DNA of 64,000 nucleotides from Lachnospiraceae bacterium (GTDB lineage: Bacteria > Bacillota > Clostridia > Lachnospirales > Lachnospiraceae): positions 310,001-374,000 of the forward strand of contig JAFUIR010000011.1 in the NCBI GenBank assembly GCA_017468395.1. The letters run 5' to 3'. A program made the translations under genes and the position numbers. Shown piece by piece: positions 1 to 64,000 of the stretch; the first letter of the stretch is position 1, and each line of letters starts with the position of its first letter. The notes beneath the pieces were generated by a model. It had not been told where the DNA came from, searched no databases, and saw only the letters and a list, made by a program, of their open reading frames with translations.

Positions 1-1
1 A

Positions 2-616
2 AAAGACAGCAGTATTTATGATGGTATGAATCAGGCGGTTGCAAAGGCTACAGGGAAATATCTGTATTTCCTGAACTGCGGGGATTATTTTTATAGAGAG
101 ACGGTACTGGAAGAAGTGACCAGGGAAATTGAGAAAAACCGGGATGGTTCCAAGATTTTTTATGGGGACATTTACGAAGTTTTGCGGGGAAATGTGGTGG
201 CTTCTAACCCCAAAATAAATGGGTTTGCCTGTTACCGGAATGTGCCCTGCCATCAGGCCTGTATTTACGACAGGGAACTTTTTGCAGAGCGGGGATATGA
301 GCCAAAGTACCGTGTGAGAGCGGATTATGAACATTTTTTATATAGTTTTTATAAAAAAGATGCCAAACCTGTGTATATGCCGCTGGTAATGGCTTCCTAC
401 GAGGGTGGCGGCTTTTCGGAAAAGGCAGAAAACCGTAAGAAGTCGGCAAAGGAGCATAAGGAGATTACAACTCTTTATATGAGTACTGCAAAGCGGTTTA
501 AATACCGCGCGGCGCTGCTGCTTACTTTGGCGCCTCTTCGCACCAAAATAGCAGAGAATCCTAAAATGGCACGGTATTACAATGAATTGAAAGACTTGAT
601 TTACAGAAAAAAATAG
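2..616 (+). CDS. Glycosyltransferase family 2, C-terminal part (5' end outside window)
   Basis: The reading frame is open from base 2, so the gene begins upstream and the ATG at 26 is internal. The first visible residues (DSSIYDGMNQAV) followed by FLNCGDYF match the second half of a GT-A GT2 domain. There the DSG-like loop precedes the conserved '..YDAMNKG' and '..FLNSGD' blocks that contact the nucleotide sugar and metal. 204 residues are visible, so about 60-70 N-terminal residues with the first Rossmann strand are probably missing. It is a cytoplasmic, probably membrane-associated sugar transferase acting on a lipid-linked glycan. It ends 14 bases before the EpsG-like gene, which suggests one operon. 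Donor and acceptor cannot be read from the sequence. Confidence 0.85.
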   Translation, partial: KDSSIYDGMNQAVAKATGKYLYFLNCGDYFYRETVLEEVTREIEKNRDGSKIFYGDIYEVLRGNVVASNPKINGFACYRNVPCHQACIYDRELFAERGYEPKYRVRADYEHFLYSFYKKDAKPVYMPLVMASYEGGGFSEKAENRKKSAKEHKEITTLYMSTAKRFKYRAALLLTLAPLRTKIAENPKMARYYNELKDLIYRKK

Positions 617-630
617 AAAGAGAAATAAAC

Positions 631-1755
631 ATGGCAGTATACTTGACGTTGACGGTTCTGGTGGTAGCCTTGGCGCTATTTGTAAACAACCGTGAGAATG
701 TAAAACTGCATATGGTGCCCGTGCAGGGGCAATTTTCGCCGGCAAAAAAGATGACCAGACAGCAGGCTTTTAATATAGTGGTGCTGGTGGCTGTTTTTGC
801 TTTGCTTGCCGGTGTTTCCGCCTGCCGTATTGCGGTGGGGAATGATTACTGGGTGTACCGTTATCAGTTTAATCTGATTATGCAAAACCGCCATGTGTCT
901 TACGAACCGGGATTTAATCTGGTGGTATGGCTGATCCAGTCACTTTTTGGCTATGACAATTATCTGCCGGTTTTTGGTTTCTTTTCTGTGGTGACTTGTT
1001 TCTTTTTTGTGAAGGCACTTTATGATCAGGCAGAGTGGATGGCGGCCAGTGTCTTTTTGCTCATGACAGGAGGGTATTATTTTTCCAGTCTGAATTCTGT
1101 AAGATACTATTTTGTGCTTGCCATAGCCCTTTATGCCATGAAATATGTGCTCCGCAAGCAGTATGGAGTGTTCATTGCGTGGATTGTGTTTGCGGCATTT
1201 TTCCATAAATCCATTTTGGTGGTAATTCCCATCTATCTTTTTGCCTACTGGCTTTCCGGGCGGAAAATCAGCAGATGGCTTTATGTGGTGGGAAGCGTAT
1301 TTTTGGTAAGTCTGATTGCGCTGAAAGATGTGTACAGGGAGATTATTTTCTTCTTTTATCCGTTTTATGAAGGTTCGGTTTTTGATAAGGTGGACATTTC
1401 TTATACGAACATTGCAAAGTGTGCCGGCGTTTTGTTCCTTTGCTTTTTATTTTATAAGACGGCCATCAAAGATAACCGGCAAAACCGTTTTTACTTTTTC
1501 TTAAATTTGGCAGGGATGGCTGTCTATACTTTCGGTTCTTTTATACCGGAGGTTTCCAGAATCGGCTACTATTTGATTGCAACCCAGATTTTCCTGATTC
1601 CGGGTGTACTGATCCGGATTGAAAATAAAAAGTGGCGCATATTTTGGACAGTGGCTGTAGGTCTTGCTTTTACAGGATATTTTGCCTTGTTTTTACACTC
1701 GGCTTATGACATTAATGTCAGATTGTTGCCGTACTTGAACTGGATTTTTAATTAA
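631..1755 (+). CDS. EpsG-like polysaccharide polymerase, polytopic membrane protein
   Basis: 374 residues with roughly ten hydrophobic segments and a short basic N-terminal loop. The block RIAVGNDYWVY near residues 66-76, followed by YEPGFN about 16 residues later, is the EpsG-family signature (R..vG.DY..Y, then E.gf). EpsG proteins are Wzy-like polymerases or related membrane proteins of Gram-positive exopolysaccharide loci and act at the outer face of the membrane on undecaprenyl-linked repeat units. Start ATG 631 follows AGAAAGAGA. It sits between glycosyltransferase genes, as expected for a repeat-unit polymerase. Family assignment is good; polymerase activity is inferred. Confidence 0.75.
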   Translation: MAVYLTLTVLVVALALFVNNRENVKLHMVPVQGQFSPAKKMTRQQAFNIVVLVAVFALLAGVSACRIAVGNDYWVYRYQFNLIMQNRHVSYEPGFNLVVWLIQSLFGYDNYLPVFGFFSVVTCFFFVKALYDQAEWMAASVFLLMTGGYYFSSLNSVRYYFVLAIALYAMKYVLRKQYGVFIAWIVFAAFFHKSILVVIPIYLFAYWLSGRKISRWLYVVGSVFLVSLIALKDVYREIIFFFYPFYEGSVFDKVDISYTNIAKCAGVLFLCFLFYKTAIKDNRQNRFYFFLNLAGMAVYTFGSFIPEVSRIGYYLIATQIFLIPGVLIRIENKKWRIFWTVAVGLAFTGYFALFLHSAYDINVRLLPYLNWIFN

Positions 1756-1806
1756 TAATCTTTAAGTGGCGGTTTATTCGTGGCAGATATTTGAAGGGAG
1801 ATGCGG

Positions 1807-3132
1807 ATGAAAGTTTTGTGGGTGTGCAACATTATGTTGCCTGCGGTAGCGAAACATTTAAATAGAGAAGTCAGTAACCGGGAAGGGTGGCTGACGGGTC
1901 TGGCGGACACGCTTTTGCGAAAAGGTGCAGGAGTGGAACTGGCGCTGGCATTTCCGGTGGATGGGGAATTGGACGGCGGAAAGTGGATGGTTCCCTTTGA
2001 TTTAGGTACAGGTGGACAAAAAGAAGTCCTTTGTTATGGTTTTTATGAAAATACCATGGACATCGAACAGCACGATGAAGAAGTAGGCGGGCGCCTTTTG
2101 AAAATATTGGAAGATTACAAACCGGATGTAGTGCATTGTTTTGGCACAGAATACGACCACTCTTTTGTTCTGGTGCAGGTGTGGAATCCGGAAAAAATAC
2201 TGATCGGCATGCAAGGTGTGTGCGGTGCTATCGCAGATGCCTATTTTGCGGATTTGCCGGAAAAGGTAATTAACGGGGTCACATTTCGGGACTTTTTGAA
2301 AAAGGATAATATCCGGCAACAAAAGGAGAAATTTGAAAAGCGCTCGTTGAGGGAAAAAAGAACCCTGCAGGCGGCAAAACATGTGACCGGAAGGACGGAT
2401 TTGGACAAAAGTTACTGTGAGGAAATTAACCCGCAGATTACTTATCATCGGATGAATGAAACTTTGCGGTCTGAATTTTACGAAGGAAAATGGGAGGCTG
2501 CAAAGTGTGAAAAATACAGCATCTTTGTAAGTCAGGGGGATTATCCCATCAAAGGGCTTCACTATATGCTTGGGGCTATGCCGGAGATTTTAAAGGTTTA
2601 TCCCGGAGCGAAACTTTATGTGGCGGGAAACAGCATTGTCAACTGGAGTACTTGGAAAGATAAAATAAAAATCAGTTCTTACGGCAAGTATTTGCGGGAA
2701 CTGATGAAACGCTACGGATTGCAGGACAAAGTGTTTTTTACCGGAAAATTGGATGCAAAGGGCATGAAGGAACGGATGCTGAAAAGTCATTTGTTTGTGT
2801 GCTGTTCTGCTATGGAAAATTCCCCAAATTCCTTGGGAGAGGCCATGCTCCTTGGCGTGCCATGTGTGACTGCAGATGTTGGCGGCGTTCCCACGTTGTT
2901 TCGGGATAGAGAAGACGGCATTGTTTATGCGGGTCATAAAAGCAAATCCGGACAGGAAGCAAAAGCGGTGCAGACTTTTGGACTGTCACAGGCGGTTCTT
3001 TCCATGTGGGGAGATGAGGCGCAGATGCTTGAATACTGCGAAAATGCAAGAAAACATGGGCGGGAAACCCATGATGGAAATAAAAATTTTGAGCGGCTGA
3101 TGGAAATTTATTGTCAGCTTTCGGGAGAATAG
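1807..3132 (+). CDS. Glycosyltransferase, GT4 type (GT-B fold)
   Basis: 441 residues. The N-terminal Rossmann start (KVLWVCNIMLP) and the C-terminal block ENSPNSLGEAMLLGVPCV with its two glutamates form the E-x7-E nucleotide-sugar binding motif of retaining GT4 enzymes. The following DVGGVPTLF is also typical. ATG 1807 is preferred over the in-frame ATG at 1801, because the ribosome site AAGGGAG (1794-1800) touches 1801 but lies six bases from 1807. It acts in the cytoplasm, probably adding a hexose to a lipid-linked intermediate. The next gene starts three bases after its stop, so the two are probably translationally coupled. Confidence 0.85.
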   Translation: MKVLWVCNIMLPAVAKHLNREVSNREGWLTGLADTLLRKGAGVELALAFPVDGELDGGKWMVPFDLGTGGQKEVLCYGFYENTMDIEQHDEEVGGRLLKILEDYKPDVVHCFGTEYDHSFVLVQVWNPEKILIGMQGVCGAIADAYFADLPEKVINGVTFRDFLKKDNIRQQKEKFEKRSLREKRTLQAAKHVTGRTDLDKSYCEEINPQITYHRMNETLRSEFYEGKWEAAKCEKYSIFVSQGDYPIKGLHYMLGAMPEILKVYPGAKLYVAGNSIVNWSTWKDKIKISSYGKYLRELMKRYGLQDKVFFTGKLDAKGMKERMLKSHLFVCCSAMENSPNSLGEAMLLGVPCVTADVGGVPTLFRDREDGIVYAGHKSKSGQEAKAVQTFGLSQAVLSMWGDEAQMLEYCENARKHGRETHDGNKNFERLMEIYCQLSGE

Positions 3133-3135
3133 GCA

Positions 3136-4329
3136 TTGAAAACTATGAAGATTACCTTTGTTTCCAACTACATCAATCACCACCAGATTCCTTTTTGTGA
3201 GGCTATGATGGCCGAGGAAGGGGTGCAGTTTGCCTTTATCCAGACACAGGAGATGGAAAAAGAGCGTGTAGAGATGGGCTGGAATCCTAAGGAAAGCGGT
3301 TTGTCTTATGTGCACTTGGCTTATGAAAAGCCGGGGGAGTGTAGCGCTTTGGTAATGGACAGTGATATGGTAATCTGGGGCGGCGCAGAGGATGAAACCA
3401 TGTTAAAACCCAGGCTGGAAGCGGGAAAGCCGGTAATCAGATACAGTGAACGGCTGTACAAAACCGGGCAGTGGAAGGCCATTTCCCCCAAAGGACTTAT
3501 AAAAAAATACCAAGACCACACTAAGTATCGGAAAAAGCAGGTGTATCTGCTCTGTGCCGGGGCTTATGTGGCATCGGATTTTCATATTGTCAGGGCTTAT
3601 CCGGGAAAAATGTTAAAGTGGGGGTACTTTCCGGAAAGGAAAGATTACGACATAGACAGGCTGATGGAAGGAAAAAACAGTTTTCAAAGCGGAAAAAAAG
3701 AAATTCTGTGGGCGGCCAGATTTATTGACTGGAAACATCCCGAAGTCGTGGTGTCACTGGCGGAAAGGCTTTTGAAAGAACGCAAGGATTTTCATATTAC
3801 CATGATTGGCGGGGGAGAGTTGGAGCCTGCCATCCGAAAGATGATAGAAGAAAAAGGATTGCAGGAAGTGGTGACTTTGGCGGGGTATAGAACCCCGGAG
3901 CAGGTCAGGACTTCTATGGAAAAAGCAGATATATATTTGATTACCAGTGACCGTCAGGAAGGTTGGGGCGCAGTGGCCAATGAGGCTATGAACAGCGGCT
4001 GCGCAGTAGTCGCCGACCATATGATTGGAGCGGCTCCCTACCTTATCCGTCAAGGGGAAAATGGATTTATGTACAGCGACGGGGATTTGCAGGACCTTCA
4101 AAGAGTGGTGACGCTTTTGCTGGAAGATGATGCACTCAGGGAAAAGGTTGGCAAGGCAGCATACCAAACCATCACTAAGGAGTGGAATGCCCAAGAAGCG
4201 GCCAAGCGGTTAGTAATGTTAGCAGAGGATATTTTGCAGGGGAAAGGTTTTTGCGACAGGTGGCAAAGCGGTCCCGGCAGCAGGGCAGAGATTTTAAAAG
4301 AACGTAAGAAGGTGCCTGTCAAGATATAA
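3136..4329 (+). CDS. Glycosyltransferase, GT4 type
   Basis: 397 residues. The opening ITFVSNYINHHQIPFCEAM is the usual GT4 beginning with a His-His-Gln loop. The C-terminal half has LWAARFIDWKHP, then DRQEGWGAVANEAMNSGC with the paired glutamates of the donor site. The TTG at 3136 is chosen because GGGAG (3123-3127) lies eight bases upstream; the ATG at 3145 would be 17 bases away. It follows another GT4 gene by three bases and probably works next to it in chain assembly. The specific sugar is not readable. Confidence 0.83.
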   Translation: MKTMKITFVSNYINHHQIPFCEAMMAEEGVQFAFIQTQEMEKERVEMGWNPKESGLSYVHLAYEKPGECSALVMDSDMVIWGGAEDETMLKPRLEAGKPVIRYSERLYKTGQWKAISPKGLIKKYQDHTKYRKKQVYLLCAGAYVASDFHIVRAYPGKMLKWGYFPERKDYDIDRLMEGKNSFQSGKKEILWAARFIDWKHPEVVVSLAERLLKERKDFHITMIGGGELEPAIRKMIEEKGLQEVVTLAGYRTPEQVRTSMEKADIYLITSDRQEGWGAVANEAMNSGCAVVADHMIGAAPYLIRQGENGFMYSDGDLQDLQRVVTLLLEDDALREKVGKAAYQTITKEWNAQEAAKRLVMLAEDILQGKGFCDRWQSGPGSRAEILKERKKVPVKI

Positions 4330-4344
4330 AAATGAGGTTATAGG

Positions 4345-5358
4345 ATGAGCAAGGAAAGACCTTTAATCAGTGTGATTATACCCATTTATAATATAAAAGA
4401 ATATTTGGAACGGTGCGTTTTGTCGGTGTGCGGGCAAACCTATGACCATTTAGAGATTCTGCTGGTGGACGATGGTTCCACAGACGGCACAGGGCTGCTT
4501 TGTGATGAACTGGCCAAGCGTGATGAGCGAATCCGGGTGTTCCATAAAGAAAACGGTGGTTCTTCTTCCGCCAGAAACTTAGGCATTTCTAAGGCACGGG
4601 GCGAATATCTGGGTTTTGTGGATAGTGACGACTATATATCTGAAGAAATGTATGAATTGTTGATGGATGCGGTTCTTCGCCATGAGGTGGACATTGCCCA
4701 AGTGGGAAGAGACGAAATTGATGCCGAAGGGAATAGCCTTCCAAATATTTGTACGCCTCCTGAGAAAGAAGACTTTATTACTTCGGAAGTGTTTTTCCGG
4801 GAACTTTTGATGCACCGGGGCGATTGTTCTTTTTGTACCAAACTGGTTTCTGCCAAAATGTTTCAAGGAAAAGGTTTCCCGGTAGGGGAACTGAATGAAG
4901 ATTTTAAACTGCTGATTCAGATGTTGCAGGAGACAAGAGGTGTGGTTTCACTTCCGATGCAGGCTTATCATGTGTTTTACCGCATCGGCAGTAATACCAG
5001 AAAGCAGGATAAAGAAGATTTTTCCAGAGTGTACGGCGATTGTGTGGACAATGCGGATCTTGCCGTGAAACTGGTGGAAAATATGGAAGGACTTGGGAAG
5101 GACAGCCGCAGGGATTTTTTGAAGGTAGCCATGCGCTTTGGGCTGTTCCAGAGACTGGAGTATCTGCTTCATATCCCCATCTCCCAAATGACAAAGAATA
5201 ATGGACAGTACCGGGAGATTTGCCGTTACGTGCGAAAGCACTGGTGGGATACCGTGAAGTCACCTTATTTAACAAAAAAGAACAAGGTCTACCTTCTCCT
5301 TTTTGCGGTGGCACCTAAGGGCATACGAGTGGTGCACAGAAGGCTGAAAAAGGGATAA
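4345..5358 (+). CDS. Glycosyltransferase family 2
   Basis: 337 residues, a textbook GT-A family 2 enzyme. ISVIIPIYN is at residues 8-16, then VDDGSTDGT (UDP binding), NGGSSSARN, and the DSDD metal-binding aspartates near residue 92. The C-terminal 120 residues are variable and end in a basic amphipathic stretch, consistent with membrane association. ATG 4345 sits 15 bases after the previous stop with a GAGG-like site upstream. Donor and linkage are unknown. Confidence 0.87.
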   Translation: MSKERPLISVIIPIYNIKEYLERCVLSVCGQTYDHLEILLVDDGSTDGTGLLCDELAKRDERIRVFHKENGGSSSARNLGISKARGEYLGFVDSDDYISEEMYELLMDAVLRHEVDIAQVGRDEIDAEGNSLPNICTPPEKEDFITSEVFFRELLMHRGDCSFCTKLVSAKMFQGKGFPVGELNEDFKLLIQMLQETRGVVSLPMQAYHVFYRIGSNTRKQDKEDFSRVYGDCVDNADLAVKLVENMEGLGKDSRRDFLKVAMRFGLFQRLEYLLHIPISQMTKNNGQYREICRYVRKHWWDTVKSPYLTKKNKVYLLLFAVAPKGIRVVHRRLKKG

Positions 5359-5363
5359 AAGGC

Positions 5364-5392
5364 TTTACAATATACGAGGTATTTTTTATAAT
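5364..5392 (+). promoter_or_regulatory. Sigma-A-type promoter for the gene at 5418
   Basis: TTTACA (5364-5369), a 17-base spacer and a perfect TATAAT (5387-5392) lie in the 59-base gap between two glycosyltransferase genes. The start of transcription would fall near 5399, just before the GGAGGG ribosome site. It indicates an internal transcription start within the cluster. Confidence 0.65.
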
Positions 5393-5417
5393 CGACATAG
5401 GTATGGAGGGAACATTT

Positions 5418-6353
5418 ATGGATAAAATAGCAGTTCTGATTCCTTGTTATAACGAGGAAAAAACCATCGGTAAAGTAGTGGCAGATACCCGCGAGGCTTT
5501 GCCGGAAGCGGTGATTTATGTATATGATAATAATTCTACGGATAAAACCGTGGAAATTGCGAAAGCGGCAGGGGCGGTGGTACGCCATGAGTACAAGCAG
5601 GGAAAAGGAAATGTAATCCGGAGAATGTTTAGGGAAATAGATGCCCAGTGCTATCTGATGATTGACGGTGATGACACATACCCTTTGCAGAATGCGCCGG
5701 AAATGGTGGACCGTGTATTAAACCATCAGGCAGATATGGTGGTAGGGGACAGACTTTCTTCCACATATTTTACGGAAAACAAGCGTCCTTTCCACAATTT
5801 CGGAAACAGTCTGGTGCGTTATACCATCAACAAACTTTTTCGTTCCGATATCAAGGATATTATGACCGGATATCGTGCTTTTAACTATAAATTTGTAAAG
5901 ACATTCCCTGTTATTTCTGCGGGATTTGAAATAGAGACGGAGATGACCATCCATGCGGTAAATTACAAGATGCAGGTGGAAAATGTGGTGGTGGATTACA
6001 GGGACAGACCGGAGGGTAGTGAATCCAAATTGAATACGTTCAGTGACGGTGCAAAAGTACTCCGCAAAATTGTACAGTTGTTTAAAAACTACAAACCCTT
6101 TGGCTTTTTTGGACTAATCAGCCTGTTTTTGACCCTTTTGGCAATGGTGCTGTTTTTGCCGATTCTGGTAGAGTTTATCCAAACCGGATTAGTACCGAAG
6201 TTTCCTACCCTCATTGTCAGTGGATTTATGGTGCTGGCGGCAATCCAGTCTTTCTTTTCCGGTATGATTTTGTCACAACTGGCGGCAAAAGAGAGAAGAG
6301 AGTTTGAGTACAGATTGAACTGTGTGGAAGATAATTATAATCGGAGTAGGTAG
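5418..6353 (+). CDS. GT2, dolichyl-phosphate-mannose-synthase-like, with C-terminal membrane anchor
   Basis: 311 residues. IAVLIPCYNEEKTIG, YDNNSTD and MIDGDDTYP are the DPM1/DPG-synthase type GT2 motifs. MTGYRAFN and the R-P-E-G-S-x-S-K block follow in the order expected for polyprenyl-phosphate sugar transferases. Two hydrophobic segments at the C-terminus (about 215-240 and 255-280) anchor it. It likely charges undecaprenyl phosphate with a sugar for use by a GT-C enzyme outside. ATG 5418 is chosen over ATG 5403 because GGAGGG (5405-5410) lies seven bases before 5418. It has its own promoter. Confidence 0.82.
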   Translation: MDKIAVLIPCYNEEKTIGKVVADTREALPEAVIYVYDNNSTDKTVEIAKAAGAVVRHEYKQGKGNVIRRMFREIDAQCYLMIDGDDTYPLQNAPEMVDRVLNHQADMVVGDRLSSTYFTENKRPFHNFGNSLVRYTINKLFRSDIKDIMTGYRAFNYKFVKTFPVISAGFEIETEMTIHAVNYKMQVENVVVDYRDRPEGSESKLNTFSDGAKVLRKIVQLFKNYKPFGFFGLISLFLTLLAMVLFLPILVEFIQTGLVPKFPTLIVSGFMVLAAIQSFFSGMILSQLAAKERREFEYRLNCVEDNYNRSR

Positions 6354-6358
6354 AAAAC

Positions 6359-7435
6359 GTGCAGGAGAAGCAAAAAGTACAGAGAAAAGTTCATATTGAA
6401 TTACTCCGTATTGCGGCCTGTTTCAGTGTGGTAATGCTCCACAGTGCTGCGCAATATTGGTATTCCTTTCCAGTTGACAGTAAGCAGTGGCTTATCTGCA
6501 ATACTTATGATGCACTTTTCCGTTTTGGGGTTCCGGTGTTTGTAATGATAAGCGGAATGCTTTTTCTGGGCAGGGAAGAAAAAATAGACATTAAGCGGCT
6601 GTTTAGGAAAAACATTTTACGGCTTGTAGTCATTTATCTGGTGTGGAGTTTTTTATATAGCCTGTGGCTGCTACGGGATTTCATTGGAACAGCGGAGTTT
6701 TCCTGGGGAAAATGTATAGAGTACAGTGTGCAGGGAAGATATCATCTGTGGTTTCTTTCCATGCTGGTAGCCATTTATCTGCTTTTGCCTATTTTAAAGA
6801 CCTGGACGGACCATGCGGAAAAAAGACACATACAATATTTTCTGTTGTTGTTTTTGATTTTGCAGATTGGCAAGGAAACCTTAGAGATATTTGAGTGGCC
6901 TACAGCTATGGACAGTGCGCTTAATTTAATTAACGTGGAACTGGCAGGCAGTTATGTGGGTTATTTTGTGCTGGGCTATTACATTTATAAATTTCCGCCT
7001 GTGAAAAAAATTCAAAACCTGATATATTTGTCGGGAGTAGCGGGAGCGGTTCTGGCAGCAGTTGTCAGTGCGGCAATGTCCCATTATTATAATTCTGCCC
7101 AGCCTGCGGCCTTTGACAGTTACAGTGTCTTTACCTTTTGCGTCAGTGTAGCTGTGTTTGTGTTTTTTCAGGAAAAAGTGTCAAAAATACAGTTTTCCCA
7201 AAGGGCAGGACGTATTATCTGCGCAGTGTCTGCGGACACTTTTGGGATATATTTGATTCATGTGATGCTTCTTGACACTTTAAAGACGGTGGATATCAGT
7301 ACTAAGGAACTGTTTGGACACCCCATCAGTTTGCTGTGGGGAATCCCTTTCATGGCAGTGTGCTGTTTTCTTATAAGCATGTGCGTTGCAGCGTTGCTGC
7401 GCCGGATACCTGTGGTGGGAAAATATATTTGTTAG
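6359..7435 (+). CDS. Acyltransferase-3 family membrane protein (surface glycan O-acylation)
   Basis: 358 residues, about ten membrane segments. The first segment carries HIELLRIAACFSVVMLHSAA, with the arginine and the histidine of the Acyl_transf_3 (OafA/WecH-like) signature. A short loop FRFGVPVFVMISG follows, as in the family. These proteins move an acyl group, usually acetyl, across the membrane to sugar hydroxyls. The GTG at 6359 is the only start near the AGG element at 6348-6350; it lies six bases after the previous stop. Confidence 0.82.
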   Translation: MQEKQKVQRKVHIELLRIAACFSVVMLHSAAQYWYSFPVDSKQWLICNTYDALFRFGVPVFVMISGMLFLGREEKIDIKRLFRKNILRLVVIYLVWSFLYSLWLLRDFIGTAEFSWGKCIEYSVQGRYHLWFLSMLVAIYLLLPILKTWTDHAEKRHIQYFLLLFLILQIGKETLEIFEWPTAMDSALNLINVELAGSYVGYFVLGYYIYKFPPVKKIQNLIYLSGVAGAVLAAVVSAAMSHYYNSAQPAAFDSYSVFTFCVSVAVFVFFQEKVSKIQFSQRAGRIICAVSADTFGIYLIHVMLLDTLKTVDISTKELFGHPISLLWGIPFMAVCCFLISMCVAALLRRIPVVGKYIC

Positions 7436-7463
7436 CCGGCAGGTAGGGATGAGGAGAAAAAAT

Positions 7464-8003
7464 ATGCAGAAAAAGTATAGCGACGGCAATATTTACCTGC
7501 GCCTTATGACATTGGAAGACACAGAGGATATTGTGCGGTGGCGTAACCAAGAGGAAGTGCGGAGCAATTTTATATATCAGGAATTATTTACTGTGCAGTC
7601 CCATGAGCGCTGGGTGGAAACTATGGTGAAAACCGGGAAAGTGGTGCAGATGGTGATTTGCGAGGAAGAAACCGGCAAAGGTATTGGTTCGGTGTATATC
7701 CGTGATATTGACCACAAGCATCACAAGGGCGAATACGGAATTTTCATCGGGGAGCCTTCGGGCCGTGGCAGAGGAATCGGCACAGCGGCGGCCAAACTGA
7801 TGTTACAATATGGTTTTAAGGAGCTTTCCCTGCACAAAATTTTCTTGCGGGTATTTGCGGACAACATACAAGCCATCCGCAGTTATGAAAAAGCGGGATT
7901 TGTGCAGGAGGCTTATTTAAAGGATGACGTCTGCATTGACGGAAAGTACCGTGATATGCTGTTTATGGCAGTGATTGGAGAGACAAAAAATGAAATTGAT
8001 TAG
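7464..8003 (+). CDS. GNAT-family N-acetyltransferase (RimJ/RimL-like)
   Basis: 179 residues. IYLRLMTLEDTEDIVRWRN opens a RimJ/RimL-type GNAT domain. RGRGIGTAAAKLML (around 97-110) is the Q/RxxGxG/A acetyl-CoA pyrophosphate loop, and the tail NIQAIRSYEKAGF is the conserved strand-helix block. ATG 7464 follows GAGGAG (7451-7456) by seven bases; the ATG at 7449 has its ribosome site too close. In this setting it may acetylate an amino sugar, for example the dTDP-Fuc4N expected from WecE, a WecD-like job. That substrate is a guess. Confidence 0.8.
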   Translation: MQKKYSDGNIYLRLMTLEDTEDIVRWRNQEEVRSNFIYQELFTVQSHERWVETMVKTGKVVQMVICEEETGKGIGSVYIRDIDHKHHKGEYGIFIGEPSGRGRGIGTAAAKLMLQYGFKELSLHKIFLRVFADNIQAIRSYEKAGFVQEAYLKDDVCIDGKYRDMLFMAVIGETKNEID

Positions 8004-8931
8004 TTTTGTAATTCCCTGTTATCGTTCGGAAAAGACGATTGGACATGTGGTAAAAGAAATTGAAGATACCATGACAGGCTCGGAGAAATATACCTTTGAA
8101 GTGATATTGGTAAATGACTGTTCACCGGACGGGACTTTTGGGGTAATCCGCCGTCTTTGTGAGGAGAAAACTTTTGTGAAGGGTATCAGTTTTGCCAGAA
8201 ATTTCGGTCAGCATGCGGCTCTTATGGCAGGGCTTAGGCATGCAAAAGGCGAGTATGTGGTATGTTTGGATGACGATGGTCAGACTCCGGCCAATGAGGT
8301 GGGTAAACTTCTGGACAAACTGGAGGAAGGCTATGATGCGGTGTACGCAACTTATGAACATAAACAACATTCCGCATTCCGCAATCTGGGAAGCAAAGTG
8401 AATGACTGGATGACCAGAGTAATGCTGGGCAAGCCTAAGGAACTTTATGTTTCCAGTTATTTTGTGGTAAGACGTTTTGTGGTGGATGATATGATCCGCT
8501 ATGAAAATTCTTATCCCTATGTAATCGGTCTGGTGCTTAGGGCTACCAAAAACGTGATAAATGTGCCGGTAAACCACAGAGAGCGTGAAGAAGGCCGCTC
8601 CGGCTATACGCTGAAAAAATTGCTCAGCCTTTGGTTCAATGGCTTTACGGCTTTTTCCGTGCTGCCTCTCCGGCTGGCTACCAGTATGGGGGTGTGCTGC
8701 GCAGGCATTGGATTTGTATACGGAATTTATACGGTTATCAAGAAGTTTGTAAATCCCGATGTGCCTTTAGGTTTCAGTTCCATGATGGCTGCCGTTGTGT
8801 TCTTTGGTGGCATGATTATGGTCATGCTGGGGCTTGTGGGTGAATATATCGGCAGAATTTACATTAGCATGAACAATTCTCCGCAGTATGTAATTCGTGA
8901 GCGGATTAATGTGGAAAAACAGGAGTTGTAG
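7990..8931 (+). CDS. GtrB/ArnC-like polyprenyl-phosphate sugar synthase (GT2)
   Basis: 313 residues. ISFVIPCYRSEKTI, VNDCSPDGT, FARNFGQHAALMAGL and LDDDGQTP match GtrB/ArnC enzymes, which transfer a sugar from NDP-sugar to undecaprenyl phosphate. HREREEGRSGYTLKKLLSLWFNG contains the conserved R-x-x-G-x-S-x-Y block, followed by two C-terminal membrane segments. The start overlaps the GNAT gene by 14 bases; ATG 7990 has GGAG nine bases upstream, better than the TTG at 7975. Together with the GT-C-like genes just downstream it resembles three-component glycosylation systems, but no GtrA flippase was found. Confidence 0.87.
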   Translation: MKLISFVIPCYRSEKTIGHVVKEIEDTMTGSEKYTFEVILVNDCSPDGTFGVIRRLCEEKTFVKGISFARNFGQHAALMAGLRHAKGEYVVCLDDDGQTPANEVGKLLDKLEEGYDAVYATYEHKQHSAFRNLGSKVNDWMTRVMLGKPKELYVSSYFVVRRFVVDDMIRYENSYPYVIGLVLRATKNVINVPVNHREREEGRSGYTLKKLLSLWFNGFTAFSVLPLRLATSMGVCCAGIGFVYGIYTVIKKFVNPDVPLGFSSMMAAVVFFGGMIMVMLGLVGEYIGRIYISMNNSPQYVIRERINVEKQEL

Positions 8932-8932
8932 A

Positions 8933-10495
8933 ATGGATAAAAAGAAGGTTTTGGAGTGGTGCGGGAAACACGAAAACCTGCTCAAGGCTTTTGTGATGAT
9001 GTGGCTGCCCCTTCTTTGCTGTATGGTAACATGCGCTTTGGAAGGAAAAACTATTAGTCAGGTTTCCCTTGCTGCTTCGGAATGGAACGATGAACTTTTT
9101 TATTATAAACAGGTGGAAGGTATCTTAAGTTATGGGTTTCCCCGGGGATATTTTGGCTTTAATGAGAGCCATGCGCTAAAATTATCCTTTGCGGCGTGGA
9201 GCCCTGTACTTGTTTTTCCGTGGATTGTGTGGGGAATGATTTTTGGCTGGAATTTAATGGCGCCCATCTATTGCAACATCTTTTTGATGATGCTTGCGGT
9301 ATTTCTTTTTGTGGTACTTGTGAAGCCTAATATCAAACAATTATTAATGCTTGCGGTATTGCTTGCTTCTTTTACACCCATGACCCGTTTTATGTTGTCG
9401 GGGATGCCGGAAGTAACTTGTTTTGCCATGGTAACGGTGTTTCTTTCTCTGGCGGTAAATTACAGCCGGGACAGGAAAGATTGGAAATTGGCAGTGATGT
9501 TTTTGATGATTTTTCTAATGACATTGATGCGGCCTTATCTGCTGATTTTCATTATTTTACCCGCATATTTTTGGTATTGCAGAAAAAAACTTTGGGGACT
9601 GGCGGGAACCGGTGTTGTACTGGGCGTGACAGGTGGTGTTTATGTACTCATTAATCACTATCTGGGGGCTGAGTATTTTACCCCTTTATTTGATGTGACA
9701 TGGATTGAAAAATTCTTTACGGAAGGTATCTTGGCGGGAATTAAGTTTACCCTTTATAAGTTATGGGATGTGGGCAAGGTTTTTGCAGGCATGACCATAC
9801 AAGGTTTCAAAACAGGATATCATGCCGGAACGCAGTTCGCGGGTTTTTTGTTTATGCTGGTGCTTTTGTTGCAGCAGGCGTGGCAGGGATTTCGGAAAAA
9901 GAATAAGCCGCAGTTGGAACTGCATTTGTCCTTGGCGGTTTGTTTTGTGGGGATGTTGGCAGCAGTGCTTCTCATGTATAAGCCCATACAGGGCGGCAGA
10001 CATTTGCTGACCTTTATTGTGGCGGGAATTATCATGCTTTGTATTATGGAGACCCGTTTTTACAGAAAAGGTATTTTCGGGGCGGCGCTGTTTGTGTATT
10101 TATATATGGTAATGGCTACGGACGCCTATGAGCACCAGGTCCCTTATGTGCAGGAGGATATGCAGCAAACACTTGCTTATTGGGAAGATGCGCTGGGGCA
10201 GGAACTTGTTTTGGATATGGCAAACACCCCCTGCTTTGACAATGTGGTTATTTGGACTCTCAGCGATGAGGTAGAGGGCGTCGGTGAAAATATGAAATGG
10301 CAGGAACTGTATGCCGTGCCGGAAGGTTTTGGTATCAGTTGCTGTGAAAAGAATTTTGTGGAAGAGCATTTCAATGAGTTACAGAGTAAGTATTTGGCAG
10401 TGCCTTTCGGGGGCAGTTTGGATGAAAGATGTCAGGCGGAAGGAATGCGGGAAATCGGGCATAGTGAGGATGTGATTATCTATGAACTTCGCTGA
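8933..10495 (+). CDS. Polytopic membrane protein, GT-C-like, function unknown
   Basis: 520 residues with about ten to twelve hydrophobic segments and a soluble C-terminal tail of about 140 residues. The first outer loop has an acidic pair in SEWNDELFYY, the place where GT-C glycosyltransferases keep their catalytic acidic residue. No named family is certain. It starts one base after the stop of the GtrB-like gene (AGGAG at 8921-8925), so the two are very likely co-translated. That supports use of the polyprenyl-linked sugar made by its neighbour. An earlier in-frame start at 8897 would overlap the neighbour and lacks a ribosome site. Confidence 0.7.
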   Translation: MDKKKVLEWCGKHENLLKAFVMMWLPLLCCMVTCALEGKTISQVSLAASEWNDELFYYKQVEGILSYGFPRGYFGFNESHALKLSFAAWSPVLVFPWIVWGMIFGWNLMAPIYCNIFLMMLAVFLFVVLVKPNIKQLLMLAVLLASFTPMTRFMLSGMPEVTCFAMVTVFLSLAVNYSRDRKDWKLAVMFLMIFLMTLMRPYLLIFIILPAYFWYCRKKLWGLAGTGVVLGVTGGVYVLINHYLGAEYFTPLFDVTWIEKFFTEGILAGIKFTLYKLWDVGKVFAGMTIQGFKTGYHAGTQFAGFLFMLVLLLQQAWQGFRKKNKPQLELHLSLAVCFVGMLAAVLLMYKPIQGGRHLLTFIVAGIIMLCIMETRFYRKGIFGAALFVYLYMVMATDAYEHQVPYVQEDMQQTLAYWEDALGQELVLDMANTPCFDNVVIWTLSDEVEGVGENMKWQELYAVPEGFGISCCEKNFVEEHFNELQSKYLAVPFGGSLDERCQAEGMREIGHSEDVIIYELR

Positions 10496-11750
10496 ATGGA
10501 GAAAAGATAAAAACAGAATATATGACGGTATTTTTTTCGGAATGTTGTTTGTGATATACACGGCAGTGACATTTGTTTTGTTTTCCAGACAGTCCTATGG
10601 AACGGAAATGTTGTACCACTCGGATATGAAAGCGTACATTTTGGAGATGCAGGGACTGGATAGCGGCTATCCGTTTCCTTATCCGCTGTTTTTTAAATTT
10701 GCGGCGCTTTTTCATTTGGTAATCGCCACACCGGAAATGTCGGTGGTGGTGGCTCTTACTGTGCTCAACAGTTTGAGCCTGATTGTGACAAAATATTATG
10801 CAGACACAGTTTTGCTGCGTGACATGGAGGTGCAGGGGAGATGGAAAAGCCTTTTGCTGCGTCTGTCTGTGACGGCGCTGGTGTTTGCCTTGTTTTTTGT
10901 GTCTATGATTTATTCCGTTACCGGTGTGCAGTTACCGGGAATTTTCCGCAGATACAGAGGGGTATTTTCACCCAATCCCTTTCATAATGCCACCTATATG
11001 GCTACAAGACCTTTTGCAATCGCTACCTTTTTTGTATTTGTAAGGGTGCTTCGTGAGTATGAACAAAAATGGAAATGGCGGGAGGGGCTTTTGTTTGGAA
11101 CTTTACTTTTTTTGAGTACCATTACAAAGCCCAGTTTTACCTTTATTTTGGTTCCTGCAGCAGGGCTTATTATGCTGCAGCGCCTCTTTAAAGCAAAGTG
11201 GAAAAATTTCCGCCCCACTCTTTACTTGGGACTGTGTTTTCTTCCAACATTCGGGGCGCTTCTCTATCAGTTTTTCGGAGTTTTCGGTCCTGTGGAGGGA
11301 GAGGAGACGGGAATTGGTTTTGCCCTAGGAAAAGCGTGGAGTTACCATTGTACCAATATTCCCCTGGCAGTGGCGCTTGGGCTGGCATTTCCTATAGTGG
11401 TGCTGATTTTGAATATCCGGGATTTGAAAAAAGACGGTGCGTTTAGGTTGGCGTGGCAGATAACGGCCGTGAGTCTTGCTGAAGCATTGTTCTTTTACGA
11501 GAAAGGATATCGCATAGGGGACATGAACTTTTCATGGGGCTATATGCACGGTATGTTTTTTGCTTTTGTGGCATCGGCTTTTTTATTGTTTGGAAAAACT
11601 TGGAACTGTTATAAAAATAAATCTGAAAAAGAAAAAACCACCATCCCCGGCAGACTGATTTTGTGGGGACAGTGGACATTTTTCGTATGGCATCTGCTGT
11701 GCGGATTGTGGTATTTCAGAAGCATATTTATAGGGGAGTTGTATTACTGA
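10482..11750 (+). CDS. Polytopic membrane protein, GT-C-like, function unknown
   Basis: 422 residues, about nine hydrophobic segments. The first outer loop contains MLYHSDMKAYI, an acidic residue beside a histidine in the position usual for GT-C enzymes. It overlaps the end of the previous gene by 14 bases, a sign of coupling. Its last codon lies in the loop of a hairpin that may end the transcript. I cannot assign a family; glycosyl transfer is inferred only from topology and neighbours. Confidence 0.65.
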   Translation: MNFAEWRKDKNRIYDGIFFGMLFVIYTAVTFVLFSRQSYGTEMLYHSDMKAYILEMQGLDSGYPFPYPLFFKFAALFHLVIATPEMSVVVALTVLNSLSLIVTKYYADTVLLRDMEVQGRWKSLLLRLSVTALVFALFFVSMIYSVTGVQLPGIFRRYRGVFSPNPFHNATYMATRPFAIATFFVFVRVLREYEQKWKWREGLLFGTLLFLSTITKPSFTFILVPAAGLIMLQRLFKAKWKNFRPTLYLGLCFLPTFGALLYQFFGVFGPVEGEETGIGFALGKAWSYHCTNIPLAVALGLAFPIVVLILNIRDLKKDGAFRLAWQITAVSLAEALFFYEKGYRIGDMNFSWGYMHGMFFAFVASAFLLFGKTWNCYKNKSEKEKTTIPGRLILWGQWTFFVWHLLCGLWYFRSIFIGELYY

Positions 11751-11770
11751 TTCCCCTTTTTATTCTTTAT
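11732..11770 (+). terminator. Possible rho-independent terminator
   Basis: AGGGGA (11732-11737) pairs with TCCCCT (11752-11757) around a 14-base loop, followed by a T-rich run (TTTTATTCTTTAT). It lies at the junction of two converging genes and includes the stop codon of the plus-strand gene. The stem is short and the loop long, so strength is uncertain. Confidence 0.4.
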
Positions 11771-13295
11771 AGAAGAACGAGTAGTGATTGTACCTGATTT
11801 CTGCAAAGCCCGCATCCCGTAGTTGGTTACAGTACTCTTCAAAACCGTCTCTTACAATATAGTTATAACCATCCTCAATGGCGCCCAATGCACTGAACCA
11901 GTAATTGCGGAAAGTAGCGCCTTCGATTTCGTCAATCATCAGTTCGTAAGGCGAAATGCGTGTGAAAAGAGCATAGTAAATTTTGTCGCCGGTAAAATAC
12001 GTGATGTCGTCTTGGAAATCTTCATTTTCTTCGATGAGTTTAAAGGCTTCTTCCGCGTCTATCTCGAAGTAGGAAAGGGGATAGGTTTCGGCGGTATAGG
12101 AGCCCATAAAATAGTAGCGGGCAAAGAATAGAAAACAAAGGGCATAGATACCGCAAATGCAAGTTATAATAATTTTGGAATATTTTTTGCATAATCCGCA
12201 GATAAAAAGTAAGCCTTCCAGGGCAATAAGTATGGTTACAAAAAAGATGCCGTTTGCCTTATTTACAGAGGTCATGGTAGTGTGACCTGCAAAAAGGAGG
12301 AAACTCACAAACCAAAGAAAAGGAAGGGTATGATTATCAAAGTCACGGTGTTTTACGGAACGGACAGTTTTTATAATCATGCTGATTAATCCGGGAATAA
12401 ACAAAATATTGGATATAACATATAAATTATGGTACTGCGGAACAGAATTGTAGGTCAGTGTATCGCCTGTAAAAATGATATGTAACAGGTCGGTAAAATT
12501 TTGCCATTTAAACATTCCTAATTCGGAAATTCTGTAAGTGCCCAGTTTGGTAAGGGTAAAAAAGCCCAGTTTCATTTCCGGCAAATCAAACATATTGATA
12601 CATTGGATTGCCATAAGGGGAGCTGCCAAAATTCCCATAGGGATAGCCATGGCAAGCCAGCCTTGCCAGGAGAATTTGCGTGTCCATGCCACATAGATGA
12701 GCACGAAGAGCAAAAACAGGGGAAGGACAATATAAGAAAGGGCGTAGGTGTACAGCACAAGGCCGCCAACTATTCCGGCAAGGACATAATACCTTGGACG
12801 ACCCGTTTCGAGGGCATGGGCAAACAGCCAAAGAAAAGCGGTGGATACACCTAACATTAAATTGCAATCAAGGCCGATTCTTGAGGCCATAATAAAGTAA
12901 GGACAGATAGTTATAAGAAGTCCCAAAAACATAGATTTATAAAAGTCCCGGTTTAATTTTAGGGCAAGTTTGGTGCCGAAAATCAAAGTTACCAGTGAAG
13001 AAAGTACACCGGGAATGCGGATAAGAACCGGATGATATCCGAATATTTTAAAAAGACCTGCGCACAGAAAAGCATATAAACTGCTTTGTCCGCTGCCGAA
13101 ATTTTGCAGATACAAAGGCCATGATTTCAGGTGGCGGTCTACACCATATTCGGCAAGACACCAGGCGTCGTATGCCATGCCTGCTTCGTCAATGTGAATG
13201 CCGAAAGGGAGAGACGCCAGTTTCCAAATCCGGGTTAAAAAAAATAAGCCCAGAAGTAATGTTATGGTCAGAGGTTTTGTATATTTAAACTTCAT
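11760..13295 (-). CDS. GT39/ArnT-like membrane glycosyltransferase (GT-C)
   Basis: 511 residues. FGIHIDEAGMAYDAW places the Asp-Glu pair (D36, E37) in the first outer loop, exactly as in GT39/PMT and ArnT enzymes that take sugars from polyprenyl phosphate. About eleven membrane segments and an extracellular C-terminal region of about 90 residues follow. The ATG at 13295 is chosen because AAGGA (13306-13310 on the minus strand) lies nine bases upstream; the longer reading frame adds 26 residues that do not look like protein. It is one of two minus-strand genes in the window and has its own promoter. Confidence 0.78.
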   Translation of the reverse strand: MKFKYTKPLTITLLLGLFFLTRIWKLASLPFGIHIDEAGMAYDAWCLAEYGVDRHLKSWPLYLQNFGSGQSSLYAFLCAGLFKIFGYHPVLIRIPGVLSSLVTLIFGTKLALKLNRDFYKSMFLGLLITICPYFIMASRIGLDCNLMLGVSTAFLWLFAHALETGRPRYYVLAGIVGGLVLYTYALSYIVLPLFLLFVLIYVAWTRKFSWQGWLAMAIPMGILAAPLMAIQCINMFDLPEMKLGFFTLTKLGTYRISELGMFKWQNFTDLLHIIFTGDTLTYNSVPQYHNLYVISNILFIPGLISMIIKTVRSVKHRDFDNHTLPFLWFVSFLLFAGHTTMTSVNKANGIFFVTILIALEGLLFICGLCKKYSKIIITCICGIYALCFLFFARYYFMGSYTAETYPLSYFEIDAEEAFKLIEENEDFQDDITYFTGDKIYYALFTRISPYELMIDEIEGATFRNYWFSALGAIEDGYNYIVRDGFEEYCNQLRDAGFAEIRYNHYSFFYKE

Positions 13296-13317
13296 GTTGA
13301 TACCATCCTTTTTAAGT

Positions 13318-13346
13318 TTGTATTCCCTTTGATACAATGATATTAT
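13318..13346 (+). promoter_or_regulatory. Sigma-A-type promoter for the gene at 13401
   Basis: TTGTAT (13318-13323), a 17-base spacer and TATTAT (13341-13346). It reads right into the long YfhO-like gene. Its -10 element overlaps that of the minus-strand promoter by two bases, so the two probably cannot be occupied at once. Confidence 0.5.
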
Positions 13347-13373
13347 TATACTTGATGAATGAAAAAAGAACAA
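13345..13373 (-). promoter_or_regulatory. Sigma-A-type promoter for the minus-strand GT39-like gene
   Basis: On the minus strand, TTGTTC (13373-13368), a 17-base spacer and a perfect TATAAT (13350-13345). It faces the plus-strand promoter and shares bases 13345-13346 with it. Confidence 0.55.
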
Positions 13374-13400
13374 TAGACGAAAGGAAGGAGGAGAAATACA

Positions 13401-15665
13401 GTGAAAAAGTACAAAATATGGATTGTTTTACAGATTTTGTGTATATTGATACTCCTTCCGGCATGCTTTATGCAGGAAAAATTGGTTTACTTGCAGTTTG
13501 GGGAAGATATGAATTGCGGAGAAACGGGAATTCCTTTTGTGGGTGAAAAAATAGAACTTTCTCCCGGTGTTTATCAGGTCCGGGTAAAGGCTGATATTTC
13601 CCAAGATGCCCTTTTGTATATTGACTTAAATTGTGAACAGGGTTCTTTTCGGACTGTCAGGTGCAACGGAGCAACTATGTTTGCGGGGCAGGAATATCTC
13701 GATTTTGAAGTTTATGTGCTGGAAAAAAATCATACTGCATATGTACAGTGTGATTTTTTCGGGACAAATTATAATGCGGTCCATGAGATAGGAGTGTACT
13801 GTGTAAATTTCGGCTGGAGAATATTATTGTGTACCATCCTGTGTCTTTTTGCTTTGGTGGATTTTCTGGTGATTTTCAGACAACGGATTTTACAGGGAAA
13901 AGTGGGAAAAGACAGACAGATGGCGTTCTGGATATTGGCGGCTTCTGTTATATTAGCATGTCTGCCGTACATGACAGACTATTTTAGTTTGGGCTGGGAC
14001 GGAAGTTTCCATCTGACCAGAATAGAAGGGTTGAAAGAGACTATTTTGCAGGGAGGACAATTCCCGGTAAAAATGCAAAGTTACTGGATTTATGACCACG
14101 GTTACCCGGTATCCACTTTTTATGGGGATCTTTTTATGGCGCTACCTGTGTTTATGCGGTTAATGGGCTTTCCTATTATGACTTGTTATAAAGTGTTTGT
14201 GTTCGTGGTAACGGCGGCAACGGCGTGGATTGCTTATTATTCGTTTGAAAAATGTACCGGAAATGTGAATGCTTCTTTGGTGGGAGCGGTGGCATATGTG
14301 CTGGCACCTTACAGACTTCACAATATTTATTTCAGGGCCGCTGTGGGTGAGTATGTGGCAATGGCGTTCATTCCCCTGATTTTATGGGGAATATACGGAT
14401 TGTATACAAAAGACCCGAAAGAGCCGTCTTATAAAAAGTATAAAATACCGTTAATTATAGGCTTGAGTTGTGTGCTACAGGCTCATTTGTTGTCTTGTGA
14501 AATGGTAATCTTTTTTATAGCGGTTGTCTGTGTGGTTTGTCTTAAAAAAACTTTCCGCAAAGAAACTTTTTCGCAGTTGGTGCAAATGTCGGTTTTGTGT
14601 CTGCTGCTAAATTGTTGGTTCTGGCTCCCCCTTATCTGGATGATGACCAGAGAAACTTATGCCCTGGCGGGGATGCTGGATAACAATGTGCAGGAAAGCG
14701 GTATCCGTTTTGCGGATTTATTTCAGTTGTTTACAGGAGGGGAAGAGGATATCCTTAATGAACCCTTTTATATAGGTGTGGCTGCCACTTTGGGGTTGTT
14801 TTGCGTACTGGCAGGAATTGTGTGCCTCAAAAGGAACAGGGATGATGGAAAGAAAACAAACAACCTTTATTATAAAACAGTGCTGATGTTGACAGGACTG
14901 ATTGTATTGGCACTGGTTATGAGTACCAGATATTTTCCTTGGCTTTTCCTCGGAGATTTGCCGGGAGCAAAAATGATTGTTAATGCATTGCAGCTTCCTT
15001 TCCGTTTATTGTCGGTGGCAAGTGCCTTGGGGGCATTTTTAGTGGTGTTTTTAATAATTTGGTTACGTCAGTGGTTGCAAGAAAGAAAATTATGGGAAGC
15101 GGGAGGCGAGAAAATTCTAACCGCAGTACAGGTTTTCTTGGTAATTTTGACTGTGGGCGCAGCGACCTATCAAACTCATACCCTTACAGATGAGACGGAG
15201 CCGGTATGGCTGTACAATGTGGAAAATATGGGAACCACCGGCGTTGTAAACGGAGAATATTTGCCCTATGGACTTTCAAGGGATGATTATTATTATCACG
15301 GTCCGGTAAGCGGCAAAGGTATCCGGTGGTCAAATTATTTGAAAAACGGAGTCAATATTGATATTGAAGTGGAAAATACGTTGGATAAAGAAAGTTATAT
15401 AGATTTACCTCTTATCGGCTATCAGGGATATGCGGTAAGCAGCCATGAAACTGAGAAAACAAAGCCCTATATTTCTGAGGAAAGGGGAGAACACGGCGAT
15501 TTACGGATAGCCATTCCGGCAGGTTATGAGGGAGAACTTCAGATACGCTATAAAGGTTTTGCCCTTTATCGGATTGCAGAGTGGATATCGGTGATTACAG
15601 GTTTTGGAACTGTGTGCTACGCAGTTCTTCAAAGGAGGAAGTATGCGGATAGATTGCATAAGTAA
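13401..15665 (+). CDS. YfhO/PTPS-related large membrane protein, long paralogue 1
   Basis: 754 residues. N-terminal signal anchor (about 5-23), an extracellular beta-rich domain (25-138), about twelve membrane segments (140-580) and a C-terminal extracellular domain (about 590-735). The loop near 195-243 has D200-x3-H204-x2-R207 and then DHGYPVSTFYGD, the signature of '6-pyruvoyl-tetrahydropterin synthase-related' membrane proteins, which resemble YfhO, the GT-C enzyme of lipoteichoic-acid glycosylation in Bacillus. GTG 13401 follows GGAAGGAGGAG by about eight bases. It is closely related to the gene at 16795 throughout, and to 24022 in the membrane core. Sugar transfer outside the membrane is likely but unproven. 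Confidence 0.75.
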   Translation: MKKYKIWIVLQILCILILLPACFMQEKLVYLQFGEDMNCGETGIPFVGEKIELSPGVYQVRVKADISQDALLYIDLNCEQGSFRTVRCNGATMFAGQEYLDFEVYVLEKNHTAYVQCDFFGTNYNAVHEIGVYCVNFGWRILLCTILCLFALVDFLVIFRQRILQGKVGKDRQMAFWILAASVILACLPYMTDYFSLGWDGSFHLTRIEGLKETILQGGQFPVKMQSYWIYDHGYPVSTFYGDLFMALPVFMRLMGFPIMTCYKVFVFVVTAATAWIAYYSFEKCTGNVNASLVGAVAYVLAPYRLHNIYFRAAVGEYVAMAFIPLILWGIYGLYTKDPKEPSYKKYKIPLIIGLSCVLQAHLLSCEMVIFFIAVVCVVCLKKTFRKETFSQLVQMSVLCLLLNCWFWLPLIWMMTRETYALAGMLDNNVQESGIRFADLFQLFTGGEEDILNEPFYIGVAATLGLFCVLAGIVCLKRNRDDGKKTNNLYYKTVLMLTGLIVLALVMSTRYFPWLFLGDLPGAKMIVNALQLPFRLLSVASALGAFLVVFLIIWLRQWLQERKLWEAGGEKILTAVQVFLVILTVGAATYQTHTLTDETEPVWLYNVENMGTTGVVNGEYLPYGLSRDDYYYHGPVSGKGIRWSNYLKNGVNIDIEVENTLDKESYIDLPLIGYQGYAVSSHETEKTKPYISEERGEHGDLRIAIPAGYEGELQIRYKGFALYRIAEWISVITGFGTVCYAVLQRRKYADRLHK

Positions 15666-16755
15666 AAAAGTAGAAAAAGGAATTCTGTTTTGGCTTGGAG
15701 TACTGGTAGTGATTGCATCACTGCCGGCGCTTCGCGGGATTGGTGCAAGTTTTGGTTACAGAGTTTACAGTATCTTAATAAATCTGGTTACGGTAGCAGT
15801 TTCTTACTATTGTTTTTCGGGGATTTTTGACCGGCCTTACATCGGACTTGCCTGCAGTTGGCTTTATACCTTGTCAATCTATCGCATTTATAAATTGTTT
15901 GTTGTTTTTGCAGCATGGGAAACCTGTGCCATGGTATTTTTCCCAATTATTGCCTATGGACTTTATAAGATGTTTACGGACAATGTAAAGGAGAAGTCTT
16001 ACAAGTTTGTATGGGTTTTCCTGGGGATAGGTTATGCCGGTGTGCTCATAACGGATTTGGTATCCTTTGAAGTAATAGCGGTTTTGACATTGCTTTTGTG
16101 TATTTTCTGTTTTAGGAAAGTTTTTGTGAAAGAAACTTTGTGGGAACTGATAAAAGGCTGTATATCAGCGCTGGTAATGAGTCTGGCTTATATTCTTCCG
16201 TTTTGGGACAATTTTTTTGAAAGAAATTTGCAGGCATACTATTTGCCGGCGGGCACTATTCAGGATAAAGGACTGTACTTTCCCCAATTGGTGTTCCACT
16301 GGTGGAAAAATGGAGACAATGGGCTGTTTGGGGATGCGGGAATGCAAAGTTCCCAGCCTGTGGGCGTAGGTCTTGTGCTTGCTCTTAGTTTTGCGGCTTT
16401 TTGTATTTTATGGTATGCAGGGGAATTGCGGGATAAAGAAAAAAGTGTGTTGTCTTTGGGGAAAACAGCGGCGGTATTTGGGGGACTGCTGATGTTTATG
16501 AGCATGAATATTTTTCCTTGGGACAGTTTACAGCATCTAAGCGGACTGACCACGGTAGTAATAAGTGCGGTGCAGTTTCCCGGCAGATTCTTGGGCTGGG
16601 GAATTCTGTGGCTGGTAATATTGGCAGGCTGCCTATTGTGGTTTTTTAAAGAAAAGGCTGCAAAATGGTACTACTATGTATCGGTGGTTATCGTTATGAT
16701 AAGTATTACCACATCGAGCATGTATTTGTTGGATTTTATCAGTAGCGGACTATAG
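15643..16755 (+). CDS. Short YfhO-like membrane protein, lacks the DxxxH loop (partner of 13401)
   Basis: 370 residues, about nine membrane segments. It aligns only with the middle part of the long paralogues (LYTLSIYRIYKLF here, LYTMSVYRLFKIY in the 24022 protein). It lacks the N-terminal beta domain, the D-x3-H-x2-R loop and the C-terminal extracellular domain. ATG 15643 follows AGGAGG and overlaps the long gene by 23 bases. It may be an inactive partner or regulator of the long protein. The same long+short layout occurs again at 16795-20033. Confidence 0.68.
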   Translation: MRIDCISKKVEKGILFWLGVLVVIASLPALRGIGASFGYRVYSILINLVTVAVSYYCFSGIFDRPYIGLACSWLYTLSIYRIYKLFVVFAAWETCAMVFFPIIAYGLYKMFTDNVKEKSYKFVWVFLGIGYAGVLITDLVSFEVIAVLTLLLCIFCFRKVFVKETLWELIKGCISALVMSLAYILPFWDNFFERNLQAYYLPAGTIQDKGLYFPQLVFHWWKNGDNGLFGDAGMQSSQPVGVGLVLALSFAAFCILWYAGELRDKEKSVLSLGKTAAVFGGLLMFMSMNIFPWDSLQHLSGLTTVVISAVQFPGRFLGWGILWLVILAGCLLWFFKEKAAKWYYYVSVVIVMISITTSSMYLLDFISSGL

Positions 16756-16794
16756 TGTTTCAAAAGAGTGCCTTACAAAAGAGTGGGAAAGAAG

Positions 16795-19077
16795 ATGTAC
16801 AATATAATAAAAAAATACAAAATATTATTTTTATTACAATTGATATGCATTTTATTGTGCCTGCCCAAGTGCTTTGCGCAGGAAGAACTGGTATATTTTC
16901 AGGATGGGGGAAATATGTCCTATGGTCAGGAAGGTATGCCTTATAAAAGTGAGTTAATATCCTTAAATCCGGGAGTTTATCAGTTTCGGGTAAGGGCTGA
17001 TATTTCAAAGGATGCATCTTTGTACTTGAATGTATGTAGTGAACAGGGTTCTTTCAGAGGGCTGCGCTGCAATGGAGCAAACATGTTTGCAGGGCAGGAG
17101 TACTTGGATTTTGAAGTGTATGTGTTACAAAAAGACGACAGGGTCTATTTGCAGTGTGATTTCAACAAAACGGATTATTCTGCCCTTCAAAGTATGGAAT
17201 TGTACCGGGTAAATTTGGGAGCCCGGATGCTTCTTTTTGTGCTGCTTTTGTTCTTTGCAGCAGTAGATTTTCTGGTGATTTACCGGGAAAATATTTTACA
17301 GGGAAAAGTAAAAGGGGGCGCCCAGAAGGTCTTTTGGATTTTGGCGGCCTCGGTGCTTCTTTCCTATCTTCCCTATACCACAGACTACATGAACATAGGG
17401 GCTGATTCCTGTTTTCATCTGCTTAGAATCGAGGGGTTAAAGGAAACGTTGTTGCAGGGCGGACAATTTCCCGTCCGTGTAGAAAGTTACTGGCTGTATG
17501 ACCACGGCTATGCAAATTCCACATTTTACGGAGATTTGTTTTTGCTGATACCTGCACTGCTTCGGATTATTGGTTTTTCTCTGATGACTTCTTATAAAAT
17601 GTTTGTATTCGCAGTGATGGTGGCAACGGCATGGATTGCCTACTATTCTTTTAAGAGATGTACGGGCAGTGCCAATGCTGCTTTGTTTGGTGCGGTGATT
17701 TATACCCTTGCTCCTTACCGCATTTACAATGTTTACAACAGGGGAGCGGTAGGGGAATATTTGGGAATGATATTTATTCCGCTGGTATTGTGCGGCCTTT
17801 ACGGACTGTACAAAGATGCACCGGACAGTGAGGGCTATAAGAAACATAAAATACCTCTGATAGTCGGCTTTAGTTGTTTATTGCAATCCCATTTGCTGAC
17901 CTGCGAAATGATGGTGGTATTTACGGCGGTGATTTGTCTGGCCTTTTGGAGAAAAACATTCCAAAAGACGACCTTTATGCAACTTTTGCAGGTGGCATTT
18001 GGTTGTCTGCTTTTGAATATTTGGTTCTGGCTGCCCCTATTGTGGATGATGGCCGGGGATTCCTATGTGCTGACAGGTTCGGTTACGGAATCCATTCAGG
18101 AGAGAGGTACTTTGTTTGCGGAACTTTTCCAATTCTTCCCCAACATGGGCGGAGGACAGGAAGGTATGTATCAGGCGGAGCCTTTCCAAGTGGGGATTAC
18201 TGTGACCCTTATGGTATTGTGTGTGTGCCTTGTGATTTTGGGCGGAAAGAAGCGGAGAGAAACAAGTGCAAAGCGCAATTCCCTGGATGGCGATATTTTG
18301 TTCATGGCGGGAATGGAAATTGTGATTTTGCTTATGAGTACCCGTTATTTTCTGTGGGACTTGCTGGGACGGATTCCGGTGCTTGGAGTGATTTTTTCTT
18401 CCATACAGTTCCCCACCAGAATGATGGGAATGGCCAGTGCTCTTGGTGCGTTTTTTGCGGCGTTTTTTATCATATGGGCAAAAGAGGAATTGGAGAACGG
18501 CCTATGGAAACAGGGTGTAGCTTCCAAGTTGTTTGTGGGAATTCAAAGCGTGCTTTTGATTCTGACTATAGGCACATCTGTGTATCATGTGAATGATATT
18601 GTATACCGCAATGATCCGGTGTGGATTTATAATGCAGAAAACATAGGAACGGTCAGTATTGTCTGCGGAGAATATCTGCTGGCAGGTACCCATGAATCCC
18701 AGTATTATTATCATGGTCCCGTGGCGCAGGAAGGGCTGGAATGGTCCAATTATGAAAAGAAAGGTTTGGACATTTGTCTGGATGTCCAAAATAAAACAGA
18801 AACGGAAAAATATTTAGAATTACCTTTAACGGGATATAAAGGATACCGGGTAGAGTGCAGCAAAGACAAGGAGCTGCCCCGCATATCCGATGAACGGGGA
18901 AATCATGGGGATTTGCGAGTTGCAGTGCCCGCCGGATATGAAGGTACACTGGAAGTAAGTTACGAAGGATTTGGATGCTATAGGGTGGCGGAAGTGATTT
19001 CCCTGACCACGATAATAGGTATATGTTTGTATGCAATGTACCATAGGAGGATGCAATGGACAGTAAAGAAAAAATAA
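16795..19077 (+). CDS. YfhO/PTPS-related large membrane protein, long paralogue 2
   Basis: 760 residues with the same order as the 13401 protein: signal anchor (IIKKYKILFLLQLICILL), beta domain with nearly identical blocks (SEQGSFRGLRCNGANMFAGQ), a loop with D-x3-H-x2-R then DHGYANSTFYGD, multiple membrane segments and a C-terminal extracellular domain. ATG 16795 is chosen because the protein then begins like its paralogue. GTG codons at 16768 and 16783 are also in frame, and the ribosome site (GGGAAAG) is weak, so the start is uncertain. It arose by tandem duplication with its short partner. Confidence 0.75.
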   Translation: MYNIIKKYKILFLLQLICILLCLPKCFAQEELVYFQDGGNMSYGQEGMPYKSELISLNPGVYQFRVRADISKDASLYLNVCSEQGSFRGLRCNGANMFAGQEYLDFEVYVLQKDDRVYLQCDFNKTDYSALQSMELYRVNLGARMLLFVLLLFFAAVDFLVIYRENILQGKVKGGAQKVFWILAASVLLSYLPYTTDYMNIGADSCFHLLRIEGLKETLLQGGQFPVRVESYWLYDHGYANSTFYGDLFLLIPALLRIIGFSLMTSYKMFVFAVMVATAWIAYYSFKRCTGSANAALFGAVIYTLAPYRIYNVYNRGAVGEYLGMIFIPLVLCGLYGLYKDAPDSEGYKKHKIPLIVGFSCLLQSHLLTCEMMVVFTAVICLAFWRKTFQKTTFMQLLQVAFGCLLLNIWFWLPLLWMMAGDSYVLTGSVTESIQERGTLFAELFQFFPNMGGGQEGMYQAEPFQVGITVTLMVLCVCLVILGGKKRRETSAKRNSLDGDILFMAGMEIVILLMSTRYFLWDLLGRIPVLGVIFSSIQFPTRMMGMASALGAFFAAFFIIWAKEELENGLWKQGVASKLFVGIQSVLLILTIGTSVYHVNDIVYRNDPVWIYNAENIGTVSIVCGEYLLAGTHESQYYYHGPVAQEGLEWSNYEKKGLDICLDVQNKTETEKYLELPLTGYKGYRVECSKDKELPRISDERGNHGDLRVAVPAGYEGTLEVSYEGFGCYRVAEVISLTTIIGICLYAMYHRRMQWTVKKK

Positions 19078-20033
19078 CTATTTACAGAATCGTGTATATA
19101 GCAATAGGCGTTGTGATTTCCATTCCCCTGGCCTGCGAATATGTAATGAGCGGTGGGGATGTGCTCTTATGGCTTGCAAAGGTGGAGGAACTGTCAGGAA
19201 ATTGGGCGGTGGGACACATTCTTTCCAAGTGGTGGCTTATAGTGCCTGCGTTGCTTAGATGCGCCGGTATGAGTATTACGACGGTGTATCGGATTTATTT
19301 GCTTTTGATAGGAGTTTTGACACTGTTTGGGGCGAAACTCATGTTCCAGCAATTGTTTCAAGAGAAGTTATCCGTGCTTTTCGGAGTGCTTTTTTATGTG
19401 ACCTGTCCTTACCGCCTTTATGTGTGCTATGACAAATCGGATGTTGCGCAAATGATGATATGGCTGCTGGTGCCTTTTGGGGTGTGGGCAGTGACGGGAA
19501 TTTGCCGCAAAGATAGAAAAATCCGGAGTGTGCTTGGGGCAGTGATTTCTTTTGCGGGAATCTGCCTTTTGACAGCGGATGTGCTGAAAGGAAGTTTGGG
19601 CGCGGAAACATTTACTCCGGCTTTGCTTTTGCAGGACGGCTATAATGTGGGGCAGTTCTTTTCTTCCTGGTTTTATTCTGCCGGACATCCGGGGCTTGGA
19701 CTTGGGCTGCTTGGAGCGGTGCTGGTATTATTGTGGCTGCGCTTTACGGACAAAAATGTGAAGATTATGAAAAAATACGGTGTTTGGGCAGTGCTTTCGG
19801 CAGTGATGCTTGTTTTGTCCATGGGTCTGTCTTTTTGCTTTGGATTTGCAAGTATGGCGCTGTGTGTGCTGGGTGCTTGCGGTGTGGAATGGGCTACAAA
19901 AGATGAGAGAACTTTTGTGAAAATTGCAGTTCCCCTAATGATTTTCATGGCAACTATCGGAAATGCCGTTTATATGTGTAATATGTTGGTTTATGCCAGA
20001 ACCCCCATGTACTTGACGGACACTTTGATGTAG
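19056..20033 (+). CDS. Short YfhO-like membrane protein, degenerate DxxxH loop (partner of 16795)
   Basis: 325 residues, about eight membrane segments. MSGGDVLLWLAKVEEL corresponds to the conserved loop of the long proteins, but the histidine is replaced by W39 and the arginine by K42; D35 remains. It lacks the beta domains. ATG 19056 has AGGAGG upstream and overlaps the long gene by 22 bases, almost the same overlap as in the first pair. It is probably a non-catalytic companion. It ends the operon segment before a new promoter. Confidence 0.66.
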   Translation: MDSKEKITIYRIVYIAIGVVISIPLACEYVMSGGDVLLWLAKVEELSGNWAVGHILSKWWLIVPALLRCAGMSITTVYRIYLLLIGVLTLFGAKLMFQQLFQEKLSVLFGVLFYVTCPYRLYVCYDKSDVAQMMIWLLVPFGVWAVTGICRKDRKIRSVLGAVISFAGICLLTADVLKGSLGAETFTPALLLQDGYNVGQFFSSWFYSAGHPGLGLGLLGAVLVLLWLRFTDKNVKIMKKYGVWAVLSAVMLVLSMGLSFCFGFASMALCVLGACGVEWATKDERTFVKIAVPLMIFMATIGNAVYMCNMLVYARTPMYLTDTLM

Positions 20034-20058
20034 AACGTATATTTTTAAGGGATTTCAT

Positions 20059-20087
20059 TTGTTATTTATCTTTGGGAATGTTATAAT
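20059..20087 (+). promoter_or_regulatory. Sigma-A promoter with extended -10, upstream of the GT52-like gene
   Basis: TTGTTA (20059-20064), a 17-base spacer and TATAAT (20082-20087), preceded by TG at 20079-20080 (extended -10). It lies in the 108-base gap before the gene at 20142 and probably drives the run of genes through the pseudaminic-acid cassette. Confidence 0.68.
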
Positions 20088-20141
20088 AAAAAGAGTATGC
20101 CTTTTAGGCAGTTTCCGTAAGGATGGGATAAGGTAGCAAAA

Positions 20142-21212
20142 ATGAAAGAGCGCATTTATGTGTGTCACACTTATTATCATGTGTATGTGACATTTTTAAA
20201 AGAACTGAATCTGCCAAAAGAAAAACAAGGACAAGCTACACTTGTCCTTAGCAGTATGTCTATAGACTTTGAAAAATTGAAAGAGCGTGTGGAGTCCACC
20301 GGGCTTTTTGAGGCAGTGGAAGAGTTTGATGAAAAGCGGGAAGATTTCTTTCCGCAGCTTTCGCAGTATAAAAAGGACCGGGGCAATATTGTATTTAATA
20401 TGTGGTTCCGCATCAAATTCACCAAAATGTTTGCAAAGTTGCAAGAACCCTATATTCCCGTAAATTTTAAGGAATACAAGGACATTTATGTATATTGCGA
20501 TTCGGATCCTATCGGCTATTATCTTAATCAGAACCGCATTCCGTATCATGCATTGGAGGATGGGCTGAATTGCCTGAAAAACTATGATTCCGCCAGATAT
20601 GACAATCGCGGTATGTTTGGGGTTAAAGCCTTCATGTCCGAGAAACTGAATCTGATTTTTATCCAGAACGGTTACGGAAAATATTGCGTGGACATGGAAG
20701 TTAATGATATTTCCCTGCTGAAATACGGGCATCCTAAATATATAGAGCAGTCCAGACAGGCTTTGGTGGAAAATTTAACACAGGAAGATAAAGAACTGAT
20801 TCTCAAGGCTTTTATCCGTGACAGAAAACGTCTGCAAGAGCAAATAGAGGAAAGCGGGCAGGTAGGAGATAAGATTTTGATTTTGACGGACCCGCTATGT
20901 ACATTGGATGTGAGGGAGCGGATTTTCCGGGATATTATTGCCATGTATGAAACAGAGGGGACTATCTTTTTGAAACCCCACCCGCGGGATGTGCTGAATT
21001 ATCGGGAGATGTTTGCAAAGTATCCCCAGTTTGATGCTACTGTGCCCATGGAAATGCTGAATTTCTTTCCGGGGCTTAGGTTTAAAAAAGTGGTGGCTGT
21101 ACTTACGGAAATCAAGGCAATACAGTTTGCGGACGAGGTAGTCAGACTTGGGGAGGACTTTATGGACAAGTATGAAGATCCCCTGATACACAGGCAGAAC
21201 GAGCAAATATAG
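20142..21212 (+). CDS. GT52-like glycosyltransferase (sialyltransferase family), candidate nonulosonic acid transferase
   Basis: 356 residues, soluble. The opening IYVCHTYYHVYVTFL is typical of GT52 proteins, and FLKPHPRDVLNYRE near residue 275 is the K-P-H-P-R motif of GT52 and polysialyltransferase-like GT-B enzymes that use CMP-sugars. ILTDPLCTLD before it also fits. The CMP-pseudaminic-acid genes lie 5 kb downstream in the same direction, so it may transfer that sugar to the glycan. ATG 20142 begins 55 bases after its promoter's -10 element. Family is moderately sure, substrate inferred. Confidence 0.65.
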   Translation: MKERIYVCHTYYHVYVTFLKELNLPKEKQGQATLVLSSMSIDFEKLKERVESTGLFEAVEEFDEKREDFFPQLSQYKKDRGNIVFNMWFRIKFTKMFAKLQEPYIPVNFKEYKDIYVYCDSDPIGYYLNQNRIPYHALEDGLNCLKNYDSARYDNRGMFGVKAFMSEKLNLIFIQNGYGKYCVDMEVNDISLLKYGHPKYIEQSRQALVENLTQEDKELILKAFIRDRKRLQEQIEESGQVGDKILILTDPLCTLDVRERIFRDIIAMYETEGTIFLKPHPRDVLNYREMFAKYPQFDATVPMEMLNFFPGLRFKKVVAVLTEIKAIQFADEVVRLGEDFMDKYEDPLIHRQNEQI

Positions 21213-21232
21213 AGAAAGGCATAGGATTTCAA

Positions 21233-22972
21233 ATGCTGCAGATTATAAAAAAAATTGGTGTTTTGTTAGATAAAAAGCAAAAAAGAACCATGAAGTGGTT
21301 GGTAGTGATGATGATTCTGGGCGCTGCCCTGGAAACTGCCAGTCTCGGTGCACTTATACCGGTCATTCAGGCCATTATGCAGGAGAATGCCATGGAAAGT
21401 AATGCTCTTTTGGCGTGGCTTTATAAGGGGCTTGGCTGTACATCGGAGAATCAGTTTGTTACGATTTTGCTTGTGACGGTAATAGTCCTGTTTGTTGTAA
21501 AAAATATTTACTTGTACTGGCAGCAGAAATTTACTCTTAAATTTGTGTACGGCAACCAGTTTGATACCTCTGAAAAGATGATGAAAAGTTATCTGCGCAA
21601 GAATTATGAGTTTTATTTGAACGCGGATACAGCGGTGGTACAGAGGAATATTACTTCCGATGTGAACAATATGTATGGACTGATTCTGGCACTTCTGACA
21701 CTTGTGTCAGAAGGGATTGTTTTTGTGTGTCTGGCGGCTATGTGTTTTTTCAACGATGCAGTACTTACTGTTTTGATTGCCGGTGTGCTCTGCGTTCTTT
21801 TGCTGGTAATTGAAAAAGTGTTAAAACCTGTTATGCGCAAGGCCGGAGAAGACAACCAGAATTTTTACAGCGGTCTGTTTAAGTGGATTTCCCAGACGGT
21901 GCAGGGTATAAAAGAAGTAAAAATCGCAGGTAAAGAAAAATATTTTGTGGACGAATATGTAAAATGCGGTCACGGATATGTAAATGCGGTGCAGAAATAC
22001 AGTTTATACAATAATATTCCCAGACTGTTAATTGAAGCGGTATGTATCGGATGTCTGCTGGGTTATATTATTTTTATGATGCTGGTAATGGGAGCAAAAC
22101 CGCAGGATATGAGCGATTCCCTGACGGCTTTGGCAGCAGTGGCGCTTCGTTTGCTTCCTTGTGTAAACCGGATTAATAACCAGATTAACAATATCTCCTA
22201 TTTTGAGCCTTTCCTTATGGGAGTCAGTGATACTTTGCAGCAGGACATCGGTAAGGAAAATACGGACATGTCTTTTGCCAAGGAAGAAGAAAAACTGGAA
22301 GTGAAAGAAACTATCCGGTTAGAAGGAATTACTTATGCTTACCCCGGAACGGAAAAACTGATTTTTAATCAGGCGAATATGGAGATTCCCGTGGGAAAAG
22401 CGGTTGGTATTGTGGGAACATCCGGTGCCGGAAAAACTACGGTTGTGGATATTTTGCTGGGACTTTTGAAAACGAAAGAAGGTAAGGTTTATGCAGACGG
22501 CGTAGACGTAGATACCCGCTACAGAGGATGGCTTCGCAATATCGGTTACATTCCTCAGATGATTTTTATGCTGGATGACACCATCCGTAAAAATGTGGCT
22601 TTCGGTGTGCCGGAGGATGAGATTGATGAAAAACGTGTCTGGGAGGTGCTGAAAGAGGCACAGCTGGATGAATTTATCCGCACCCTTCCCGAGGGGCTGG
22701 ATACCGGTATCGGCGAACGTGGTATCAGGTTATCAGGTGGTCAAAGACAACGTATCGGTATCGCAAGGGCGTTGTACAACGACCCGGAAGTTTTGATTTT
22801 GGATGAAGCTACATCTGCTTTGGACAATGATACGGAGGCTGCCATTATGGAATCCATCAATCATTTCCATGGCAAGAAGACTTTGATTATTATCGCCCAT
22901 CGTCTCCAGACTATCGAAAAATGTGACATGGTTTACCGGGTGGAGGACGGAAAGGCTGTTTTGGAAAAATAG
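21233..22972 (+). CDS. ABC exporter, fused membrane and ATPase domains (PglK/MsbA-like flippase)
   Basis: 579 residues. Six membrane segments in the first 330 residues, then an ATPase with Walker A GTSGAGKTT, signature LSGGQRQR, Walker B VLILDEATSALD and the switch histidine in IIAHRLQT. Among half-transporters this layout beside glycosyltransferases fits PglK-like flippases that move lipid-linked oligosaccharides. No peptidase domain is present, so it is not a bacteriocin exporter. It starts 20 bases after the GT52-like gene. The Wzm/Wzt transporter at 55.6-59.5 kb would be a second export route. Confidence 0.82.
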   Translation: MLQIIKKIGVLLDKKQKRTMKWLVVMMILGAALETASLGALIPVIQAIMQENAMESNALLAWLYKGLGCTSENQFVTILLVTVIVLFVVKNIYLYWQQKFTLKFVYGNQFDTSEKMMKSYLRKNYEFYLNADTAVVQRNITSDVNNMYGLILALLTLVSEGIVFVCLAAMCFFNDAVLTVLIAGVLCVLLLVIEKVLKPVMRKAGEDNQNFYSGLFKWISQTVQGIKEVKIAGKEKYFVDEYVKCGHGYVNAVQKYSLYNNIPRLLIEAVCIGCLLGYIIFMMLVMGAKPQDMSDSLTALAAVALRLLPCVNRINNQINNISYFEPFLMGVSDTLQQDIGKENTDMSFAKEEEKLEVKETIRLEGITYAYPGTEKLIFNQANMEIPVGKAVGIVGTSGAGKTTVVDILLGLLKTKEGKVYADGVDVDTRYRGWLRNIGYIPQMIFMLDDTIRKNVAFGVPEDEIDEKRVWEVLKEAQLDEFIRTLPEGLDTGIGERGIRLSGGQRQRIGIARALYNDPEVLILDEATSALDNDTEAAIMESINHFHGKKTLIIIAHRLQTIEKCDMVYRVEDGKAVLEK

Positions 22973-22999
22973 TGGGTAAGTGAAGGAGAAGGAGTGGCT

Positions 23000-24025
23000 A
23001 TGAGACTGAGTATTATTGTACCGGTTTATAATATGGCATCTGACGGGAAACTCAGGTTTTGTCTGGATTCTCTTGTTACACAGACCATTTCGGATTATGA
23101 AATCATCGCTGTGGATGATGGTTCTACCGATGATTCCCCGGCGATTCTTGGGGAGTATCAGGAAAAATATCCTGATAAGTTCAAGGTCATTTATCATGAA
23201 AAAAACAAGCGCCAGGGAGGCGCAAAAAACACCGGATTAAAGGTGGCTGCAGGACAGTGGGTCGGCTTTATAGACAGTGATGACTGGGTAACGCCGGATT
23301 ATTATGAGAAACTGCTGACCAAGGCGGAGCAGACCGGCGCAGACATGGTGGGATGCGATTATACGCTGGTTACGGAACATACCATGGTGCCGGGACAGAA
23401 GGTACAGAATAATACCGCAGACCAGACCGGCGCACTGGATGAGGAAAAACATAAAAAACTGATTCTCCGCTCCGGAAGCATGGTTCTGAAAATTTATAAA
23501 AGAGAAGTTATTACACAAAACCGGCTGGATTTTCCGGAAGGGATTTTTTATGAGGATAATTGTGCAGGGCCTTTATGGTCGTTTTACTTTAACCATTTTG
23601 AAAGGGTGGAAGAGTTCAATTACTTTTATTATCAGCATGCCGTGTCCACGGTTCATCATGTAACGGAAAGCAAATGTTTAGACCGTATGAAGGCGGCAAA
23701 TCTGTTTTATGAGGAATGTGCACAAAGAGGGTTTTTGGAAAAATATTTTGAAGAGATAGAATATCGCTATACGGAACTGCATTTTGTGAACACTTTGTTT
23801 TCTTATATGCTCGGTGCCAAAAAGAAAAAACTGTCCTTTGTGAGAAGACTGAAGACGGAGATAACGCAGCACTTTCCGAAGTTTCAGGAAAATCCTTATT
23901 ATCAAAAACTGACAAATGAAGAAGAAAAACGCATGATAGAAAAGATGATGAAATCAACAGTTTACTTCTTTTATTATTATAGAATGTTGACTATGTATCG
24001 TAGATGGCGGAAGGGAACAAAATGA
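23000..24025 (+). CDS. Glycosyltransferase family 2
   Basis: 341 residues. LSIIVPVYNM, VDDGSTDDSP, RQGGAKNTGL and DSDDWVTPD are complete GT2 motifs. The C-terminal part is rich in aromatic and basic residues, as in capsule and teichoic-acid GT2 enzymes. ATG 23000 (GGAG at 22991-22994) and GTG 22994 (AAGGAG at 22983-22988) are both plausible. Its stop overlaps the next start in an ATGA, so translation is coupled to the long YfhO-like protein. Sugar unknown. Confidence 0.86.
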   Translation: MRLSIIVPVYNMASDGKLRFCLDSLVTQTISDYEIIAVDDGSTDDSPAILGEYQEKYPDKFKVIYHEKNKRQGGAKNTGLKVAAGQWVGFIDSDDWVTPDYYEKLLTKAEQTGADMVGCDYTLVTEHTMVPGQKVQNNTADQTGALDEEKHKKLILRSGSMVLKIYKREVITQNRLDFPEGIFYEDNCAGPLWSFYFNHFERVEEFNYFYYQHAVSTVHHVTESKCLDRMKAANLFYEECAQRGFLEKYFEEIEYRYTELHFVNTLFSYMLGAKKKKLSFVRRLKTEITQHFPKFQENPYYQKLTNEEEKRMIEKMMKSTVYFFYYYRMLTMYRRWRKGTK

Positions 24026-26322
24026 TAGAGGCAGTCAAAAAAGGCGGAATAAAGTGTTGGATAATGCTGGGTATACAGGTGTTCCTACTGCTGCTTTTGG
24101 TAATCGGGCTTTGCGGTAAGAAAGAAGACATCCGCCTGGGTGGGGATTTCTTTATGGGAGCAGGCGTTTTCGATGAAGAAAGCGGAATATGGCACGCAGA
24201 TGCTAACCAAGGCTCTGCGGGACATTTCCTGACTTCCGGCGAATTGCCGGTATCTTCCGGTGTGTACCGGGTACAACTTTTTTACGAGACCGACACGGAT
24301 ATGACAAACCGGTGCTATATTACGGATTCTTCTGCGGCGCACCGGGAAGTGTTCAGTAATGGCGACCATCTATATGCAGGATTGACGTCCACGGACTATG
24401 AAGTATGGGTACTGGACGGAAACGGCTCTTTGAAAATCGAAGTGGAATACGGCGGAAGCGGTAGCCTTTCTGTAAAAGGTGTCAGAATTTATAATACCGG
24501 CGGTTTGGAGTCCATGCTTTTGTTTATGGCGGTTTTGGGGTTTGTGACCATAGATTTGTTGTATGTTTATTGGCAGAATCAAAAGGAAAAAGGATTTTCG
24601 GCTTCGCAGAAGGTGACTATATTGGCGCTGCTTGCTATTATAATCTACTCATCCCTTCCTCTGATGACGGATTACATTATTGCCGGCGGCGATTTGATAT
24701 TCCATTTACTTAGAATTGAAGGAGTAAAAGACGGGCTTCTTGCCGGTCAGTTTCCGGTACGCATTGCCCCCCAGTGGCAAAGAGGGCACGGTTATGCATC
24801 TTCCGTTTTTTATGGAGACACCATGCTTTTTGTGCCGGCGCTTTTGCGGCTTATGGGATTCCCTCTCCAGACAAGTTACAAGTTTTTGCTATTTGTGCTG
24901 AATGTGGGCACATGCCTGATTTCTTATTATGCTTTTAAGAAGATTTTAAATAACAGATATCTTGGTATTATGGGCAGTATGCTTTATACCATGTCTGTTT
25001 ACAGGCTTTTTAAGATTTATCATACTGCGGCATTGGGGGAGGCTATCAGTATAATGTTCCTGCCTCTTTTGGTGGTAGGATTTTATAAAATATTCACCGA
25101 AGATGTAAAGGATAAAAATTACCGGTGGAATTGGATACTTCCGACCATTGGCTTTTGCGGAATGATTCAGTCTCATATTTTGAGTACATACATTGTGGCG
25201 GCGTTTACGGTTTTTTTGTGTCTCCTTTTGTGGAAAAAAGTATTACGCAAAGAAACCTTTTTGGTGCTTACATCAGTGGTGGTATTTTCCGGTTTGATAT
25301 GCGCATGGTTTCTTGTACCTTTTCTAGATTATGTGGGCAGTGGGGAATTTGTAATCAACCATGTTTCTGCCAGAAAAATCCAGTTCAGGGGATTACAGGT
25401 GGCGCAGTTATTTAAGGTCTTTTTTAATGATGGACCAAGCACCATGTTTTTTGATAATGGTATGGTGGGGGCAGAACCTGCAGGTTTGGGTGGTTCCCTG
25501 CTTTTGGGCGGTCTTTTGTTTATCTGCCTGTGGTGTACCGGCGTGACATCTAATTTGGATAAGAAGTTGTTTAAAACCGGTAAAATAGCCCTTTTAGTTG
25601 CCGTGATTTCCATGGTTATGAGCACCCAGGTGTTCCCTTGGGACAGGATTCAGAAGTTGCATCCTGTAACGGCAACTTTGGTCAGCAGTTTACAGTTTAC
25701 AAGCCGTTTTCTGAATATTTCCACTATAGCACTTCTTGTGGTGACGGGGATAGCCGGTGTATGTATTTGGAAAACGGAAAAGATTTTGTGGAAAGGCGGA
25801 TTTGCAGCGGGAATTGCGGTAATGTTCCTGGTTTCCAATGTGTATTTGCTCAATGATATTTGTGATAGCGGTTCTTTCTTTAGGCTGTACAATGTGGGTG
25901 GAATGGGCACCGGATATATCAGCGGTGCAGAATATATTCCCGTGGGAACCGAAGCAGAAAGGCTTACCTATGCAGCCCCCGTTGCCGGGGAAGGTGTATG
26001 GGTGGAAGGTTATGAAAAAGACTATTTATCGGTAGAAATGACTTGTAGAAACGGTTCGCCCAAAGAAAGTTATGTGGATGTCCCCATTTTGTACTACGAA
26101 GGGTATCGGGCACAAACGGATGCAGGACAAGAACTGGAAGTTGGCTACGGAGAAAACAATATTGTCAGAATTTCCATTCCCGCAGGTTTTGAAGGAGGCG
26201 TGTCCATGGGCTTTGTCAGTCCCTGGTACTGGCGCGTGGCGGAAGTGGTTTCGGTGGTGACATTCTTAGCCCTTACGGGAGGCGTAATATGGGCAAAACG
26301 AAAGGAACAAAACCATGAGTAA
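24022..26322 (+). CDS. YfhO/PTPS-related large membrane protein, long paralogue 3
   Basis: 766 residues. Signal anchor, an N-terminal extracellular domain that differs in sequence from those at 13401 and 16795, then the core with GGDLIFHLLRIEG (D-x3-H-x2-R) and GHGYASSVFYGD, about twelve membrane segments, and a C-terminal domain with IPAGFEG as in the other two. ATG 24022 is in an ATGA overlap with the preceding GT2 gene and has GGAAGGGA upstream. It has no short partner; pseF begins eight bases before its stop. This suggests it acts with the pseudaminic-acid branch. Confidence 0.75.
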   Translation: MIEAVKKGGIKCWIMLGIQVFLLLLLVIGLCGKKEDIRLGGDFFMGAGVFDEESGIWHADANQGSAGHFLTSGELPVSSGVYRVQLFYETDTDMTNRCYITDSSAAHREVFSNGDHLYAGLTSTDYEVWVLDGNGSLKIEVEYGGSGSLSVKGVRIYNTGGLESMLLFMAVLGFVTIDLLYVYWQNQKEKGFSASQKVTILALLAIIIYSSLPLMTDYIIAGGDLIFHLLRIEGVKDGLLAGQFPVRIAPQWQRGHGYASSVFYGDTMLFVPALLRLMGFPLQTSYKFLLFVLNVGTCLISYYAFKKILNNRYLGIMGSMLYTMSVYRLFKIYHTAALGEAISIMFLPLLVVGFYKIFTEDVKDKNYRWNWILPTIGFCGMIQSHILSTYIVAAFTVFLCLLLWKKVLRKETFLVLTSVVVFSGLICAWFLVPFLDYVGSGEFVINHVSARKIQFRGLQVAQLFKVFFNDGPSTMFFDNGMVGAEPAGLGGSLLLGGLLFICLWCTGVTSNLDKKLFKTGKIALLVAVISMVMSTQVFPWDRIQKLHPVTATLVSSLQFTSRFLNISTIALLVVTGIAGVCIWKTEKILWKGGFAAGIAVMFLVSNVYLLNDICDSGSFFRLYNVGGMGTGYISGAEYIPVGTEAERLTYAAPVAGEGVWVEGYEKDYLSVEMTCRNGSPKESYVDVPILYYEGYRAQTDAGQELEVGYGENNIVRISIPAGFEGGVSMGFVSPWYWRVAEVVSVVTFLALTGGVIWAKRKEQNHE

Positions 26323-27016
26323 ATTAGCAATTATTACGGCCCGGGGCGGCAGTAAAAGGATTCCCAGAAAAAACATTAAGGAATTTTGCGGAAAGCCTAT
26401 TTTGGCATATTCCATAGAGGCGGCAATAAAATCCGGTCTGTTTGACGAGGTTATGGTGTCCACAGACGACGAGGAAATTGCAGAAATTGCCGTAAAATAC
26501 GGGGCAAAAGTGCCCTTTTACCGCAGTGAGAAAACTGCCAACGATTTTGCAACGACCAATGATGTGTTGTTGGAAGTACTGGAAGAGTATGAAAAGCGGG
26601 GGCAGCAGTTTGATATGGCCTGTTGTCTGTATCCTACAGCTCCTTTTGTGACAGCAAAAAAGATACAAAAGGCCTTTGAAATGCTGGAAAATTCCGATGC
26701 AGATACTTTGATTCCGGTTGTAGCCTTTTCATATCCGCCTCAGCGTGCTATGATAGTAAAGGATGGCCGGTTGGTTTTTGAGTATCCGCAGTATATGGAT
26801 TCCAGGTCTCAGGATTTGATCCCCCATTATCATGATATCGGGCAGTTTTATTGCTTCCGTGTGGAGGCGTACAAAAAGAACCGCAAACTGATGCTGGGTA
26901 ATATTTTGCCTTTTGAGATATCTGAGATGGAAGTGCAGGACATAGACAATCCTACAGACTGGGAAATTGCTGAGATGAAATTCCGTCTGGGCGGTTTTGG
27001 GAGTGAAAATGAGTAG
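26315..27016 (+). CDS. pseF: Pseudaminic acid cytidylyltransferase
   Basis: 233 residues, the normal length of PseF/NeuA-type CMP-sugar synthetases. AIITARGGSKRIPRKNIK is the CTP-binding loop. CCLYPTAPF and HYHDIGQFYCF are characteristic of PseF rather than NeuA or KdsB. The enzyme joins CTP and the nonulosonic acid to give the CMP donor. AAAGGAAC lies just upstream of ATG 26315. It overlaps the YfhO-like gene by eight bases and the FkbH-like gene by eight bases, so the run is tightly coupled. PseF is preferred over LegF because PseI and PseG follow; biochemical specificity is not proved. Confidence 0.85.
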   Translation: MSKLAIITARGGSKRIPRKNIKEFCGKPILAYSIEAAIKSGLFDEVMVSTDDEEIAEIAVKYGAKVPFYRSEKTANDFATTNDVLLEVLEEYEKRGQQFDMACCLYPTAPFVTAKKIQKAFEMLENSDADTLIPVVAFSYPPQRAMIVKDGRLVFEYPQYMDSRSQDLIPHYHDIGQFYCFRVEAYKKNRKLMLGNILPFEISEMEVQDIDNPTDWEIAEMKFRLGGFGSENE

Positions 27017-28649
27017 AAAAACAGCCATTTTGTCCAATATTAATATAAGCCCTTTGGTTCGGGAACTGAAAAATGATTCCCTGATAGAAGTCTATGAACC
27101 GGAAGGGTATGGAAACGAGTTGGGATATTTGTTAAATCCGAACTCTTCTTATCATGTATTTGGACCGGAAGCTACTTTTATATGGATGGATGTGGCGGAA
27201 TATCTGGGGCATGAGACAGATGTGGAAAATGCAAAAGCAAGGATTAGGCAGTGGTTTGGCACTTTTCTGGCATGCCTGAAAAGCGAGGTGTCTTATTTTG
27301 TTTCCGATGTACATTGGTGGGGAAATGAGATACTGGTGGGAGAAAACAAACTTAACCAAAAACAGATAGAATACATTTGGATGCAGGAACTGCAGAAAGT
27401 ATGTAAGGAAAACAGTAATGTTTATCCCCTTTCTTATGCCTGTATCATTGAAGAAATCGGTGTGAGAAACGCCTATTCCTCCAAAATGTGGTATATGGGA
27501 AAAATCGCTCACACACAGGCTGTATTTGAACAGATGGCAGTGGAAGTGAGAAGGAAAGTGACATTGCTTTCCCGTGTGCCTAAAAAGGTGTTGGTACTGG
27601 ATTTGGATAATACCCTGTGGGGCGGACTGGCAGGAGAACATGATGTACATCCCATCGTTCTTTCCGAGGACCACAAGGGCTTGGCATACAAAAATTTGCA
27701 GAGAGTGATTCTGCAAATGAAAAAAAGTGGTGTCATGTTGGCAATCAGTTCCAAAAATAATAGGAACGATGCCATGGAAATACTGCAAAATCATCCTCAT
27801 ATGGTTTTGCGGCCGGAAGATTTTGTTGCCATGGAGATTAACTGGGAACGAAAACCGGACAACTTGCGCAAAATAGCCCAAACATTGAATGTGGGATTGG
27901 ATTCCTTTGTGTTTTTTGATGACAGCGATGTGGAGCGTGAAATGGTGGGAAAAATGTTGCCCGAAGTAACAGTGGCGCAGTTTCCTGCCAAAGCGGAAAA
28001 CCTGGCAGAAGGTATGCTGGATATTTACCGCAGTTATTTTGAAGTGTTGAAGATTACTGAGGAGGACCGGGAAAAAACGGCTCTGTATTTTGCAAATACC
28101 AAACGACAGGAACTGCAAAACAGCGTGACGGATTTTAGGGGATATTTGCGGGAACTGGAAATGCAGATTGTTTGGGAAAATCCCGGCAATAATAAAGAAA
28201 GATTGTTGCAATTGGTAAATAAAACCAATCAATTCAACCTGACTACCAAACGTTATGAAGCGGCAGAATTGGAAAAGGTTTTGGAAAATGACCAAAAACA
28301 GGTATATTTGTACCGTGTGACGGATAAATTCGGCGATAATGGTATTGTGGGCGTGGTGATTGTGGACACCACAAAGGAAACGCCTTTGATAGAAGAGTTT
28401 ACCATGAGTTGCCGGGTAATGGGCAGGCAGATAGAGGATTACGTTTTGGATTATGTGGAGGAGGATATAAAGAAGATGGGATTTCACACTCTGGAAGCCC
28501 TATATATCCCCACAGCAAAAAATGGTCCTGTGGAAAAGTTATATGATAGAATGGGTTATGAAATCATAGAAGAAAGTGCCGCGCAAAAGCGCTACCGACT
28601 TGAGTTGGAGTGCAAGCCGGCGAGAGAATTTTTTGTGAAGGAGTCCTGA
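27009..28649 (+). CDS. FkbH-like HAD-superfamily protein (acyl-ACP loading, probably glyceryl)
   Basis: 546 residues. VLVLDLDNTLWGG holds the HAD catalytic aspartates (D198, D200). ISSKNN and FFDDSDVERE supply the later HAD motifs. The C-terminal acyltransfer domain has FTMSCRVMGRQIEDYVL, the conserved S-C-R-v-x-G-R block of FkbH proteins. FkbH enzymes take 1,3-bisphosphoglycerate, dephosphorylate it and load a glyceryl unit onto an acyl carrier protein. The next gene is an acyl carrier protein. ATG 27009 has GGGAG five bases upstream and is preferred over TTG 26997. Position between pseF and a PseH-like gene suggests it prepares an unusual N-acyl group for the sugar. Confidence 0.82.
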   Translation: MSRKTAILSNINISPLVRELKNDSLIEVYEPEGYGNELGYLLNPNSSYHVFGPEATFIWMDVAEYLGHETDVENAKARIRQWFGTFLACLKSEVSYFVSDVHWWGNEILVGENKLNQKQIEYIWMQELQKVCKENSNVYPLSYACIIEEIGVRNAYSSKMWYMGKIAHTQAVFEQMAVEVRRKVTLLSRVPKKVLVLDLDNTLWGGLAGEHDVHPIVLSEDHKGLAYKNLQRVILQMKKSGVMLAISSKNNRNDAMEILQNHPHMVLRPEDFVAMEINWERKPDNLRKIAQTLNVGLDSFVFFDDSDVEREMVGKMLPEVTVAQFPAKAENLAEGMLDIYRSYFEVLKITEEDREKTALYFANTKRQELQNSVTDFRGYLRELEMQIVWENPGNNKERLLQLVNKTNQFNLTTKRYEAAELEKVLENDQKQVYLYRVTDKFGDNGIVGVVIVDTTKETPLIEEFTMSCRVMGRQIEDYVLDYVEEDIKKMGFHTLEALYIPTAKNGPVEKLYDRMGYEIIEESAAQKRYRLELECKPAREFFVKES

Positions 28650-28677
28650 AAAAAGGATTTGACGGAGGCAAAACATA

Positions 28678-28899
28678 ATGGAAGCAAAGATTATCAGTAT
28701 CATTGAAGAAATTTTAAAGGTTCCGGCAGGAAGTGTGAACGCCGAGACTAAAATGGAAGATTTTGAGGCGTGGGATTCTTTGGCGCATGTGTTGATTATC
28801 GGTGCGCTGGAAGAACAACTGGGCATTGAAATCCCTTTGGATGAGGCCATTGAAATTACCGGCGTAGAGGAAATTCTAAAGTACGCATCAGAGAAATAA
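28678..28899 (+). CDS. Acyl carrier protein
   Basis: 73 residues, acidic, all-helical in pattern. FEAWDSLAHVLI contains the D-S-L phosphopantetheine site (Ser34). It is a discrete carrier protein rather than a domain of a synthase. It lies 28 bases after the FkbH-like gene and 18 bases before the GNAT gene, so it is the natural carrier linking the two. A fatty-acid ACP would normally sit with fab genes, which are absent here. Confidence 0.88.
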   Translation: MEAKIISIIEEILKVPAGSVNAETKMEDFEAWDSLAHVLIIGALEEQLGIEIPLDEAIEITGVEEILKYASEK

Positions 28900-28917
28900 C
28901 AGGCATAGGTAGAGAAT

Positions 28918-29469
28918 ATGAGTGTTACCCTTAGAAAAATTGTTGAGCAGGATTTGGAGCGCATCATGAATTGGCGCATGGACCCTGATATTACACGATA
29001 TATGAATACGGACCCGGTGCTGACCATGGAAGGACAGCGCAAGTGGCTGGCATCCATAGAGAGCAGACAGGATGTGAAATATTGGCTCATTGAGGTGGAT
29101 GGGCAGCCCGCAGGGGTTATTAATATCGGCGGTCTGGAGCATCCCGAAGGTCACTGCACTTGGGGATATTATGTAGGAGAAAAACGGCTCCGTTCCATCA
29201 AAACAGCTCTTGGTCTGGAGATGAGCATGTACGATTATCTTTTTGTTAAATTGGGCAAAAAGAAGTTGTACGGAGATATTTTTTCCTTAAATCAGGGTGT
29301 GATACAATTGCATCTTATGTGCGGCAGTGAAATTGTGGAAGAGAAAAAGGCCCATGTGGAGAAAAACGGCGAGTTTTTTGATGTCACGTTTATGTGTATG
29401 ACTGCGGAAAAGTGGTTGGAAATCAGAGACAGGAAAAAATACGAGAAAATTGAGTTCCCTGATGTTTGA
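28918..29469 (+). CDS. pseH: GNAT N-acyltransferase, PseH-like
   Basis: 183 residues. VTLRKIVEQDLERIMNWRMDPDITRYM is typical of PseH and related GNAT proteins, which N-acylate UDP-4-amino-4,6-dideoxy-AltNAc before PseG. The middle block WLIEVDGQPAGVINI and YYVGEKRLRS follow. The usual R-G-x-G-x-G/A coenzyme A loop is poor (KRLRSIKTALG), which could fit use of an acyl-ACP donor rather than acetyl-CoA. The ACP gene directly upstream makes that attractive. Name by context and N-terminal pattern; donor inferred. Confidence 0.7.
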   Translation: MSVTLRKIVEQDLERIMNWRMDPDITRYMNTDPVLTMEGQRKWLASIESRQDVKYWLIEVDGQPAGVINIGGLEHPEGHCTWGYYVGEKRLRSIKTALGLEMSMYDYLFVKLGKKKLYGDIFSLNQGVIQLHLMCGSEIVEEKKAHVEKNGEFFDVTFMCMTAEKWLEIRDRKKYEKIEFPDV

Positions 29470-29502
29470 CCGGGACTTTGTAAGCGGAGAAAGTGAGACG
29501 AG

Positions 29503-30555
29503 ATGAATAAGGAAATTAAAATTGGAGACCGAATCATAGGGGAAGATACCCCCGTATTTATTATTGCAGAAATGTCAGCAAATCATCTGATGGATTATGA
29601 CAGGGCGGTGGCAGTTATGAAGGCAGCCAAGGAAGCCGGTGCGGATGCCATTAAGATTCAGACGTACAAACCGGACACCATTACCTTGGACTGTGATGCG
29701 CCGGATTTTCAGATTACCCAAGGAACCATTTGGGACGGAACAACTTTGCACAAACTTTATGAGGAGGCGTATACTCCTTGGGAGTGGCAGCCGAAACTGC
29801 AAAAAGAAGCACAGGATATGGGACTGATTTTCTTTTCCTCTCCTTTTGATTTGACTTCGGTGGATTTTTTGGAAGAAATGGACATTCCGGTCTACAAAAT
29901 TGCCTCTTTTGAAATTAATGACATTCCTATGATCAAAAAGATAGCGAAACTGGGCAAACCCATTATTTTTTCTACGGGAATTGCCCATATGGCGGATATT
30001 GAACTGGCGTTAAAAACTTGTAAGGAAGAGGGAAATGAGAATGTGATTTTGTTGAAATGCACTTCTTCCTACCCTTGTCCGTACGAAGATATGAATCTGC
30101 GCACCATCACAAATATGAAAGATACCTTTGATTGTGTGGTAGGTGTATCGGATCATTCTATGGGTAGTGCTGCGGCAGGTGCAGCAGTGGCGCTGGGAGC
30201 CAGAGTGGTGGAAAAACATTTGACTTTAAGCAGGGCAGACGGCGGTGCGGACAGTGCTTTTTCCATGGAACCTCAGGAATTCAAAGAAATGGTGGATAAT
30301 ATCCGTATCATTGAAAAGGCTCTCGGAAAGGTAACCTATGAACTGACTGAAAAACAGGCAAGGGAAAGGGAACATTCCAGATCCTTGTATGTGGCAAAGG
30401 ATATGAAGGCGGGCGAGGTGTTCACACCGGAAAATGTAAAATCCGTTCGTCCTGCATTTGGACTTCACACAAAGCATTATGAAGAAATTTTAGGAAGAAA
30501 AGTGACAAAGGATGTGTCCATGGGAACCCCTATGTCATGGAATTTGGTAGAATAG
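29503..30555 (+). CDS. pseI: Pseudaminic acid synthase
   Basis: 350 residues, the normal NeuB-family length. FIIAEMSANH, then YTPWEWQPKL and TLSRADGGADSAFSMEP are the PseI hallmarks that separate it from NeuB and LegI. The N-terminal TIM barrel condenses 2,4-diacetamido-trideoxy-altrose with phosphoenolpyruvate; the last 60 residues form the SAF (antifreeze-like) domain with the KSVRPAFGLHTKHYEEILG block. It starts 33 bases after the PseH-like gene and ends 10 bases before pseG. Confidence 0.9.
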   Translation: MNKEIKIGDRIIGEDTPVFIIAEMSANHLMDYDRAVAVMKAAKEAGADAIKIQTYKPDTITLDCDAPDFQITQGTIWDGTTLHKLYEEAYTPWEWQPKLQKEAQDMGLIFFSSPFDLTSVDFLEEMDIPVYKIASFEINDIPMIKKIAKLGKPIIFSTGIAHMADIELALKTCKEEGNENVILLKCTSSYPCPYEDMNLRTITNMKDTFDCVVGVSDHSMGSAAAGAAVALGARVVEKHLTLSRADGGADSAFSMEPQEFKEMVDNIRIIEKALGKVTYELTEKQAREREHSRSLYVAKDMKAGEVFTPENVKSVRPAFGLHTKHYEEILGRKVTKDVSMGTPMSWNLVE

Positions 30556-30565
30556 AGGAGAGGTC

Positions 30566-31597
30566 ATGTTTTTTGTCAGGGCAGACGGTAATGCGGCTAT
30601 CGGTGCAGGACATCTTATGCGGTGTCTGACGGTGGCAGAGGAAATAAAGAAAAAACAGGATGTGTGTGTGCTCTGCGGGGACGAGGCTTCTGCTGCTTTG
30701 GCGGAAAGTTACGGATATGAAACCAAAGTGCTCGGGGAACTGCCGTTTTCTGTGCGGGAAGCGGAAAAAATCTGCGGACTGTTACAGGGAGATAAGCAGG
30801 ACAAACTATTAGTAGACAGTTACCTGATCTCCAAAGAATATGTTTCCTGTCTGACGCAAAAGGCCTTTGTTATTTGTTTTGATGATATGGCGGATAAGAT
30901 TTTGCCGGCGGACATGGTGGTAAATTATAATGTGTTTGCTACAAAAAAACGGTATCATCTGTTGTATGAAGGCGTGGAAAAGAAGCCGGAATTTTTGTTG
31001 GGAGCATCTTATATTCCCTTAAGGGAGCAATTTCGGGGAGCAAAAGAGAACGTCAGATGGCAATTTACGGATGTGCTGATTACAACCGGTGGCGGTGATG
31101 AAAAAAATCATGCCGGAACCATTTTGGAAAGTCTTTTAAAAAGAAAAGAACTGGAAAATGTGACGTTTCATGTGGTGTGCGGTGCGTTCAGTCCCAATTA
31201 CGAGAAACTGACAGAGGTGTCGGAAAATAACGGCCGTGTGGTACTTCACAAAAATGTGAAAGATATGGCGGGGCTGATGCAAAAGTGTGACGGGGCAGTA
31301 ACTGCGGGAGGCACTACGGTATATGAACTATGTGCCTTGGGAGTGCCTATGGTTGCCTTTTCTTACGCAGAAAACCAAAAACAGTTAGTGTCTTATCTGG
31401 CAAAGTTGGATAGAGGGTTGGGAGCGGGCTATTTGCCCGATGAACCTTGGGAAGTGATTGAAAATATTGTCTGCGCCGTAGCGGAAATGGCGACATCCGC
31501 AAGCAGGCGCACAGAACTGATAAAAACGGAAAAAAGTTTGGTGGATGGCATGGGTGCGGTGCGCCTGGCTGGGAAATTTATGGAGAACCCGAATTGA
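30566..31597 (+). CDS. pseG: UDP-2,4-diacetamido-2,4,6-trideoxy-altropyranose hydrolase
   Basis: 343 residues. FFVRADGNAAIGAGHLMRCL is the PseG glycine-rich loop with the catalytic histidine, and the C-terminal half (ITTGGGDEKNH, TAGGTTVYELCALGVPMV) is the GT-B nucleotide-sugar half. The enzyme releases UDP to give the free sugar used by PseI. Gene order pseI-pseG with a 10-base gap supports the call. The stop overlaps the TTG start of the next gene. Confidence 0.9.
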   Translation: MFFVRADGNAAIGAGHLMRCLTVAEEIKKKQDVCVLCGDEASAALAESYGYETKVLGELPFSVREAEKICGLLQGDKQDKLLVDSYLISKEYVSCLTQKAFVICFDDMADKILPADMVVNYNVFATKKRYHLLYEGVEKKPEFLLGASYIPLREQFRGAKENVRWQFTDVLITTGGGDEKNHAGTILESLLKRKELENVTFHVVCGAFSPNYEKLTEVSENNGRVVLHKNVKDMAGLMQKCDGAVTAGGTTVYELCALGVPMVAFSYAENQKQLVSYLAKLDRGLGAGYLPDEPWEVIENIVCAVAEMATSASRRTELIKTEKSLVDGMGAVRLAGKFMENPN

Positions 31598-32460
31598 AAA
31601 GAGAAAAAGTACAGTGGCTGAAACAGAATATAGGTTATGGGGCTTTTGGTGCTTTTTTTGCGCTGCTTCTCTTGGGAATCATTGTATGGAGCGGTCAAAA
31701 TACCAGTGAATATGAAATTGTGGTGCTGGGCGACAGCGTTGTGGGAAATCAATATTCTGAAAGCAGTATTACGGATGTTATGCAACAGCGGCTGGGGATG
31801 ACCGTTTTTAACGGTGCTTTGGGAGGAACCGGTATGGCCTTCCAAAACCATGAACTTGTGGCATCTGAAGTGCCTTCTTTGTGGTGCATGGCCGAATTGG
31901 CAAAGGCAATTTGTTATGACGACTGGGGGGCGCAAAAAGCCTGCGTGGAATACGGGGACAATTATAGGAAAATAAATACGCAGACGCTGAAATATTTTAA
32001 AAACCGGATAGAAGAATTGTCCCATATTGATTTTGATAAAGTAAAAATTTTAATTATTGAACATGGAACCAACGACTACAACAGCGGCTGCCCTTTGGAT
32101 AATGAAAGTGACCCTTATGACATTACTACTTACGGAGGTGCCCTGCGCAGCAGTTTGCGGCTGTTAAAGGAAACCTATCCCGATTTGCGCATTGTGCTGG
32201 TGACGCCGGTGTACTGCGAATTTGGAGAGGATGGCGCGCGAAAATGTTATAATACAGACTTTGGCGGCGGCTATCTGGACGATTATGTGGAAAAAGAAAA
32301 AGAGATTGCAGCTGATTTTGGTGTGGAAGTGATAGACGCTTACCATAACAGTGGCATTCATGAAGAAAATATAGAAGAATATCTGCTGGACAGATTACAT
32401 CCCACGCAGGAGGGAACTGTTTTACTCGGAGAGTTTTTGGCAGATTATTTTTTGCAGTGA
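31594..32460 (+). CDS. Membrane-anchored SGNH-hydrolase-like protein
   Basis: 288 residues with one N-terminal membrane segment (about 14-33) and an extracellular SGNH domain. LGDSVVGN gives the nucleophile S48, EHGTNDY the G-x-N-D block and DRLHPT the D266/H269 pair, so the catalytic set is complete. Such proteins are esterases or acyl transferases of surface sugars. The TTG at 31594 overlaps the pseG stop (TTGA) and has GGAGA eight bases upstream. It is a close paralogue of the protein at 44834. It could adjust acyl groups on the pseudaminic-acid residue or elsewhere on the glycan. Confidence 0.78.
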   Translation: MKREKVQWLKQNIGYGAFGAFFALLLLGIIVWSGQNTSEYEIVVLGDSVVGNQYSESSITDVMQQRLGMTVFNGALGGTGMAFQNHELVASEVPSLWCMAELAKAICYDDWGAQKACVEYGDNYRKINTQTLKYFKNRIEELSHIDFDKVKILIIEHGTNDYNSGCPLDNESDPYDITTYGGALRSSLRLLKETYPDLRIVLVTPVYCEFGEDGARKCYNTDFGGGYLDDYVEKEKEIAADFGVEVIDAYHNSGIHEENIEEYLLDRLHPTQEGTVLLGEFLADYFLQ

Positions 32461-32484
32461 GGAAAGAACCGGAGGTGAGAACCC

Positions 32485-34038
32485 ATGAGGATACAAAGTC
32501 CGTCAGAAGTATGGCTTTGGCTGAAAACAAAAGTGAAAAAAGAATGGAAAATAGCATTTGCAGCGGCTTTTTTGCTTGGCTTGCTGATTCATATGCCTAT
32601 TATGCTCAGGGATATTCCCAATCATGATGGATTGGCCAGCATGTATTTCGACCAAAATATGATTACTTCCGGAAGATGGTTTTTATCTGTGGCCTGTGGA
32701 TTGTCTTCCTATTTCACTTTGCCTTGGATGATCGGGCTTTTGGGAATTTTGTTTTTATCCCTTGGGGCAGTGGCACTAACGGAGATACTGGAAATAAAGC
32801 AGGGGATGACGGTAATTTTGGTCAGCGGTCTGCTTGTGAGTTTTCCGGCGCTTGCCTCTACATTTGCATATGTATTTACGTTGGACGGATATATGCTGGG
32901 GCTGCTTTTTGCGGTGCTGGCTGTTCTTTTTACTAAGAAATATGCAAAAGGTTTTGTAATGGGCGCAGTTTTTCTTGCTTTTAGCCTGGGAGTTTATCAG
33001 GCATATCTCCCTTTTGCCATATTGCTTAGCATATACTGCATTTTGCTGTTCTTTTTGGAAGACCATTCTGTGAAAGAAAAGGCTAAAAAGGTGTTTTCTT
33101 ATGTGGGAATGGGACTTTTGGGAGGAATTCTTTATTATGTGATTTTGCAGGTGCTTTTGAAAATACAGGGGAAAGAATTGGCTTCCTATCAGGGTATTGA
33201 CGGTATGGGAAACATGTCGGGACTGGATTTGGGGGCAACTTTGAAAAATATTTTCGGGGATTTTGCAGTGTTTACCATAAAAGGACACGTCCTGTTTAAC
33301 AATGTGTTTTCGGGAGCAGCACTGCTTTTACTGGCGGCACTTGCGGGAATTACTTTGATAAAAGTAATCGCAGGGAAAAAACTTTGGAAGAGTCTGTGGT
33401 TTTATGTGACTTTACTTTTGCTGACAGTGATTTTGCCGGTGGGAAGTAATATTATTCTTATTATTTCACCGGGAGTAAATTATCATTTGCTGATGCGTTA
33501 TCAGTGGGTTTTGTATCTTATCTGTGCCGTGGGATTTGTGGACAGATACATGAAGACGGAAGATAAATTTTACGGATGGAGCAGATGGGGGGCATTGCTT
33601 GCGGCAGGCGTTTTGGTTTTTAACTATGCAGTGATGGATAATATTGCCTATTCCAATCTGGAAAAACGGTTTGATAAAACCTATGCATACTGCCTGCGGC
33701 TTTTGGATCGCATGGAACAGACTAAGGGGTATTATCCCGGTATTCCGGTAGCTATGATTGGGGTTGTGGGAGATGACCAGTACCCTGTGACAGACATTAC
33801 CGGTGAAGTGACCGGCTCACTGATAGGTATTCCGGGGGATAGTTTGCTTTATAAAGCGGAAGACTATAAGGCGTTTTTTAAAAATTATCTTGGGGTGGAA
33901 ATTAATCCCATTGATATTAACAGGATACCGGAAATCTATGATTCCCCGGAGTACATTGCGATGGATAGTTTTCCGGGCGAGAACTCGGTTTGCGTGGTGG
34001 ATGGAGTGTTGTATATTAAGACCGAGAATCAGCATTAG
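32485..34038 (+). CDS. GtrII-like membrane glucosyltransferase
   Basis: 517 residues, about eleven membrane segments, and a C-terminal extracellular part of about 110 residues. MLRDIPNHDGLASMYF puts acidic residues in the first outer loop, and AFSLGVYQAYLPFAI is the conserved block of the GtrII family of O-antigen/teichoic-acid glucosyltransferases. These transfer a sugar from polyprenyl phosphate to a surface polymer. It follows the SGNH gene by 24 bases. Polyprenyl-phosphate donors could come from the GtrB-like enzymes in the cluster. Confidence 0.75.
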   Translation: MRIQSPSEVWLWLKTKVKKEWKIAFAAAFLLGLLIHMPIMLRDIPNHDGLASMYFDQNMITSGRWFLSVACGLSSYFTLPWMIGLLGILFLSLGAVALTEILEIKQGMTVILVSGLLVSFPALASTFAYVFTLDGYMLGLLFAVLAVLFTKKYAKGFVMGAVFLAFSLGVYQAYLPFAILLSIYCILLFFLEDHSVKEKAKKVFSYVGMGLLGGILYYVILQVLLKIQGKELASYQGIDGMGNMSGLDLGATLKNIFGDFAVFTIKGHVLFNNVFSGAALLLLAALAGITLIKVIAGKKLWKSLWFYVTLLLLTVILPVGSNIILIISPGVNYHLLMRYQWVLYLICAVGFVDRYMKTEDKFYGWSRWGALLAAGVLVFNYAVMDNIAYSNLEKRFDKTYAYCLRLLDRMEQTKGYYPGIPVAMIGVVGDDQYPVTDITGEVTGSLIGIPGDSLLYKAEDYKAFFKNYLGVEINPIDINRIPEIYDSPEYIAMDSFPGENSVCVVDGVLYIKTENQH

Positions 34039-34067
34039 CAGATGCAAATATTGAAAGAGGAAAGAAA

Positions 34068-35528
34068 ATGCTGTTTAATTCTTATGTGTTTATACTGGCG
34101 TTTTTGCCGGTTGTATGGGTTCTTTATTTTGGACTCAACAAACTGAAATGGTACAAGGCGGCGACATGGGCATTGGTGCTGGCGTCCTTGTTCTTTTATG
34201 GTTTTAATAACTGGAAATTTTGTCTTGTGCTTATAGCCAGTATTGTGGTGAATTTCGTGCTCCACAGGGTACTTTTGTATTTGGAGCAGGGCAGAAAGTT
34301 TATACTGGTTTTGGGGATTGCAGCCAATGTGGGTTTGTTGTTTTACATTAAGTATACGGATTTCTTTTTGGAAAATGTGAATGCTTTGTTTGGCTTAAGT
34401 TTCCCTATGCAAAACATTTTGCTTCCTTTGGGAATCAGTTTCTATACGTTCCAGCAACTTTCCTTTGTGGTGGACAGTTACCGGAAAGATACGCAGAAGT
34501 ATTCCTTCGGGGAATATGCTCTGTTTGTTTCCTTCTTCCCGCAGCTTATTGCCGGGCCCATTGTGCTTCACAGTGATATGGTTCCCCAGTTTCGGGACAT
34601 GGCAAGGAGAAAATTAAATGCTGCCAATATTTATGACGGTTTGCAGTATTTCACACTGGGACTTGCAAAAAAAGTTTTGGTGGCAGATACTTTCGGCAGA
34701 GCGGTGGACTGGGGATATTCCAATATCATGGAACTTAATGCGCTTTCTGCTATTGTGTTGATTTTGGGCTATACCATACAGATTTATTTCGATTTTAGCG
34801 GATATTGTGATATGGCAATGGGTTTGGGTAAATTATTTAATTTTGATATTGCCATAAACTTTAATTCCCCTTACAAGGCTAAAAGTGTGGGAGAATTTTG
34901 GGACAGATGGCATATGACCCTGACCAAGTTCTTTACTACTTATGTATACATTCCTTTAGGCGGCAGTAGAAAAGGGTTGACCAGAACCTGCATCAATACT
35001 ATGATTGTATTCTTTATCAGTGGTTTCTGGCATGGCGCAGATTGGACCTTTGTGGTTTGGGGCGTGATGCACGGAACTGTTCTGGTTCTGGAGCGTCTCT
35101 TTGTAAAACCTCTTGCAAAAGTGCCGGGCTTTATAAAATGGCTTTATACTTTCTGCTTCGTAAACTTTGCGTGGGTATTCTTTAGGGCAGACTTTTTCAG
35201 GCAGGTACTGTCGGTGTTCAAACGCGCACTGCTTGGGGAAGGTGGTAGCGTAGTTTTGGAAATGAGACAGGAATTTGCAGGAGAAGGATTGAACAATTTG
35301 TTATCTCAGGTGCAGGGCATGGGAAACGTGACGGATATGTGGAACCAAATTGCCATTTGGCTGTGGTTTGGAGTGGTATCCATAATAATGTTCTTTGGAA
35401 AAAATACTCATGAAATTGTGGGACAAAAGAAGACAAGCAGCCTGTATATCTATGGTCTGGCAGTGCTTGCCCTTTTATCCATGATATCTTTGGCAGACGT
35501 ATCCAAATTCCTGTACTTTAATTTCTAG
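34068..35528 (+). CDS. MBOAT-family O-acyltransferase (AlgI/DltB-like)
   Basis: 486 residues, many membrane segments. The family histidines are present: RWHMTLTKFF (H282) and the catalytic one in SGFWHGADWTF (H322). The order LLPLGISFYTFQQLSFVVD, then FFPQLIAGPI, is that of AlgI/DltB proteins, which pass acyl groups through the membrane for O-acylation of surface polymers. It has the size and start of AlgI rather than the shorter DltB. The SGNH protein that begins 10 bases after it is the expected partner. Confidence 0.9.
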   Translation: MLFNSYVFILAFLPVVWVLYFGLNKLKWYKAATWALVLASLFFYGFNNWKFCLVLIASIVVNFVLHRVLLYLEQGRKFILVLGIAANVGLLFYIKYTDFFLENVNALFGLSFPMQNILLPLGISFYTFQQLSFVVDSYRKDTQKYSFGEYALFVSFFPQLIAGPIVLHSDMVPQFRDMARRKLNAANIYDGLQYFTLGLAKKVLVADTFGRAVDWGYSNIMELNALSAIVLILGYTIQIYFDFSGYCDMAMGLGKLFNFDIAINFNSPYKAKSVGEFWDRWHMTLTKFFTTYVYIPLGGSRKGLTRTCINTMIVFFISGFWHGADWTFVVWGVMHGTVLVLERLFVKPLAKVPGFIKWLYTFCFVNFAWVFFRADFFRQVLSVFKRALLGEGGSVVLEMRQEFAGEGLNNLLSQVQGMGNVTDMWNQIAIWLWFGVVSIIMFFGKNTHEIVGQKKTSSLYIYGLAVLALLSMISLADVSKFLYFNF

Positions 35529-35537
35529 GGGGTAACC

Positions 35538-36602
35538 ATGGCAAAAAAGTGTATTAAGAAATTTTTGGGTGCATTTCTGGCGGGCATATTGGCGGTAATT
35601 GCTTTTGTATATGTACTGGACCCTTTTTACCACTATCACGGGCCTTGGCTGGGGATGGACGTATATTTGTATAATGCAGTGTACCAGACAGCGGGCGCTG
35701 CCAAAAATCTGGAGTATGACAGCGTGCTTATGGGCACTTCCATGACGGAAAATTTCCGCACCTCATGGTTTGATGAGGAACTGGGATGGGATACGGTAAA
35801 ACTGTCTTATTCCGGCGCGAGAACTAATGATTTGAGTGCGATTTTTAAGCAGATATACAGCAGTGACAACGAGATTAAGAATATTTTCATAGACATCAAC
35901 GGATATCAGTTGACTGTGGAACCGGAAACGGCCCTGGTGGTGCGTCCGGAGTATTTGTATGATGATAATCTGTTTAATGACGTGAACTATGTTTTTAACA
36001 AAGATATTATTACTGCCGGTGCGGGCCGGCTGTTGGCACATATGATGGGCAAAGAAGGCAATATGGACACGGCTTACAGTTGGGGGGAGACTTCCAGGTT
36101 TGGCAAAGAAGTTGTCTTTGATGTGATGCGGGAGAGCCGGGAAAATCCGGTGCCCACCACAGTGTTCCTGGAAGATATGGAACATGTTATGGAAATGTGC
36201 AATGAAAATCTTGATAATGTGGGAAAGGTTATTAAGGCTCATCCGGAGACCACTTTTTATATTTTTTATCCTCCCTACAGTATTTTGTATTGGGAAGAAT
36301 TGATATATAGTGGTAAAATAGATGGTATGCATGAGGTGTACAAAACCTCTATGGAATATTTCCTACAGTTTCCCAATGTAAAATTATATTCTTTCCAGAA
36401 TGAAAGGGAAATCATTACCAATCTGGATATTTACTTGGACTCCTGTCACCATACCCCGGAGATAAACAGGTACATTTTTGAGTGTATCCGTGACGGGAAA
36501 AATCAGATTACAACAGAAAATTATGAAGAAGAACTGACACAGATTTTTGAGTACGCAAGAAATTTTGACTATGAGGCAGTATGGGCCGAAGATGTCCGGT
36601 AG
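35538..36602 (+). CDS. DltD/AlgX-like SGNH partner of the MBOAT protein
   Basis: 354 residues with one N-terminal membrane segment (about 8-27) and an extracellular domain. LMGTSMTENF supplies the nucleophile (G66-T67-S68 in place of GDS) and DSCHHTPEIN the Asp-His pair (D301, H304). This G-T-S plus D-x-x-H pattern is seen in the SGNH proteins encoded beside MBOATs, which take over the acyl group and place it on sugar. ATG 35538 lies 10 bases after the MBOAT stop with AGGGGG upstream. Acetyl is the usual group, but not shown here. Confidence 0.75.
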   Translation: MAKKCIKKFLGAFLAGILAVIAFVYVLDPFYHYHGPWLGMDVYLYNAVYQTAGAAKNLEYDSVLMGTSMTENFRTSWFDEELGWDTVKLSYSGARTNDLSAIFKQIYSSDNEIKNIFIDINGYQLTVEPETALVVRPEYLYDDNLFNDVNYVFNKDIITAGAGRLLAHMMGKEGNMDTAYSWGETSRFGKEVVFDVMRESRENPVPTTVFLEDMEHVMEMCNENLDNVGKVIKAHPETTFYIFYPPYSILYWEELIYSGKIDGMHEVYKTSMEYFLQFPNVKLYSFQNEREIITNLDIYLDSCHHTPEINRYIFECIRDGKNQITTENYEEELTQIFEYARNFDYEAVWAEDVR

Positions 36603-36635
36603 TTTGAACGGGAATCTGTGCAAAAAGGAGTATTT

Positions 36636-37583
36636 ATGGCATTATTATCCATTATTTTACCGTCCTATAACGAAGAACAAAATATTGCCAATACTGCGAA
36701 AGTGTTGGCGGGCTTGTTGGAAAAGGAGCAGATTGATTATGAACTGATTTTTGTCAGTGACGGCTCCAAAGATAAAACTTACGAAGAGATTTTGAAAGCA
36801 GCAGCAGAAAATCCCAAGGTAAAAGGGGCAGAGTTTAGCCGTAATTTCGGCAAAGAGGCAAGTATTTTTGCCGGTTTGCAGATTGCTTTGGGAGATGCCT
36901 GTATTGTAATGGATTGTGACTTGCAGCATCCCCCTGCAGTGATTCCGAAGATGTGGAACTTATGGCAGCAGGGCTTTGAAGTTGTGGAGGGTATTAAATC
37001 CGACAGAGGCAAGGAGAGTCTGGGCTATAAATTGTCCGCAGGGCTTTTTTATAAGGTCATGAGTAAGTTAATTAAAATGGATATGAATGCGTCCTCGGAC
37101 TTTAAATTGATTGACAGGAAAGTAGTAAATGTACTTTTGGAACTGAAAGAAAGAAATACTTTCTTCCGTGCCCTGACTTTTTGGGCAGGATTCCGCACCA
37201 CCACGGTGGAGTATGAAGTGCAGGAAAGACAGTTTGGCGAGAGTAAGTGGTCCATGATTTCCCTTATGAAATATGCCATTACCAATGCTACATCATTCAG
37301 TACGCTACCCTTGCAGCTTGTGACAGTAATGGGCGTGGTTTCCATTGTGTTTAGTGTAATATTGGCAATCCAGACTTTGGTAAAATATGTTATGGGCACA
37401 GCGGTGGAAGGTTTTACTACTGTCATTTTGCTGGTACTGATTATCGGAGGACTGATTATGGTAAGTTTGGGCATTATCGGCCATTATCTTGCCAGAATTT
37501 ATGAAGAAGTGAAAGGAAGACCTAAGTACATCATCAGTAAAGTGACGGATAATGTACAGGGAAATATTGTGGGAAAGGCTTAA
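36636..37583 (+). CDS. GtrB-like polyprenyl-phosphate sugar synthase (GT2)
   Basis: 315 residues. LSIILPSYNEEQNI, VSDGSKDKT, FSRNFGKEASIFAGL and MDCDLQHPP are GtrB motifs. RQFGESKWS is the conserved R-x-x-G-x-S-K/x-W/Y block, and two C-terminal membrane segments follow. It loads undecaprenyl phosphate with a sugar, likely for the GT-C-like proteins around it. ATG 36636 is used because AAGGAG (36625-36630) lies five bases upstream; the GTG at 36618 is less likely. It resembles the gene at 7990 but has a distinct signature loop. Confidence 0.87.
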   Translation: MALLSIILPSYNEEQNIANTAKVLAGLLEKEQIDYELIFVSDGSKDKTYEEILKAAAENPKVKGAEFSRNFGKEASIFAGLQIALGDACIVMDCDLQHPPAVIPKMWNLWQQGFEVVEGIKSDRGKESLGYKLSAGLFYKVMSKLIKMDMNASSDFKLIDRKVVNVLLELKERNTFFRALTFWAGFRTTTVEYEVQERQFGESKWSMISLMKYAITNATSFSTLPLQLVTVMGVVSIVFSVILAIQTLVKYVMGTAVEGFTTVILLVLIIGGLIMVSLGIIGHYLARIYEEVKGRPKYIISKVTDNVQGNIVGKA

Positions 37584-37598
37584 AACCGGAGGAGAAAC

Positions 37599-38762
37599 AT
37601 GGCAGAGGTGGCTTTGCAGGAAGTTCAAAAAAAAGAAAAAAAGCGGATGGCGAATATAGAACTGCTGAGAATCGTTGCCATGATGATGGTAGTGGTGTTA
37701 CATTACCTTGGAAAAGGTAAGTTGTTGCCCGAACTTACCGGTACTATGGATGCCACCGGATATGTGGCATGGGGGCTGGAGGCTCTTTCCATTGTGGCAG
37801 TCAACACCTATATGTTGATTAGCGGCTATTTTCTGGTGGAGTCAAAATTTAAGTGCAGCAGAGTGTTGGGGCTTATTTTTCAGGGGCTTTTTTACAGTTT
37901 GCTTGTACCTGTTTGTCTGGTGTTTTTCGGGGTTTTGGAGCCGGGAAATATTACGCTGTATCAACTTTTGTATTATGTATTTCCTACCCAGATGGAGCAT
38001 TACTGGTTTCTGACGGCTTATGTGGTGATGTATCTGTTTTCGCCGCTTTTGAGTCTGGCGGTGCATCACATGGATAAGAGGCAGCATCAGGTAGTTTTGG
38101 GTGGTTTGCTGGTATTGGTATCCTTGGGTAAGTCCGTACTTCCGGTGCGGCTGGAAATGGATGAGTTTGGTTATGATGCAGTATGGTTTATGTGTGTGTA
38201 CCTGACGGCAGCATATATCCGTCTTTACGGAATCCCCTTTTTTAAAAACGGAAAACGCAGCTTTTTGATGTATTTACTCGGATGTGCAGGGATTTTCGGT
38301 ATTACCGTGGGTCTGCATGCTTTGTACTTAAAATTTGAATTGTTTGAGTATTTTTTGAAGGCTGCTTACGATTACAACCATATAGTGAATCTGTTTGCAG
38401 CGGTGGCACTGTTTTATGCCTTTATGTTTGTGCGGATACCGGAAGGGAAAATATCACGTCTGATATGTAAAATTGCTCCCCATACATTCGGAGTTTATTT
38501 GCTTCATGAACAGGTGGAAATACGGTATTTGTGGCAGGTGTGGCTGGGAGCCGGAAAAATCAATAACCCTTTGGCTTTGGCAGGCAGTACTTTGCTGGCA
38601 GTGCTTTGTGTTTTTGCGGTGGGAATTTTGGCAGATATGATAAGAACTATGATTTTTAAGGTGCTGGGTAAAGTGCTTGGAAAAACCGGTCTGCCCGGAG
38701 TGATAGATAAAATAGATGCCGTATTTGATAAGACAGAAGCGGCAGGAGGAAAGACAGTTTGA
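37599..38762 (+). CDS. Acyltransferase-3 family membrane protein
   Basis: 387 residues, about ten membrane segments. NIELLRIVAMMMVVVLHYLG has the R and H of the Acyl_transf_3 signature in the first segment, and NTYMLISGYFLV follows. It is a second member of the family in the window (see 6359) with its own sequence. GGAGGAG lies just upstream of ATG 37599. Likely acetylates sugar hydroxyls of the polymer. Its stop overlaps the start of the next gene by one base. Confidence 0.83.
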   Translation: MAEVALQEVQKKEKKRMANIELLRIVAMMMVVVLHYLGKGKLLPELTGTMDATGYVAWGLEALSIVAVNTYMLISGYFLVESKFKCSRVLGLIFQGLFYSLLVPVCLVFFGVLEPGNITLYQLLYYVFPTQMEHYWFLTAYVVMYLFSPLLSLAVHHMDKRQHQVVLGGLLVLVSLGKSVLPVRLEMDEFGYDAVWFMCVYLTAAYIRLYGIPFFKNGKRSFLMYLLGCAGIFGITVGLHALYLKFELFEYFLKAAYDYNHIVNLFAAVALFYAFMFVRIPEGKISRLICKIAPHTFGVYLLHEQVEIRYLWQVWLGAGKINNPLALAGSTLLAVLCVFAVGILADMIRTMIFKVLGKVLGKTGLPGVIDKIDAVFDKTEAAGGKTV

Positions 38763-40549
38763 TGGAGTGGCAGAAAAACAGTAAGTTGGCAAAAATTTGT
38801 GAAAAAATAGTATTTCCCATAATTCTCTTTTTATATCCCTTAAATCATATTTGTTATGGTGTGGAATGGGCGGATACGGGGTATAACTATGCCAATTTTG
38901 CTTATATAGATAATATGGACCCCATGTGGAAATTCAGTACTTTTTTGGCCAATGTGGTGGGTAATTTTTTTACGCATCTGCCCTTTGGAAACCATATGGT
39001 AGGACTGAATTTTTATACGGGTCTGAGTATATCTGTTTTGGCGCTGTGGGCATATTTTTTCTTTGTGAAAAAAATAAAAATGCCTGCCGTACTTGTGTTT
39101 GTGGCGGAAGTGATTGCAGTGGGACTTTGTTGGTGCCCGACTTCCCTTCTCTATAATTATCTTACCTATATTTTGATGTTTGCAGCGGTGATTTGTCTTT
39201 ATCAGGCACTTACCGGCGGAAAAAAAGTATGGTTTGTGGTGGCGGGAATTGCACTGGGCGTAAATGTTTTTGTGCGTTTTTCCAATCTGGCGCAGATTGC
39301 CTTTATTGTGGGTGTCTGGGCATACGGAATTATTTGTAAGAAAAAAATCAAAGAAATTTGTGGCTGGACCGGTTGGTGTGTGCTTGGATATATCATTGGT
39401 TTTGGCGGTCTTTTGGGAATTATTTGTCTGTGCTATGGAGGTAGGGAATATTTCTCGTCCATTACACGGCTTTTCGGTATGACGCAGGAGGCCACGGAGT
39501 ACACTGCTTTTTCCATGGTGGAAGCACAAATCAGAAACTATGTACAAAACTTGAAATGGTGGGGGCTTATGATGCCTTTTATGTTTGTGGGTTTTGTGGG
39601 ATTTGCGGTTTTGCCGAGGCACCTTTTGAAATTGAAAAAAGTGGGTTATGTGTTTTGCATGGCACTGGTATTTTACTGGCTGCGCAATCAGAACATGTAT
39701 AACTTTGATTATAATACCATTGAATCTATGTTCCAGTGGGCGGTATGCCTTCTGACGGTTTCCATTATTATGGGGGTGTATGTGATATTTAGTAAGAAGA
39801 CGGCGCCAGAGGAGAAACTGCTTTGCGGGCTGACCATACTGATTGCTCTTTTGACTCCCCTTGGAAGCAACAATCATTTAAATGCCAGCATAAATAACCT
39901 GTTCTTTGGGGCGCCGGTAATTTTGTGGATGCTTTGGAAACTGCTTGCCCGGATCTCAGAGAAGAAGATTTGGACGGTAAAAGGAAAGCAGATTTTCCTG
40001 TACAGTTATCCCTTCAAGGCACTGATAGGAATGGTTGTGACTATGCTCTTGGTACAGAGTCTGCTCTTTGGTGCCACATATGTGTTCCGGGAGTATAATA
40101 CAGGGAAAAATCTTAACACAAAAGTAGAAAATAGTGATATACTTAAAGGAATGTATACCAATAAAGAAAAGGCGGCTTTGCTGGAAGAGACGGTTGGCTA
40201 TGTGCAGGAAAACGGATTGACCGGTAAAGAGGTGATTTTGTATGGAAACATTCCTGCAGTGTCCTATTTTTTGGAGATGCCCTTTGCCATCAGCCCGTGG
40301 CCGGATTTGGCGTCCTATAATTATCAGGTAATGTTTGATGATTTGTCGGAGATTAAAAAGGAGATTGCGGACGGACAGGAGGCGCCGGTTATTATACTGG
40401 ATGCATCTTACGGAACATATCTTACAGAGGGCGGAGAACTGCCGGATAACAGAAAATTTGCGCTACTTGCAGAGTTTGCGGCAGAATATGAATATGAATT
40501 GAAATTTGCCAATGAAAAGTTAATGTTGTTTGAGAGCATGGCAAATTAA
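38762..40549 (+). CDS. Large polytopic membrane protein, GT-C-like, function unknown
   Basis: 595 residues, about eleven hydrophobic segments, and a soluble extracellular tail of about 140 residues. GVEWADTGYNYANF places acidic residues in the first outer loop, as in GT-C enzymes, but I do not recognise a family. ATG 38762 overlaps the previous stop; AGGAGG (38744-38749) is 12 bases upstream. WecE follows by 9 bases, so it may use or handle the amino sugar made there. Confidence 0.65.
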   Translation: MEWQKNSKLAKICEKIVFPIILFLYPLNHICYGVEWADTGYNYANFAYIDNMDPMWKFSTFLANVVGNFFTHLPFGNHMVGLNFYTGLSISVLALWAYFFFVKKIKMPAVLVFVAEVIAVGLCWCPTSLLYNYLTYILMFAAVICLYQALTGGKKVWFVVAGIALGVNVFVRFSNLAQIAFIVGVWAYGIICKKKIKEICGWTGWCVLGYIIGFGGLLGIICLCYGGREYFSSITRLFGMTQEATEYTAFSMVEAQIRNYVQNLKWWGLMMPFMFVGFVGFAVLPRHLLKLKKVGYVFCMALVFYWLRNQNMYNFDYNTIESMFQWAVCLLTVSIIMGVYVIFSKKTAPEEKLLCGLTILIALLTPLGSNNHLNASINNLFFGAPVILWMLWKLLARISEKKIWTVKGKQIFLYSYPFKALIGMVVTMLLVQSLLFGATYVFREYNTGKNLNTKVENSDILKGMYTNKEKAALLEETVGYVQENGLTGKEVILYGNIPAVSYFLEMPFAISPWPDLASYNYQVMFDDLSEIKKEIADGQEAPVIILDASYGTYLTEGGELPDNRKFALLAEFAAEYEYELKFANEKLMLFESMAN

Positions 40550-40558
40550 GGAGGTAAT

Positions 40559-41686
40559 ATGATTAATTTTAATGTACCACCCCGTACAGGAAAAGAATTG
40601 GAATATATCGCAAAGGCTATAGAAAATAATAAAATTTGCGGTGACGGAGAATTTACCAAGAAATGTAACACATGGTTTGAAGAAAGAACGGGGGCGCGCA
40701 AGTGCCTGCTGACCACTTCCTGTACCCATGCTACAGAGATGGCGGCGCTGTTGGCAGATATTAAAGAAGGGGATGAAGTAATCATGCCTTCTTATACCTT
40801 CGTATCTACAGCGGATGCTTTTGTGCTCCGTGGAGCCAAGGTGGTATTTGTGGATATCAGACCGGACACTATGAATATTGATGAAAATCTGATTGAAGTG
40901 GCTGTGACCGAGAAGACGAAAGCTATTGTACCGATGCATTATGCCGGCGTATCCTGTGAGATGGACAAAATTATGGAGATTGCTAAGAAATATAATCTCA
41001 TTGTGATTGAGGATGCGGCTCAGGGTGTGTTGTCTTACTATAAGGGCAAGGCGCTGGGAACTATCGGTGATTTTGGCGCTTTTAGTTTTCATGAGACAAA
41101 GAACTATAGTATGGGCGAGGGCGGAGCTCTTCTGATTCAGCATGAAAAGGATATCGAGGAAGCGGAGATTATCCGTGAAAAGGGTACAAACAGAAGTAAG
41201 TTTTACAGAGGTCAGATTGATAAATATACTTGGGTAAATTACGGTTCTTCCTATCTTCCCAGTGATATGAATGCGGCATATTTGTATGCACAACTTGAGA
41301 TGGCGGATGAGATTTACGAAGCAAGAATGGCATGTTGGAACCGTTATTACGAGAATTTGAAACCTTTGGCGGACGCGGGAAAAATTGAACTTCCCTTTGT
41401 GCCGGAGCATTGCGTACACAACGCCCATATGTTTTATATCAAAACCAAGGATATTGAAGAGAGAACAGAATTTATTTCATTCTTGAAAGAAAGAGGTATC
41501 ATGTCTGTGTTCCATTACATTCCTTTGCATTCAGCGCCGGCGGGGCTGAAGTTTGGTGTGTTCCATGGGGAGGATAAGTATACCACAAAGGAAAGCGAAA
41601 GACTTAGCAGACTGCCTATGTATTATGGGCTGACACTTGATGAGGTAGATAAAATCTGTGATGTGGTTAAAGAGTTTTATAAATAA
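40559..41686 (+). CDS. wecE: dTDP-4-amino-4,6-dideoxygalactose transaminase
   Basis: 375 residues. It follows E. coli WecE/RffA along most of its length as I remember that protein: INFNVPPRTGKELEYI at the start, DEVIMPSYTFVSTADAFVLR, VDIRPDTMNIDE, and FHETKNYSMGEGGA with the PLP lysine K181. EDAAQG gives the conserved Asp152. The enzyme converts dTDP-4-keto-6-deoxyglucose to dTDP-Fuc4N using glutamate. Its substrate would come from RfbA and RfbB, encoded at 51.7-53.7 kb. A different DegT-family role is unlikely given the close match. Confidence 0.9.
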   Translation: MINFNVPPRTGKELEYIAKAIENNKICGDGEFTKKCNTWFEERTGARKCLLTTSCTHATEMAALLADIKEGDEVIMPSYTFVSTADAFVLRGAKVVFVDIRPDTMNIDENLIEVAVTEKTKAIVPMHYAGVSCEMDKIMEIAKKYNLIVIEDAAQGVLSYYKGKALGTIGDFGAFSFHETKNYSMGEGGALLIQHEKDIEEAEIIREKGTNRSKFYRGQIDKYTWVNYGSSYLPSDMNAAYLYAQLEMADEIYEARMACWNRYYENLKPLADAGKIELPFVPEHCVHNAHMFYIKTKDIEERTEFISFLKERGIMSVFHYIPLHSAPAGLKFGVFHGEDKYTTKESERLSRLPMYYGLTLDEVDKICDVVKEFYK

Positions 41687-43394
41687 AAGGCAAACTATAT
41701 TGTGCGTCGTTTTTGTGTGTATCATTTTGGTTGTAGTGGCATTGGTCTGTCCAATGGTCTACAGTTTTAATGACGATGTACTGATGCGGAGCATTATATC
41801 GGGTGCCTATACGGGAGAGCCGGATGGACATGCCGTATACATGAGATATCCTTTGACGGGGTTTTTGAGTCTCTTGTATAGGATAAGTGATCAGATTCCG
41901 TGGCTCTCTTTGTTCTTTTGTGCCTGTTTTGGAGCGTGCATGTGTGTGGCTTTGGGCATGACGTGGGAAAGTCTGCAGGGAAGAGTCAGAAAAGTGCTGG
42001 GTGCGCTGACGGCTTTGGTTGTGCTTATCATTGTCTTGTTTGGCAATTATGTGGTGATGCATTACACTATAGTGGCGGCGGTTTTGAGCGGAACGGCACT
42101 GTTTCTTTTTACGGCGGGAGTAAAGGGCGGAACCCTTAGCAGGAAGAGAATGGTGTGGAGTCTTTGCTTTTTGTTCCTAAGTTACATGGTGCGTAACCAG
42201 GTATTTTTTATGTCGCTTCCCTTTTTTATGGTGGCGGTTTTGTGGAACATCGCAGGCAACGGCGAAAAAATAAGTTTAAAAACAGCTTTTCGCAAATGGG
42301 GCGGATGTATCGGTGCCTTAATACTGGGAGTGGTTCTTTTGACTGCAATCCATGCTGTTATGTACGGAAGTAAGGATTGGCGGGAATATCAGGAATATAA
42401 CGAATCCAGAACGGATTTGTTTGATTATGCGGATGTGATGAACTACGAAAATCATAAAGATGTCTATGACGGCATCGGAATTACCCATGAGCAGTTTTTT
42501 ATTTTGGCGAAATATGCCCTCATTTTGGATGAGGAACTGGGCGTGGAGCAGTTTGATAAGTTGGCAGATGCGTGGCATGCGGAGCGGGATAAGTTCTTTA
42601 CATTGGCAGGGGTAATCAAAGAAAGATTTGTGGAATATTACGACAGGACATTACATTACCGGGACTATCCCTATAATTATGTGGTGTTGGCGCTGTATGG
42701 GCTTTTATTTGTTTTCTGCCTTTGGAAAAAAGAGTGGCTGCGGACTTTGCTTCTGTTTTGCCTGGGGGGCGGCAGAAGTCTCATTTGGATGTACCTTATG
42801 GTAAAGGGACGGTATCCGGAGCGGGTGCTGGTATCCCTGTACCTTATAGAGGGATTGCTGCTGGCGGGGATGCTGATTAGTTGCCTTAAAGCCCTGCGGA
42901 AAGCACAGAAAGAAAAAAGAAAATATTATGTACTTACCGTTGCCTTGCAGGCAGTAGTGCTGGTGTGCCTGATGCCCGTGGCGAGAGCGGAAATGCAGAT
43001 TGGATATTGGGCGGCTGCCTCGCAGGCTTATGTGCAGGAAGATTGGCTAGCTTTGAAAGAGTACATGGGACAGAGGGATGAGAACTTTTATTATTTGGAC
43101 ATGCATTCTATGATGCCGGTTACGGGACTGCAATTTGAGACAGTAAATTATGAGAATTATATGATGCTGGGAGGCTGGCTTACAAGAGCCGCCATTCAGG
43201 AGGAAAAGCAGGAAAACACAGGCTATGTGAAGCCTTTGGAAGCCATAATATACGGGGAAAATGTATATTTGGTGGTGGAAGACGGAAAGGATTATACTTG
43301 GCTGGAAGATTATGCAAAATATGCCGGGTATGAACTGAAACTTAGACAGATAGATAAAATTGGAAGATTTTATATTTACGGTGCACAAAAATAA
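41661..43394 (+). CDS. Polytopic membrane protein, GT-C-like, function unknown
   Basis: 577 residues, about ten membrane segments and an extracellular tail. VYSFNDDVLMRSIISGAY places an acidic pair right after the first membrane segment, in the way of GT-C enzymes. A later stretch of about 100 soluble residues ends the protein. The start is uncertain: ATG 41661 (or GTG 41658) overlaps wecE by 26 bases with a distant GAGG, while TTG 41700 has AAAAGG nine bases upstream. No family name is certain. Confidence 0.62.
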   Translation: MWLKSFINKRQTILCVVFVCIILVVVALVCPMVYSFNDDVLMRSIISGAYTGEPDGHAVYMRYPLTGFLSLLYRISDQIPWLSLFFCACFGACMCVALGMTWESLQGRVRKVLGALTALVVLIIVLFGNYVVMHYTIVAAVLSGTALFLFTAGVKGGTLSRKRMVWSLCFLFLSYMVRNQVFFMSLPFFMVAVLWNIAGNGEKISLKTAFRKWGGCIGALILGVVLLTAIHAVMYGSKDWREYQEYNESRTDLFDYADVMNYENHKDVYDGIGITHEQFFILAKYALILDEELGVEQFDKLADAWHAERDKFFTLAGVIKERFVEYYDRTLHYRDYPYNYVVLALYGLLFVFCLWKKEWLRTLLLFCLGGGRSLIWMYLMVKGRYPERVLVSLYLIEGLLLAGMLISCLKALRKAQKEKRKYYVLTVALQAVVLVCLMPVARAEMQIGYWAAASQAYVQEDWLALKEYMGQRDENFYYLDMHSMMPVTGLQFETVNYENYMMLGGWLTRAAIQEEKQENTGYVKPLEAIIYGENVYLVVEDGKDYTWLEDYAKYAGYELKLRQIDKIGRFYIYGAQK

Positions 43395-43432
43395 TTGCCG
43401 TAGCGGGCAGGGTAAGAGCAGAGCATAAAGAA

Positions 43433-44830
43433 ATGAAAAATAAAAAAGAGTTTATGAAAAAAACTGCATATGGATTATTTTTTGTGCTCATGACACTGCA
43501 GATTGTTTTGGGGCTTGTTTGGATCATAGGCAATGCAGGAAAGGTGCCGGATTTTGCAGAGACGAAAGAATTGCTGGAAATCAGCAGAACCTGGGTGCTG
43601 GATGATTATGTGGGAGTCTGCTATCCTGCGCTTTTGTGGCTGACCAAAGGTTTGGAAAGCGTGACGGGCATTCCTTATAACCTTTTTGTCTATCTTTTGC
43701 AGACGGTAGTAGCGTTTCTGGCAGCAGTTTTCTTTTTGCAAAAGAGCGGACTGGTAAAATGCGAGGCAGGGGCAGGTAAGTGGAGGCTTTATTTTGGCGC
43801 CGCCTATCTGGTAACAATTCCTATGGCAGCCCAGTGTCATGTAGCGGTACTTCCGTTTTCCTTGGCAGCATCGTCTTTTTTGGTGGTACTTGGTGAAGCA
43901 ATCTTTCTTTGTAAAAAGGGGAGCCAAAATGTGGCGGAAAGTGTGTGGATTATGGGCGGCGGCTGGCTTTTGGGAGCGCTGCTTTTGCCGGAGTATTTGT
44001 GGCTGATAGGTTTTTTTGCGGTGGCAGTTTTTGGACTGTATATGTGGAAAAACAGGAAGTGTTATCCTTTGATGCTGATAGCGGTTGCAGTGGTTTTACT
44101 TGTAAACGGTTTGCAGGCGGGATTGTTGCAAGAGCCAAGAAGCAGGGGCAGGATGGAGAAATCGTTTAGCGGTGCGATGCTGCATCGGTTTGTTTGGCCG
44201 CATTTTTTTGCGAATAAGTATTTTTGGAATAGTTATATTACGGATTTGTTTGGCGATGAAGAATTGCTGGAGATTTCGGAAAACCCTGAGAATGTTGCCC
44301 GGATATTCGGACTTAAGATGGAAGAAACTTACGGAAAAGAAATGGCAGACAGAGAATATCGTAAGATGGTGGGTGTGTCTTTGGAGATGCGGACAAAAGA
44401 GATTGTTTTTGCAGTCGGAAGCGATGCTTTGGCCTATGCCTGTCCCCAAGTGTCCATGGATTTACAGTTAAAGGGAGTAGGCGTATCTTATACGGGATGG
44501 AATTACAGCAGGATGCAAGGGCAGATGCCTGTGCTGACAAAGTACTATGTGAAGTTTGCGTCGGCAAGTTTTTATGTGCTTCTTGCTTTGGGATGCGTAG
44601 CACTTTTGGTCAAAAAGGGAAAAGGTGATTGCAAAAAAGAAAAGAGTTGGGGCAGGAGAGCGTTTTGCCTGCTTGCGGTTTTGGAACTGGTTATTTGGTA
44701 TACCATGTCCGGGGCAGGAATGCAGGATTACAGAAATTCCCTGGTAACCGCCACGCTTTGGGCGGCGTTTATGGTTAAAATGGCAGAGTGGTACAGAGAA
44801 AGTACAGCAGAAATTGTAGCAAAGGATTGA
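43433..44830 (+). CDS. Polytopic membrane protein, paralogue of the 45666 gene
   Basis: 465 residues. It shares blocks with the gene at 45666: LQIVLGLVWI near the N-terminus, LLLPEYLWL in the middle, FVWPHFF in the outer loop and VIWYTMSGAGMQDY near the C-terminus. Eight to ten membrane segments surround a central soluble region of about 150 residues. ATG 43433 has only a weak upstream site and ATG 43454 is an alternative. The two paralogues flank an SGNH gene. Function unknown; a glycan-modifying role is inferred from context. Confidence 0.68.
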   Translation: MKNKKEFMKKTAYGLFFVLMTLQIVLGLVWIIGNAGKVPDFAETKELLEISRTWVLDDYVGVCYPALLWLTKGLESVTGIPYNLFVYLLQTVVAFLAAVFFLQKSGLVKCEAGAGKWRLYFGAAYLVTIPMAAQCHVAVLPFSLAASSFLVVLGEAIFLCKKGSQNVAESVWIMGGGWLLGALLLPEYLWLIGFFAVAVFGLYMWKNRKCYPLMLIAVAVVLLVNGLQAGLLQEPRSRGRMEKSFSGAMLHRFVWPHFFANKYFWNSYITDLFGDEELLEISENPENVARIFGLKMEETYGKEMADREYRKMVGVSLEMRTKEIVFAVGSDALAYACPQVSMDLQLKGVGVSYTGWNYSRMQGQMPVLTKYYVKFASASFYVLLALGCVALLVKKGKGDCKKEKSWGRRAFCLLAVLELVIWYTMSGAGMQDYRNSLVTATLWAAFMVKMAEWYRESTAEIVAKD

Positions 44831-44833
44831 CTT

Positions 44834-45679
44834 GTGAAAGAAATTATTCGTTTGGTATGTAAGAAAAAATATGAAATATTGGGTGCGGTCTTGATGTTGC
44901 TTCTTCTGGGCGGACTCTTTTGGCGGGGACCCAAAACGGACTATGAAGTTTTGTGCCTTGGGGACAGTATTTTCGGAAATGTGCAAAACGAAACGTCTAT
45001 TCCCGGGCTGCTTAAAAAGGAGACAGGGCTGTCTGTGCTTAACGGTGGTTTCGGTGGAATGACGTTGGCGCAAAGAAATGTGGAGCGAAGAGGAGACATT
45101 CAGGAAGATTGCTTTTCTTTGGTGGGCATTTCGGAGTCCCTGGCGGCAGGAGATTTTTCCTGGCAAAAGGGCAGTATGGAAGAGGCGGTGCATCTGGATT
45201 ATTTTCCTCAGACGGTATCCGAACTGGAAACCGTGTCCATGGACTGTGTGGAAATCATAGTGATAGAGTATGGCGTGAACGATTATTTAAATGGTCTGCC
45301 ATTGGAAAATAAGGAAAATCCTTATGATAAGTACACCTTTGCGGGGGCACTGCGGTATGTGCTGGAATTTTTGCAAGACCAGTACCCGGACAAGCAAATT
45401 GTGCTGTGTACCCCTACTTATTGTTGGTTTCCGGAGGAAAATGCGGATTGCTCCCGGAAAAATACGGGCTATGGAGTTTTGGAAGATTATGTAAACCTGG
45501 AAAAGATAATCGGACAGGAATATAATGTAATGGTTCTTGACAATTATCATGAAAGCGGTATCGGAAACGGAAATGTTTCCTGGCAGGAATATACTGAAGA
45601 CGGACTGCATTTAAATGAGGCAGGCCGAAAATTGATTGCAAAAAGAATTGCGGAGTGTATAAAAAGTGAAGGCAAATAA
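44834..45679 (+). CDS. Membrane-anchored SGNH-hydrolase-like protein
   Basis: 281 residues with a membrane segment at about 15-30 and an extracellular SGNH domain. CLGDSIFGN supplies S45, EYGVNDY the G-x-N-D block and DGLHLN the D256/H259 pair, so the catalytic set is complete. It aligns with the 31594 protein over its whole length (for instance the ENKENPYDKYTFAGALR region). GTG 44834 follows AAAGGA by seven bases. It starts three bases after the upstream membrane protein and overlaps the downstream one by 14 bases, so the three are translated together. Confidence 0.78.
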   Translation: MKEIIRLVCKKKYEILGAVLMLLLLGGLFWRGPKTDYEVLCLGDSIFGNVQNETSIPGLLKKETGLSVLNGGFGGMTLAQRNVERRGDIQEDCFSLVGISESLAAGDFSWQKGSMEEAVHLDYFPQTVSELETVSMDCVEIIVIEYGVNDYLNGLPLENKENPYDKYTFAGALRYVLEFLQDQYPDKQIVLCTPTYCWFPEENADCSRKNTGYGVLEDYVNLEKIIGQEYNVMVLDNYHESGIGNGNVSWQEYTEDGLHLNEAGRKLIAKRIAECIKSEGK

Positions 45680-47075
45680 GGAAAGTCTGGGGCAAAAATT
45701 GAAAAGGTGCATCAAAGGACTATTGTTGACCGCAGTGGGAGTGCAGATTGTACTGGGACTGATTTGGCTGGGCGGCAGTTTTGGTTCCACGCAGTTTTTT
45801 TCGGTATCCATGGACTATGTTCAGGCAGCGGAAAACCTGACTTTTCACGAGTACAGCGGAATCTTGTATGTACTTTTGACAGCGGCGGCTCTTTGGCTAC
45901 AGCAGATTACGGGCATATCCTATTATCAGCCTCTTTATATTATACAGGTGGCAGTTTTTTTGTGGGCAGCTTATTTTTTTGTGTGCTGTATGAAAAGAAG
46001 CGGAGGGACAAAAGGGAAACTTACTGCGATTTTTGGAGCCCTTTTTCTGTGCACCGTTCCTATGCTGATGCAGTGCCATTTGGCGGTAAGACCACAGTCC
46101 CTGGTGGTGTCAGTGTTTTTGGTAATGCTCGGGCTGTGTAAGCGGGCGGCTGATAATGTGGCAGAAATAAATGGGAAACTGTGGATTGTCATGGGAACTT
46201 TGTGGATGGTGCTCAGTTTGCTGCTACCGGAGTATTTGTATCTGGGGGCGGTGCCTGTTACGGGGCTGCTTGTGCTTTCTTTTTTGAAGAAAGGTAAGAT
46301 TTTAAAGAGCGGCTGCTTGGTGTTACTTGTTTTTTTGGTGGTCACATGTATGTTAAATGCGGCCGTTTTGAAACCTGCAGCAGATAGAATAGAGAGAAAA
46401 TTTGAAAGTGCCATGATAAGCCGTCTGGTTTGGCCTTGGTTTAATCAAAGTTATTATTTTTGGCCGGAGGAAATTAAGGCGGTCATGTCTCCCGGGCAGG
46501 CTCTTTTGATTGACGCAGATGCGGAGGCGGTACAAAGGGATTTTGGACCCATGGTGGAGCAGGCGTACGGAAAAGAGCGGGCTTTACAGTTGTACGCACA
46601 GATGGCAAAGGCCAGTCTGGAGGTCCGTACCAAGGATGTGTTACATGAAATATGGGAGGATTTAAAGGCATATATTTGCACGCCCCTTGGGGTTTATGGG
46701 CAACTTCGGGGCGCAGAGCAGATATCCTATTCCGGTTGGAATTATAAGAATATGTCAGAGCAGTGCCCGCAGATAACCCGTCCCTATGTTTTTTGCGGTT
46801 TTGGGCTTTGGTTTGCAGAAATATTCTGTTTTGCGGGAGTAGTGGTGCGGAGGTTGCTTCTTTGGAAAAAAGAGGGGGAAAGCGACAAAGAAAAAACACA
46901 CAGCCATGCTTTTTTCTGGATAGCAGGACTGTGTGTGTTAAGTCAGGCGGTGTGGTATACCATGTCCGGTGCGGGAATGATGGATTATCTCAATGTTCCC
47001 GTGATAACTGTGCTATGGTATGCACTGCCCATATATTTAATTTTTACTCCACAACGGGGTCGGGATATTGATTGA
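45666..47075 (+). CDS. Polytopic membrane protein, paralogue of the 43433 gene
   Basis: 469 residues with the same layout as its paralogue: VQIVLGLIWLGG, LLLPEYLYL, LVWPWFNQSYYFW, SGWNYKNM and AVWYTMSGAGMMDY. The start is the GTG at 45666, inside the SGNH gene. Its last 32 bases overlap the end of the opposing minus-strand SGNH-like gene. It may act with the SGNH protein on an extracellular sugar or acyl group. No catalytic residue can be pointed out with confidence. Confidence 0.67.
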   Translation: MKANKESLGQKLKRCIKGLLLTAVGVQIVLGLIWLGGSFGSTQFFSVSMDYVQAAENLTFHEYSGILYVLLTAAALWLQQITGISYYQPLYIIQVAVFLWAAYFFVCCMKRSGGTKGKLTAIFGALFLCTVPMLMQCHLAVRPQSLVVSVFLVMLGLCKRAADNVAEINGKLWIVMGTLWMVLSLLLPEYLYLGAVPVTGLLVLSFLKKGKILKSGCLVLLVFLVVTCMLNAAVLKPAADRIERKFESAMISRLVWPWFNQSYYFWPEEIKAVMSPGQALLIDADAEAVQRDFGPMVEQAYGKERALQLYAQMAKASLEVRTKDVLHEIWEDLKAYICTPLGVYGQLRGAEQISYSGWNYKNMSEQCPQITRPYVFCGFGLWFAEIFCFAGVVVRRLLLWKKEGESDKEKTHSHAFFWIAGLCVLSQAVWYTMSGAGMMDYLNVPVITVLWYALPIYLIFTPQRGRDID

Positions 47076-48036
47076 TGGCATCCACCAGACGTTTGGCAAC
47101 TAATTTGCGGCCTTCCAAATTCAGATGTATATGGTCTGTCAAATAGTCCGAAGCGATGTCCTCATGGATGGTTCCGTAGAGGTTATCTACGAAAGAAACG
47201 CTTAATGTGTAAGCGGCCTTGGCCTGTTCTACCACATAAGTGGATAAATGGCCGTGCCCGGATTCGTAGAGTTTGATATCACTGCTTACATAACTGCCGT
47301 CTTCCTCCAGACCATAGGCGTAGGTGGGAGACATAACGATAATGCGGATGTGTGGATAAGCGGCCTGAAGGGCTTCAATACCTGCGGTCATGGCACCGGT
47401 AAAATGCATGGTGTCCGTAGGGTTACCTGTAACGATTCCGCGGTCAGCCAGATAGTCGCTGCCATCGTACATGATAACAACGATGTCCACATCGTTAAAG
47501 TCAATGGAAAGCAATAGGTCTGTAATTTCTTTGAGACTGCGGTCGATGTCGGGCACGCGTCCGAATACATCGTCATACAATCCGCCGTTATCCAAGCAAA
47601 AAGAAGAAATCATCCAGTAGAAACTAAAAGCATCCCAAGGATTTTCACCGCTGTGGAAACCTACCTTTTCGGCGGTCATATAAGAACCGGGGATGGAACA
47701 GTTATAAACGGTGGCGCCGGTCATATCGGCTACCATATTACACAGATTGTCTTCCTCGCCCCGGTCATCTGCGAAAGGAGCATTTCCGAAGCAGACAATA
47801 GTGGTTTCTCCGTCATCTTCCTTTAGGTCCTCCTGACGGACGATAAGGGGGAGAATGTAGTCCATATCTTCGGTTTCCGGTGCATCTTCGTAAACATGGT
47901 TAAAGTCGTCACCGGAGATTACTTCGCCATCAAAGAAATTAAAAAATTTGGAAATCAGAATAACTATAATGCCTATTACAATGATTGCAAATGCGATGTG
48001 AATCACTATTTGCAATTTTTTATTTTTTTTATTCAT
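47044..48036 (-). CDS. SGNH-like membrane-anchored protein with lost catalytic residues
   Basis: 330 residues; one membrane segment (about 11-28), then an extracellular domain. It aligns with the 31594 and 44834 proteins (FTGAMTAGIEALQAAYPHIRI, SPTYAYG, DHIHLN). However, the nucleophile block reads F-G-N-A-P instead of L-G-D-S, so the serine is gone (residues 84-87). The G-x-N-D block reads Y-D-G-S-D-Y, and D301/H304 remain. Start ATG 48036 follows GGAAGG and is preferred over the longer reading frame to 48150, whose extra 38 residues look non-coding. It may be a binding or scaffold pseudoenzyme. It is divergent from the GH25 gene. Confidence 0.72.
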   Translation of the reverse strand: MNKKNKKLQIVIHIAFAIIVIGIIVILISKFFNFFDGEVISGDDFNHVYEDAPETEDMDYILPLIVRQEDLKEDDGETTIVCFGNAPFADDRGEEDNLCNMVADMTGATVYNCSIPGSYMTAEKVGFHSGENPWDAFSFYWMISSFCLDNGGLYDDVFGRVPDIDRSLKEITDLLLSIDFNDVDIVVIMYDGSDYLADRGIVTGNPTDTMHFTGAMTAGIEALQAAYPHIRIIVMSPTYAYGLEEDGSYVSSDIKLYESGHGHLSTYVVEQAKAAYTLSVSFVDNLYGTIHEDIASDYLTDHIHLNLEGRKLVAKRLVDAINQYPDPVVE

Positions 48037-48061
48037 ATGGGAACCTTCCTTTTTGCCAGAC

Positions 48062-48077
48062 GGTGCTTTAAAGCACC
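48062..48077. repeat. Perfect 16-base palindrome in the leader of the minus-strand gene
   Basis: GGTGCTTTAAAGCACC is an exact inverted repeat. It lies 11-26 bases downstream of the minus-strand -10 element, so it would be at the 5' end of that transcript as a hairpin, or act as a repressor site. No binding protein can be named. Confidence 0.45.
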
Positions 48078-48088
48078 ATACGCCCTTG

Positions 48089-48118
48089 ATTTTACTACAT
48101 ATTTTAGAGTTATGTCCA
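48089..48118 (-). promoter_or_regulatory. Weak sigma-A-type promoter for the minus-strand SGNH-like gene
   Basis: On the minus strand, TGGACA (48118-48113), an 18-base spacer and TAAAAT (48094-48089). The match is imperfect; it would give a leader of about 45 bases containing the palindrome. Confidence 0.4.
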
Positions 48119-48197
48119 GTAAGGACGGGAATATTTAAGAAAAAAAACATAATTTAGAAAAAATACCGTCTGAAGTCATAGGAATCTACGTTTTAAC

Positions 48198-48226
48198 TTG
48201 AAGATAAGAGCGGTAAATGTTATAAT
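48198..48226 (+). promoter_or_regulatory. Sigma-A promoter with extended -10, upstream of the GH25 gene
   Basis: TTGAAG (48198-48203), a 17-base spacer and TATAAT (48221-48226), preceded by TG at 48218-48219. The -10 region (TGTTATAAT) is the same as at 20079-20087. It lies in the 246-base divergent gap 48037-48282, the longest in the window, and reads into the 1127-residue gene and probably the rfb genes. Confidence 0.68.
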
Positions 48227-48282
48227 GTTACAATGTTATTAAAACATTACACTGGGCTTATTATGAGAAAGGATAAATAGAA

Positions 48283-51200
48283 ATGAAAAAGTTGTTTGGG
48301 CAGAACCGTAAGCCTTACGATGAAGATGTAAACATGGAAGAGTGGGACTACGGGGAAGACGAATACGCACAAGAGGAAATATACGAAGGTGATGAGTCGG
48401 AAATGGGAGAGTATTATGCCGATGAAGAGGGCTATGAATCCTATGAGGGCGATGAAACCTACGAAGATGAAGAATTTTACGAAGGCGAAGAAGTCTATGA
48501 AGATGGCGAGGCTTATGAAGATGAAGACGTCTACGAAGATGGAGTAGTCTACGAGGACGAAGTAGTCTATGCAGATGAAGAATTTGCAGAAGGCGAATCC
48601 TATGAAGGTGAAGAGGTTTACGCAGACGAGGAAGTTTACGAAGACGGCGAAGCCTATGAAGAAGAGGTCTATGAAGACGAAGTATACGAAGAAGAATATT
48701 ATGAGGCGCAAGAGTATGAAGATGATGCCTTAGAATATGAAGATGAAGCGGCATATGAGGATGATATTGATGGCGTAGGATTCTTTGGAAGAATCGGCCA
48801 GAGTATTATGAATATGAGCATCATAGACAAAATTGTTACCACAACCGGCGTGGTGGTACTGATTTTGGCGCTGGTTACAGGCGGTATTTATGTCAGTGCG
48901 AACATGGCAGACCGGCAGGTGTCTTCTTTTGGCTCCGTGGGAACGCAGTTATCCGGTTTAACCATGATCGGAGAAGAGGGATTGTTTGCGGTGGCTGATG
49001 CTATAGAAGCACAGATTAAAGAAGCCAATGCGGCGGAAGATGACGACAAAAAAGATTATAACGAGAACGATTACAGCAAAGACGTGAATGTTGTAATGAA
49101 TATGACTTCCATTCAAAATGACTTGAAAGTGAAGTTTGTCAATAAACGCACCAACAAATTAATCGGGAATATTCCTTTTAGCGTGGAAGTAACCACTCCG
49201 AAAGGAAAAACCGAAGTTTGGACAGATGATGATATGGATGGTATCATTTACAAAAAAGGAATTGATGCCGGCGGCTATACTATTTTAATGAGTGCTTTGG
49301 AGGGCGAAAAGTACGAAAAATATAATTTGCCCGAAAGCGGTAAAAAGGTAGAAGTCAAGAAAGAAATTGAGTATGAAAAAGTAGATGTGGCAGATGAAAT
49401 TAAGACAGAATCCGAAATCAATGCCAAAGTGGAGGATACGGCCCAGAAAGAAACTGTTGTGGAATCTGAATTGAAGGATACCGTGACATGGGTGGAATCC
49501 ACCAAGAGCACTACTTATGTAGCAGTTGCCAAGAAAGACATTAAAGATCCCTCCGTTGCCAGCATAGGCACAAAGTTCTACAGACTGGCTGGGGAAATGT
49601 CTATCAGCGGCGGAGGAGAAATGGCTCCCGGTTCTACGTTGCAGTTATCTGCAAGCAAGGCGTCAGATTATGCAGACTGGACAGTAAGTGATGAATCATG
49701 GAAGTCCGATGTGGCATCCGTAACTGTGGATTCCAAAGGTCTTGTAACCGCAAGTGCTGATATTACAGAGGCGAAGAATGTTACTATTACTTATACATGT
49801 ACATTGACAAAACCGGTTCAGGAACAGCCAGGCGAAGGAACGGAAGGCGGTGAGACCGGAGAAGGCGGAACCGAAGATAATGTCAGCGGCGGTGACGGCG
49901 CAGCCGGCGGTACAGGTGGAAGCACACCGGAAACTACACCCGAAACCACACCGGAAAGCAAGCCGGAAACAAAACCGGAGTCTGTTAATGTGACAGTGAC
50001 ACACCAGATTACCGTGACTCCCGTGATTTTGGTAAAAGAGTTGACTGTGGCACCGGCAACGTTGGTGCTGGATTTAAGTAAAGGTGTTTCTGTAGGTGAA
50101 CTGACAGCTACAGTGGTTACATCCCAGGATTCTGTTTCCAAAGATGTGACATGGTCTTCCAGTAACGAAAAAGTTGCAACCGTAAAAGTGGAAAACGGTA
50201 AAGCGGTTGTAACTGCTGTTTCGGCAGGTACAGCTACTATTACAGCGACATCCGTAGCAGACTCTAAAGTGGCGGGAACTTGTGAAGTTACAGTATCGGG
50301 AGCAGCCATGACGGCATTGCAACTTGATAAAACTTCCGCATCCATTCCCCGTACGGGAACCGTTCAACTGAAGGCCATAACCACACCGGAGGGATGCCCT
50401 GTGACATGGAGCAGTGATAAAACAGAGGTGGCAACCGTAGACGACAAAGGTTTGGTTACCGGTTTGAAAGAAGGTACTGCTACCATTACTGCAAAGGGCG
50501 TTGATGCCACAGGAAAAGAACTGTCGGCAAAATGTACCGTTACGGTAACTCAGATTATCACTTTGGATAAGACTACTTTGACGGTGATTGTGGGCGGTGA
50601 AAGTACCATTAACGCAACTTTCACAGACGGCGGAAAAGGAGAACTGAAAGCTTACTCTGCAGATACAAGCGTTGTGCAGGTGGAAGTGAAAGACAATAAA
50701 ACCGTTGTATTTAAAGGTATCGCACCTAAAAATTCAGTGGGTGTAACCATTGTTTATACAACAACTGCCGGAGAGCATATAAATACGGATATTGCCGTAA
50801 GTGTGGTATCCAACACGAATAAATTGGTTGATAGTCAGGGACAGCAGCTTTACGTTCTGGGTTCTGACGGAAAGTATGTGGCAGCGGTGGCTTCCGACTA
50901 TTATAAATACGATACTTTCTATGTGCAGACCACAAGATATACCGGTTGGCAGACCATCGGCGGAGAGGTTATGTATTTTGACGTAAATGGTAAGTATGTA
51001 ACCGGCGAACAGGTTATTCAGGGCGCAAAATACAACTTTGCAAGTGATGGAACTTTGATTACCGGTGCAGGTACCATGGGAATTGATGTTTCCAAATGGA
51101 ACGGAACCATTGACTGGAATGCGGTTAAGAATTCCGGTGTATCCTATGTTATTATCCGCTGCGGATACAGAGGTTCTTCCTCCGGTGCTCTTGTAGAAGA

Positions 51201-51666
51201 CCCGAAATTCAAAAACAACATCAAAGGTGCTACTGCCGCAGGATTGAAAGTAGGTGTGTATTTCTTTACACAGGCCGTAGATGAAATCGAAGCCATTGAA
51301 GAAGCATCCATGGTTCTGGAACTGATTGAAGACTATAAGATTTCCTATCCGGTATTTTTGGATGTGGAAGCCAGCGGCGGCAGAGGGGATAAAATTGATG
51401 CGGAAACCAGAACAGCGGTAATTAAAGCGTTCTGTGAAACCATTGAGGATTCCAAGTATACAGCCGGCGTATATGCAAATAAGACTTGGCTGGAAAAGAA
51501 AATGGATGCCAGCGAATTGACAAAATATAAAATCTGGTTGGCTCAGTATGCAGCGCAGCCCACTTATTCCGAGACTAAAATCGATCTTTGGCAGTACAAA
51601 GAAACCGGTAAAGTCAGCGGTATCAGTGGCAACGTGGACTTGAATCTCAGTTATTTGGGATACTAA
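48283..51666 (+). CDS. Membrane-anchored GH25 lysozyme with acidic Tyr/Glu-rich cytoplasmic head and Big_2 domains
   Basis: 1127 residues. Residues 12-164 are almost only Glu, Asp, Tyr, Gly, Ala and Val in loose repeats of YEDGEAYEDE type. A single membrane segment follows at 184-206, so this head should lie in the cytoplasm. Outside come a shared domain (270-370, also in the 53703 protein), a low-complexity Thr/Gly/Glu/Pro linker (510-568), three Ig-like (Big_2-type) domains (583-842), a choline-binding-like repeat (888-930, GWQTIGGEVMYFD) and a GH25 muramidase domain (933-1127) with D935 and the DxE pair D1027/E1029. It hydrolyses muramic acid bonds in peptidoglycan. It has its own promoter and AAAGGA site. 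The acidic head is unusual for a lysozyme. Confidence 0.88.
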   Translation: MKKLFGQNRKPYDEDVNMEEWDYGEDEYAQEEIYEGDESEMGEYYADEEGYESYEGDETYEDEEFYEGEEVYEDGEAYEDEDVYEDGVVYEDEVVYADEEFAEGESYEGEEVYADEEVYEDGEAYEEEVYEDEVYEEEYYEAQEYEDDALEYEDEAAYEDDIDGVGFFGRIGQSIMNMSIIDKIVTTTGVVVLILALVTGGIYVSANMADRQVSSFGSVGTQLSGLTMIGEEGLFAVADAIEAQIKEANAAEDDDKKDYNENDYSKDVNVVMNMTSIQNDLKVKFVNKRTNKLIGNIPFSVEVTTPKGKTEVWTDDDMDGIIYKKGIDAGGYTILMSALEGEKYEKYNLPESGKKVEVKKEIEYEKVDVADEIKTESEINAKVEDTAQKETVVESELKDTVTWVESTKSTTYVAVAKKDIKDPSVASIGTKFYRLAGEMSISGGGEMAPGSTLQLSASKASDYADWTVSDESWKSDVASVTVDSKGLVTASADITEAKNVTITYTCTLTKPVQEQPGEGTEGGETGEGGTEDNVSGGDGAAGGTGGSTPETTPETTPESKPETKPESVNVTVTHQITVTPVILVKELTVAPATLVLDLSKGVSVGELTATVVTSQDSVSKDVTWSSSNEKVATVKVENGKAVVTAVSAGTATITATSVADSKVAGTCEVTVSGAAMTALQLDKTSASIPRTGTVQLKAITTPEGCPVTWSSDKTEVATVDDKGLVTGLKEGTATITAKGVDATGKELSAKCTVTVTQIITLDKTTLTVIVGGESTINATFTDGGKGELKAYSADTSVVQVEVKDNKTVVFKGIAPKNSVGVTIVYTTTAGEHINTDIAVSVVSNTNKLVDSQGQQLYVLGSDGKYVAAVASDYYKYDTFYVQTTRYTGWQTIGGEVMYFDVNGKYVTGEQVIQGAKYNFASDGTLITGAGTMGIDVSKWNGTIDWNAVKNSGVSYVIIRCGYRGSSSGALVEDPKFKNNIKGATAAGLKVGVYFFTQAVDEIEAIEEASMVLELIEDYKISYPVFLDVEASGGRGDKIDAETRTAVIKAFCETIEDSKYTAGVYANKTWLEKKMDASELTKYKIWLAQYAAQPTYSETKIDLWQYKETGKVSGISGNVDLNLSYLGY
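48400..48745 (+). repeat. Degenerate in-frame tandem repeats encoding Tyr-Glu-Asp-rich sequence
   Basis: The DNA is built of short GAAGAT/TATGAA/GAGGTC-like units that vary at third positions, giving a strongly purine-biased strand. The region encodes residues 40-154 of the GH25 protein. Such repeats can gain or lose units by slippage; length may vary between strains. Confidence 0.6.
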
Positions 51667-51685
51667 TAGAGAAAAGAGGCAGACT

Positions 51686-52768
51686 ATGAGAACTTATTTG
51701 GTAACAGGTGGTGCCGGATTCATCGGCTCTAACTACATTCATTACATGTTAAAAAAATATGGCGATGATATCCGCATTATCAATGTGGATGTGCTCACAT
51801 ACGCCGGAAATTTGGAAAATTTGAAGGATATTGAAGATAGAAGCAATTACAGTTTTGTAAAAGCAGATATCTGTGATAAAGAGGCCATCCGTAAAATTTT
51901 TACAGAAAATGAAATTGACCGTGTGGTTCACTTTGCGGCAGAAAGCCATGTGGACAGAAGTATCCGTAATCCGGAAGTTTTTGTCCAGACAAATGTGCTG
52001 GGAACAGCAGTAATGCTGAACTGCGCAAAAGAGGCATGGGAACTGCCGGACGGTAGTTTTAAGGAAGGAAAGAAGTTTCTTCATGTGTCTACGGATGAGG
52101 TTTACGGTTCTCTTCCGGATGATGAGAATGCATTTTTCTACGAGACGACACCTTACGATCCCCACAGTCCTTATTCCGCAAGTAAGGCAAGTTCGGATAT
52201 GTTGGTAAAGGCTTATATGGATACTTATCATTTCCCTGCCAACATTACAAACTGTTCCAATAACTATGGACCTTATCAGTTCCCCGAGAAACTGATTCCG
52301 TTGATTATTAACAATGCCCTGCAAGGCAAGAAACTTCCTGTTTACGGTGATGGTAAAAATGTGCGTGACTGGTTGTTTGTGGAAGACCATGCAAAGGCCA
52401 TTGATATGGTACAGGAACAGGGAAGACTGTTTGAAACTTATAATATCGGCGGACATAATGAAAAGCAGAATATCGAGATTATTCATATCATCATTGATAC
52501 TTTGCAGGAAATGCTGCCGGAGGGTGACCCCAGAAAGACTTTGGTCAGCAGGGATTTGATTACCTATGTGGAAGACCGTAAAGGTCATGACAGACGTTAT
52601 GCCATTGCGCCCGATAAAATTAAAGCGGAAATCGGCTGGGAACCCGAAACAATGTTTAAAGAAGGTATCCGCAAGACGATCCAGTGGTTCTTTGAGAATG
52701 AAGACTGGATGAAAAATGTAACCAGCGGTGATTACCAGAAGTATTACAACGAAATGTACGAGAAATAG
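51686..52768 (+). CDS. rfbB: dTDP-glucose 4,6-dehydratase
   Basis: 360 residues, extended SDR. GGAGFIG at 8-14 binds NAD, STDEVYG holds T136-D137-E138, and YSASK supplies Y163 and K167, the RmlB catalytic set. The NNYGPYQFPEKLIPL and VRDWLFVEDHAKAI blocks are RmlB-specific. It makes dTDP-4-keto-6-deoxyglucose, the substrate of WecE and of RfbC. It starts 19 bases after the GH25 gene and is followed by a hairpin. Confidence 0.94.
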   Translation: MRTYLVTGGAGFIGSNYIHYMLKKYGDDIRIINVDVLTYAGNLENLKDIEDRSNYSFVKADICDKEAIRKIFTENEIDRVVHFAAESHVDRSIRNPEVFVQTNVLGTAVMLNCAKEAWELPDGSFKEGKKFLHVSTDEVYGSLPDDENAFFYETTPYDPHSPYSASKASSDMLVKAYMDTYHFPANITNCSNNYGPYQFPEKLIPLIINNALQGKKLPVYGDGKNVRDWLFVEDHAKAIDMVQEQGRLFETYNIGGHNEKQNIEIIHIIIDTLQEMLPEGDPRKTLVSRDLITYVEDRKGHDRRYAIAPDKIKAEIGWEPETMFKEGIRKTIQWFFENEDWMKNVTSGDYQKYYNEMYEK

Positions 52769-52773
52769 GCCAG

Positions 52774-52799
52774 ATGGGAACGGCAATAGTCGTTCCCAT
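52774..52799 (+). promoter_or_regulatory. Stable hairpin between rfbB and rfbA
   Basis: ATGGGAACG (52774-52782) pairs perfectly with CGTTCCCAT (52791-52799) around an 8-base loop. There is no T run directly after it (TCGGTGCGTTTT follows), so it is more likely an mRNA-stability or partial-attenuation element than a full terminator. It lies six bases after the rfbB stop codon. Confidence 0.5.
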
Positions 52800-52843
52800 T
52801 CGGTGCGTTTTAAAATCCATAGAGGAAAAGGAGTAAAACGGAA

Positions 52844-53713
52844 ATGAAAGGTATTATTTTAGCGGGAGGTTCAGGCACCAGACTGTATCCTTTGACAAAA
52901 GCAATATCCAAACAGATTATGCCGGTTTATGACAAACCGATGATTTATTATCCTTTGTCAACATTGATGCTGGCGGGAATCAGAGAGGTTCTGATTATTT
53001 CCACACCCAGAGATTTACCTGTGTTTGAGGAACTTTTGGGAGACGGAAGTCAGTTGGGAATGAGATTTGAATATGCGGTGCAGGAGTATCCCAGAGGACT
53101 GGCAGATGCTTTTATCATCGGCGAAGAATTTATCGGTAAAGATAATGTGGCGCTGGTGTTGGGAGATAACATTTTCTATGGCCAAAGTTTTTCAAAGGTG
53201 CTGCGTGAGGTGGCTTCCAGAGAGAGCGGAGCAACTATTTTCGGCTATTATGTCAGAGATCCCAGAGAGTATGGCGTTGTAGAATTTGACGAAAACGGTA
53301 AGGCTCTTTCTATCGAAGAAAAACCGGAAAATCCTAAGAGTAATTATGCGGTACCGGGACTTTATTTTTATGACAATGACGTGGTGGAAATTGCCAAAAA
53401 TGTGAAGCCTTCCGCCCGTGGTGAAATAGAAATTACAAGTGTAAATAATGAGTATTTAAACAGGGGTACTCTTCGCGTGGAAACTTTGGGAAGAGGATTT
53501 GCCTGGCTTGATACAGGAAATCATGATGCCCTTTTGGATGCTTCCGATTTCGTGGCGGCATTCCAGAAGAGACAGGGACTTTATATTTCCTGTATTGAAG
53601 AGATTGCTTTCAAGAGAGGATTTATTGACAGAGAGCAGCTTTTGAAACTGGCAGAACCTTTGATGAAGACCAATTACGGTAAATATTTAGTAGAGGTTGC
53701 AAATGGACTCTAA
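52844..53713 (+). CDS. rfbA: Glucose-1-phosphate thymidylyltransferase
   Basis: 289 residues, the usual length. [15 protein letters not shown] is the nucleotide loop, and [20 protein letters not shown] and LGDNIFYG are RmlA hallmarks. It makes dTDP-glucose from dTTP and glucose-1-phosphate. AAAAGGAG lies upstream of ATG 52844. The last 11 bases overlap the next gene, a GH25 lysozyme. Confidence 0.95.
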
Positions 53714-54974
53714 ATTAAAGAGAATAACGCTCATTGCGGCGCTGTCTGTAGTGCTTTTGGTGTTTTTGGTAGTTGTTTTGATAAACAGTGAACAGAAAAA
53801 TACAGAAGCAATGGGACCTGGTCAGGGGACAAAACACCCCCAAAGCAGCGAGCAGGAGACCGCTGATATTTCGGACCGCCTTTTGACCGGACAGATAGGG
53901 GATGATTTGTCTGCCTTTCTGACGGATAATAGTTTTTTTGACAGGGAAGATACTTATCTGACACAGTTGGAGGAATTGATGAACAGGTTATCTTTGGTGG
54001 TAACTTCTGTGGAGAGAGACCTTCGTATACAGATTGTGGACTATACGGGCGAACCGGTAATAGGACGGAGTTTTTATGTAGAAATAGAAAACTTGGGCGA
54101 ATACAAGGACTTGGATAAGGACGGCGTGATTTATATCGGCGATATGGAGCCGGGAGAGTATAGTGTATCCTTAAAGCCGGTGGACGGGTACAAAGTACCC
54201 ACAAACAGCACCAAGGTCCGGGTAAAAGAACAAGTGGAATATATGGTGATTGACGATATTTCCCTGTTGGTAAAGACGGAAGATGAAATCAATGTTTTGG
54301 TGGAAGACTTCCGGCAGGCGATTTCGGATGGGGACCAAACGGAAGTGGAGAAACGTCAGACTACCGAAAATAATACGACCCTTGGAATTGATGTTTCCAA
54401 GTGGAACGGCGAGATTGACTGGGAAAAGGTAAAAGCAGATGGTGTGGAATTTGCCATCATCCGCTGTGGATATCGCGGTTATACAGAAGGAAGCCTTGTG
54501 GAAGACCCTTATTTTGCACAGAATATAAAGGGAGCAGTGGCGGCCGGATTAAAGGTCGGGGTATACTTCTTTACGCAGGCGGTAAATGAAGTGGAAGCAG
54601 TGGAAGAAGCCAGTATGGTGGTTTCCCTTATCCGCGATTATGATTTGGAATATCCGGTGTTTATTGATACGGAAAGTGCCGGCGGAACAGGGCGTGCGGA
54701 CGCACTGGACATTCAGACCAGAACGAAAGTGTGTGAAGCATTTTGTGCTACAGTGCAAAATGCGGGGTATAAGCCCGGCGTGTACGCCAGCCGGAACTGG
54801 TATACTGAGCAGGTAGAGGCTACGGAACTGGAAGATTTCGTGATTTGGCTGGCAGAGTACAGAAAAGTACCTTTGTATCAGGGGTATTATCAGATGTGGC
54901 AATATACCTCCAAGGGAACGGTGGACGGTATTGAGGGCAATGTGGATTTGAACCTCAGTTATTTGAAATATTAG
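53703..54974 (+). CDS. Membrane-anchored GH25 lysozyme (second copy)
   Basis: 423 residues. Membrane segment at 8-28, a Ser/Glu/Gln-rich linker, an accessory domain (105-190) similar to residues 275-372 of the 48283 protein, and a GH25 domain (227-423) with D230 and the DxE pair D322/E324. The catalytic part closely matches the larger paralogue ([20 protein letters not shown]). ATG 53703 has GAGG at 53694-53697 and overlaps the end of rfbA. It lacks the acidic head and Ig-like domains. Sitting between rfbA and rfbC, it is probably co-expressed with dTDP-sugar synthesis. Confidence 0.88.
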
Positions 54975-55007
54975 ACGGAATGCGGCAACAAGGAAAGGAA
55001 CTTAACA

Positions 55008-55577
55008 ATGGGAAAAATAACGGTTGAAACATGTGAAATTGAAGGATTGAAAATTATTACTCCCACAGTGTTTGGCGATGCCAGAGGCTATTTTATGGAG
55101 ACCTATAATTATAATGATTTTAAGGAAGCAGGGATTGATCAGGTGTTTGTGCAGGACAACCAGTCTGCGTCAAAAAAAGGCGTGCTGCGGGGACTTCATT
55201 TCCAAATTGAGCATCCGCAGGATAAGTTGGTGCGGGTCATCAAAGGAGAAGTGTTTGACGTGGCGGTGGATTTGCGCAAAGATTCCCCTACGTTCGGCAA
55301 GTGGCATGGGGTGCTTCTCAGCGAGGAAAATAAAAAGCAGTTTTTTGTGCCGAAAAATTTTGCCCATGGATTTTTGGTTCTTTCCGATTATGCAGAGTTT
55401 TGTTATAAATGCACGGATTTTTATCATCCCGGCGATGAGGGCGGACTTATGTGGAACGACCCTGAAATCGGCGTAGAGTGGCCGGTTTTGGAGGATATGG
55501 AACTGATATTTTCGGACAGGGACACCAAATGGGGAGGTTTGTCCGATTATGTGAGAGAAAGAGACGCCAGAGCGTAG
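55008..55577 (+). CDS. rfbC: dTDP-4-dehydrorhamnose 3,5-epimerase
   Basis: 189 residues. The cupin core has QDNQSASKKGVLRGLHFQ with the catalytic histidine, VFDVAVDLRKDSPTFG, and FVPKNFAHGFLVLSDYAEFCYK. These are standard RmlC blocks. It turns the 4-keto sugar into dTDP-4-keto-rhamnose; RmlD, needed to finish dTDP-rhamnose, is not in this window. AAGGAAC is upstream of ATG 55008. Confidence 0.93.
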   Translation: MGKITVETCEIEGLKIITPTVFGDARGYFMETYNYNDFKEAGIDQVFVQDNQSASKKGVLRGLHFQIEHPQDKLVRVIKGEVFDVAVDLRKDSPTFGKWHGVLLSEENKKQFFVPKNFAHGFLVLSDYAEFCYKCTDFYHPGDEGGLMWNDPEIGVEWPVLEDMELIFSDRDTKWGGLSDYVRERDARA

Positions 55578-55614
55578 AAAGAAAAAGCAGAGTGAAATCT
55601 GCCGGAGGATGATT

Positions 55615-56610
55615 GTGGGTAACAGGAAAATTTCCAAAAAATTCGGTGTGGGTCTGTTTTGTCTGGTGGCACTTGTGATGGCTGTGATTATTGTGGTGCA
55701 TCACAATCCACTTGCAGATGCCCATGAAGAAAAGATAAAGAAAATGGTATCTTGTGCAGTGATTTTGGCATCCTGCGGGGTGTTCTGGAAACTGTATGAT
55801 AAAATCGTGGTGTTGCCGGCTGAACTTTACCAAAGCAGAAGGCTGATTTGGAAATTGGCAAAAAACGATTTTAAGAAACGTTATGCGGGCTCCTATATGG
55901 GGGCTGTGTGGGCCATGGTGCAGCCTGTGGTTACAGTGGTAATGTACTGGATTATTTTTGAAAAAGTTTTCGGCGGACAAGGACCGAGGGGAGACAACGG
56001 GGTTACAGTGCCTTTCGTTCTCTTTTTGACGGCGGGACTGGTTCCGTGGTTCTACTTTAACGAGGCGCTGACCAACGGAACCAATGCTCTTTTGGAGTAC
56101 AATTATCTTGTGAAAAAAGTGGTATTTAAGATTAGTGTATTGCCTATCATAAAGGTAATAGCTGCTACTTTTATTCATGTGTTTTTTGTGCTGATATTGC
56201 TTTTAGTTGCCTGCGGTTATGGGTATTATCCCAGTGTATACACGTTACAGATATTTTACTACAGTGCCTGTCTTTTTGTGTTTGTGCTGGCCCTTAGTTA
56301 CACCACTTGCGCATTGGTTGTGTTTTTTAAGGATTTGTCCCAGATTATTAATATTGCATTGCAGATTGGTATGTGGGTAACACCTATTATGTGGAATGTG
56401 GATGAGTTTGATAATGCTTTTGTTGTGTTGTTGAAATTAAACCCTTTGGTTTATATTGTCAGCGGATATCGCAGTGCCATTTATGAACACACATGGTTTT
56501 GGCAGGATTTTTATTCTACCATGTATTTTTGGATTGTGACAGTGGTGCTGTTTGGCGCGGGCGCACTGGTGTTTAAGAAATTAAAGGTACATTTTGCGGA
56601 TGTACTCTAA
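55615..56610 (+). CDS. ABC-2 polysaccharide export permease (Wzm/TagG-like) with N-terminal extension
   Basis: 331 residues. The ABC-2 core begins near residue 83 (WKLAKNDFKKRYAGSYMG) and has AMVQPVVTVVMYWIIF and VPFVLFLTAGLVPWFYF, with about six membrane segments. That is standard for Wzm/TagG. The roughly 80 residues before it, with two hydrophobic segments, are extra. GTG 55615 is chosen because GGAGG (55604-55608) is six bases upstream; ATG 55609 touches the same site. It forms the channel for a lipid-linked polysaccharide with the ATPase at 58161. An unrelated membrane gene lies between the two. Confidence 0.83.
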   Translation: MGNRKISKKFGVGLFCLVALVMAVIIVVHHNPLADAHEEKIKKMVSCAVILASCGVFWKLYDKIVVLPAELYQSRRLIWKLAKNDFKKRYAGSYMGAVWAMVQPVVTVVMYWIIFEKVFGGQGPRGDNGVTVPFVLFLTAGLVPWFYFNEALTNGTNALLEYNYLVKKVVFKISVLPIIKVIAATFIHVFFVLILLLVACGYGYYPSVYTLQIFYYSACLFVFVLALSYTTCALVVFFKDLSQIINIALQIGMWVTPIMWNVDEFDNAFVVLLKLNPLVYIVSGYRSAIYEHTWFWQDFYSTMYFWIVTVVLFGAGALVFKKLKVHFADVL

Positions 56611-56628
56611 AAAACTGAGGAGTTTTTT
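56609..56628 (+). promoter_or_regulatory. Hairpin with the ribosome site in its loop, before the 56632 gene
   Basis: AAAAAACT (56609-56616) pairs with AGTTTTTT (56621-56628) around the loop GAGG, which is the ribosome site of the gene at 56632. The stem is A+T-rich and weak, and the site is partly exposed in the loop, so the effect on translation is uncertain. It could also serve as a weak terminator after the permease gene. Confidence 0.38.
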
Positions 56629-56631
56629 CTG

Positions 56632-58146
56632 ATGAAGAAAATATTAAATAAAGTACTGAGTTTTGAGATAAATAAAAAAGTGCTGGCGGTGGGAGCGGTT
56701 TTGGTAATGCTCCTGCTTATGATACCTATCGCCAGGATTATGATGTATTGTATTCCGTGGTATGATGATTTCGGTTACGGAAAGTGGGTTAAGAATTTCT
56801 GGGAACTGAAGCATTCTGTTTGGGATGTATTTAGGGGTGCGTATGCCAGTGCGAAAAACTCCTATTATGCGTGGCAGGGAACTTTTTCCTCCATCTTTTT
56901 GATGTCTATTATGCCGGCAGTGTGGGGAACGGACAAGTATGTGTATGGGCTGTGGTTTTTGCTTATCATTATGACGGTGGCGATTTTTGTAATAGTAAAA
57001 GTGCTGCTGATGGATGTGCTCGGGGCAGACAGATGGAGTACTTTGCTGGTGCAGGCGGTTGTGGCGGCTACCTGTGTGGTATTGTATCATGGTCCCATTG
57101 AAGGGTTTTACTGGTACGACAGCGGTGTGCATTATACGGGACTGCACAGTTTCGGACTTTTGATGATTGCCATGGTGATTAAACTGATTTACACCAAAGG
57201 AAAGGTGAAAAAAGGCGTATTGGTAGTAGGAAGTGCGCTTTTGGCTGCGTTTGTGGGCGGTGGCAATTACGTTACGGTATTGCAGATGATGCTGCTTCTT
57301 TTGTCCATTTTGGGCTGGGGCGTGATTTTCAAAAAGAAAAGTGTTTTGTGGGCGCTTCCGGCAGTGTGTGGTTTGGGCGCTACCATGTATTTAAACGTAA
57401 CCGCACCGGGAAATGATAAACGTATGGCACATTTTGTAGGCATGACAGTTTCTCCTGTAGAAGCGGTAGTGGATTCCTTTAAATGTGTGTTTACTTATTT
57501 TGATGATTTTACAGGTCTTATGACTTTGGCGGTACTTATTTTGTTGATACCGGTAATTTTGCAGATTGTGGCAAGAACCAACTTCCGGTTCCGCTATCCT
57601 GGTCTGGTGCTTTTGTGGTCGGTTTGTCTGTATGCAACGGGATTTACGCCGACCTTGTTTACCATGGGTCACACCATGCTCTCCAGAGCCACCAGTCTGG
57701 TAAAATTTACTTTCCAGTTATTGTTGTTTCTCAATGAATTTTATTGGATTGGCTGGGGATATCAATATTTAAAGGAAAAGAAAGGCCGGGACGTTCAGGT
57801 AAAAAACAGTTTGTGTTTTTATGTAGTAATGGTTCTGGTAATGATAGGTATTTTTGCGGCGGAGCCTAATAAGGGCGGCATTTACAGTACTTATGGTGCG
57901 TATTATTTTGTGCATAGTGGTGAAGCATACAATTATTATCATGAGTATTTGGAACGTGTGGAAATATGCGAAGGTGATGAAATGGACGTGGTGGTACGGC
58001 CTTTTGCGTATAAACCATGGGTGCTTTGCATAGGTGATTTGTCAGAGGATCCGACTTATGAGCCCAATCAGTTTATGGCGGATTATTTTGATAAAAACAG
58101 CATTATCTGTATTTCTGAGGAAGAGGAGCAGAAGATGCAGCAATAG
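56632..58146 (+). CDS. Polytopic membrane protein, DUF6056-like, GT-C-like
   Basis: 504 residues, about eleven membrane segments. YCIPWYDDFGYGKWVKNF puts an acidic pair just outside the first membrane segment, as in GT-C enzymes and DUF6056-type proteins. GPIEGFYWYDSGVHYTG near residue 150 is another outer-loop block with acidic residues. It lies between the permease and ATPase genes of the export system, which suggests it modifies the exported polymer. Family is tentative. Confidence 0.65.
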   Translation: MKKILNKVLSFEINKKVLAVGAVLVMLLLMIPIARIMMYCIPWYDDFGYGKWVKNFWELKHSVWDVFRGAYASAKNSYYAWQGTFSSIFLMSIMPAVWGTDKYVYGLWFLLIIMTVAIFVIVKVLLMDVLGADRWSTLLVQAVVAATCVVLYHGPIEGFYWYDSGVHYTGLHSFGLLMIAMVIKLIYTKGKVKKGVLVVGSALLAAFVGGGNYVTVLQMMLLLLSILGWGVIFKKKSVLWALPAVCGLGATMYLNVTAPGNDKRMAHFVGMTVSPVEAVVDSFKCVFTYFDDFTGLMTLAVLILLIPVILQIVARTNFRFRYPGLVLLWSVCLYATGFTPTLFTMGHTMLSRATSLVKFTFQLLLFLNEFYWIGWGYQYLKEKKGRDVQVKNSLCFYVVMVLVMIGIFAAEPNKGGIYSTYGAYYFVHSGEAYNYYHEYLERVEICEGDEMDVVVRPFAYKPWVLCIGDLSEDPTYEPNQFMADYFDKNSIICISEEEEQKMQQ

Positions 58147-58160
58147 GAAAGGTTTTTGAG

Positions 58161-59492
58161 ATGGAACAAAAACGGGAACAGCAGCAGGTGGCCATTTCGG
58201 TCAGGGACGTGAAAAAAGTATATAAGTTGTATGACAAGCCTTCGGACAGATTGAAAGAGACTTTCGGGCTGGCGAAAAATAAGCATAAGGAACATTATGC
58301 TTTAAACGGCGTGAGCATGGATATTTATCAGGGCGAAACGGTAGGTATTATCGGTACGAACGGTTCCGGTAAATCCACCATTTTAAAAATAATAACAGGT
58401 GTTCTGAATCCTACCAAGGGTGAAGTGACAACAAATGGAAGAATTTCGGCTCTTTTGGAACTGGGGGCAGGGTTTAACCAGGAGTACAACGGCATTGAAA
58501 ATATATATCTGAACGGCACGATGATGGGCTTTTCGGAAAAGGAAATCGAGGAAAGGATGCCGGAGATACTTAAGTTTGCTGATATTGGCGATTATGTGTA
58601 CCAGCCTGTGAAAACTTACTCCAGCGGTATGTTTGTGCGCCTTGCTTTTGCTGTGGCAATTAATATTGACCCGGAGATTCTGATTGTGGACGAGGCGCTT
58701 TCTGTGGGAGATGTATTTTTTCAGGCAAAGTGTTATCACAAGTTTGAAGAATTTAAAAAGATGGGGAAAACTATTGTTTTTGTAAGCCATGATTTGAGCA
58801 GTATCAGTAAGTACTGCGACAGGGTGTTTTTGCTGAACAAAGGTAATCTGCTTGGGGAAGGAAGTGCCAAGGAGATGATTGATGCCTACAAGCGTGTACT
58901 GGTGGGACAATACGAAGTGCCGGTGCAAAAGGACAGTGAAAATCTTTTGACAGATGGGGAACTGAATATGGCGGCGCTGCAGGCCATGGGACAGAATCCT
59001 GAGAAATTGGAGTATGGTACCAAACAGGCAGAAATTAAAGAATTTTATATTACGGATGATAAAAATGTACGTACCACAGCGGTAATAAAAGGGACAAAGT
59101 TTACTTTGCATATGAAGGTGGAATTTAGGGAGAGGATTGTGGCGCCTATTTTTGCTTTTTCCTTTAAAAACATTAAGGGAACAGAAATTACCGGTACAAA
59201 CAGTATGATAGAAAAAGCCTTTTTGGAGCCGGTAGATGCCGGAGAGACGAAGGAAATTACCTTTGAACAGAATATGAGTCTGCAAGGCGGCGAGTATCTG
59301 CTTTCTCTTGGGGTGACCGGCTATGCGGGCAGTGAATTTGAAGTTTATCACCGCTTGTATGATGTGCTGAATGTGACGGTGGTGTCAGATAAGGATACGG
59401 TTGGATTTTATGATATGGGGTCTTTGGTGGAAGTAAAAACCATTAAGACTATAAAGGATGAAAAAGTAATTCCTTACAGGCAGGAAGCGTAA
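58161..59492 (+). CDS. Wzt-like ABC ATPase with C-terminal polysaccharide-recognition domain
   Basis: 443 residues. Walker A GTNGSGKS (65-72), signature YSSGMFVRLA, Walker B ILIVDEALSVGD, and the H-loop VSHD. Residues about 290-435 form a beta-rich Wzt-C-like domain (FRERIVAPIFAFSFKNIKGTE). In O9a-type systems that domain binds the modified non-reducing end of the chain. The methyltransferase-kinase encoded 13 bases downstream could make such an end. TagH proteins also share the ATPase, but usually without this domain. ATG 58161 has AGGAAAGG upstream. Confidence 0.85.
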   Translation: MEQKREQQQVAISVRDVKKVYKLYDKPSDRLKETFGLAKNKHKEHYALNGVSMDIYQGETVGIIGTNGSGKSTILKIITGVLNPTKGEVTTNGRISALLELGAGFNQEYNGIENIYLNGTMMGFSEKEIEERMPEILKFADIGDYVYQPVKTYSSGMFVRLAFAVAINIDPEILIVDEALSVGDVFFQAKCYHKFEEFKKMGKTIVFVSHDLSSISKYCDRVFLLNKGNLLGEGSAKEMIDAYKRVLVGQYEVPVQKDSENLLTDGELNMAALQAMGQNPEKLEYGTKQAEIKEFYITDDKNVRTTAVIKGTKFTLHMKVEFRERIVAPIFAFSFKNIKGTEITGTNSMIEKAFLEPVDAGETKEITFEQNMSLQGGEYLLSLGVTGYAGSEFEVYHRLYDVLNVTVVSDKDTVGFYDMGSLVEVKTIKTIKDEKVIPYRQEA

Positions 59493-59505
59493 AGAGGAGA
59501 AAAAA

Positions 59506-61578
59506 GTGGCAGCGCTGGAGAAAAAAGTAGAAAAAATCGGAAAAATAAATCTTGATTTAACTAAGTACCCCGGACAGGACTTTTATTGTGACGGTGCAGT
59601 GGAAGATGAACTTTTGGAGATCGTGCAAAAGTATTCAAAGGTAGAGTATTCGCGCATTATTGAAGAAAGAGCGGATTGGCCCACGTTGTATCATTTATCG
59701 TCACTTCGGGAAAATATTGTGGATTGGATTCCAATGGATGAAAATACGAAGGTGTTGGAAGTCGGTTCCGGTTGCGGGGCTATTACAGGTGCACTTTCCC
59801 GTAAGGCAGGTGAAGTAACCTGCGTGGAACTTTCCAAGAAACGCAGTATAATAAATGCTTATCGTAATAGTGAATGTGAGAATGTGACGATTCATGTGGG
59901 GAATTTTAAAGATGTGGAACCGGATCTTCCCAGGGACTATGACTATATTTGCCTGATAGGAGTGTTTGAATACGGACAAAGTTACATAGGCGGTGAGAAA
60001 CCCTATGAAGAATTTTTGCGTATTCTGATGGGGCATCTTGCTTTGGGCGGAAGAATTGTAATTGCCATTGAAAATAAATATGGCATGAAATATTTTGCGG
60101 GATGCCGGGAAGACCATTTGGGCACTTATTTCAGCGGAATTGAAAACTATCAAAATGACAGTGGTGTGAGGACTTTCAGTCGTAAAGGGTTGGAAAAAAT
60201 TTTTGCTGCATGTAAGGTGGACAAATATTCCTTTTATTATCCCTATCCGGATTATAAATTTATGACTACTTTGTATTCGGATGCGTATTTGCCGGGGAAG
60301 GGAGAACTATCTAAAAATCTCTGCAATTATGACAGGGACAGAATGGTTCTTTTTGATGAAAAAAATGCTTTTGACGGCACTATTGAGGAAGGGGTATTTC
60401 CGTTGTTTGCCAATTCCTATATTGCGGTTCTTGGTGAGAAACTGGATGTAAAGTATGTGAAGTATTCCAATGACAGAGCACCGGAGTATCAAATCAGGAC
60501 GGAGATTTGCAGGGATGTAAATGGAAGAATTGACGTAAGAAAACACCCGTTATCGCAAGAGGCCAAGGAGCATATCCGGGCTGTAGCGGTGGCTCATGAT
60601 AATTTGCGCCAGAGATACGAAGGCAGTGGTCTGTTTGTGAATAAGTGCGAACTTTATGAGCGCAAGGATAAAGTGTGGGCATCCTTTGAGTTCGTTTCGG
60701 GGGTACCTTTGTCTGAGTTGATGGACAGATGTCTGGAAAAAAATGATTTGGACGGATTCCACAAACTGTTTAAAGAGTATGTGGAGAAAATTGGCTATAA
60801 TGAGCAGTATCCCGTTTCTGATTTTGATATGGTGTTTTCTAATATTATGGTCAAGGGTGACAAGTGGACGGTCATTGATTATGAATGGACCTTCGGCAAA
60901 GAAGTGAGTGCAAAAGAACTTGCATTCCGAGCGGTTTATTGCTATTTGCTGGAGAATGAAAAGAGGAATAAATTAAATTTAGATTTAATTTTAAAAGAAC
61001 TGAATATTACAGAAGAGGAAGCACAGAATTATCGGGAACAGGAAATGGACTTCCAAAAATTTGTTACGGGAAAGCGCCTGTCCTTGGGTGAGATGAGAAA
61101 CAAAATCGGCCATCAGGTGTTGGAGCCGATGAAATGGGTGGAAAAATATCAGGCGGCAGATTCTGCTTCCAGGGTGCAGATTTACGAAGATTGCGGTAAG
61201 GGATACAGCGAGGAGAATTCCTATTTTATTCCTGAGGCTTATCAGGGCGAAAATCTCATTGAAACGGAAGTGGCGGTCAGCGGAAATGTGGCGGTGCTCC
61301 GTTTTGATCCGGCTATGTGCAGTTGCATTGTAAAGATAAGGGAAATGCTGTGGAATGGGACGCCTGTTCCTATGCAAAACCGTAAAATGATTGTTACCAA
61401 CGGAAAAGCCGCCGGTAACGGGACTTATATATTCCCGACCACAGACCCCAATATCAATATAAAAGTGGGAGATTTGGAAAGACGCGGTGAAAATATTTTG
61501 TTCGTGCAAATGGAAATAAATCCGGTTCCTGTGGAAATGGCACAGGATTTGGCCAATTCCGTGAAGAAATTGATATAA
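59506..61578 (+). CDS. Methyltransferase-kinase fusion, WbdD-like chain terminator
   Basis: 690 residues. Residues 80-200 are a class I methyltransferase: VLEVGSGCGAITG (83-95) and the acidic E109 after the second strand. Residues about 370-480 look like a small-molecule kinase: SDFDMVFSNIMV gives the catalytic D441 and N446, and VIDYEW (D458) corresponds to the metal-binding DFG-type site. A C-terminal region of about 140 residues follows. Methyltransferase then kinase is the order in WbdD, which adds methyl-phosphate to stop chain growth before Wzm/Wzt export. GTG 59506 follows GAGGAG by six bases. Its place next to Wzt supports this, but the kinase is a weak match. Confidence 0.65.
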   Translation: MAALEKKVEKIGKINLDLTKYPGQDFYCDGAVEDELLEIVQKYSKVEYSRIIEERADWPTLYHLSSLRENIVDWIPMDENTKVLEVGSGCGAITGALSRKAGEVTCVELSKKRSIINAYRNSECENVTIHVGNFKDVEPDLPRDYDYICLIGVFEYGQSYIGGEKPYEEFLRILMGHLALGGRIVIAIENKYGMKYFAGCREDHLGTYFSGIENYQNDSGVRTFSRKGLEKIFAACKVDKYSFYYPYPDYKFMTTLYSDAYLPGKGELSKNLCNYDRDRMVLFDEKNAFDGTIEEGVFPLFANSYIAVLGEKLDVKYVKYSNDRAPEYQIRTEICRDVNGRIDVRKHPLSQEAKEHIRAVAVAHDNLRQRYEGSGLFVNKCELYERKDKVWASFEFVSGVPLSELMDRCLEKNDLDGFHKLFKEYVEKIGYNEQYPVSDFDMVFSNIMVKGDKWTVIDYEWTFGKEVSAKELAFRAVYCYLLENEKRNKLNLDLILKELNITEEEAQNYREQEMDFQKFVTGKRLSLGEMRNKIGHQVLEPMKWVEKYQAADSASRVQIYEDCGKGYSEENSYFIPEAYQGENLIETEVAVSGNVAVLRFDPAMCSCIVKIREMLWNGTPVPMQNRKMIVTNGKAAGNGTYIFPTTDPNINIKVGDLERRGENILFVQMEINPVPVEMAQDLANSVKKLI

Positions 61579-61589
61579 CTGTGAGGTGG

Positions 61590-63626
61590 ATGGTGGGTAT
61601 TCAAAACACACTTAAAGCAAAGGTAAAACAAGTATTAACAGATAGGTGCGTTCGTGATTACGAGCGCACTTATTGCCATGCTCTTAAGGAGGCGGAATAC
61701 CGGGAAGCCATTGTTGCGGCAGAAAATTTTCAATTGGCATGCTGGCAGGCAAAAGGTGTATTAAAGGAGTTGCCGGCTGCGCAGCTGGTGAAATATTCTT
61801 TTGACAAAAAAATAGATTTTTCTGCGCTGGCAGATACCATGTCTTGCGAAGAAACCGGTCCTTTGACAAATGGCGGCGTGGTGGTTTTTGCAGATGACCG
61901 CGTGGCTTTGAGTGAACATGCTCTTTGGGTTTTGCAGTATTGGATGTCGGTTCACCCGCAAGTACTTTGTGCTTACGGAGATGAAGATGTAAATGATAAA
62001 GAAGGCGGACGCCGGACCCCGTGGCTGAAACCGGATTGGTCTCCGGATTTGTTTTGCTCCATGTATTATCTTGGAGGAATCTTCTGCGTGAGAAAAGAAT
62101 TGTTTTTTACTGTGTGCGCAGAATACGCCGGAAAAGAAATTTTGCCTGTGGAGTATTTTGCAAAGTTACTTTTTTGTGCCGGCGGTTTTGAAAAAAGGAC
62201 AGACAGAATCGGTCATATTCCTTTTACACTGTGCCACCATCAAAGCGCAGAGGACTACAATTCTTATATGTGTGCGTGGGCGACGGAAAACGTAAATGCG
62301 GAAGGCATAAGTGCAGGAAGAGAAATTTCAGAGAATACAAACAACAAAATAACGAGCGTTATCATACCTACCAAAGACCATCCGGATGTTTTGGAACGCA
62401 ATCTCCGCTCCCTGGTAAAGACGACATTGGGAGTGCCTTTGGAAATAGTTATTGTGGACAATGGCAGTACAGATGAAAATAAGAAAAAAATAGAGAAATT
62501 AATTCGTGATTTAACATGGCACGATATAAAATATATTTATGAGCCTATGGAGTTTCATTTTTCTAAAATGTGCAATATAGGCGCTAAGAATGCAAAAGGT
62601 GAATATCTCCTTTTTTTAAATGATGATACAGAGGCTTTGGAAGAAGGCTGGCTTGAAAAGATGCGTGACAAAGCGGCACGTCCTTACGCAGGAGCTGTCG
62701 GGGCAAAACTACTTTATCCGGACAGCGATAAAATACAGCATGCGGGTATTGTAAATCTTCCTATGGGGCCGGTTCATAAATTGCAATTTAGATCCGATAA
62801 GGAAAATTATTATTTTAACAGAAATCATGTTGCGGTAAATGTGCTGGCGGTAACCGCTGCGTGCCTTATGGTAAAAGCGGAGCGGTTTCACGAAGCAGGT
62901 GGTTTTGCGGAAGAACTTCCTGTGGCCTTTAATGATGTGGATTTTTGCTTTTCTCTTTATGAGAAAGGGTATTATAATGTGGTTAGGAATGATGTATCCC
63001 TGTTCCACCATGAATCCCTCAGCCGTGGAGATGATGAGGCTCCTGAAAAACTGAAAAGGCTGGAGCGTGAGCGGGCAAAATTATATGAGAGACACCCTGC
63101 ACTTTTGAAAAAGGATCCCTTTTATCATGTATATTTAAACCGTGAAGGATTGGATACCCGTATTGTACCGGCGCCCCATGAAACGCTTTCCTGTGAAAAC
63201 AATGATGTGCGGGTAAAAGAAATTCCGGCTTTGCCGCCTCTTTCGGAAACGGAAAATGGAAAAATGCGTTTGCACAAAGGGCTTTATGTGAGGGTGGAAT
63301 CTGTAAGGGGCAATTTCTGTCAGGGCTACTCTTTTATGTCGGGAGATGATAATGCCTGTTACGAAAAAAAACTGCTGTTTGAAAACCGGGAAGACGGAAG
63401 GTGCTATACAGTTTTGCCGGAAAGAAAACTCCGTCAGGATTTACAGGATAATATGCCTGACCAAAAGAATGTGGCGATGTCCGGATTTGCAGTGAATGTC
63501 TACGGACTGCCGGTGGGGAATTATACCATCGGTGTAATGGCAAAGAATAAAGTAACGGGTGTTACCTATGTGAACCGGTGTGCCAGAACCTTGTGTATCG
63601 GTGAAAAATATGAATTGGAGAAATAA
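61590..63626 (+). CDS. Large GT2 glycosyltransferase, one degenerate and one complete GT-A domain
   Basis: 678 residues. Residues about 100-230 contain the second half of a GT2 domain (CAYGDEDVND, then LKPDWSPDLFCSMYYLGG), as in two-domain O-antigen enzymes, but the nucleotide-binding start is missing. A full GT2 domain follows (about 255-480): VIIPTKDHPDV, VDNGSTDEN, FLNDDTEAL and CFSLYEKGY. A C-terminal beta-rich domain (about 560-675) comes after. The start is unclear: ATG 61590 and GTG 61593 share the GAGG at 61583-61586, and GTG 61581 has no site. It likely extends the exported chain; sugar unknown. Confidence 0.82.
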   Translation: MVGIQNTLKAKVKQVLTDRCVRDYERTYCHALKEAEYREAIVAAENFQLACWQAKGVLKELPAAQLVKYSFDKKIDFSALADTMSCEETGPLTNGGVVVFADDRVALSEHALWVLQYWMSVHPQVLCAYGDEDVNDKEGGRRTPWLKPDWSPDLFCSMYYLGGIFCVRKELFFTVCAEYAGKEILPVEYFAKLLFCAGGFEKRTDRIGHIPFTLCHHQSAEDYNSYMCAWATENVNAEGISAGREISENTNNKITSVIIPTKDHPDVLERNLRSLVKTTLGVPLEIVIVDNGSTDENKKKIEKLIRDLTWHDIKYIYEPMEFHFSKMCNIGAKNAKGEYLLFLNDDTEALEEGWLEKMRDKAARPYAGAVGAKLLYPDSDKIQHAGIVNLPMGPVHKLQFRSDKENYYFNRNHVAVNVLAVTAACLMVKAERFHEAGGFAEELPVAFNDVDFCFSLYEKGYYNVVRNDVSLFHHESLSRGDDEAPEKLKRLERERAKLYERHPALLKKDPFYHVYLNREGLDTRIVPAPHETLSCENNDVRVKEIPALPPLSETENGKMRLHKGLYVRVESVRGNFCQGYSFMSGDDNACYEKKLLFENREDGRCYTVLPERKLRQDLQDNMPDQKNVAMSGFAVNVYGLPVGNYTIGVMAKNKVTGVTYVNRCARTLCIGEKYELEK

Positions 63627-63629
63627 TCT

Positions 63630-64000
63630 ATGGATTTTAAAGAGGCTTATGAAAAAGAACATTTGAAAAATGCGGAATTGGCAGGACGAATTGCTGATTT
63701 GGAAGCCAAAAACGAAGACCTGCAGTACAAACTGGACAGAATCAAAAAGAATCCCTTGTGGAAAATGAGCAAGCCTGCAAGGGATGTGATGCATTATTTG
63801 ATTCGCCAAAAGCAGCGTCTTTCAAACTGCGGCGGTCCCAGAGGCGTACTTGCCAAACTGAATTACAAAAAACGGGAAAAGCAGGCTATGTGCCAATTTG
63901 GAACTGAGAGTTTTCCGGACGAACAGACGGCGATGAGGCAGCGCAACACCAAATTTGAGCGCATGGTAAAAATCAGTATTTTGGTGCCTCTTTACAATAC
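63630..64000 (+). CDS. GT2 glycosyltransferase with N-terminal coiled coil (3' end outside window)
   Basis: The frame opens at ATG 63630, three bases after the previous stop with GGAG at 63616-63619, and runs off the window; 123 residues are visible. Residues 5-45 are charged with heptad spacing (AELAGRIADLEAKNEDLQ), a likely coiled coil. NPLWKMSKPARDVM follows, a stretch often found before GT2 domains of O-antigen type. The domain itself begins at VKISILVPLYNT. A cytoplasmic chain-extending enzyme is likely. Confidence 0.8.
   Translation, partial: MDFKEAYEKEHLKNAELAGRIADLEAKNEDLQYKLDRIKKNPLWKMSKPARDVMHYLIRQKQRLSNCGGPRGVLAKLNYKKREKQAMCQFGTESFPDEQTAMRQRNTKFERMVKISILVPLYN

Follow-up and report, generated by a model that had tools for sequence, protein, structure and literature searches.

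Described routes to N-acylated pseudaminic acids

FkbH proteins load glyceryl from 1,3-bisphosphoglycerate onto an acyl carrier protein (ACP), and the 4-amino nitrogen acylated by PseH becomes N7 of pseudaminic acid (Pse). In polyketide glyceryl-ACP cassettes (Mad7/Mad8, tetromadurin), as described in the available text of PMC7489565, an FkbH-like gene adjoins a stand-alone ACP gene; the same pair occurs in the window analyzed here, a 64,000-nucleotide stretch of a Lachnospiraceae contig (JAFUIR010000011.1), but its block has no polyketide synthase or FabH-like partner and the acyl group is predicted to be placed on a sugar amine. Among the matches listed from open-licence PubMed Central, none tied the acylation of nonulosonic acids to FkbH or glyceryl-ACP.

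Tannerella forsythia makes Pse5Am7Gra, with N-glyceroyl at position 7 (PMC6388019, PMC6120980), like the sugar predicted for the window, and the gene responsible is called elusive in the accessible portion of PMC6120980. The pse region of strain ATCC 43037 contains unassigned ORFs (PMC6120980), and the locus tags of pseF (Tanf_01200) and pseH (Tanf_01225) are spaced widely enough for further genes between them, where fkbH and acp stand in the window. An fkbH-acp-GNAT block is a candidate for the Tannerella 7-N-glyceroyl gene.

The flagellin locus of Campylobacter jejuni resembles the window in that an FkbH-domain gene (cj1302) lies in a Pse locus. In the parts of the two sources available, a glycerate derivative replaces acetyl in C. 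jejuni Pse (oxonium 391 vs 317; PMC7099621, PMC3068675), and strain 11168 yielded dimethylglycerate-Pse, which was not detected in 12664, where cj1302 has become a pseudogene, or in 12661, from which cj1301 is absent (PMC7099621). This pattern fits an FkbH route, although the link is drawn here and not in the paper, and other genes also vary among these strains. The loss of dimethylglycerate was instead tied by the authors to cj1295 (PMC7099621), the acyl group is placed at position 5 (PMC3068675), and no role for FkbH is proposed in the text examined, all of which sets this system apart from the window. In Acinetobacter, psaABCDEF gives Pse5Ac7Ac and psaABCGHF gives a 7-N-(R)-3-hydroxybutanoyl form (PMC9676051); as is predicted for the window, a gene change at the N-acylation step alters the 7-N-acyl group, but there the acyl is hydroxybutanoyl and FkbH goes unmentioned in the available part of the paper.

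The pse-fkbH-acp block of the window

All six genes of the originally noted order pseF-fkbH-acp-GNAT-pseI-pseG were recovered on one strand (+) by family matches. The CMP-pseudaminic acid synthetase gene pseF (26315..27016; TIGR03584, 294.8 bits, cut-off 205.7) is followed by an fkbH-like gene with an ATG start (27009..28649), encoding a HAD-IIIC protein and predicted glyceryl-ACP synthase over its family cut-off and with the HAD motifs (TIGR01686, 291.6 bits, cut-off 146.65), and by acp (28678..28899), whose 73-residue product has a DSL attachment serine in the alignment (PF00550, 4e-10). The PseH-like GNAT (28918..29469), a predicted acyl-ACP:UDP-4-amino-sugar N-acyltransferase, falls 3 bits under the PseH cut-off (TIGR03585, 90.1 bits, cut-off 93.1), and the pseudaminic acid synthase gene pseI (29503..30555; TIGR03586, 498.3 bits, cut-off 340.25) and UDP-sugar hydrolase gene pseG (30566..31597; TIGR03590, 198.2 bits, cut-off 153.55) complete the block. 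The tight packing first noted, with overlaps or gaps below 35 bases, was borne out: read from the sequence, pseF and fkbH overlap by 8 bases and the subsequent gaps are 28, 18, 33, and 10 bases. The block genes within the range first assigned (26315..30555) were confirmed, but pseG lies beyond its end.

This contig also carries pseB and pseC (PseB, 419.5 bits vs a cut-off of 407.75, scored on the part read). PseI, PseG, PseF, PseB, and PseC all exceed their NCBIfam cut-offs in one genome, which identifies pseudaminic acid biosynthesis. Each of the six steps of the PseB-C-H-G-I-F pathway of C. jejuni and Helicobacter pylori has a counterpart, but the PseH counterpart differs in scoring under its cut-off, in lacking the CoA pyrophosphate contacts, and in its linkage to fkbH and acp. 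The block fkbH is the only FkbH match in its genome (92.72% complete, 29 contigs), and the motifs DLDNTxWGG, SKN, and SCR(V/I) are invariant in all 10 aligned sequences. Among solved structures, only 3slr (BF1531) matches its sequence at E 0.01; the Cys directly before SKN in 3slr, which is not known to be required, is Ser in the window and Cys in one of the 10 aligned sequences (G195).

The block quite probably makes a pseudaminic acid whose 7-N-acyl group, most likely glyceroyl, comes from FkbH and ACP and not from acetyl-CoA. By analogy with its family, FkbH would take 1,3-bisphosphoglycerate, put D-glyceryl on the phosphopantetheine arm of ACP, and remove the phosphate; the GNAT would then perform the PseH step with the FkbH-loaded acyl-ACP, most likely glyceroyl-ACP, and PseG, PseI, and PseF would yield CMP-Pse5Ac7Gra. 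The most likely product is thus 7-N-glyceroyl pseudaminic acid, and this gut bacterium apparently attaches a small carrier-loaded hydroxy-acid, in place of the usual acetyl, to a surface sugar resembling sialic acid, the hydroxy-acid probably being drawn from a sugar-breakdown intermediate.

Recurrence of the block and CoA contacts of its GNAT

A search for the block in other genomes, proposed with the original prediction, was made by GNAT similarity alone, with patterns that favour WGYYVGEK-like GNATs, and 80 of 113 confirmed loci were kept. The genes fkbH, acp, and GNAT occurred in this order, on one strand and within 3.5 kb, in 63 of the 80, with pseI ≤1.8 kb downstream in 55 of these; two further loci have all three genes rearranged (L187, L197), and in another FkbH is at the locus edge, ∼8 kb upstream (L127). 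In four loci (L147, L168, L169, L193), the contig is cut off before the ACP frame, at a distance of 3 to 1037 bases, and FkbH is not judgeable there. Among 299 genomes of the family, 63 had FkbH and 67 had PseI over the cut-off; the two were found together in 34 (a hand count from two tables), on one contig within ∼10 kb in nine. As controls, 40 of 58 genomes with PseI over cut-off and no FkbH nearby were used, of which one had a block-type GNAT at >100 bits (L113), next to a weak ACP match. The linkage of the block is more than chance.

The GNAT was originally said to lack a clear coenzyme A loop, and this was upheld: it has RSIKTA in place of the RGxGx(G/A) of CoA-type relatives and Gly127 in place of Lys. 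Position 127 corresponds to H. pylori PseH Lys133, which together with the glycine loop contacts the CoA pyrophosphate (mapped through an alignment with C. jejuni PseH), whereas Asn125, the counterpart of the pantetheine contact Asn131, is present in all 80 GNATs compared. Lys127 was found in only five, all with RGxGx(G/A) and without FkbH or ACP in the locus; of the four genomes that hold these five loci, three lack FkbH altogether and one has two elsewhere (that of L195). Among the 75 GNATs without Lys127, 66 sit with FkbH and ACP. Five of eight block GNATs in the family set exceed the TIGR03585 cut-off (G099, G198, G195, G274, G135) and three fall under it (the window, G022, G290).

Several loci depart from this association. 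Five FkbH-block GNATs have RSxGxA, a formal match to (Q/R)xxGx(G/A) (L125, L130, L134, L140, L143; L130 is from the cultured relative Acetatifactor muris DSM 23669), and in G188, which adjoins a weak ACP match, the Q..G.G loop is intact. Three loci have a changed loop, yet FkbH and ACP are absent from the locus (L174, L181, L183); their genomes hold FkbH-ACP pairs elsewhere. The GNAT of L174 is fused to PseF, and the 79-locus tables do not include this locus. In a quickly built tree, some branches of which are long, and which omitted L174 and the short-contig loci L145, L147, L159, L165, L168, L169, and L193 and had seven rows added, the loss of CoA contacts was a single change, giving one independent pair; its link to ACP therefore counts once, and a residue change independent of descent was not obtained on this tree. 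The sugar N-hydroxybutanoyltransferase FdhC (PDB 5ktc) also has no glycine loop but was solved with CoA and hydroxybutanoyl-sugar, so that a lost loop alone is no proof of CoA exclusion; unlike the window GNAT, FdhC keeps lysine at the position aligned with 127.

Within ≤8 kb (some contigs being shorter), and for the GNAT fold only, the block type was the sole PseH-like GNAT in 78 of the 80 loci, none of which had a canonical one, and the block GNAT is therefore placed at the PseH step. By comparison, this position, the FkbH/ACP linkage, the lost CoA pyrophosphate contacts, and the kept pantetheine contact support acyl delivery from ACP, and to that extent the original claim of an ACP-delivered glyceroyl or other hydroxyacyl group is partly supported; glyceroyl is the group that FkbH makes most likely, and CoA may still serve as a donor.

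More tentatively, at somewhat less than even chances, FkbH-ACP-GNAT may be the way in which N-glyceroyl nonulosonic acids are made in general, that of T. forsythia among them, with the acyl from 1,3-bisphosphoglycerate, a PseH that exchanged CoA for a dedicated carrier protein, and FabG-linked variants for other hydroxyacyls. Such a route would tie a sialic-acid-like surface sugar to glycolysis. Dozens of relatives share the block, which may account for a natural form of pseudaminic acid so far without an explanation; it also offers a two-gene marker, with the absence of both Lys127 and the RGxG loop as a signature at the residue level, and a probable case of a GNAT moving from CoA to a carrier protein.

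Other acyl groups, acceptors, and partners

The alternative that fares best, although unlikely, keeps the same route with another acyl group, the FkbH-loaded unit being epimerised, methylated, or oxidised on ACP or replaced by another hydroxyacyl. A Glyoxalase_4 domain accompanies the GNAT in five loci, fused in four (L179, L182, L184, L188) and free in L191 (54.1 bits to the methylmalonyl-CoA epimerase family TIGR03081, cut-off 114.95), which would suit a reaction at the alpha carbon of an acyl thioester. Two loci without FkbH have an SDR/FabG-like reductase adjoining the GNAT (L186, also with ACP, and L189, with only 2.8 kb of upstream sequence), and C. jejuni 11168, with cj1302 in its flagellin locus, makes a di-O-methylglyceroyl Pse (PMC7099621, PMC3068675). 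The window itself, however, has no methyltransferase or epimerase between pseF and pseG, which counts against this reading.

It is a good deal less probable that the GNAT acylates another amine (the 5-amino group or another sugar) while a separate enzyme does the PseH step. Two loci carry a canonical PseH-type GNAT in addition to the block (L182, L190), which leaves room for another acceptor there, and the C. jejuni sugar is given as Pse5dimethylglycerate7Ac by Hitchen 2010 in the available part of PMC3068675. The window, too, has a second PseH-like GNAT outside the block (7386..8003, +; TIGR03585, 88.8 bits, under the cut-off), with the ordinary CoA loop RGRGIG; it is possibly the partner of a WecE-type aminotransferase at 40559, but as an acetylating PseH it could count against delivery from ACP. 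Against a separate PseH stand the 78 loci without one, a relative with RGxGx(G/A) that exceeds the PseH cut-off (L192, 135.3 vs 93.1 bits), and the T. forsythia glyceroyl, which the text available puts at position 7.

DltB works with a carrier protein in the dlt system, which adds D-alanine to a polymer, and FkbH and ACP might likewise feed the MBOAT protein at 34068 (DltB, 145.7 bits, under the cut-off of 375) or an SGNH protein for polymer decoration, leaving the GNAT as an ordinary acetyl-CoA PseH. This is very unlikely: among the 49 FkbH-positive loci whose downstream sequence reaches 7 kb or more, the only FkbH-positive loci counted for neighbours, an SGNH homologue occurs in 30 but an MBOAT homologue in only two, far from the constant MBOAT-carrier linkage of a dlt-like system, and the reading was rejected on these counts; moreover, the GNAT lacks CoA contacts, and the SGNH protein, from its N-terminus, reads as membrane-anchored and extracytoplasmic, apart from ACP. 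Least credible of all is a chance neighbourhood in a mosaic polysaccharide island, with FkbH and ACP serving an unrelated product, since although 25 of 29 FkbH loci read outside pse loci have an ACP match nearby, and only two of them the block GNAT, the ordered block of 63 loci, to which the GNAT type is tied, largely refutes it.

Two loci bear titles from outside the family. One is G309, a MAG bearing the title Treponema; among 296 genomes of its phylum, 36 gave a GNAT match at E 1e-15, and in the best 30 loci (∼1.5 kb on each side) FkbH was found only at that of G309 itself, so that transfer or misassignment may account for the block in this MAG; the next best GNAT match there scored 128.9 bits vs 254.2. 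The title of L173, Muribaculum, is doubtful, as its 392-genome group shares entries with the family of the window (e.g., the coordinates of G022).

CMP-Pse5Ac7Gra, the sugar predicted for the block, may be destined for a surface glycan that the other genes of the locus produce. Flagellin genes exist in the genome; a search for PF01973 as a sign of a flagellin destination gave no match, a weak result, as no bacterial control matched PF01973 either. A GT52/polysialyltransferase-like gene upstream of the block (20142..21212, +; PF07922, 3.9e-10; PF07388, 1.1e-7) encodes a candidate nonulosonic acid transferase, with homologues in 24 of the 49 FkbH-positive loci vs 12 of the 40 pse loci without FkbH nearby.

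Gene Block and Pseudaminic Acid Pathway

The genes pseF, fkbH, acp, GNAT, pseI, and pseG were consecutive on the forward strand at 26315 to 31597 of the window (gene calls and families), with a single 8-base overlap and remaining gaps of 10 to 33 bases, confirming the order and tight spacing of the original prediction. PseF, FkbH, PseI, and PseG of the block scored over their NCBIfam cut-offs, and the block GNAT (28918-29469, + strand) fell 3 bits under that for PseH. PseC (481.5 bits, above cut-off) was encoded ∼6 kb ahead of the window on the same contig and PseB farther upstream still, so the 2.6-Mb genome holds a gene for each of the six pseudaminic acid (Pse) steps; the aminotransferase encoded at 40559 resembles WecE rather than PseC. 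A second PseH-like GNAT with an ordinary CoA loop lies at 7386-8003 (TIGR03585, the NCBIfam PseH profile, 88.8 bits). In another locus (L080), a GNAT whose loop is similar adjoins a PseC/WecE-like aminotransferase, so the one at 7386-8003 may be the partner of the WecE-type gene at 40559.

Distribution and Variants of the Block

A scan with the GNAT alignment, one genome per species, yielded 113 confirmed loci, of which 80 were kept; titles were mostly Lachnospiraceae, with single loci from MAGs titled Selenomonadaceae, Synergistaceae, and Treponema. The fkbH-acp-pseH block proved to recur beyond the window, the three genes keeping this order on a single strand over no more than 3.5 kb in 63 of the 80 loci (allowing an extra frame between them, as in L140), with pseI ≤1.8 kb downstream in 55 of these. 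All three genes were present but rearranged in L187 and L197, FkbH was ∼8 kb distant from the GNAT in L127, four loci reached the contig end at, or ≤1.04 kb before, the ACP, and FkbH was not found in the locus in ten. Within at most 8 kb on each side, a search for PseH-type GNATs found no second, canonical one in 78 of the 80 loci. The two with one beside the FkbH block were L190 (1428-1916) and L182 (3041-3586), from MAGs titled Synergistaceae and Treponema, respectively. In L168 (583-1461) and L169 (1037-1996), a longer frame (292 and 319 aa, respectively) ends in the ACP. The contig of L173 is doubtfully titled Muribaculum, and its genome was treated as belonging to an order whose entries overlap those of the window's family. 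L244, from the phylum of a MAG titled Treponema, has a GNAT with an unusual loop between two ACP-like matches, and no FkbH was seen in its 3.4 kb.

Among 299 genomes drawn from the window's family, FkbH scored above cut-off in 63, PseI in 67, and both in 34 (hand count). FkbH and PseI shared a contig at ∼10 kb or less in nine genomes, eight of which held FkbH, ACP, and block-type GNAT together (window proteins as queries), adjacent in seven; the three genes were rearranged in G195, and G094 was without the GNAT. Of 40 control pse loci without nearby FkbH, one (L113) exceeded 100 bits with the GNAT profile, and there a weak ACP match adjoins the GNAT. Outside pse loci, an ACP match lay near FkbH in 25 of the 29 family FkbH loci read (L008-L036), two of the 25 with a block-type GNAT. 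Since FkbH and ACP are paired in non-pse settings too, they resemble a mobile cassette for glyceryl-ACP, with the GNAT apparently coupling it to Pse.

Several loci depart from this arrangement. L186 (7256-8537) and L189 (2054-3378) have a changed GNAT loop, no FkbH found in the locus, and an SDR of the 3-oxoacyl-ACP-reductase (FabG-like) type immediately upstream of the GNAT; an ACP is present in L186, and the two are possibly a hydroxyacyl-ACP variant of the block. Neither FkbH nor ACP was found within L174, L181, and L183, whose genomes carry FkbH-ACP pairs at other sites; L174 encodes a PseF-GNAT fusion (7314-8630; one protein, 438 aa). A Glyoxalase_4 domain is fused to four block GNATs (L179, L182, L184, and L188), and L191 has a separate Glyoxalase_4 gene (8558-8968) resembling methylmalonyl-CoA epimerase, with a score under cut-off. 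Such domains fit action on an acyl thioester, of which they may invert the alpha carbon.

Coenzyme A Contacts of the GNAT

Excerpts of the structural report on H. pylori PseH (PMC4363471) assign binding of the CoA pyrophosphate to the Gly103 main chain and Lys133 and that of pantetheine to Asn131 among other residues, with Tyr138 as likely general acid. Transferred via the C. jejuni PseH alignment and residue spacing, these map to loop 92-97 (RSIKTA), position 127 (Gly), Asn125, and His132 of the window GNAT. Across 79 locus GNATs plus that of the window, Asn125 was kept and position 132 was His in all 80, and Lys127 occurred in exactly five (L192, L194, L195, L198, and L199), which share the loop RGxGx(G/A) and have neither FkbH nor ACP in the locus; L192 scored above the PseH cut-off (135.3 bits). 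These five represent four genomes, three with no FkbH at all and one, that of L195, with two FkbH elsewhere. FkbH and ACP accompanied 66 of the 75 GNATs without Lys127. The absence of a clear CoA loop was thus borne out, the pyrophosphate contacts (loop and Lys127) being lost and the pantetheine contact kept, although five block GNATs still formally fit (Q/R)xxGx(G/A), as RSxGxA. On the tree, a single event accounts for the loss, so the correspondence between residues and ACP counts once. Moreover, the sugar N-hydroxybutanoyltransferase FdhC (PDB 5ktc), which has the lysine and no glycine loop, was crystallized with CoA bound, so the loop alone is not decisive against CoA. G188 has a distant GNAT with an intact loop and an adjacent weak ACP match.

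Acyl Group and Destination of the Sugar

FkbH would load glyceryl from 1,3-bisphosphoglycerate onto the ACP, and the GNAT would transfer it to the 4-amino group. As the 4-amino group acylated by PseH becomes N7 of Pse, the glyceroyl would sit at position 7, giving a putative Pse5Ac7Gra. The predicted delivery of an acyl group from ACP to the Pse precursor is probable, given the conserved block and lost CoA contacts; the glyceroyl itself we infer as the most probable single acyl.

Excerpts of published accounts describe comparable systems. T. forsythia ATCC 43037 bears Pse5Am7Gra, the gene for its glyceroyl being termed elusive; its pse region is interrupted by unassigned ORFs, and the locus-tag numbering has space for further genes from pseF to pseH (PMC6120980). 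The block may more generally explain how N-glyceroyl nonulosonic acids arise. The C. jejuni 11168 flagellin locus includes an fkbH-domain gene (PMC7099621), and this strain has a dimethylglycerate-bearing Pse whose oxonium ion rises from 317 to 391 (PMC3068675), by our arithmetic placing this acyl where acetyl would be. The excerpts report that sugar as undetected in strains 12664, where the fkbH-domain gene cj1302 is a pseudogene, and 12661, without the annotated epimerase cj1301 (PMC7099621); the association is our reading, the strains differ in other genes, and the sugar is known to depend on cj1295. In Acinetobacter, gene exchange alters the 7-N-acyl (PMC9676051), and Aeromonas group II islands carry ACP, 3-oxoacyl-ACP reductase, and AMP-synthetase genes close to pse genes, read by their authors as a possible liposugar (PMC7874193). 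The LuxI family, in which acyl-CoA is the favored donor of some enzymes and acyl-ACP that of others (PMC4234381), offers a precedent for switching donors. Among the matches listed from open-licence PubMed Central, as excerpted, none proposed a role for FkbH in nonulosonic acid acylation.

The window also has dTDP-rhamnose genes and encodes a GT52-like protein, a GtrII protein, and an ABC-type permease that scored under cut-offs; GDP-fucose genes lie upstream of it on the same contig. Together these suggest a surface polysaccharide as a possible destination; flagellin genes are also present in the genome.
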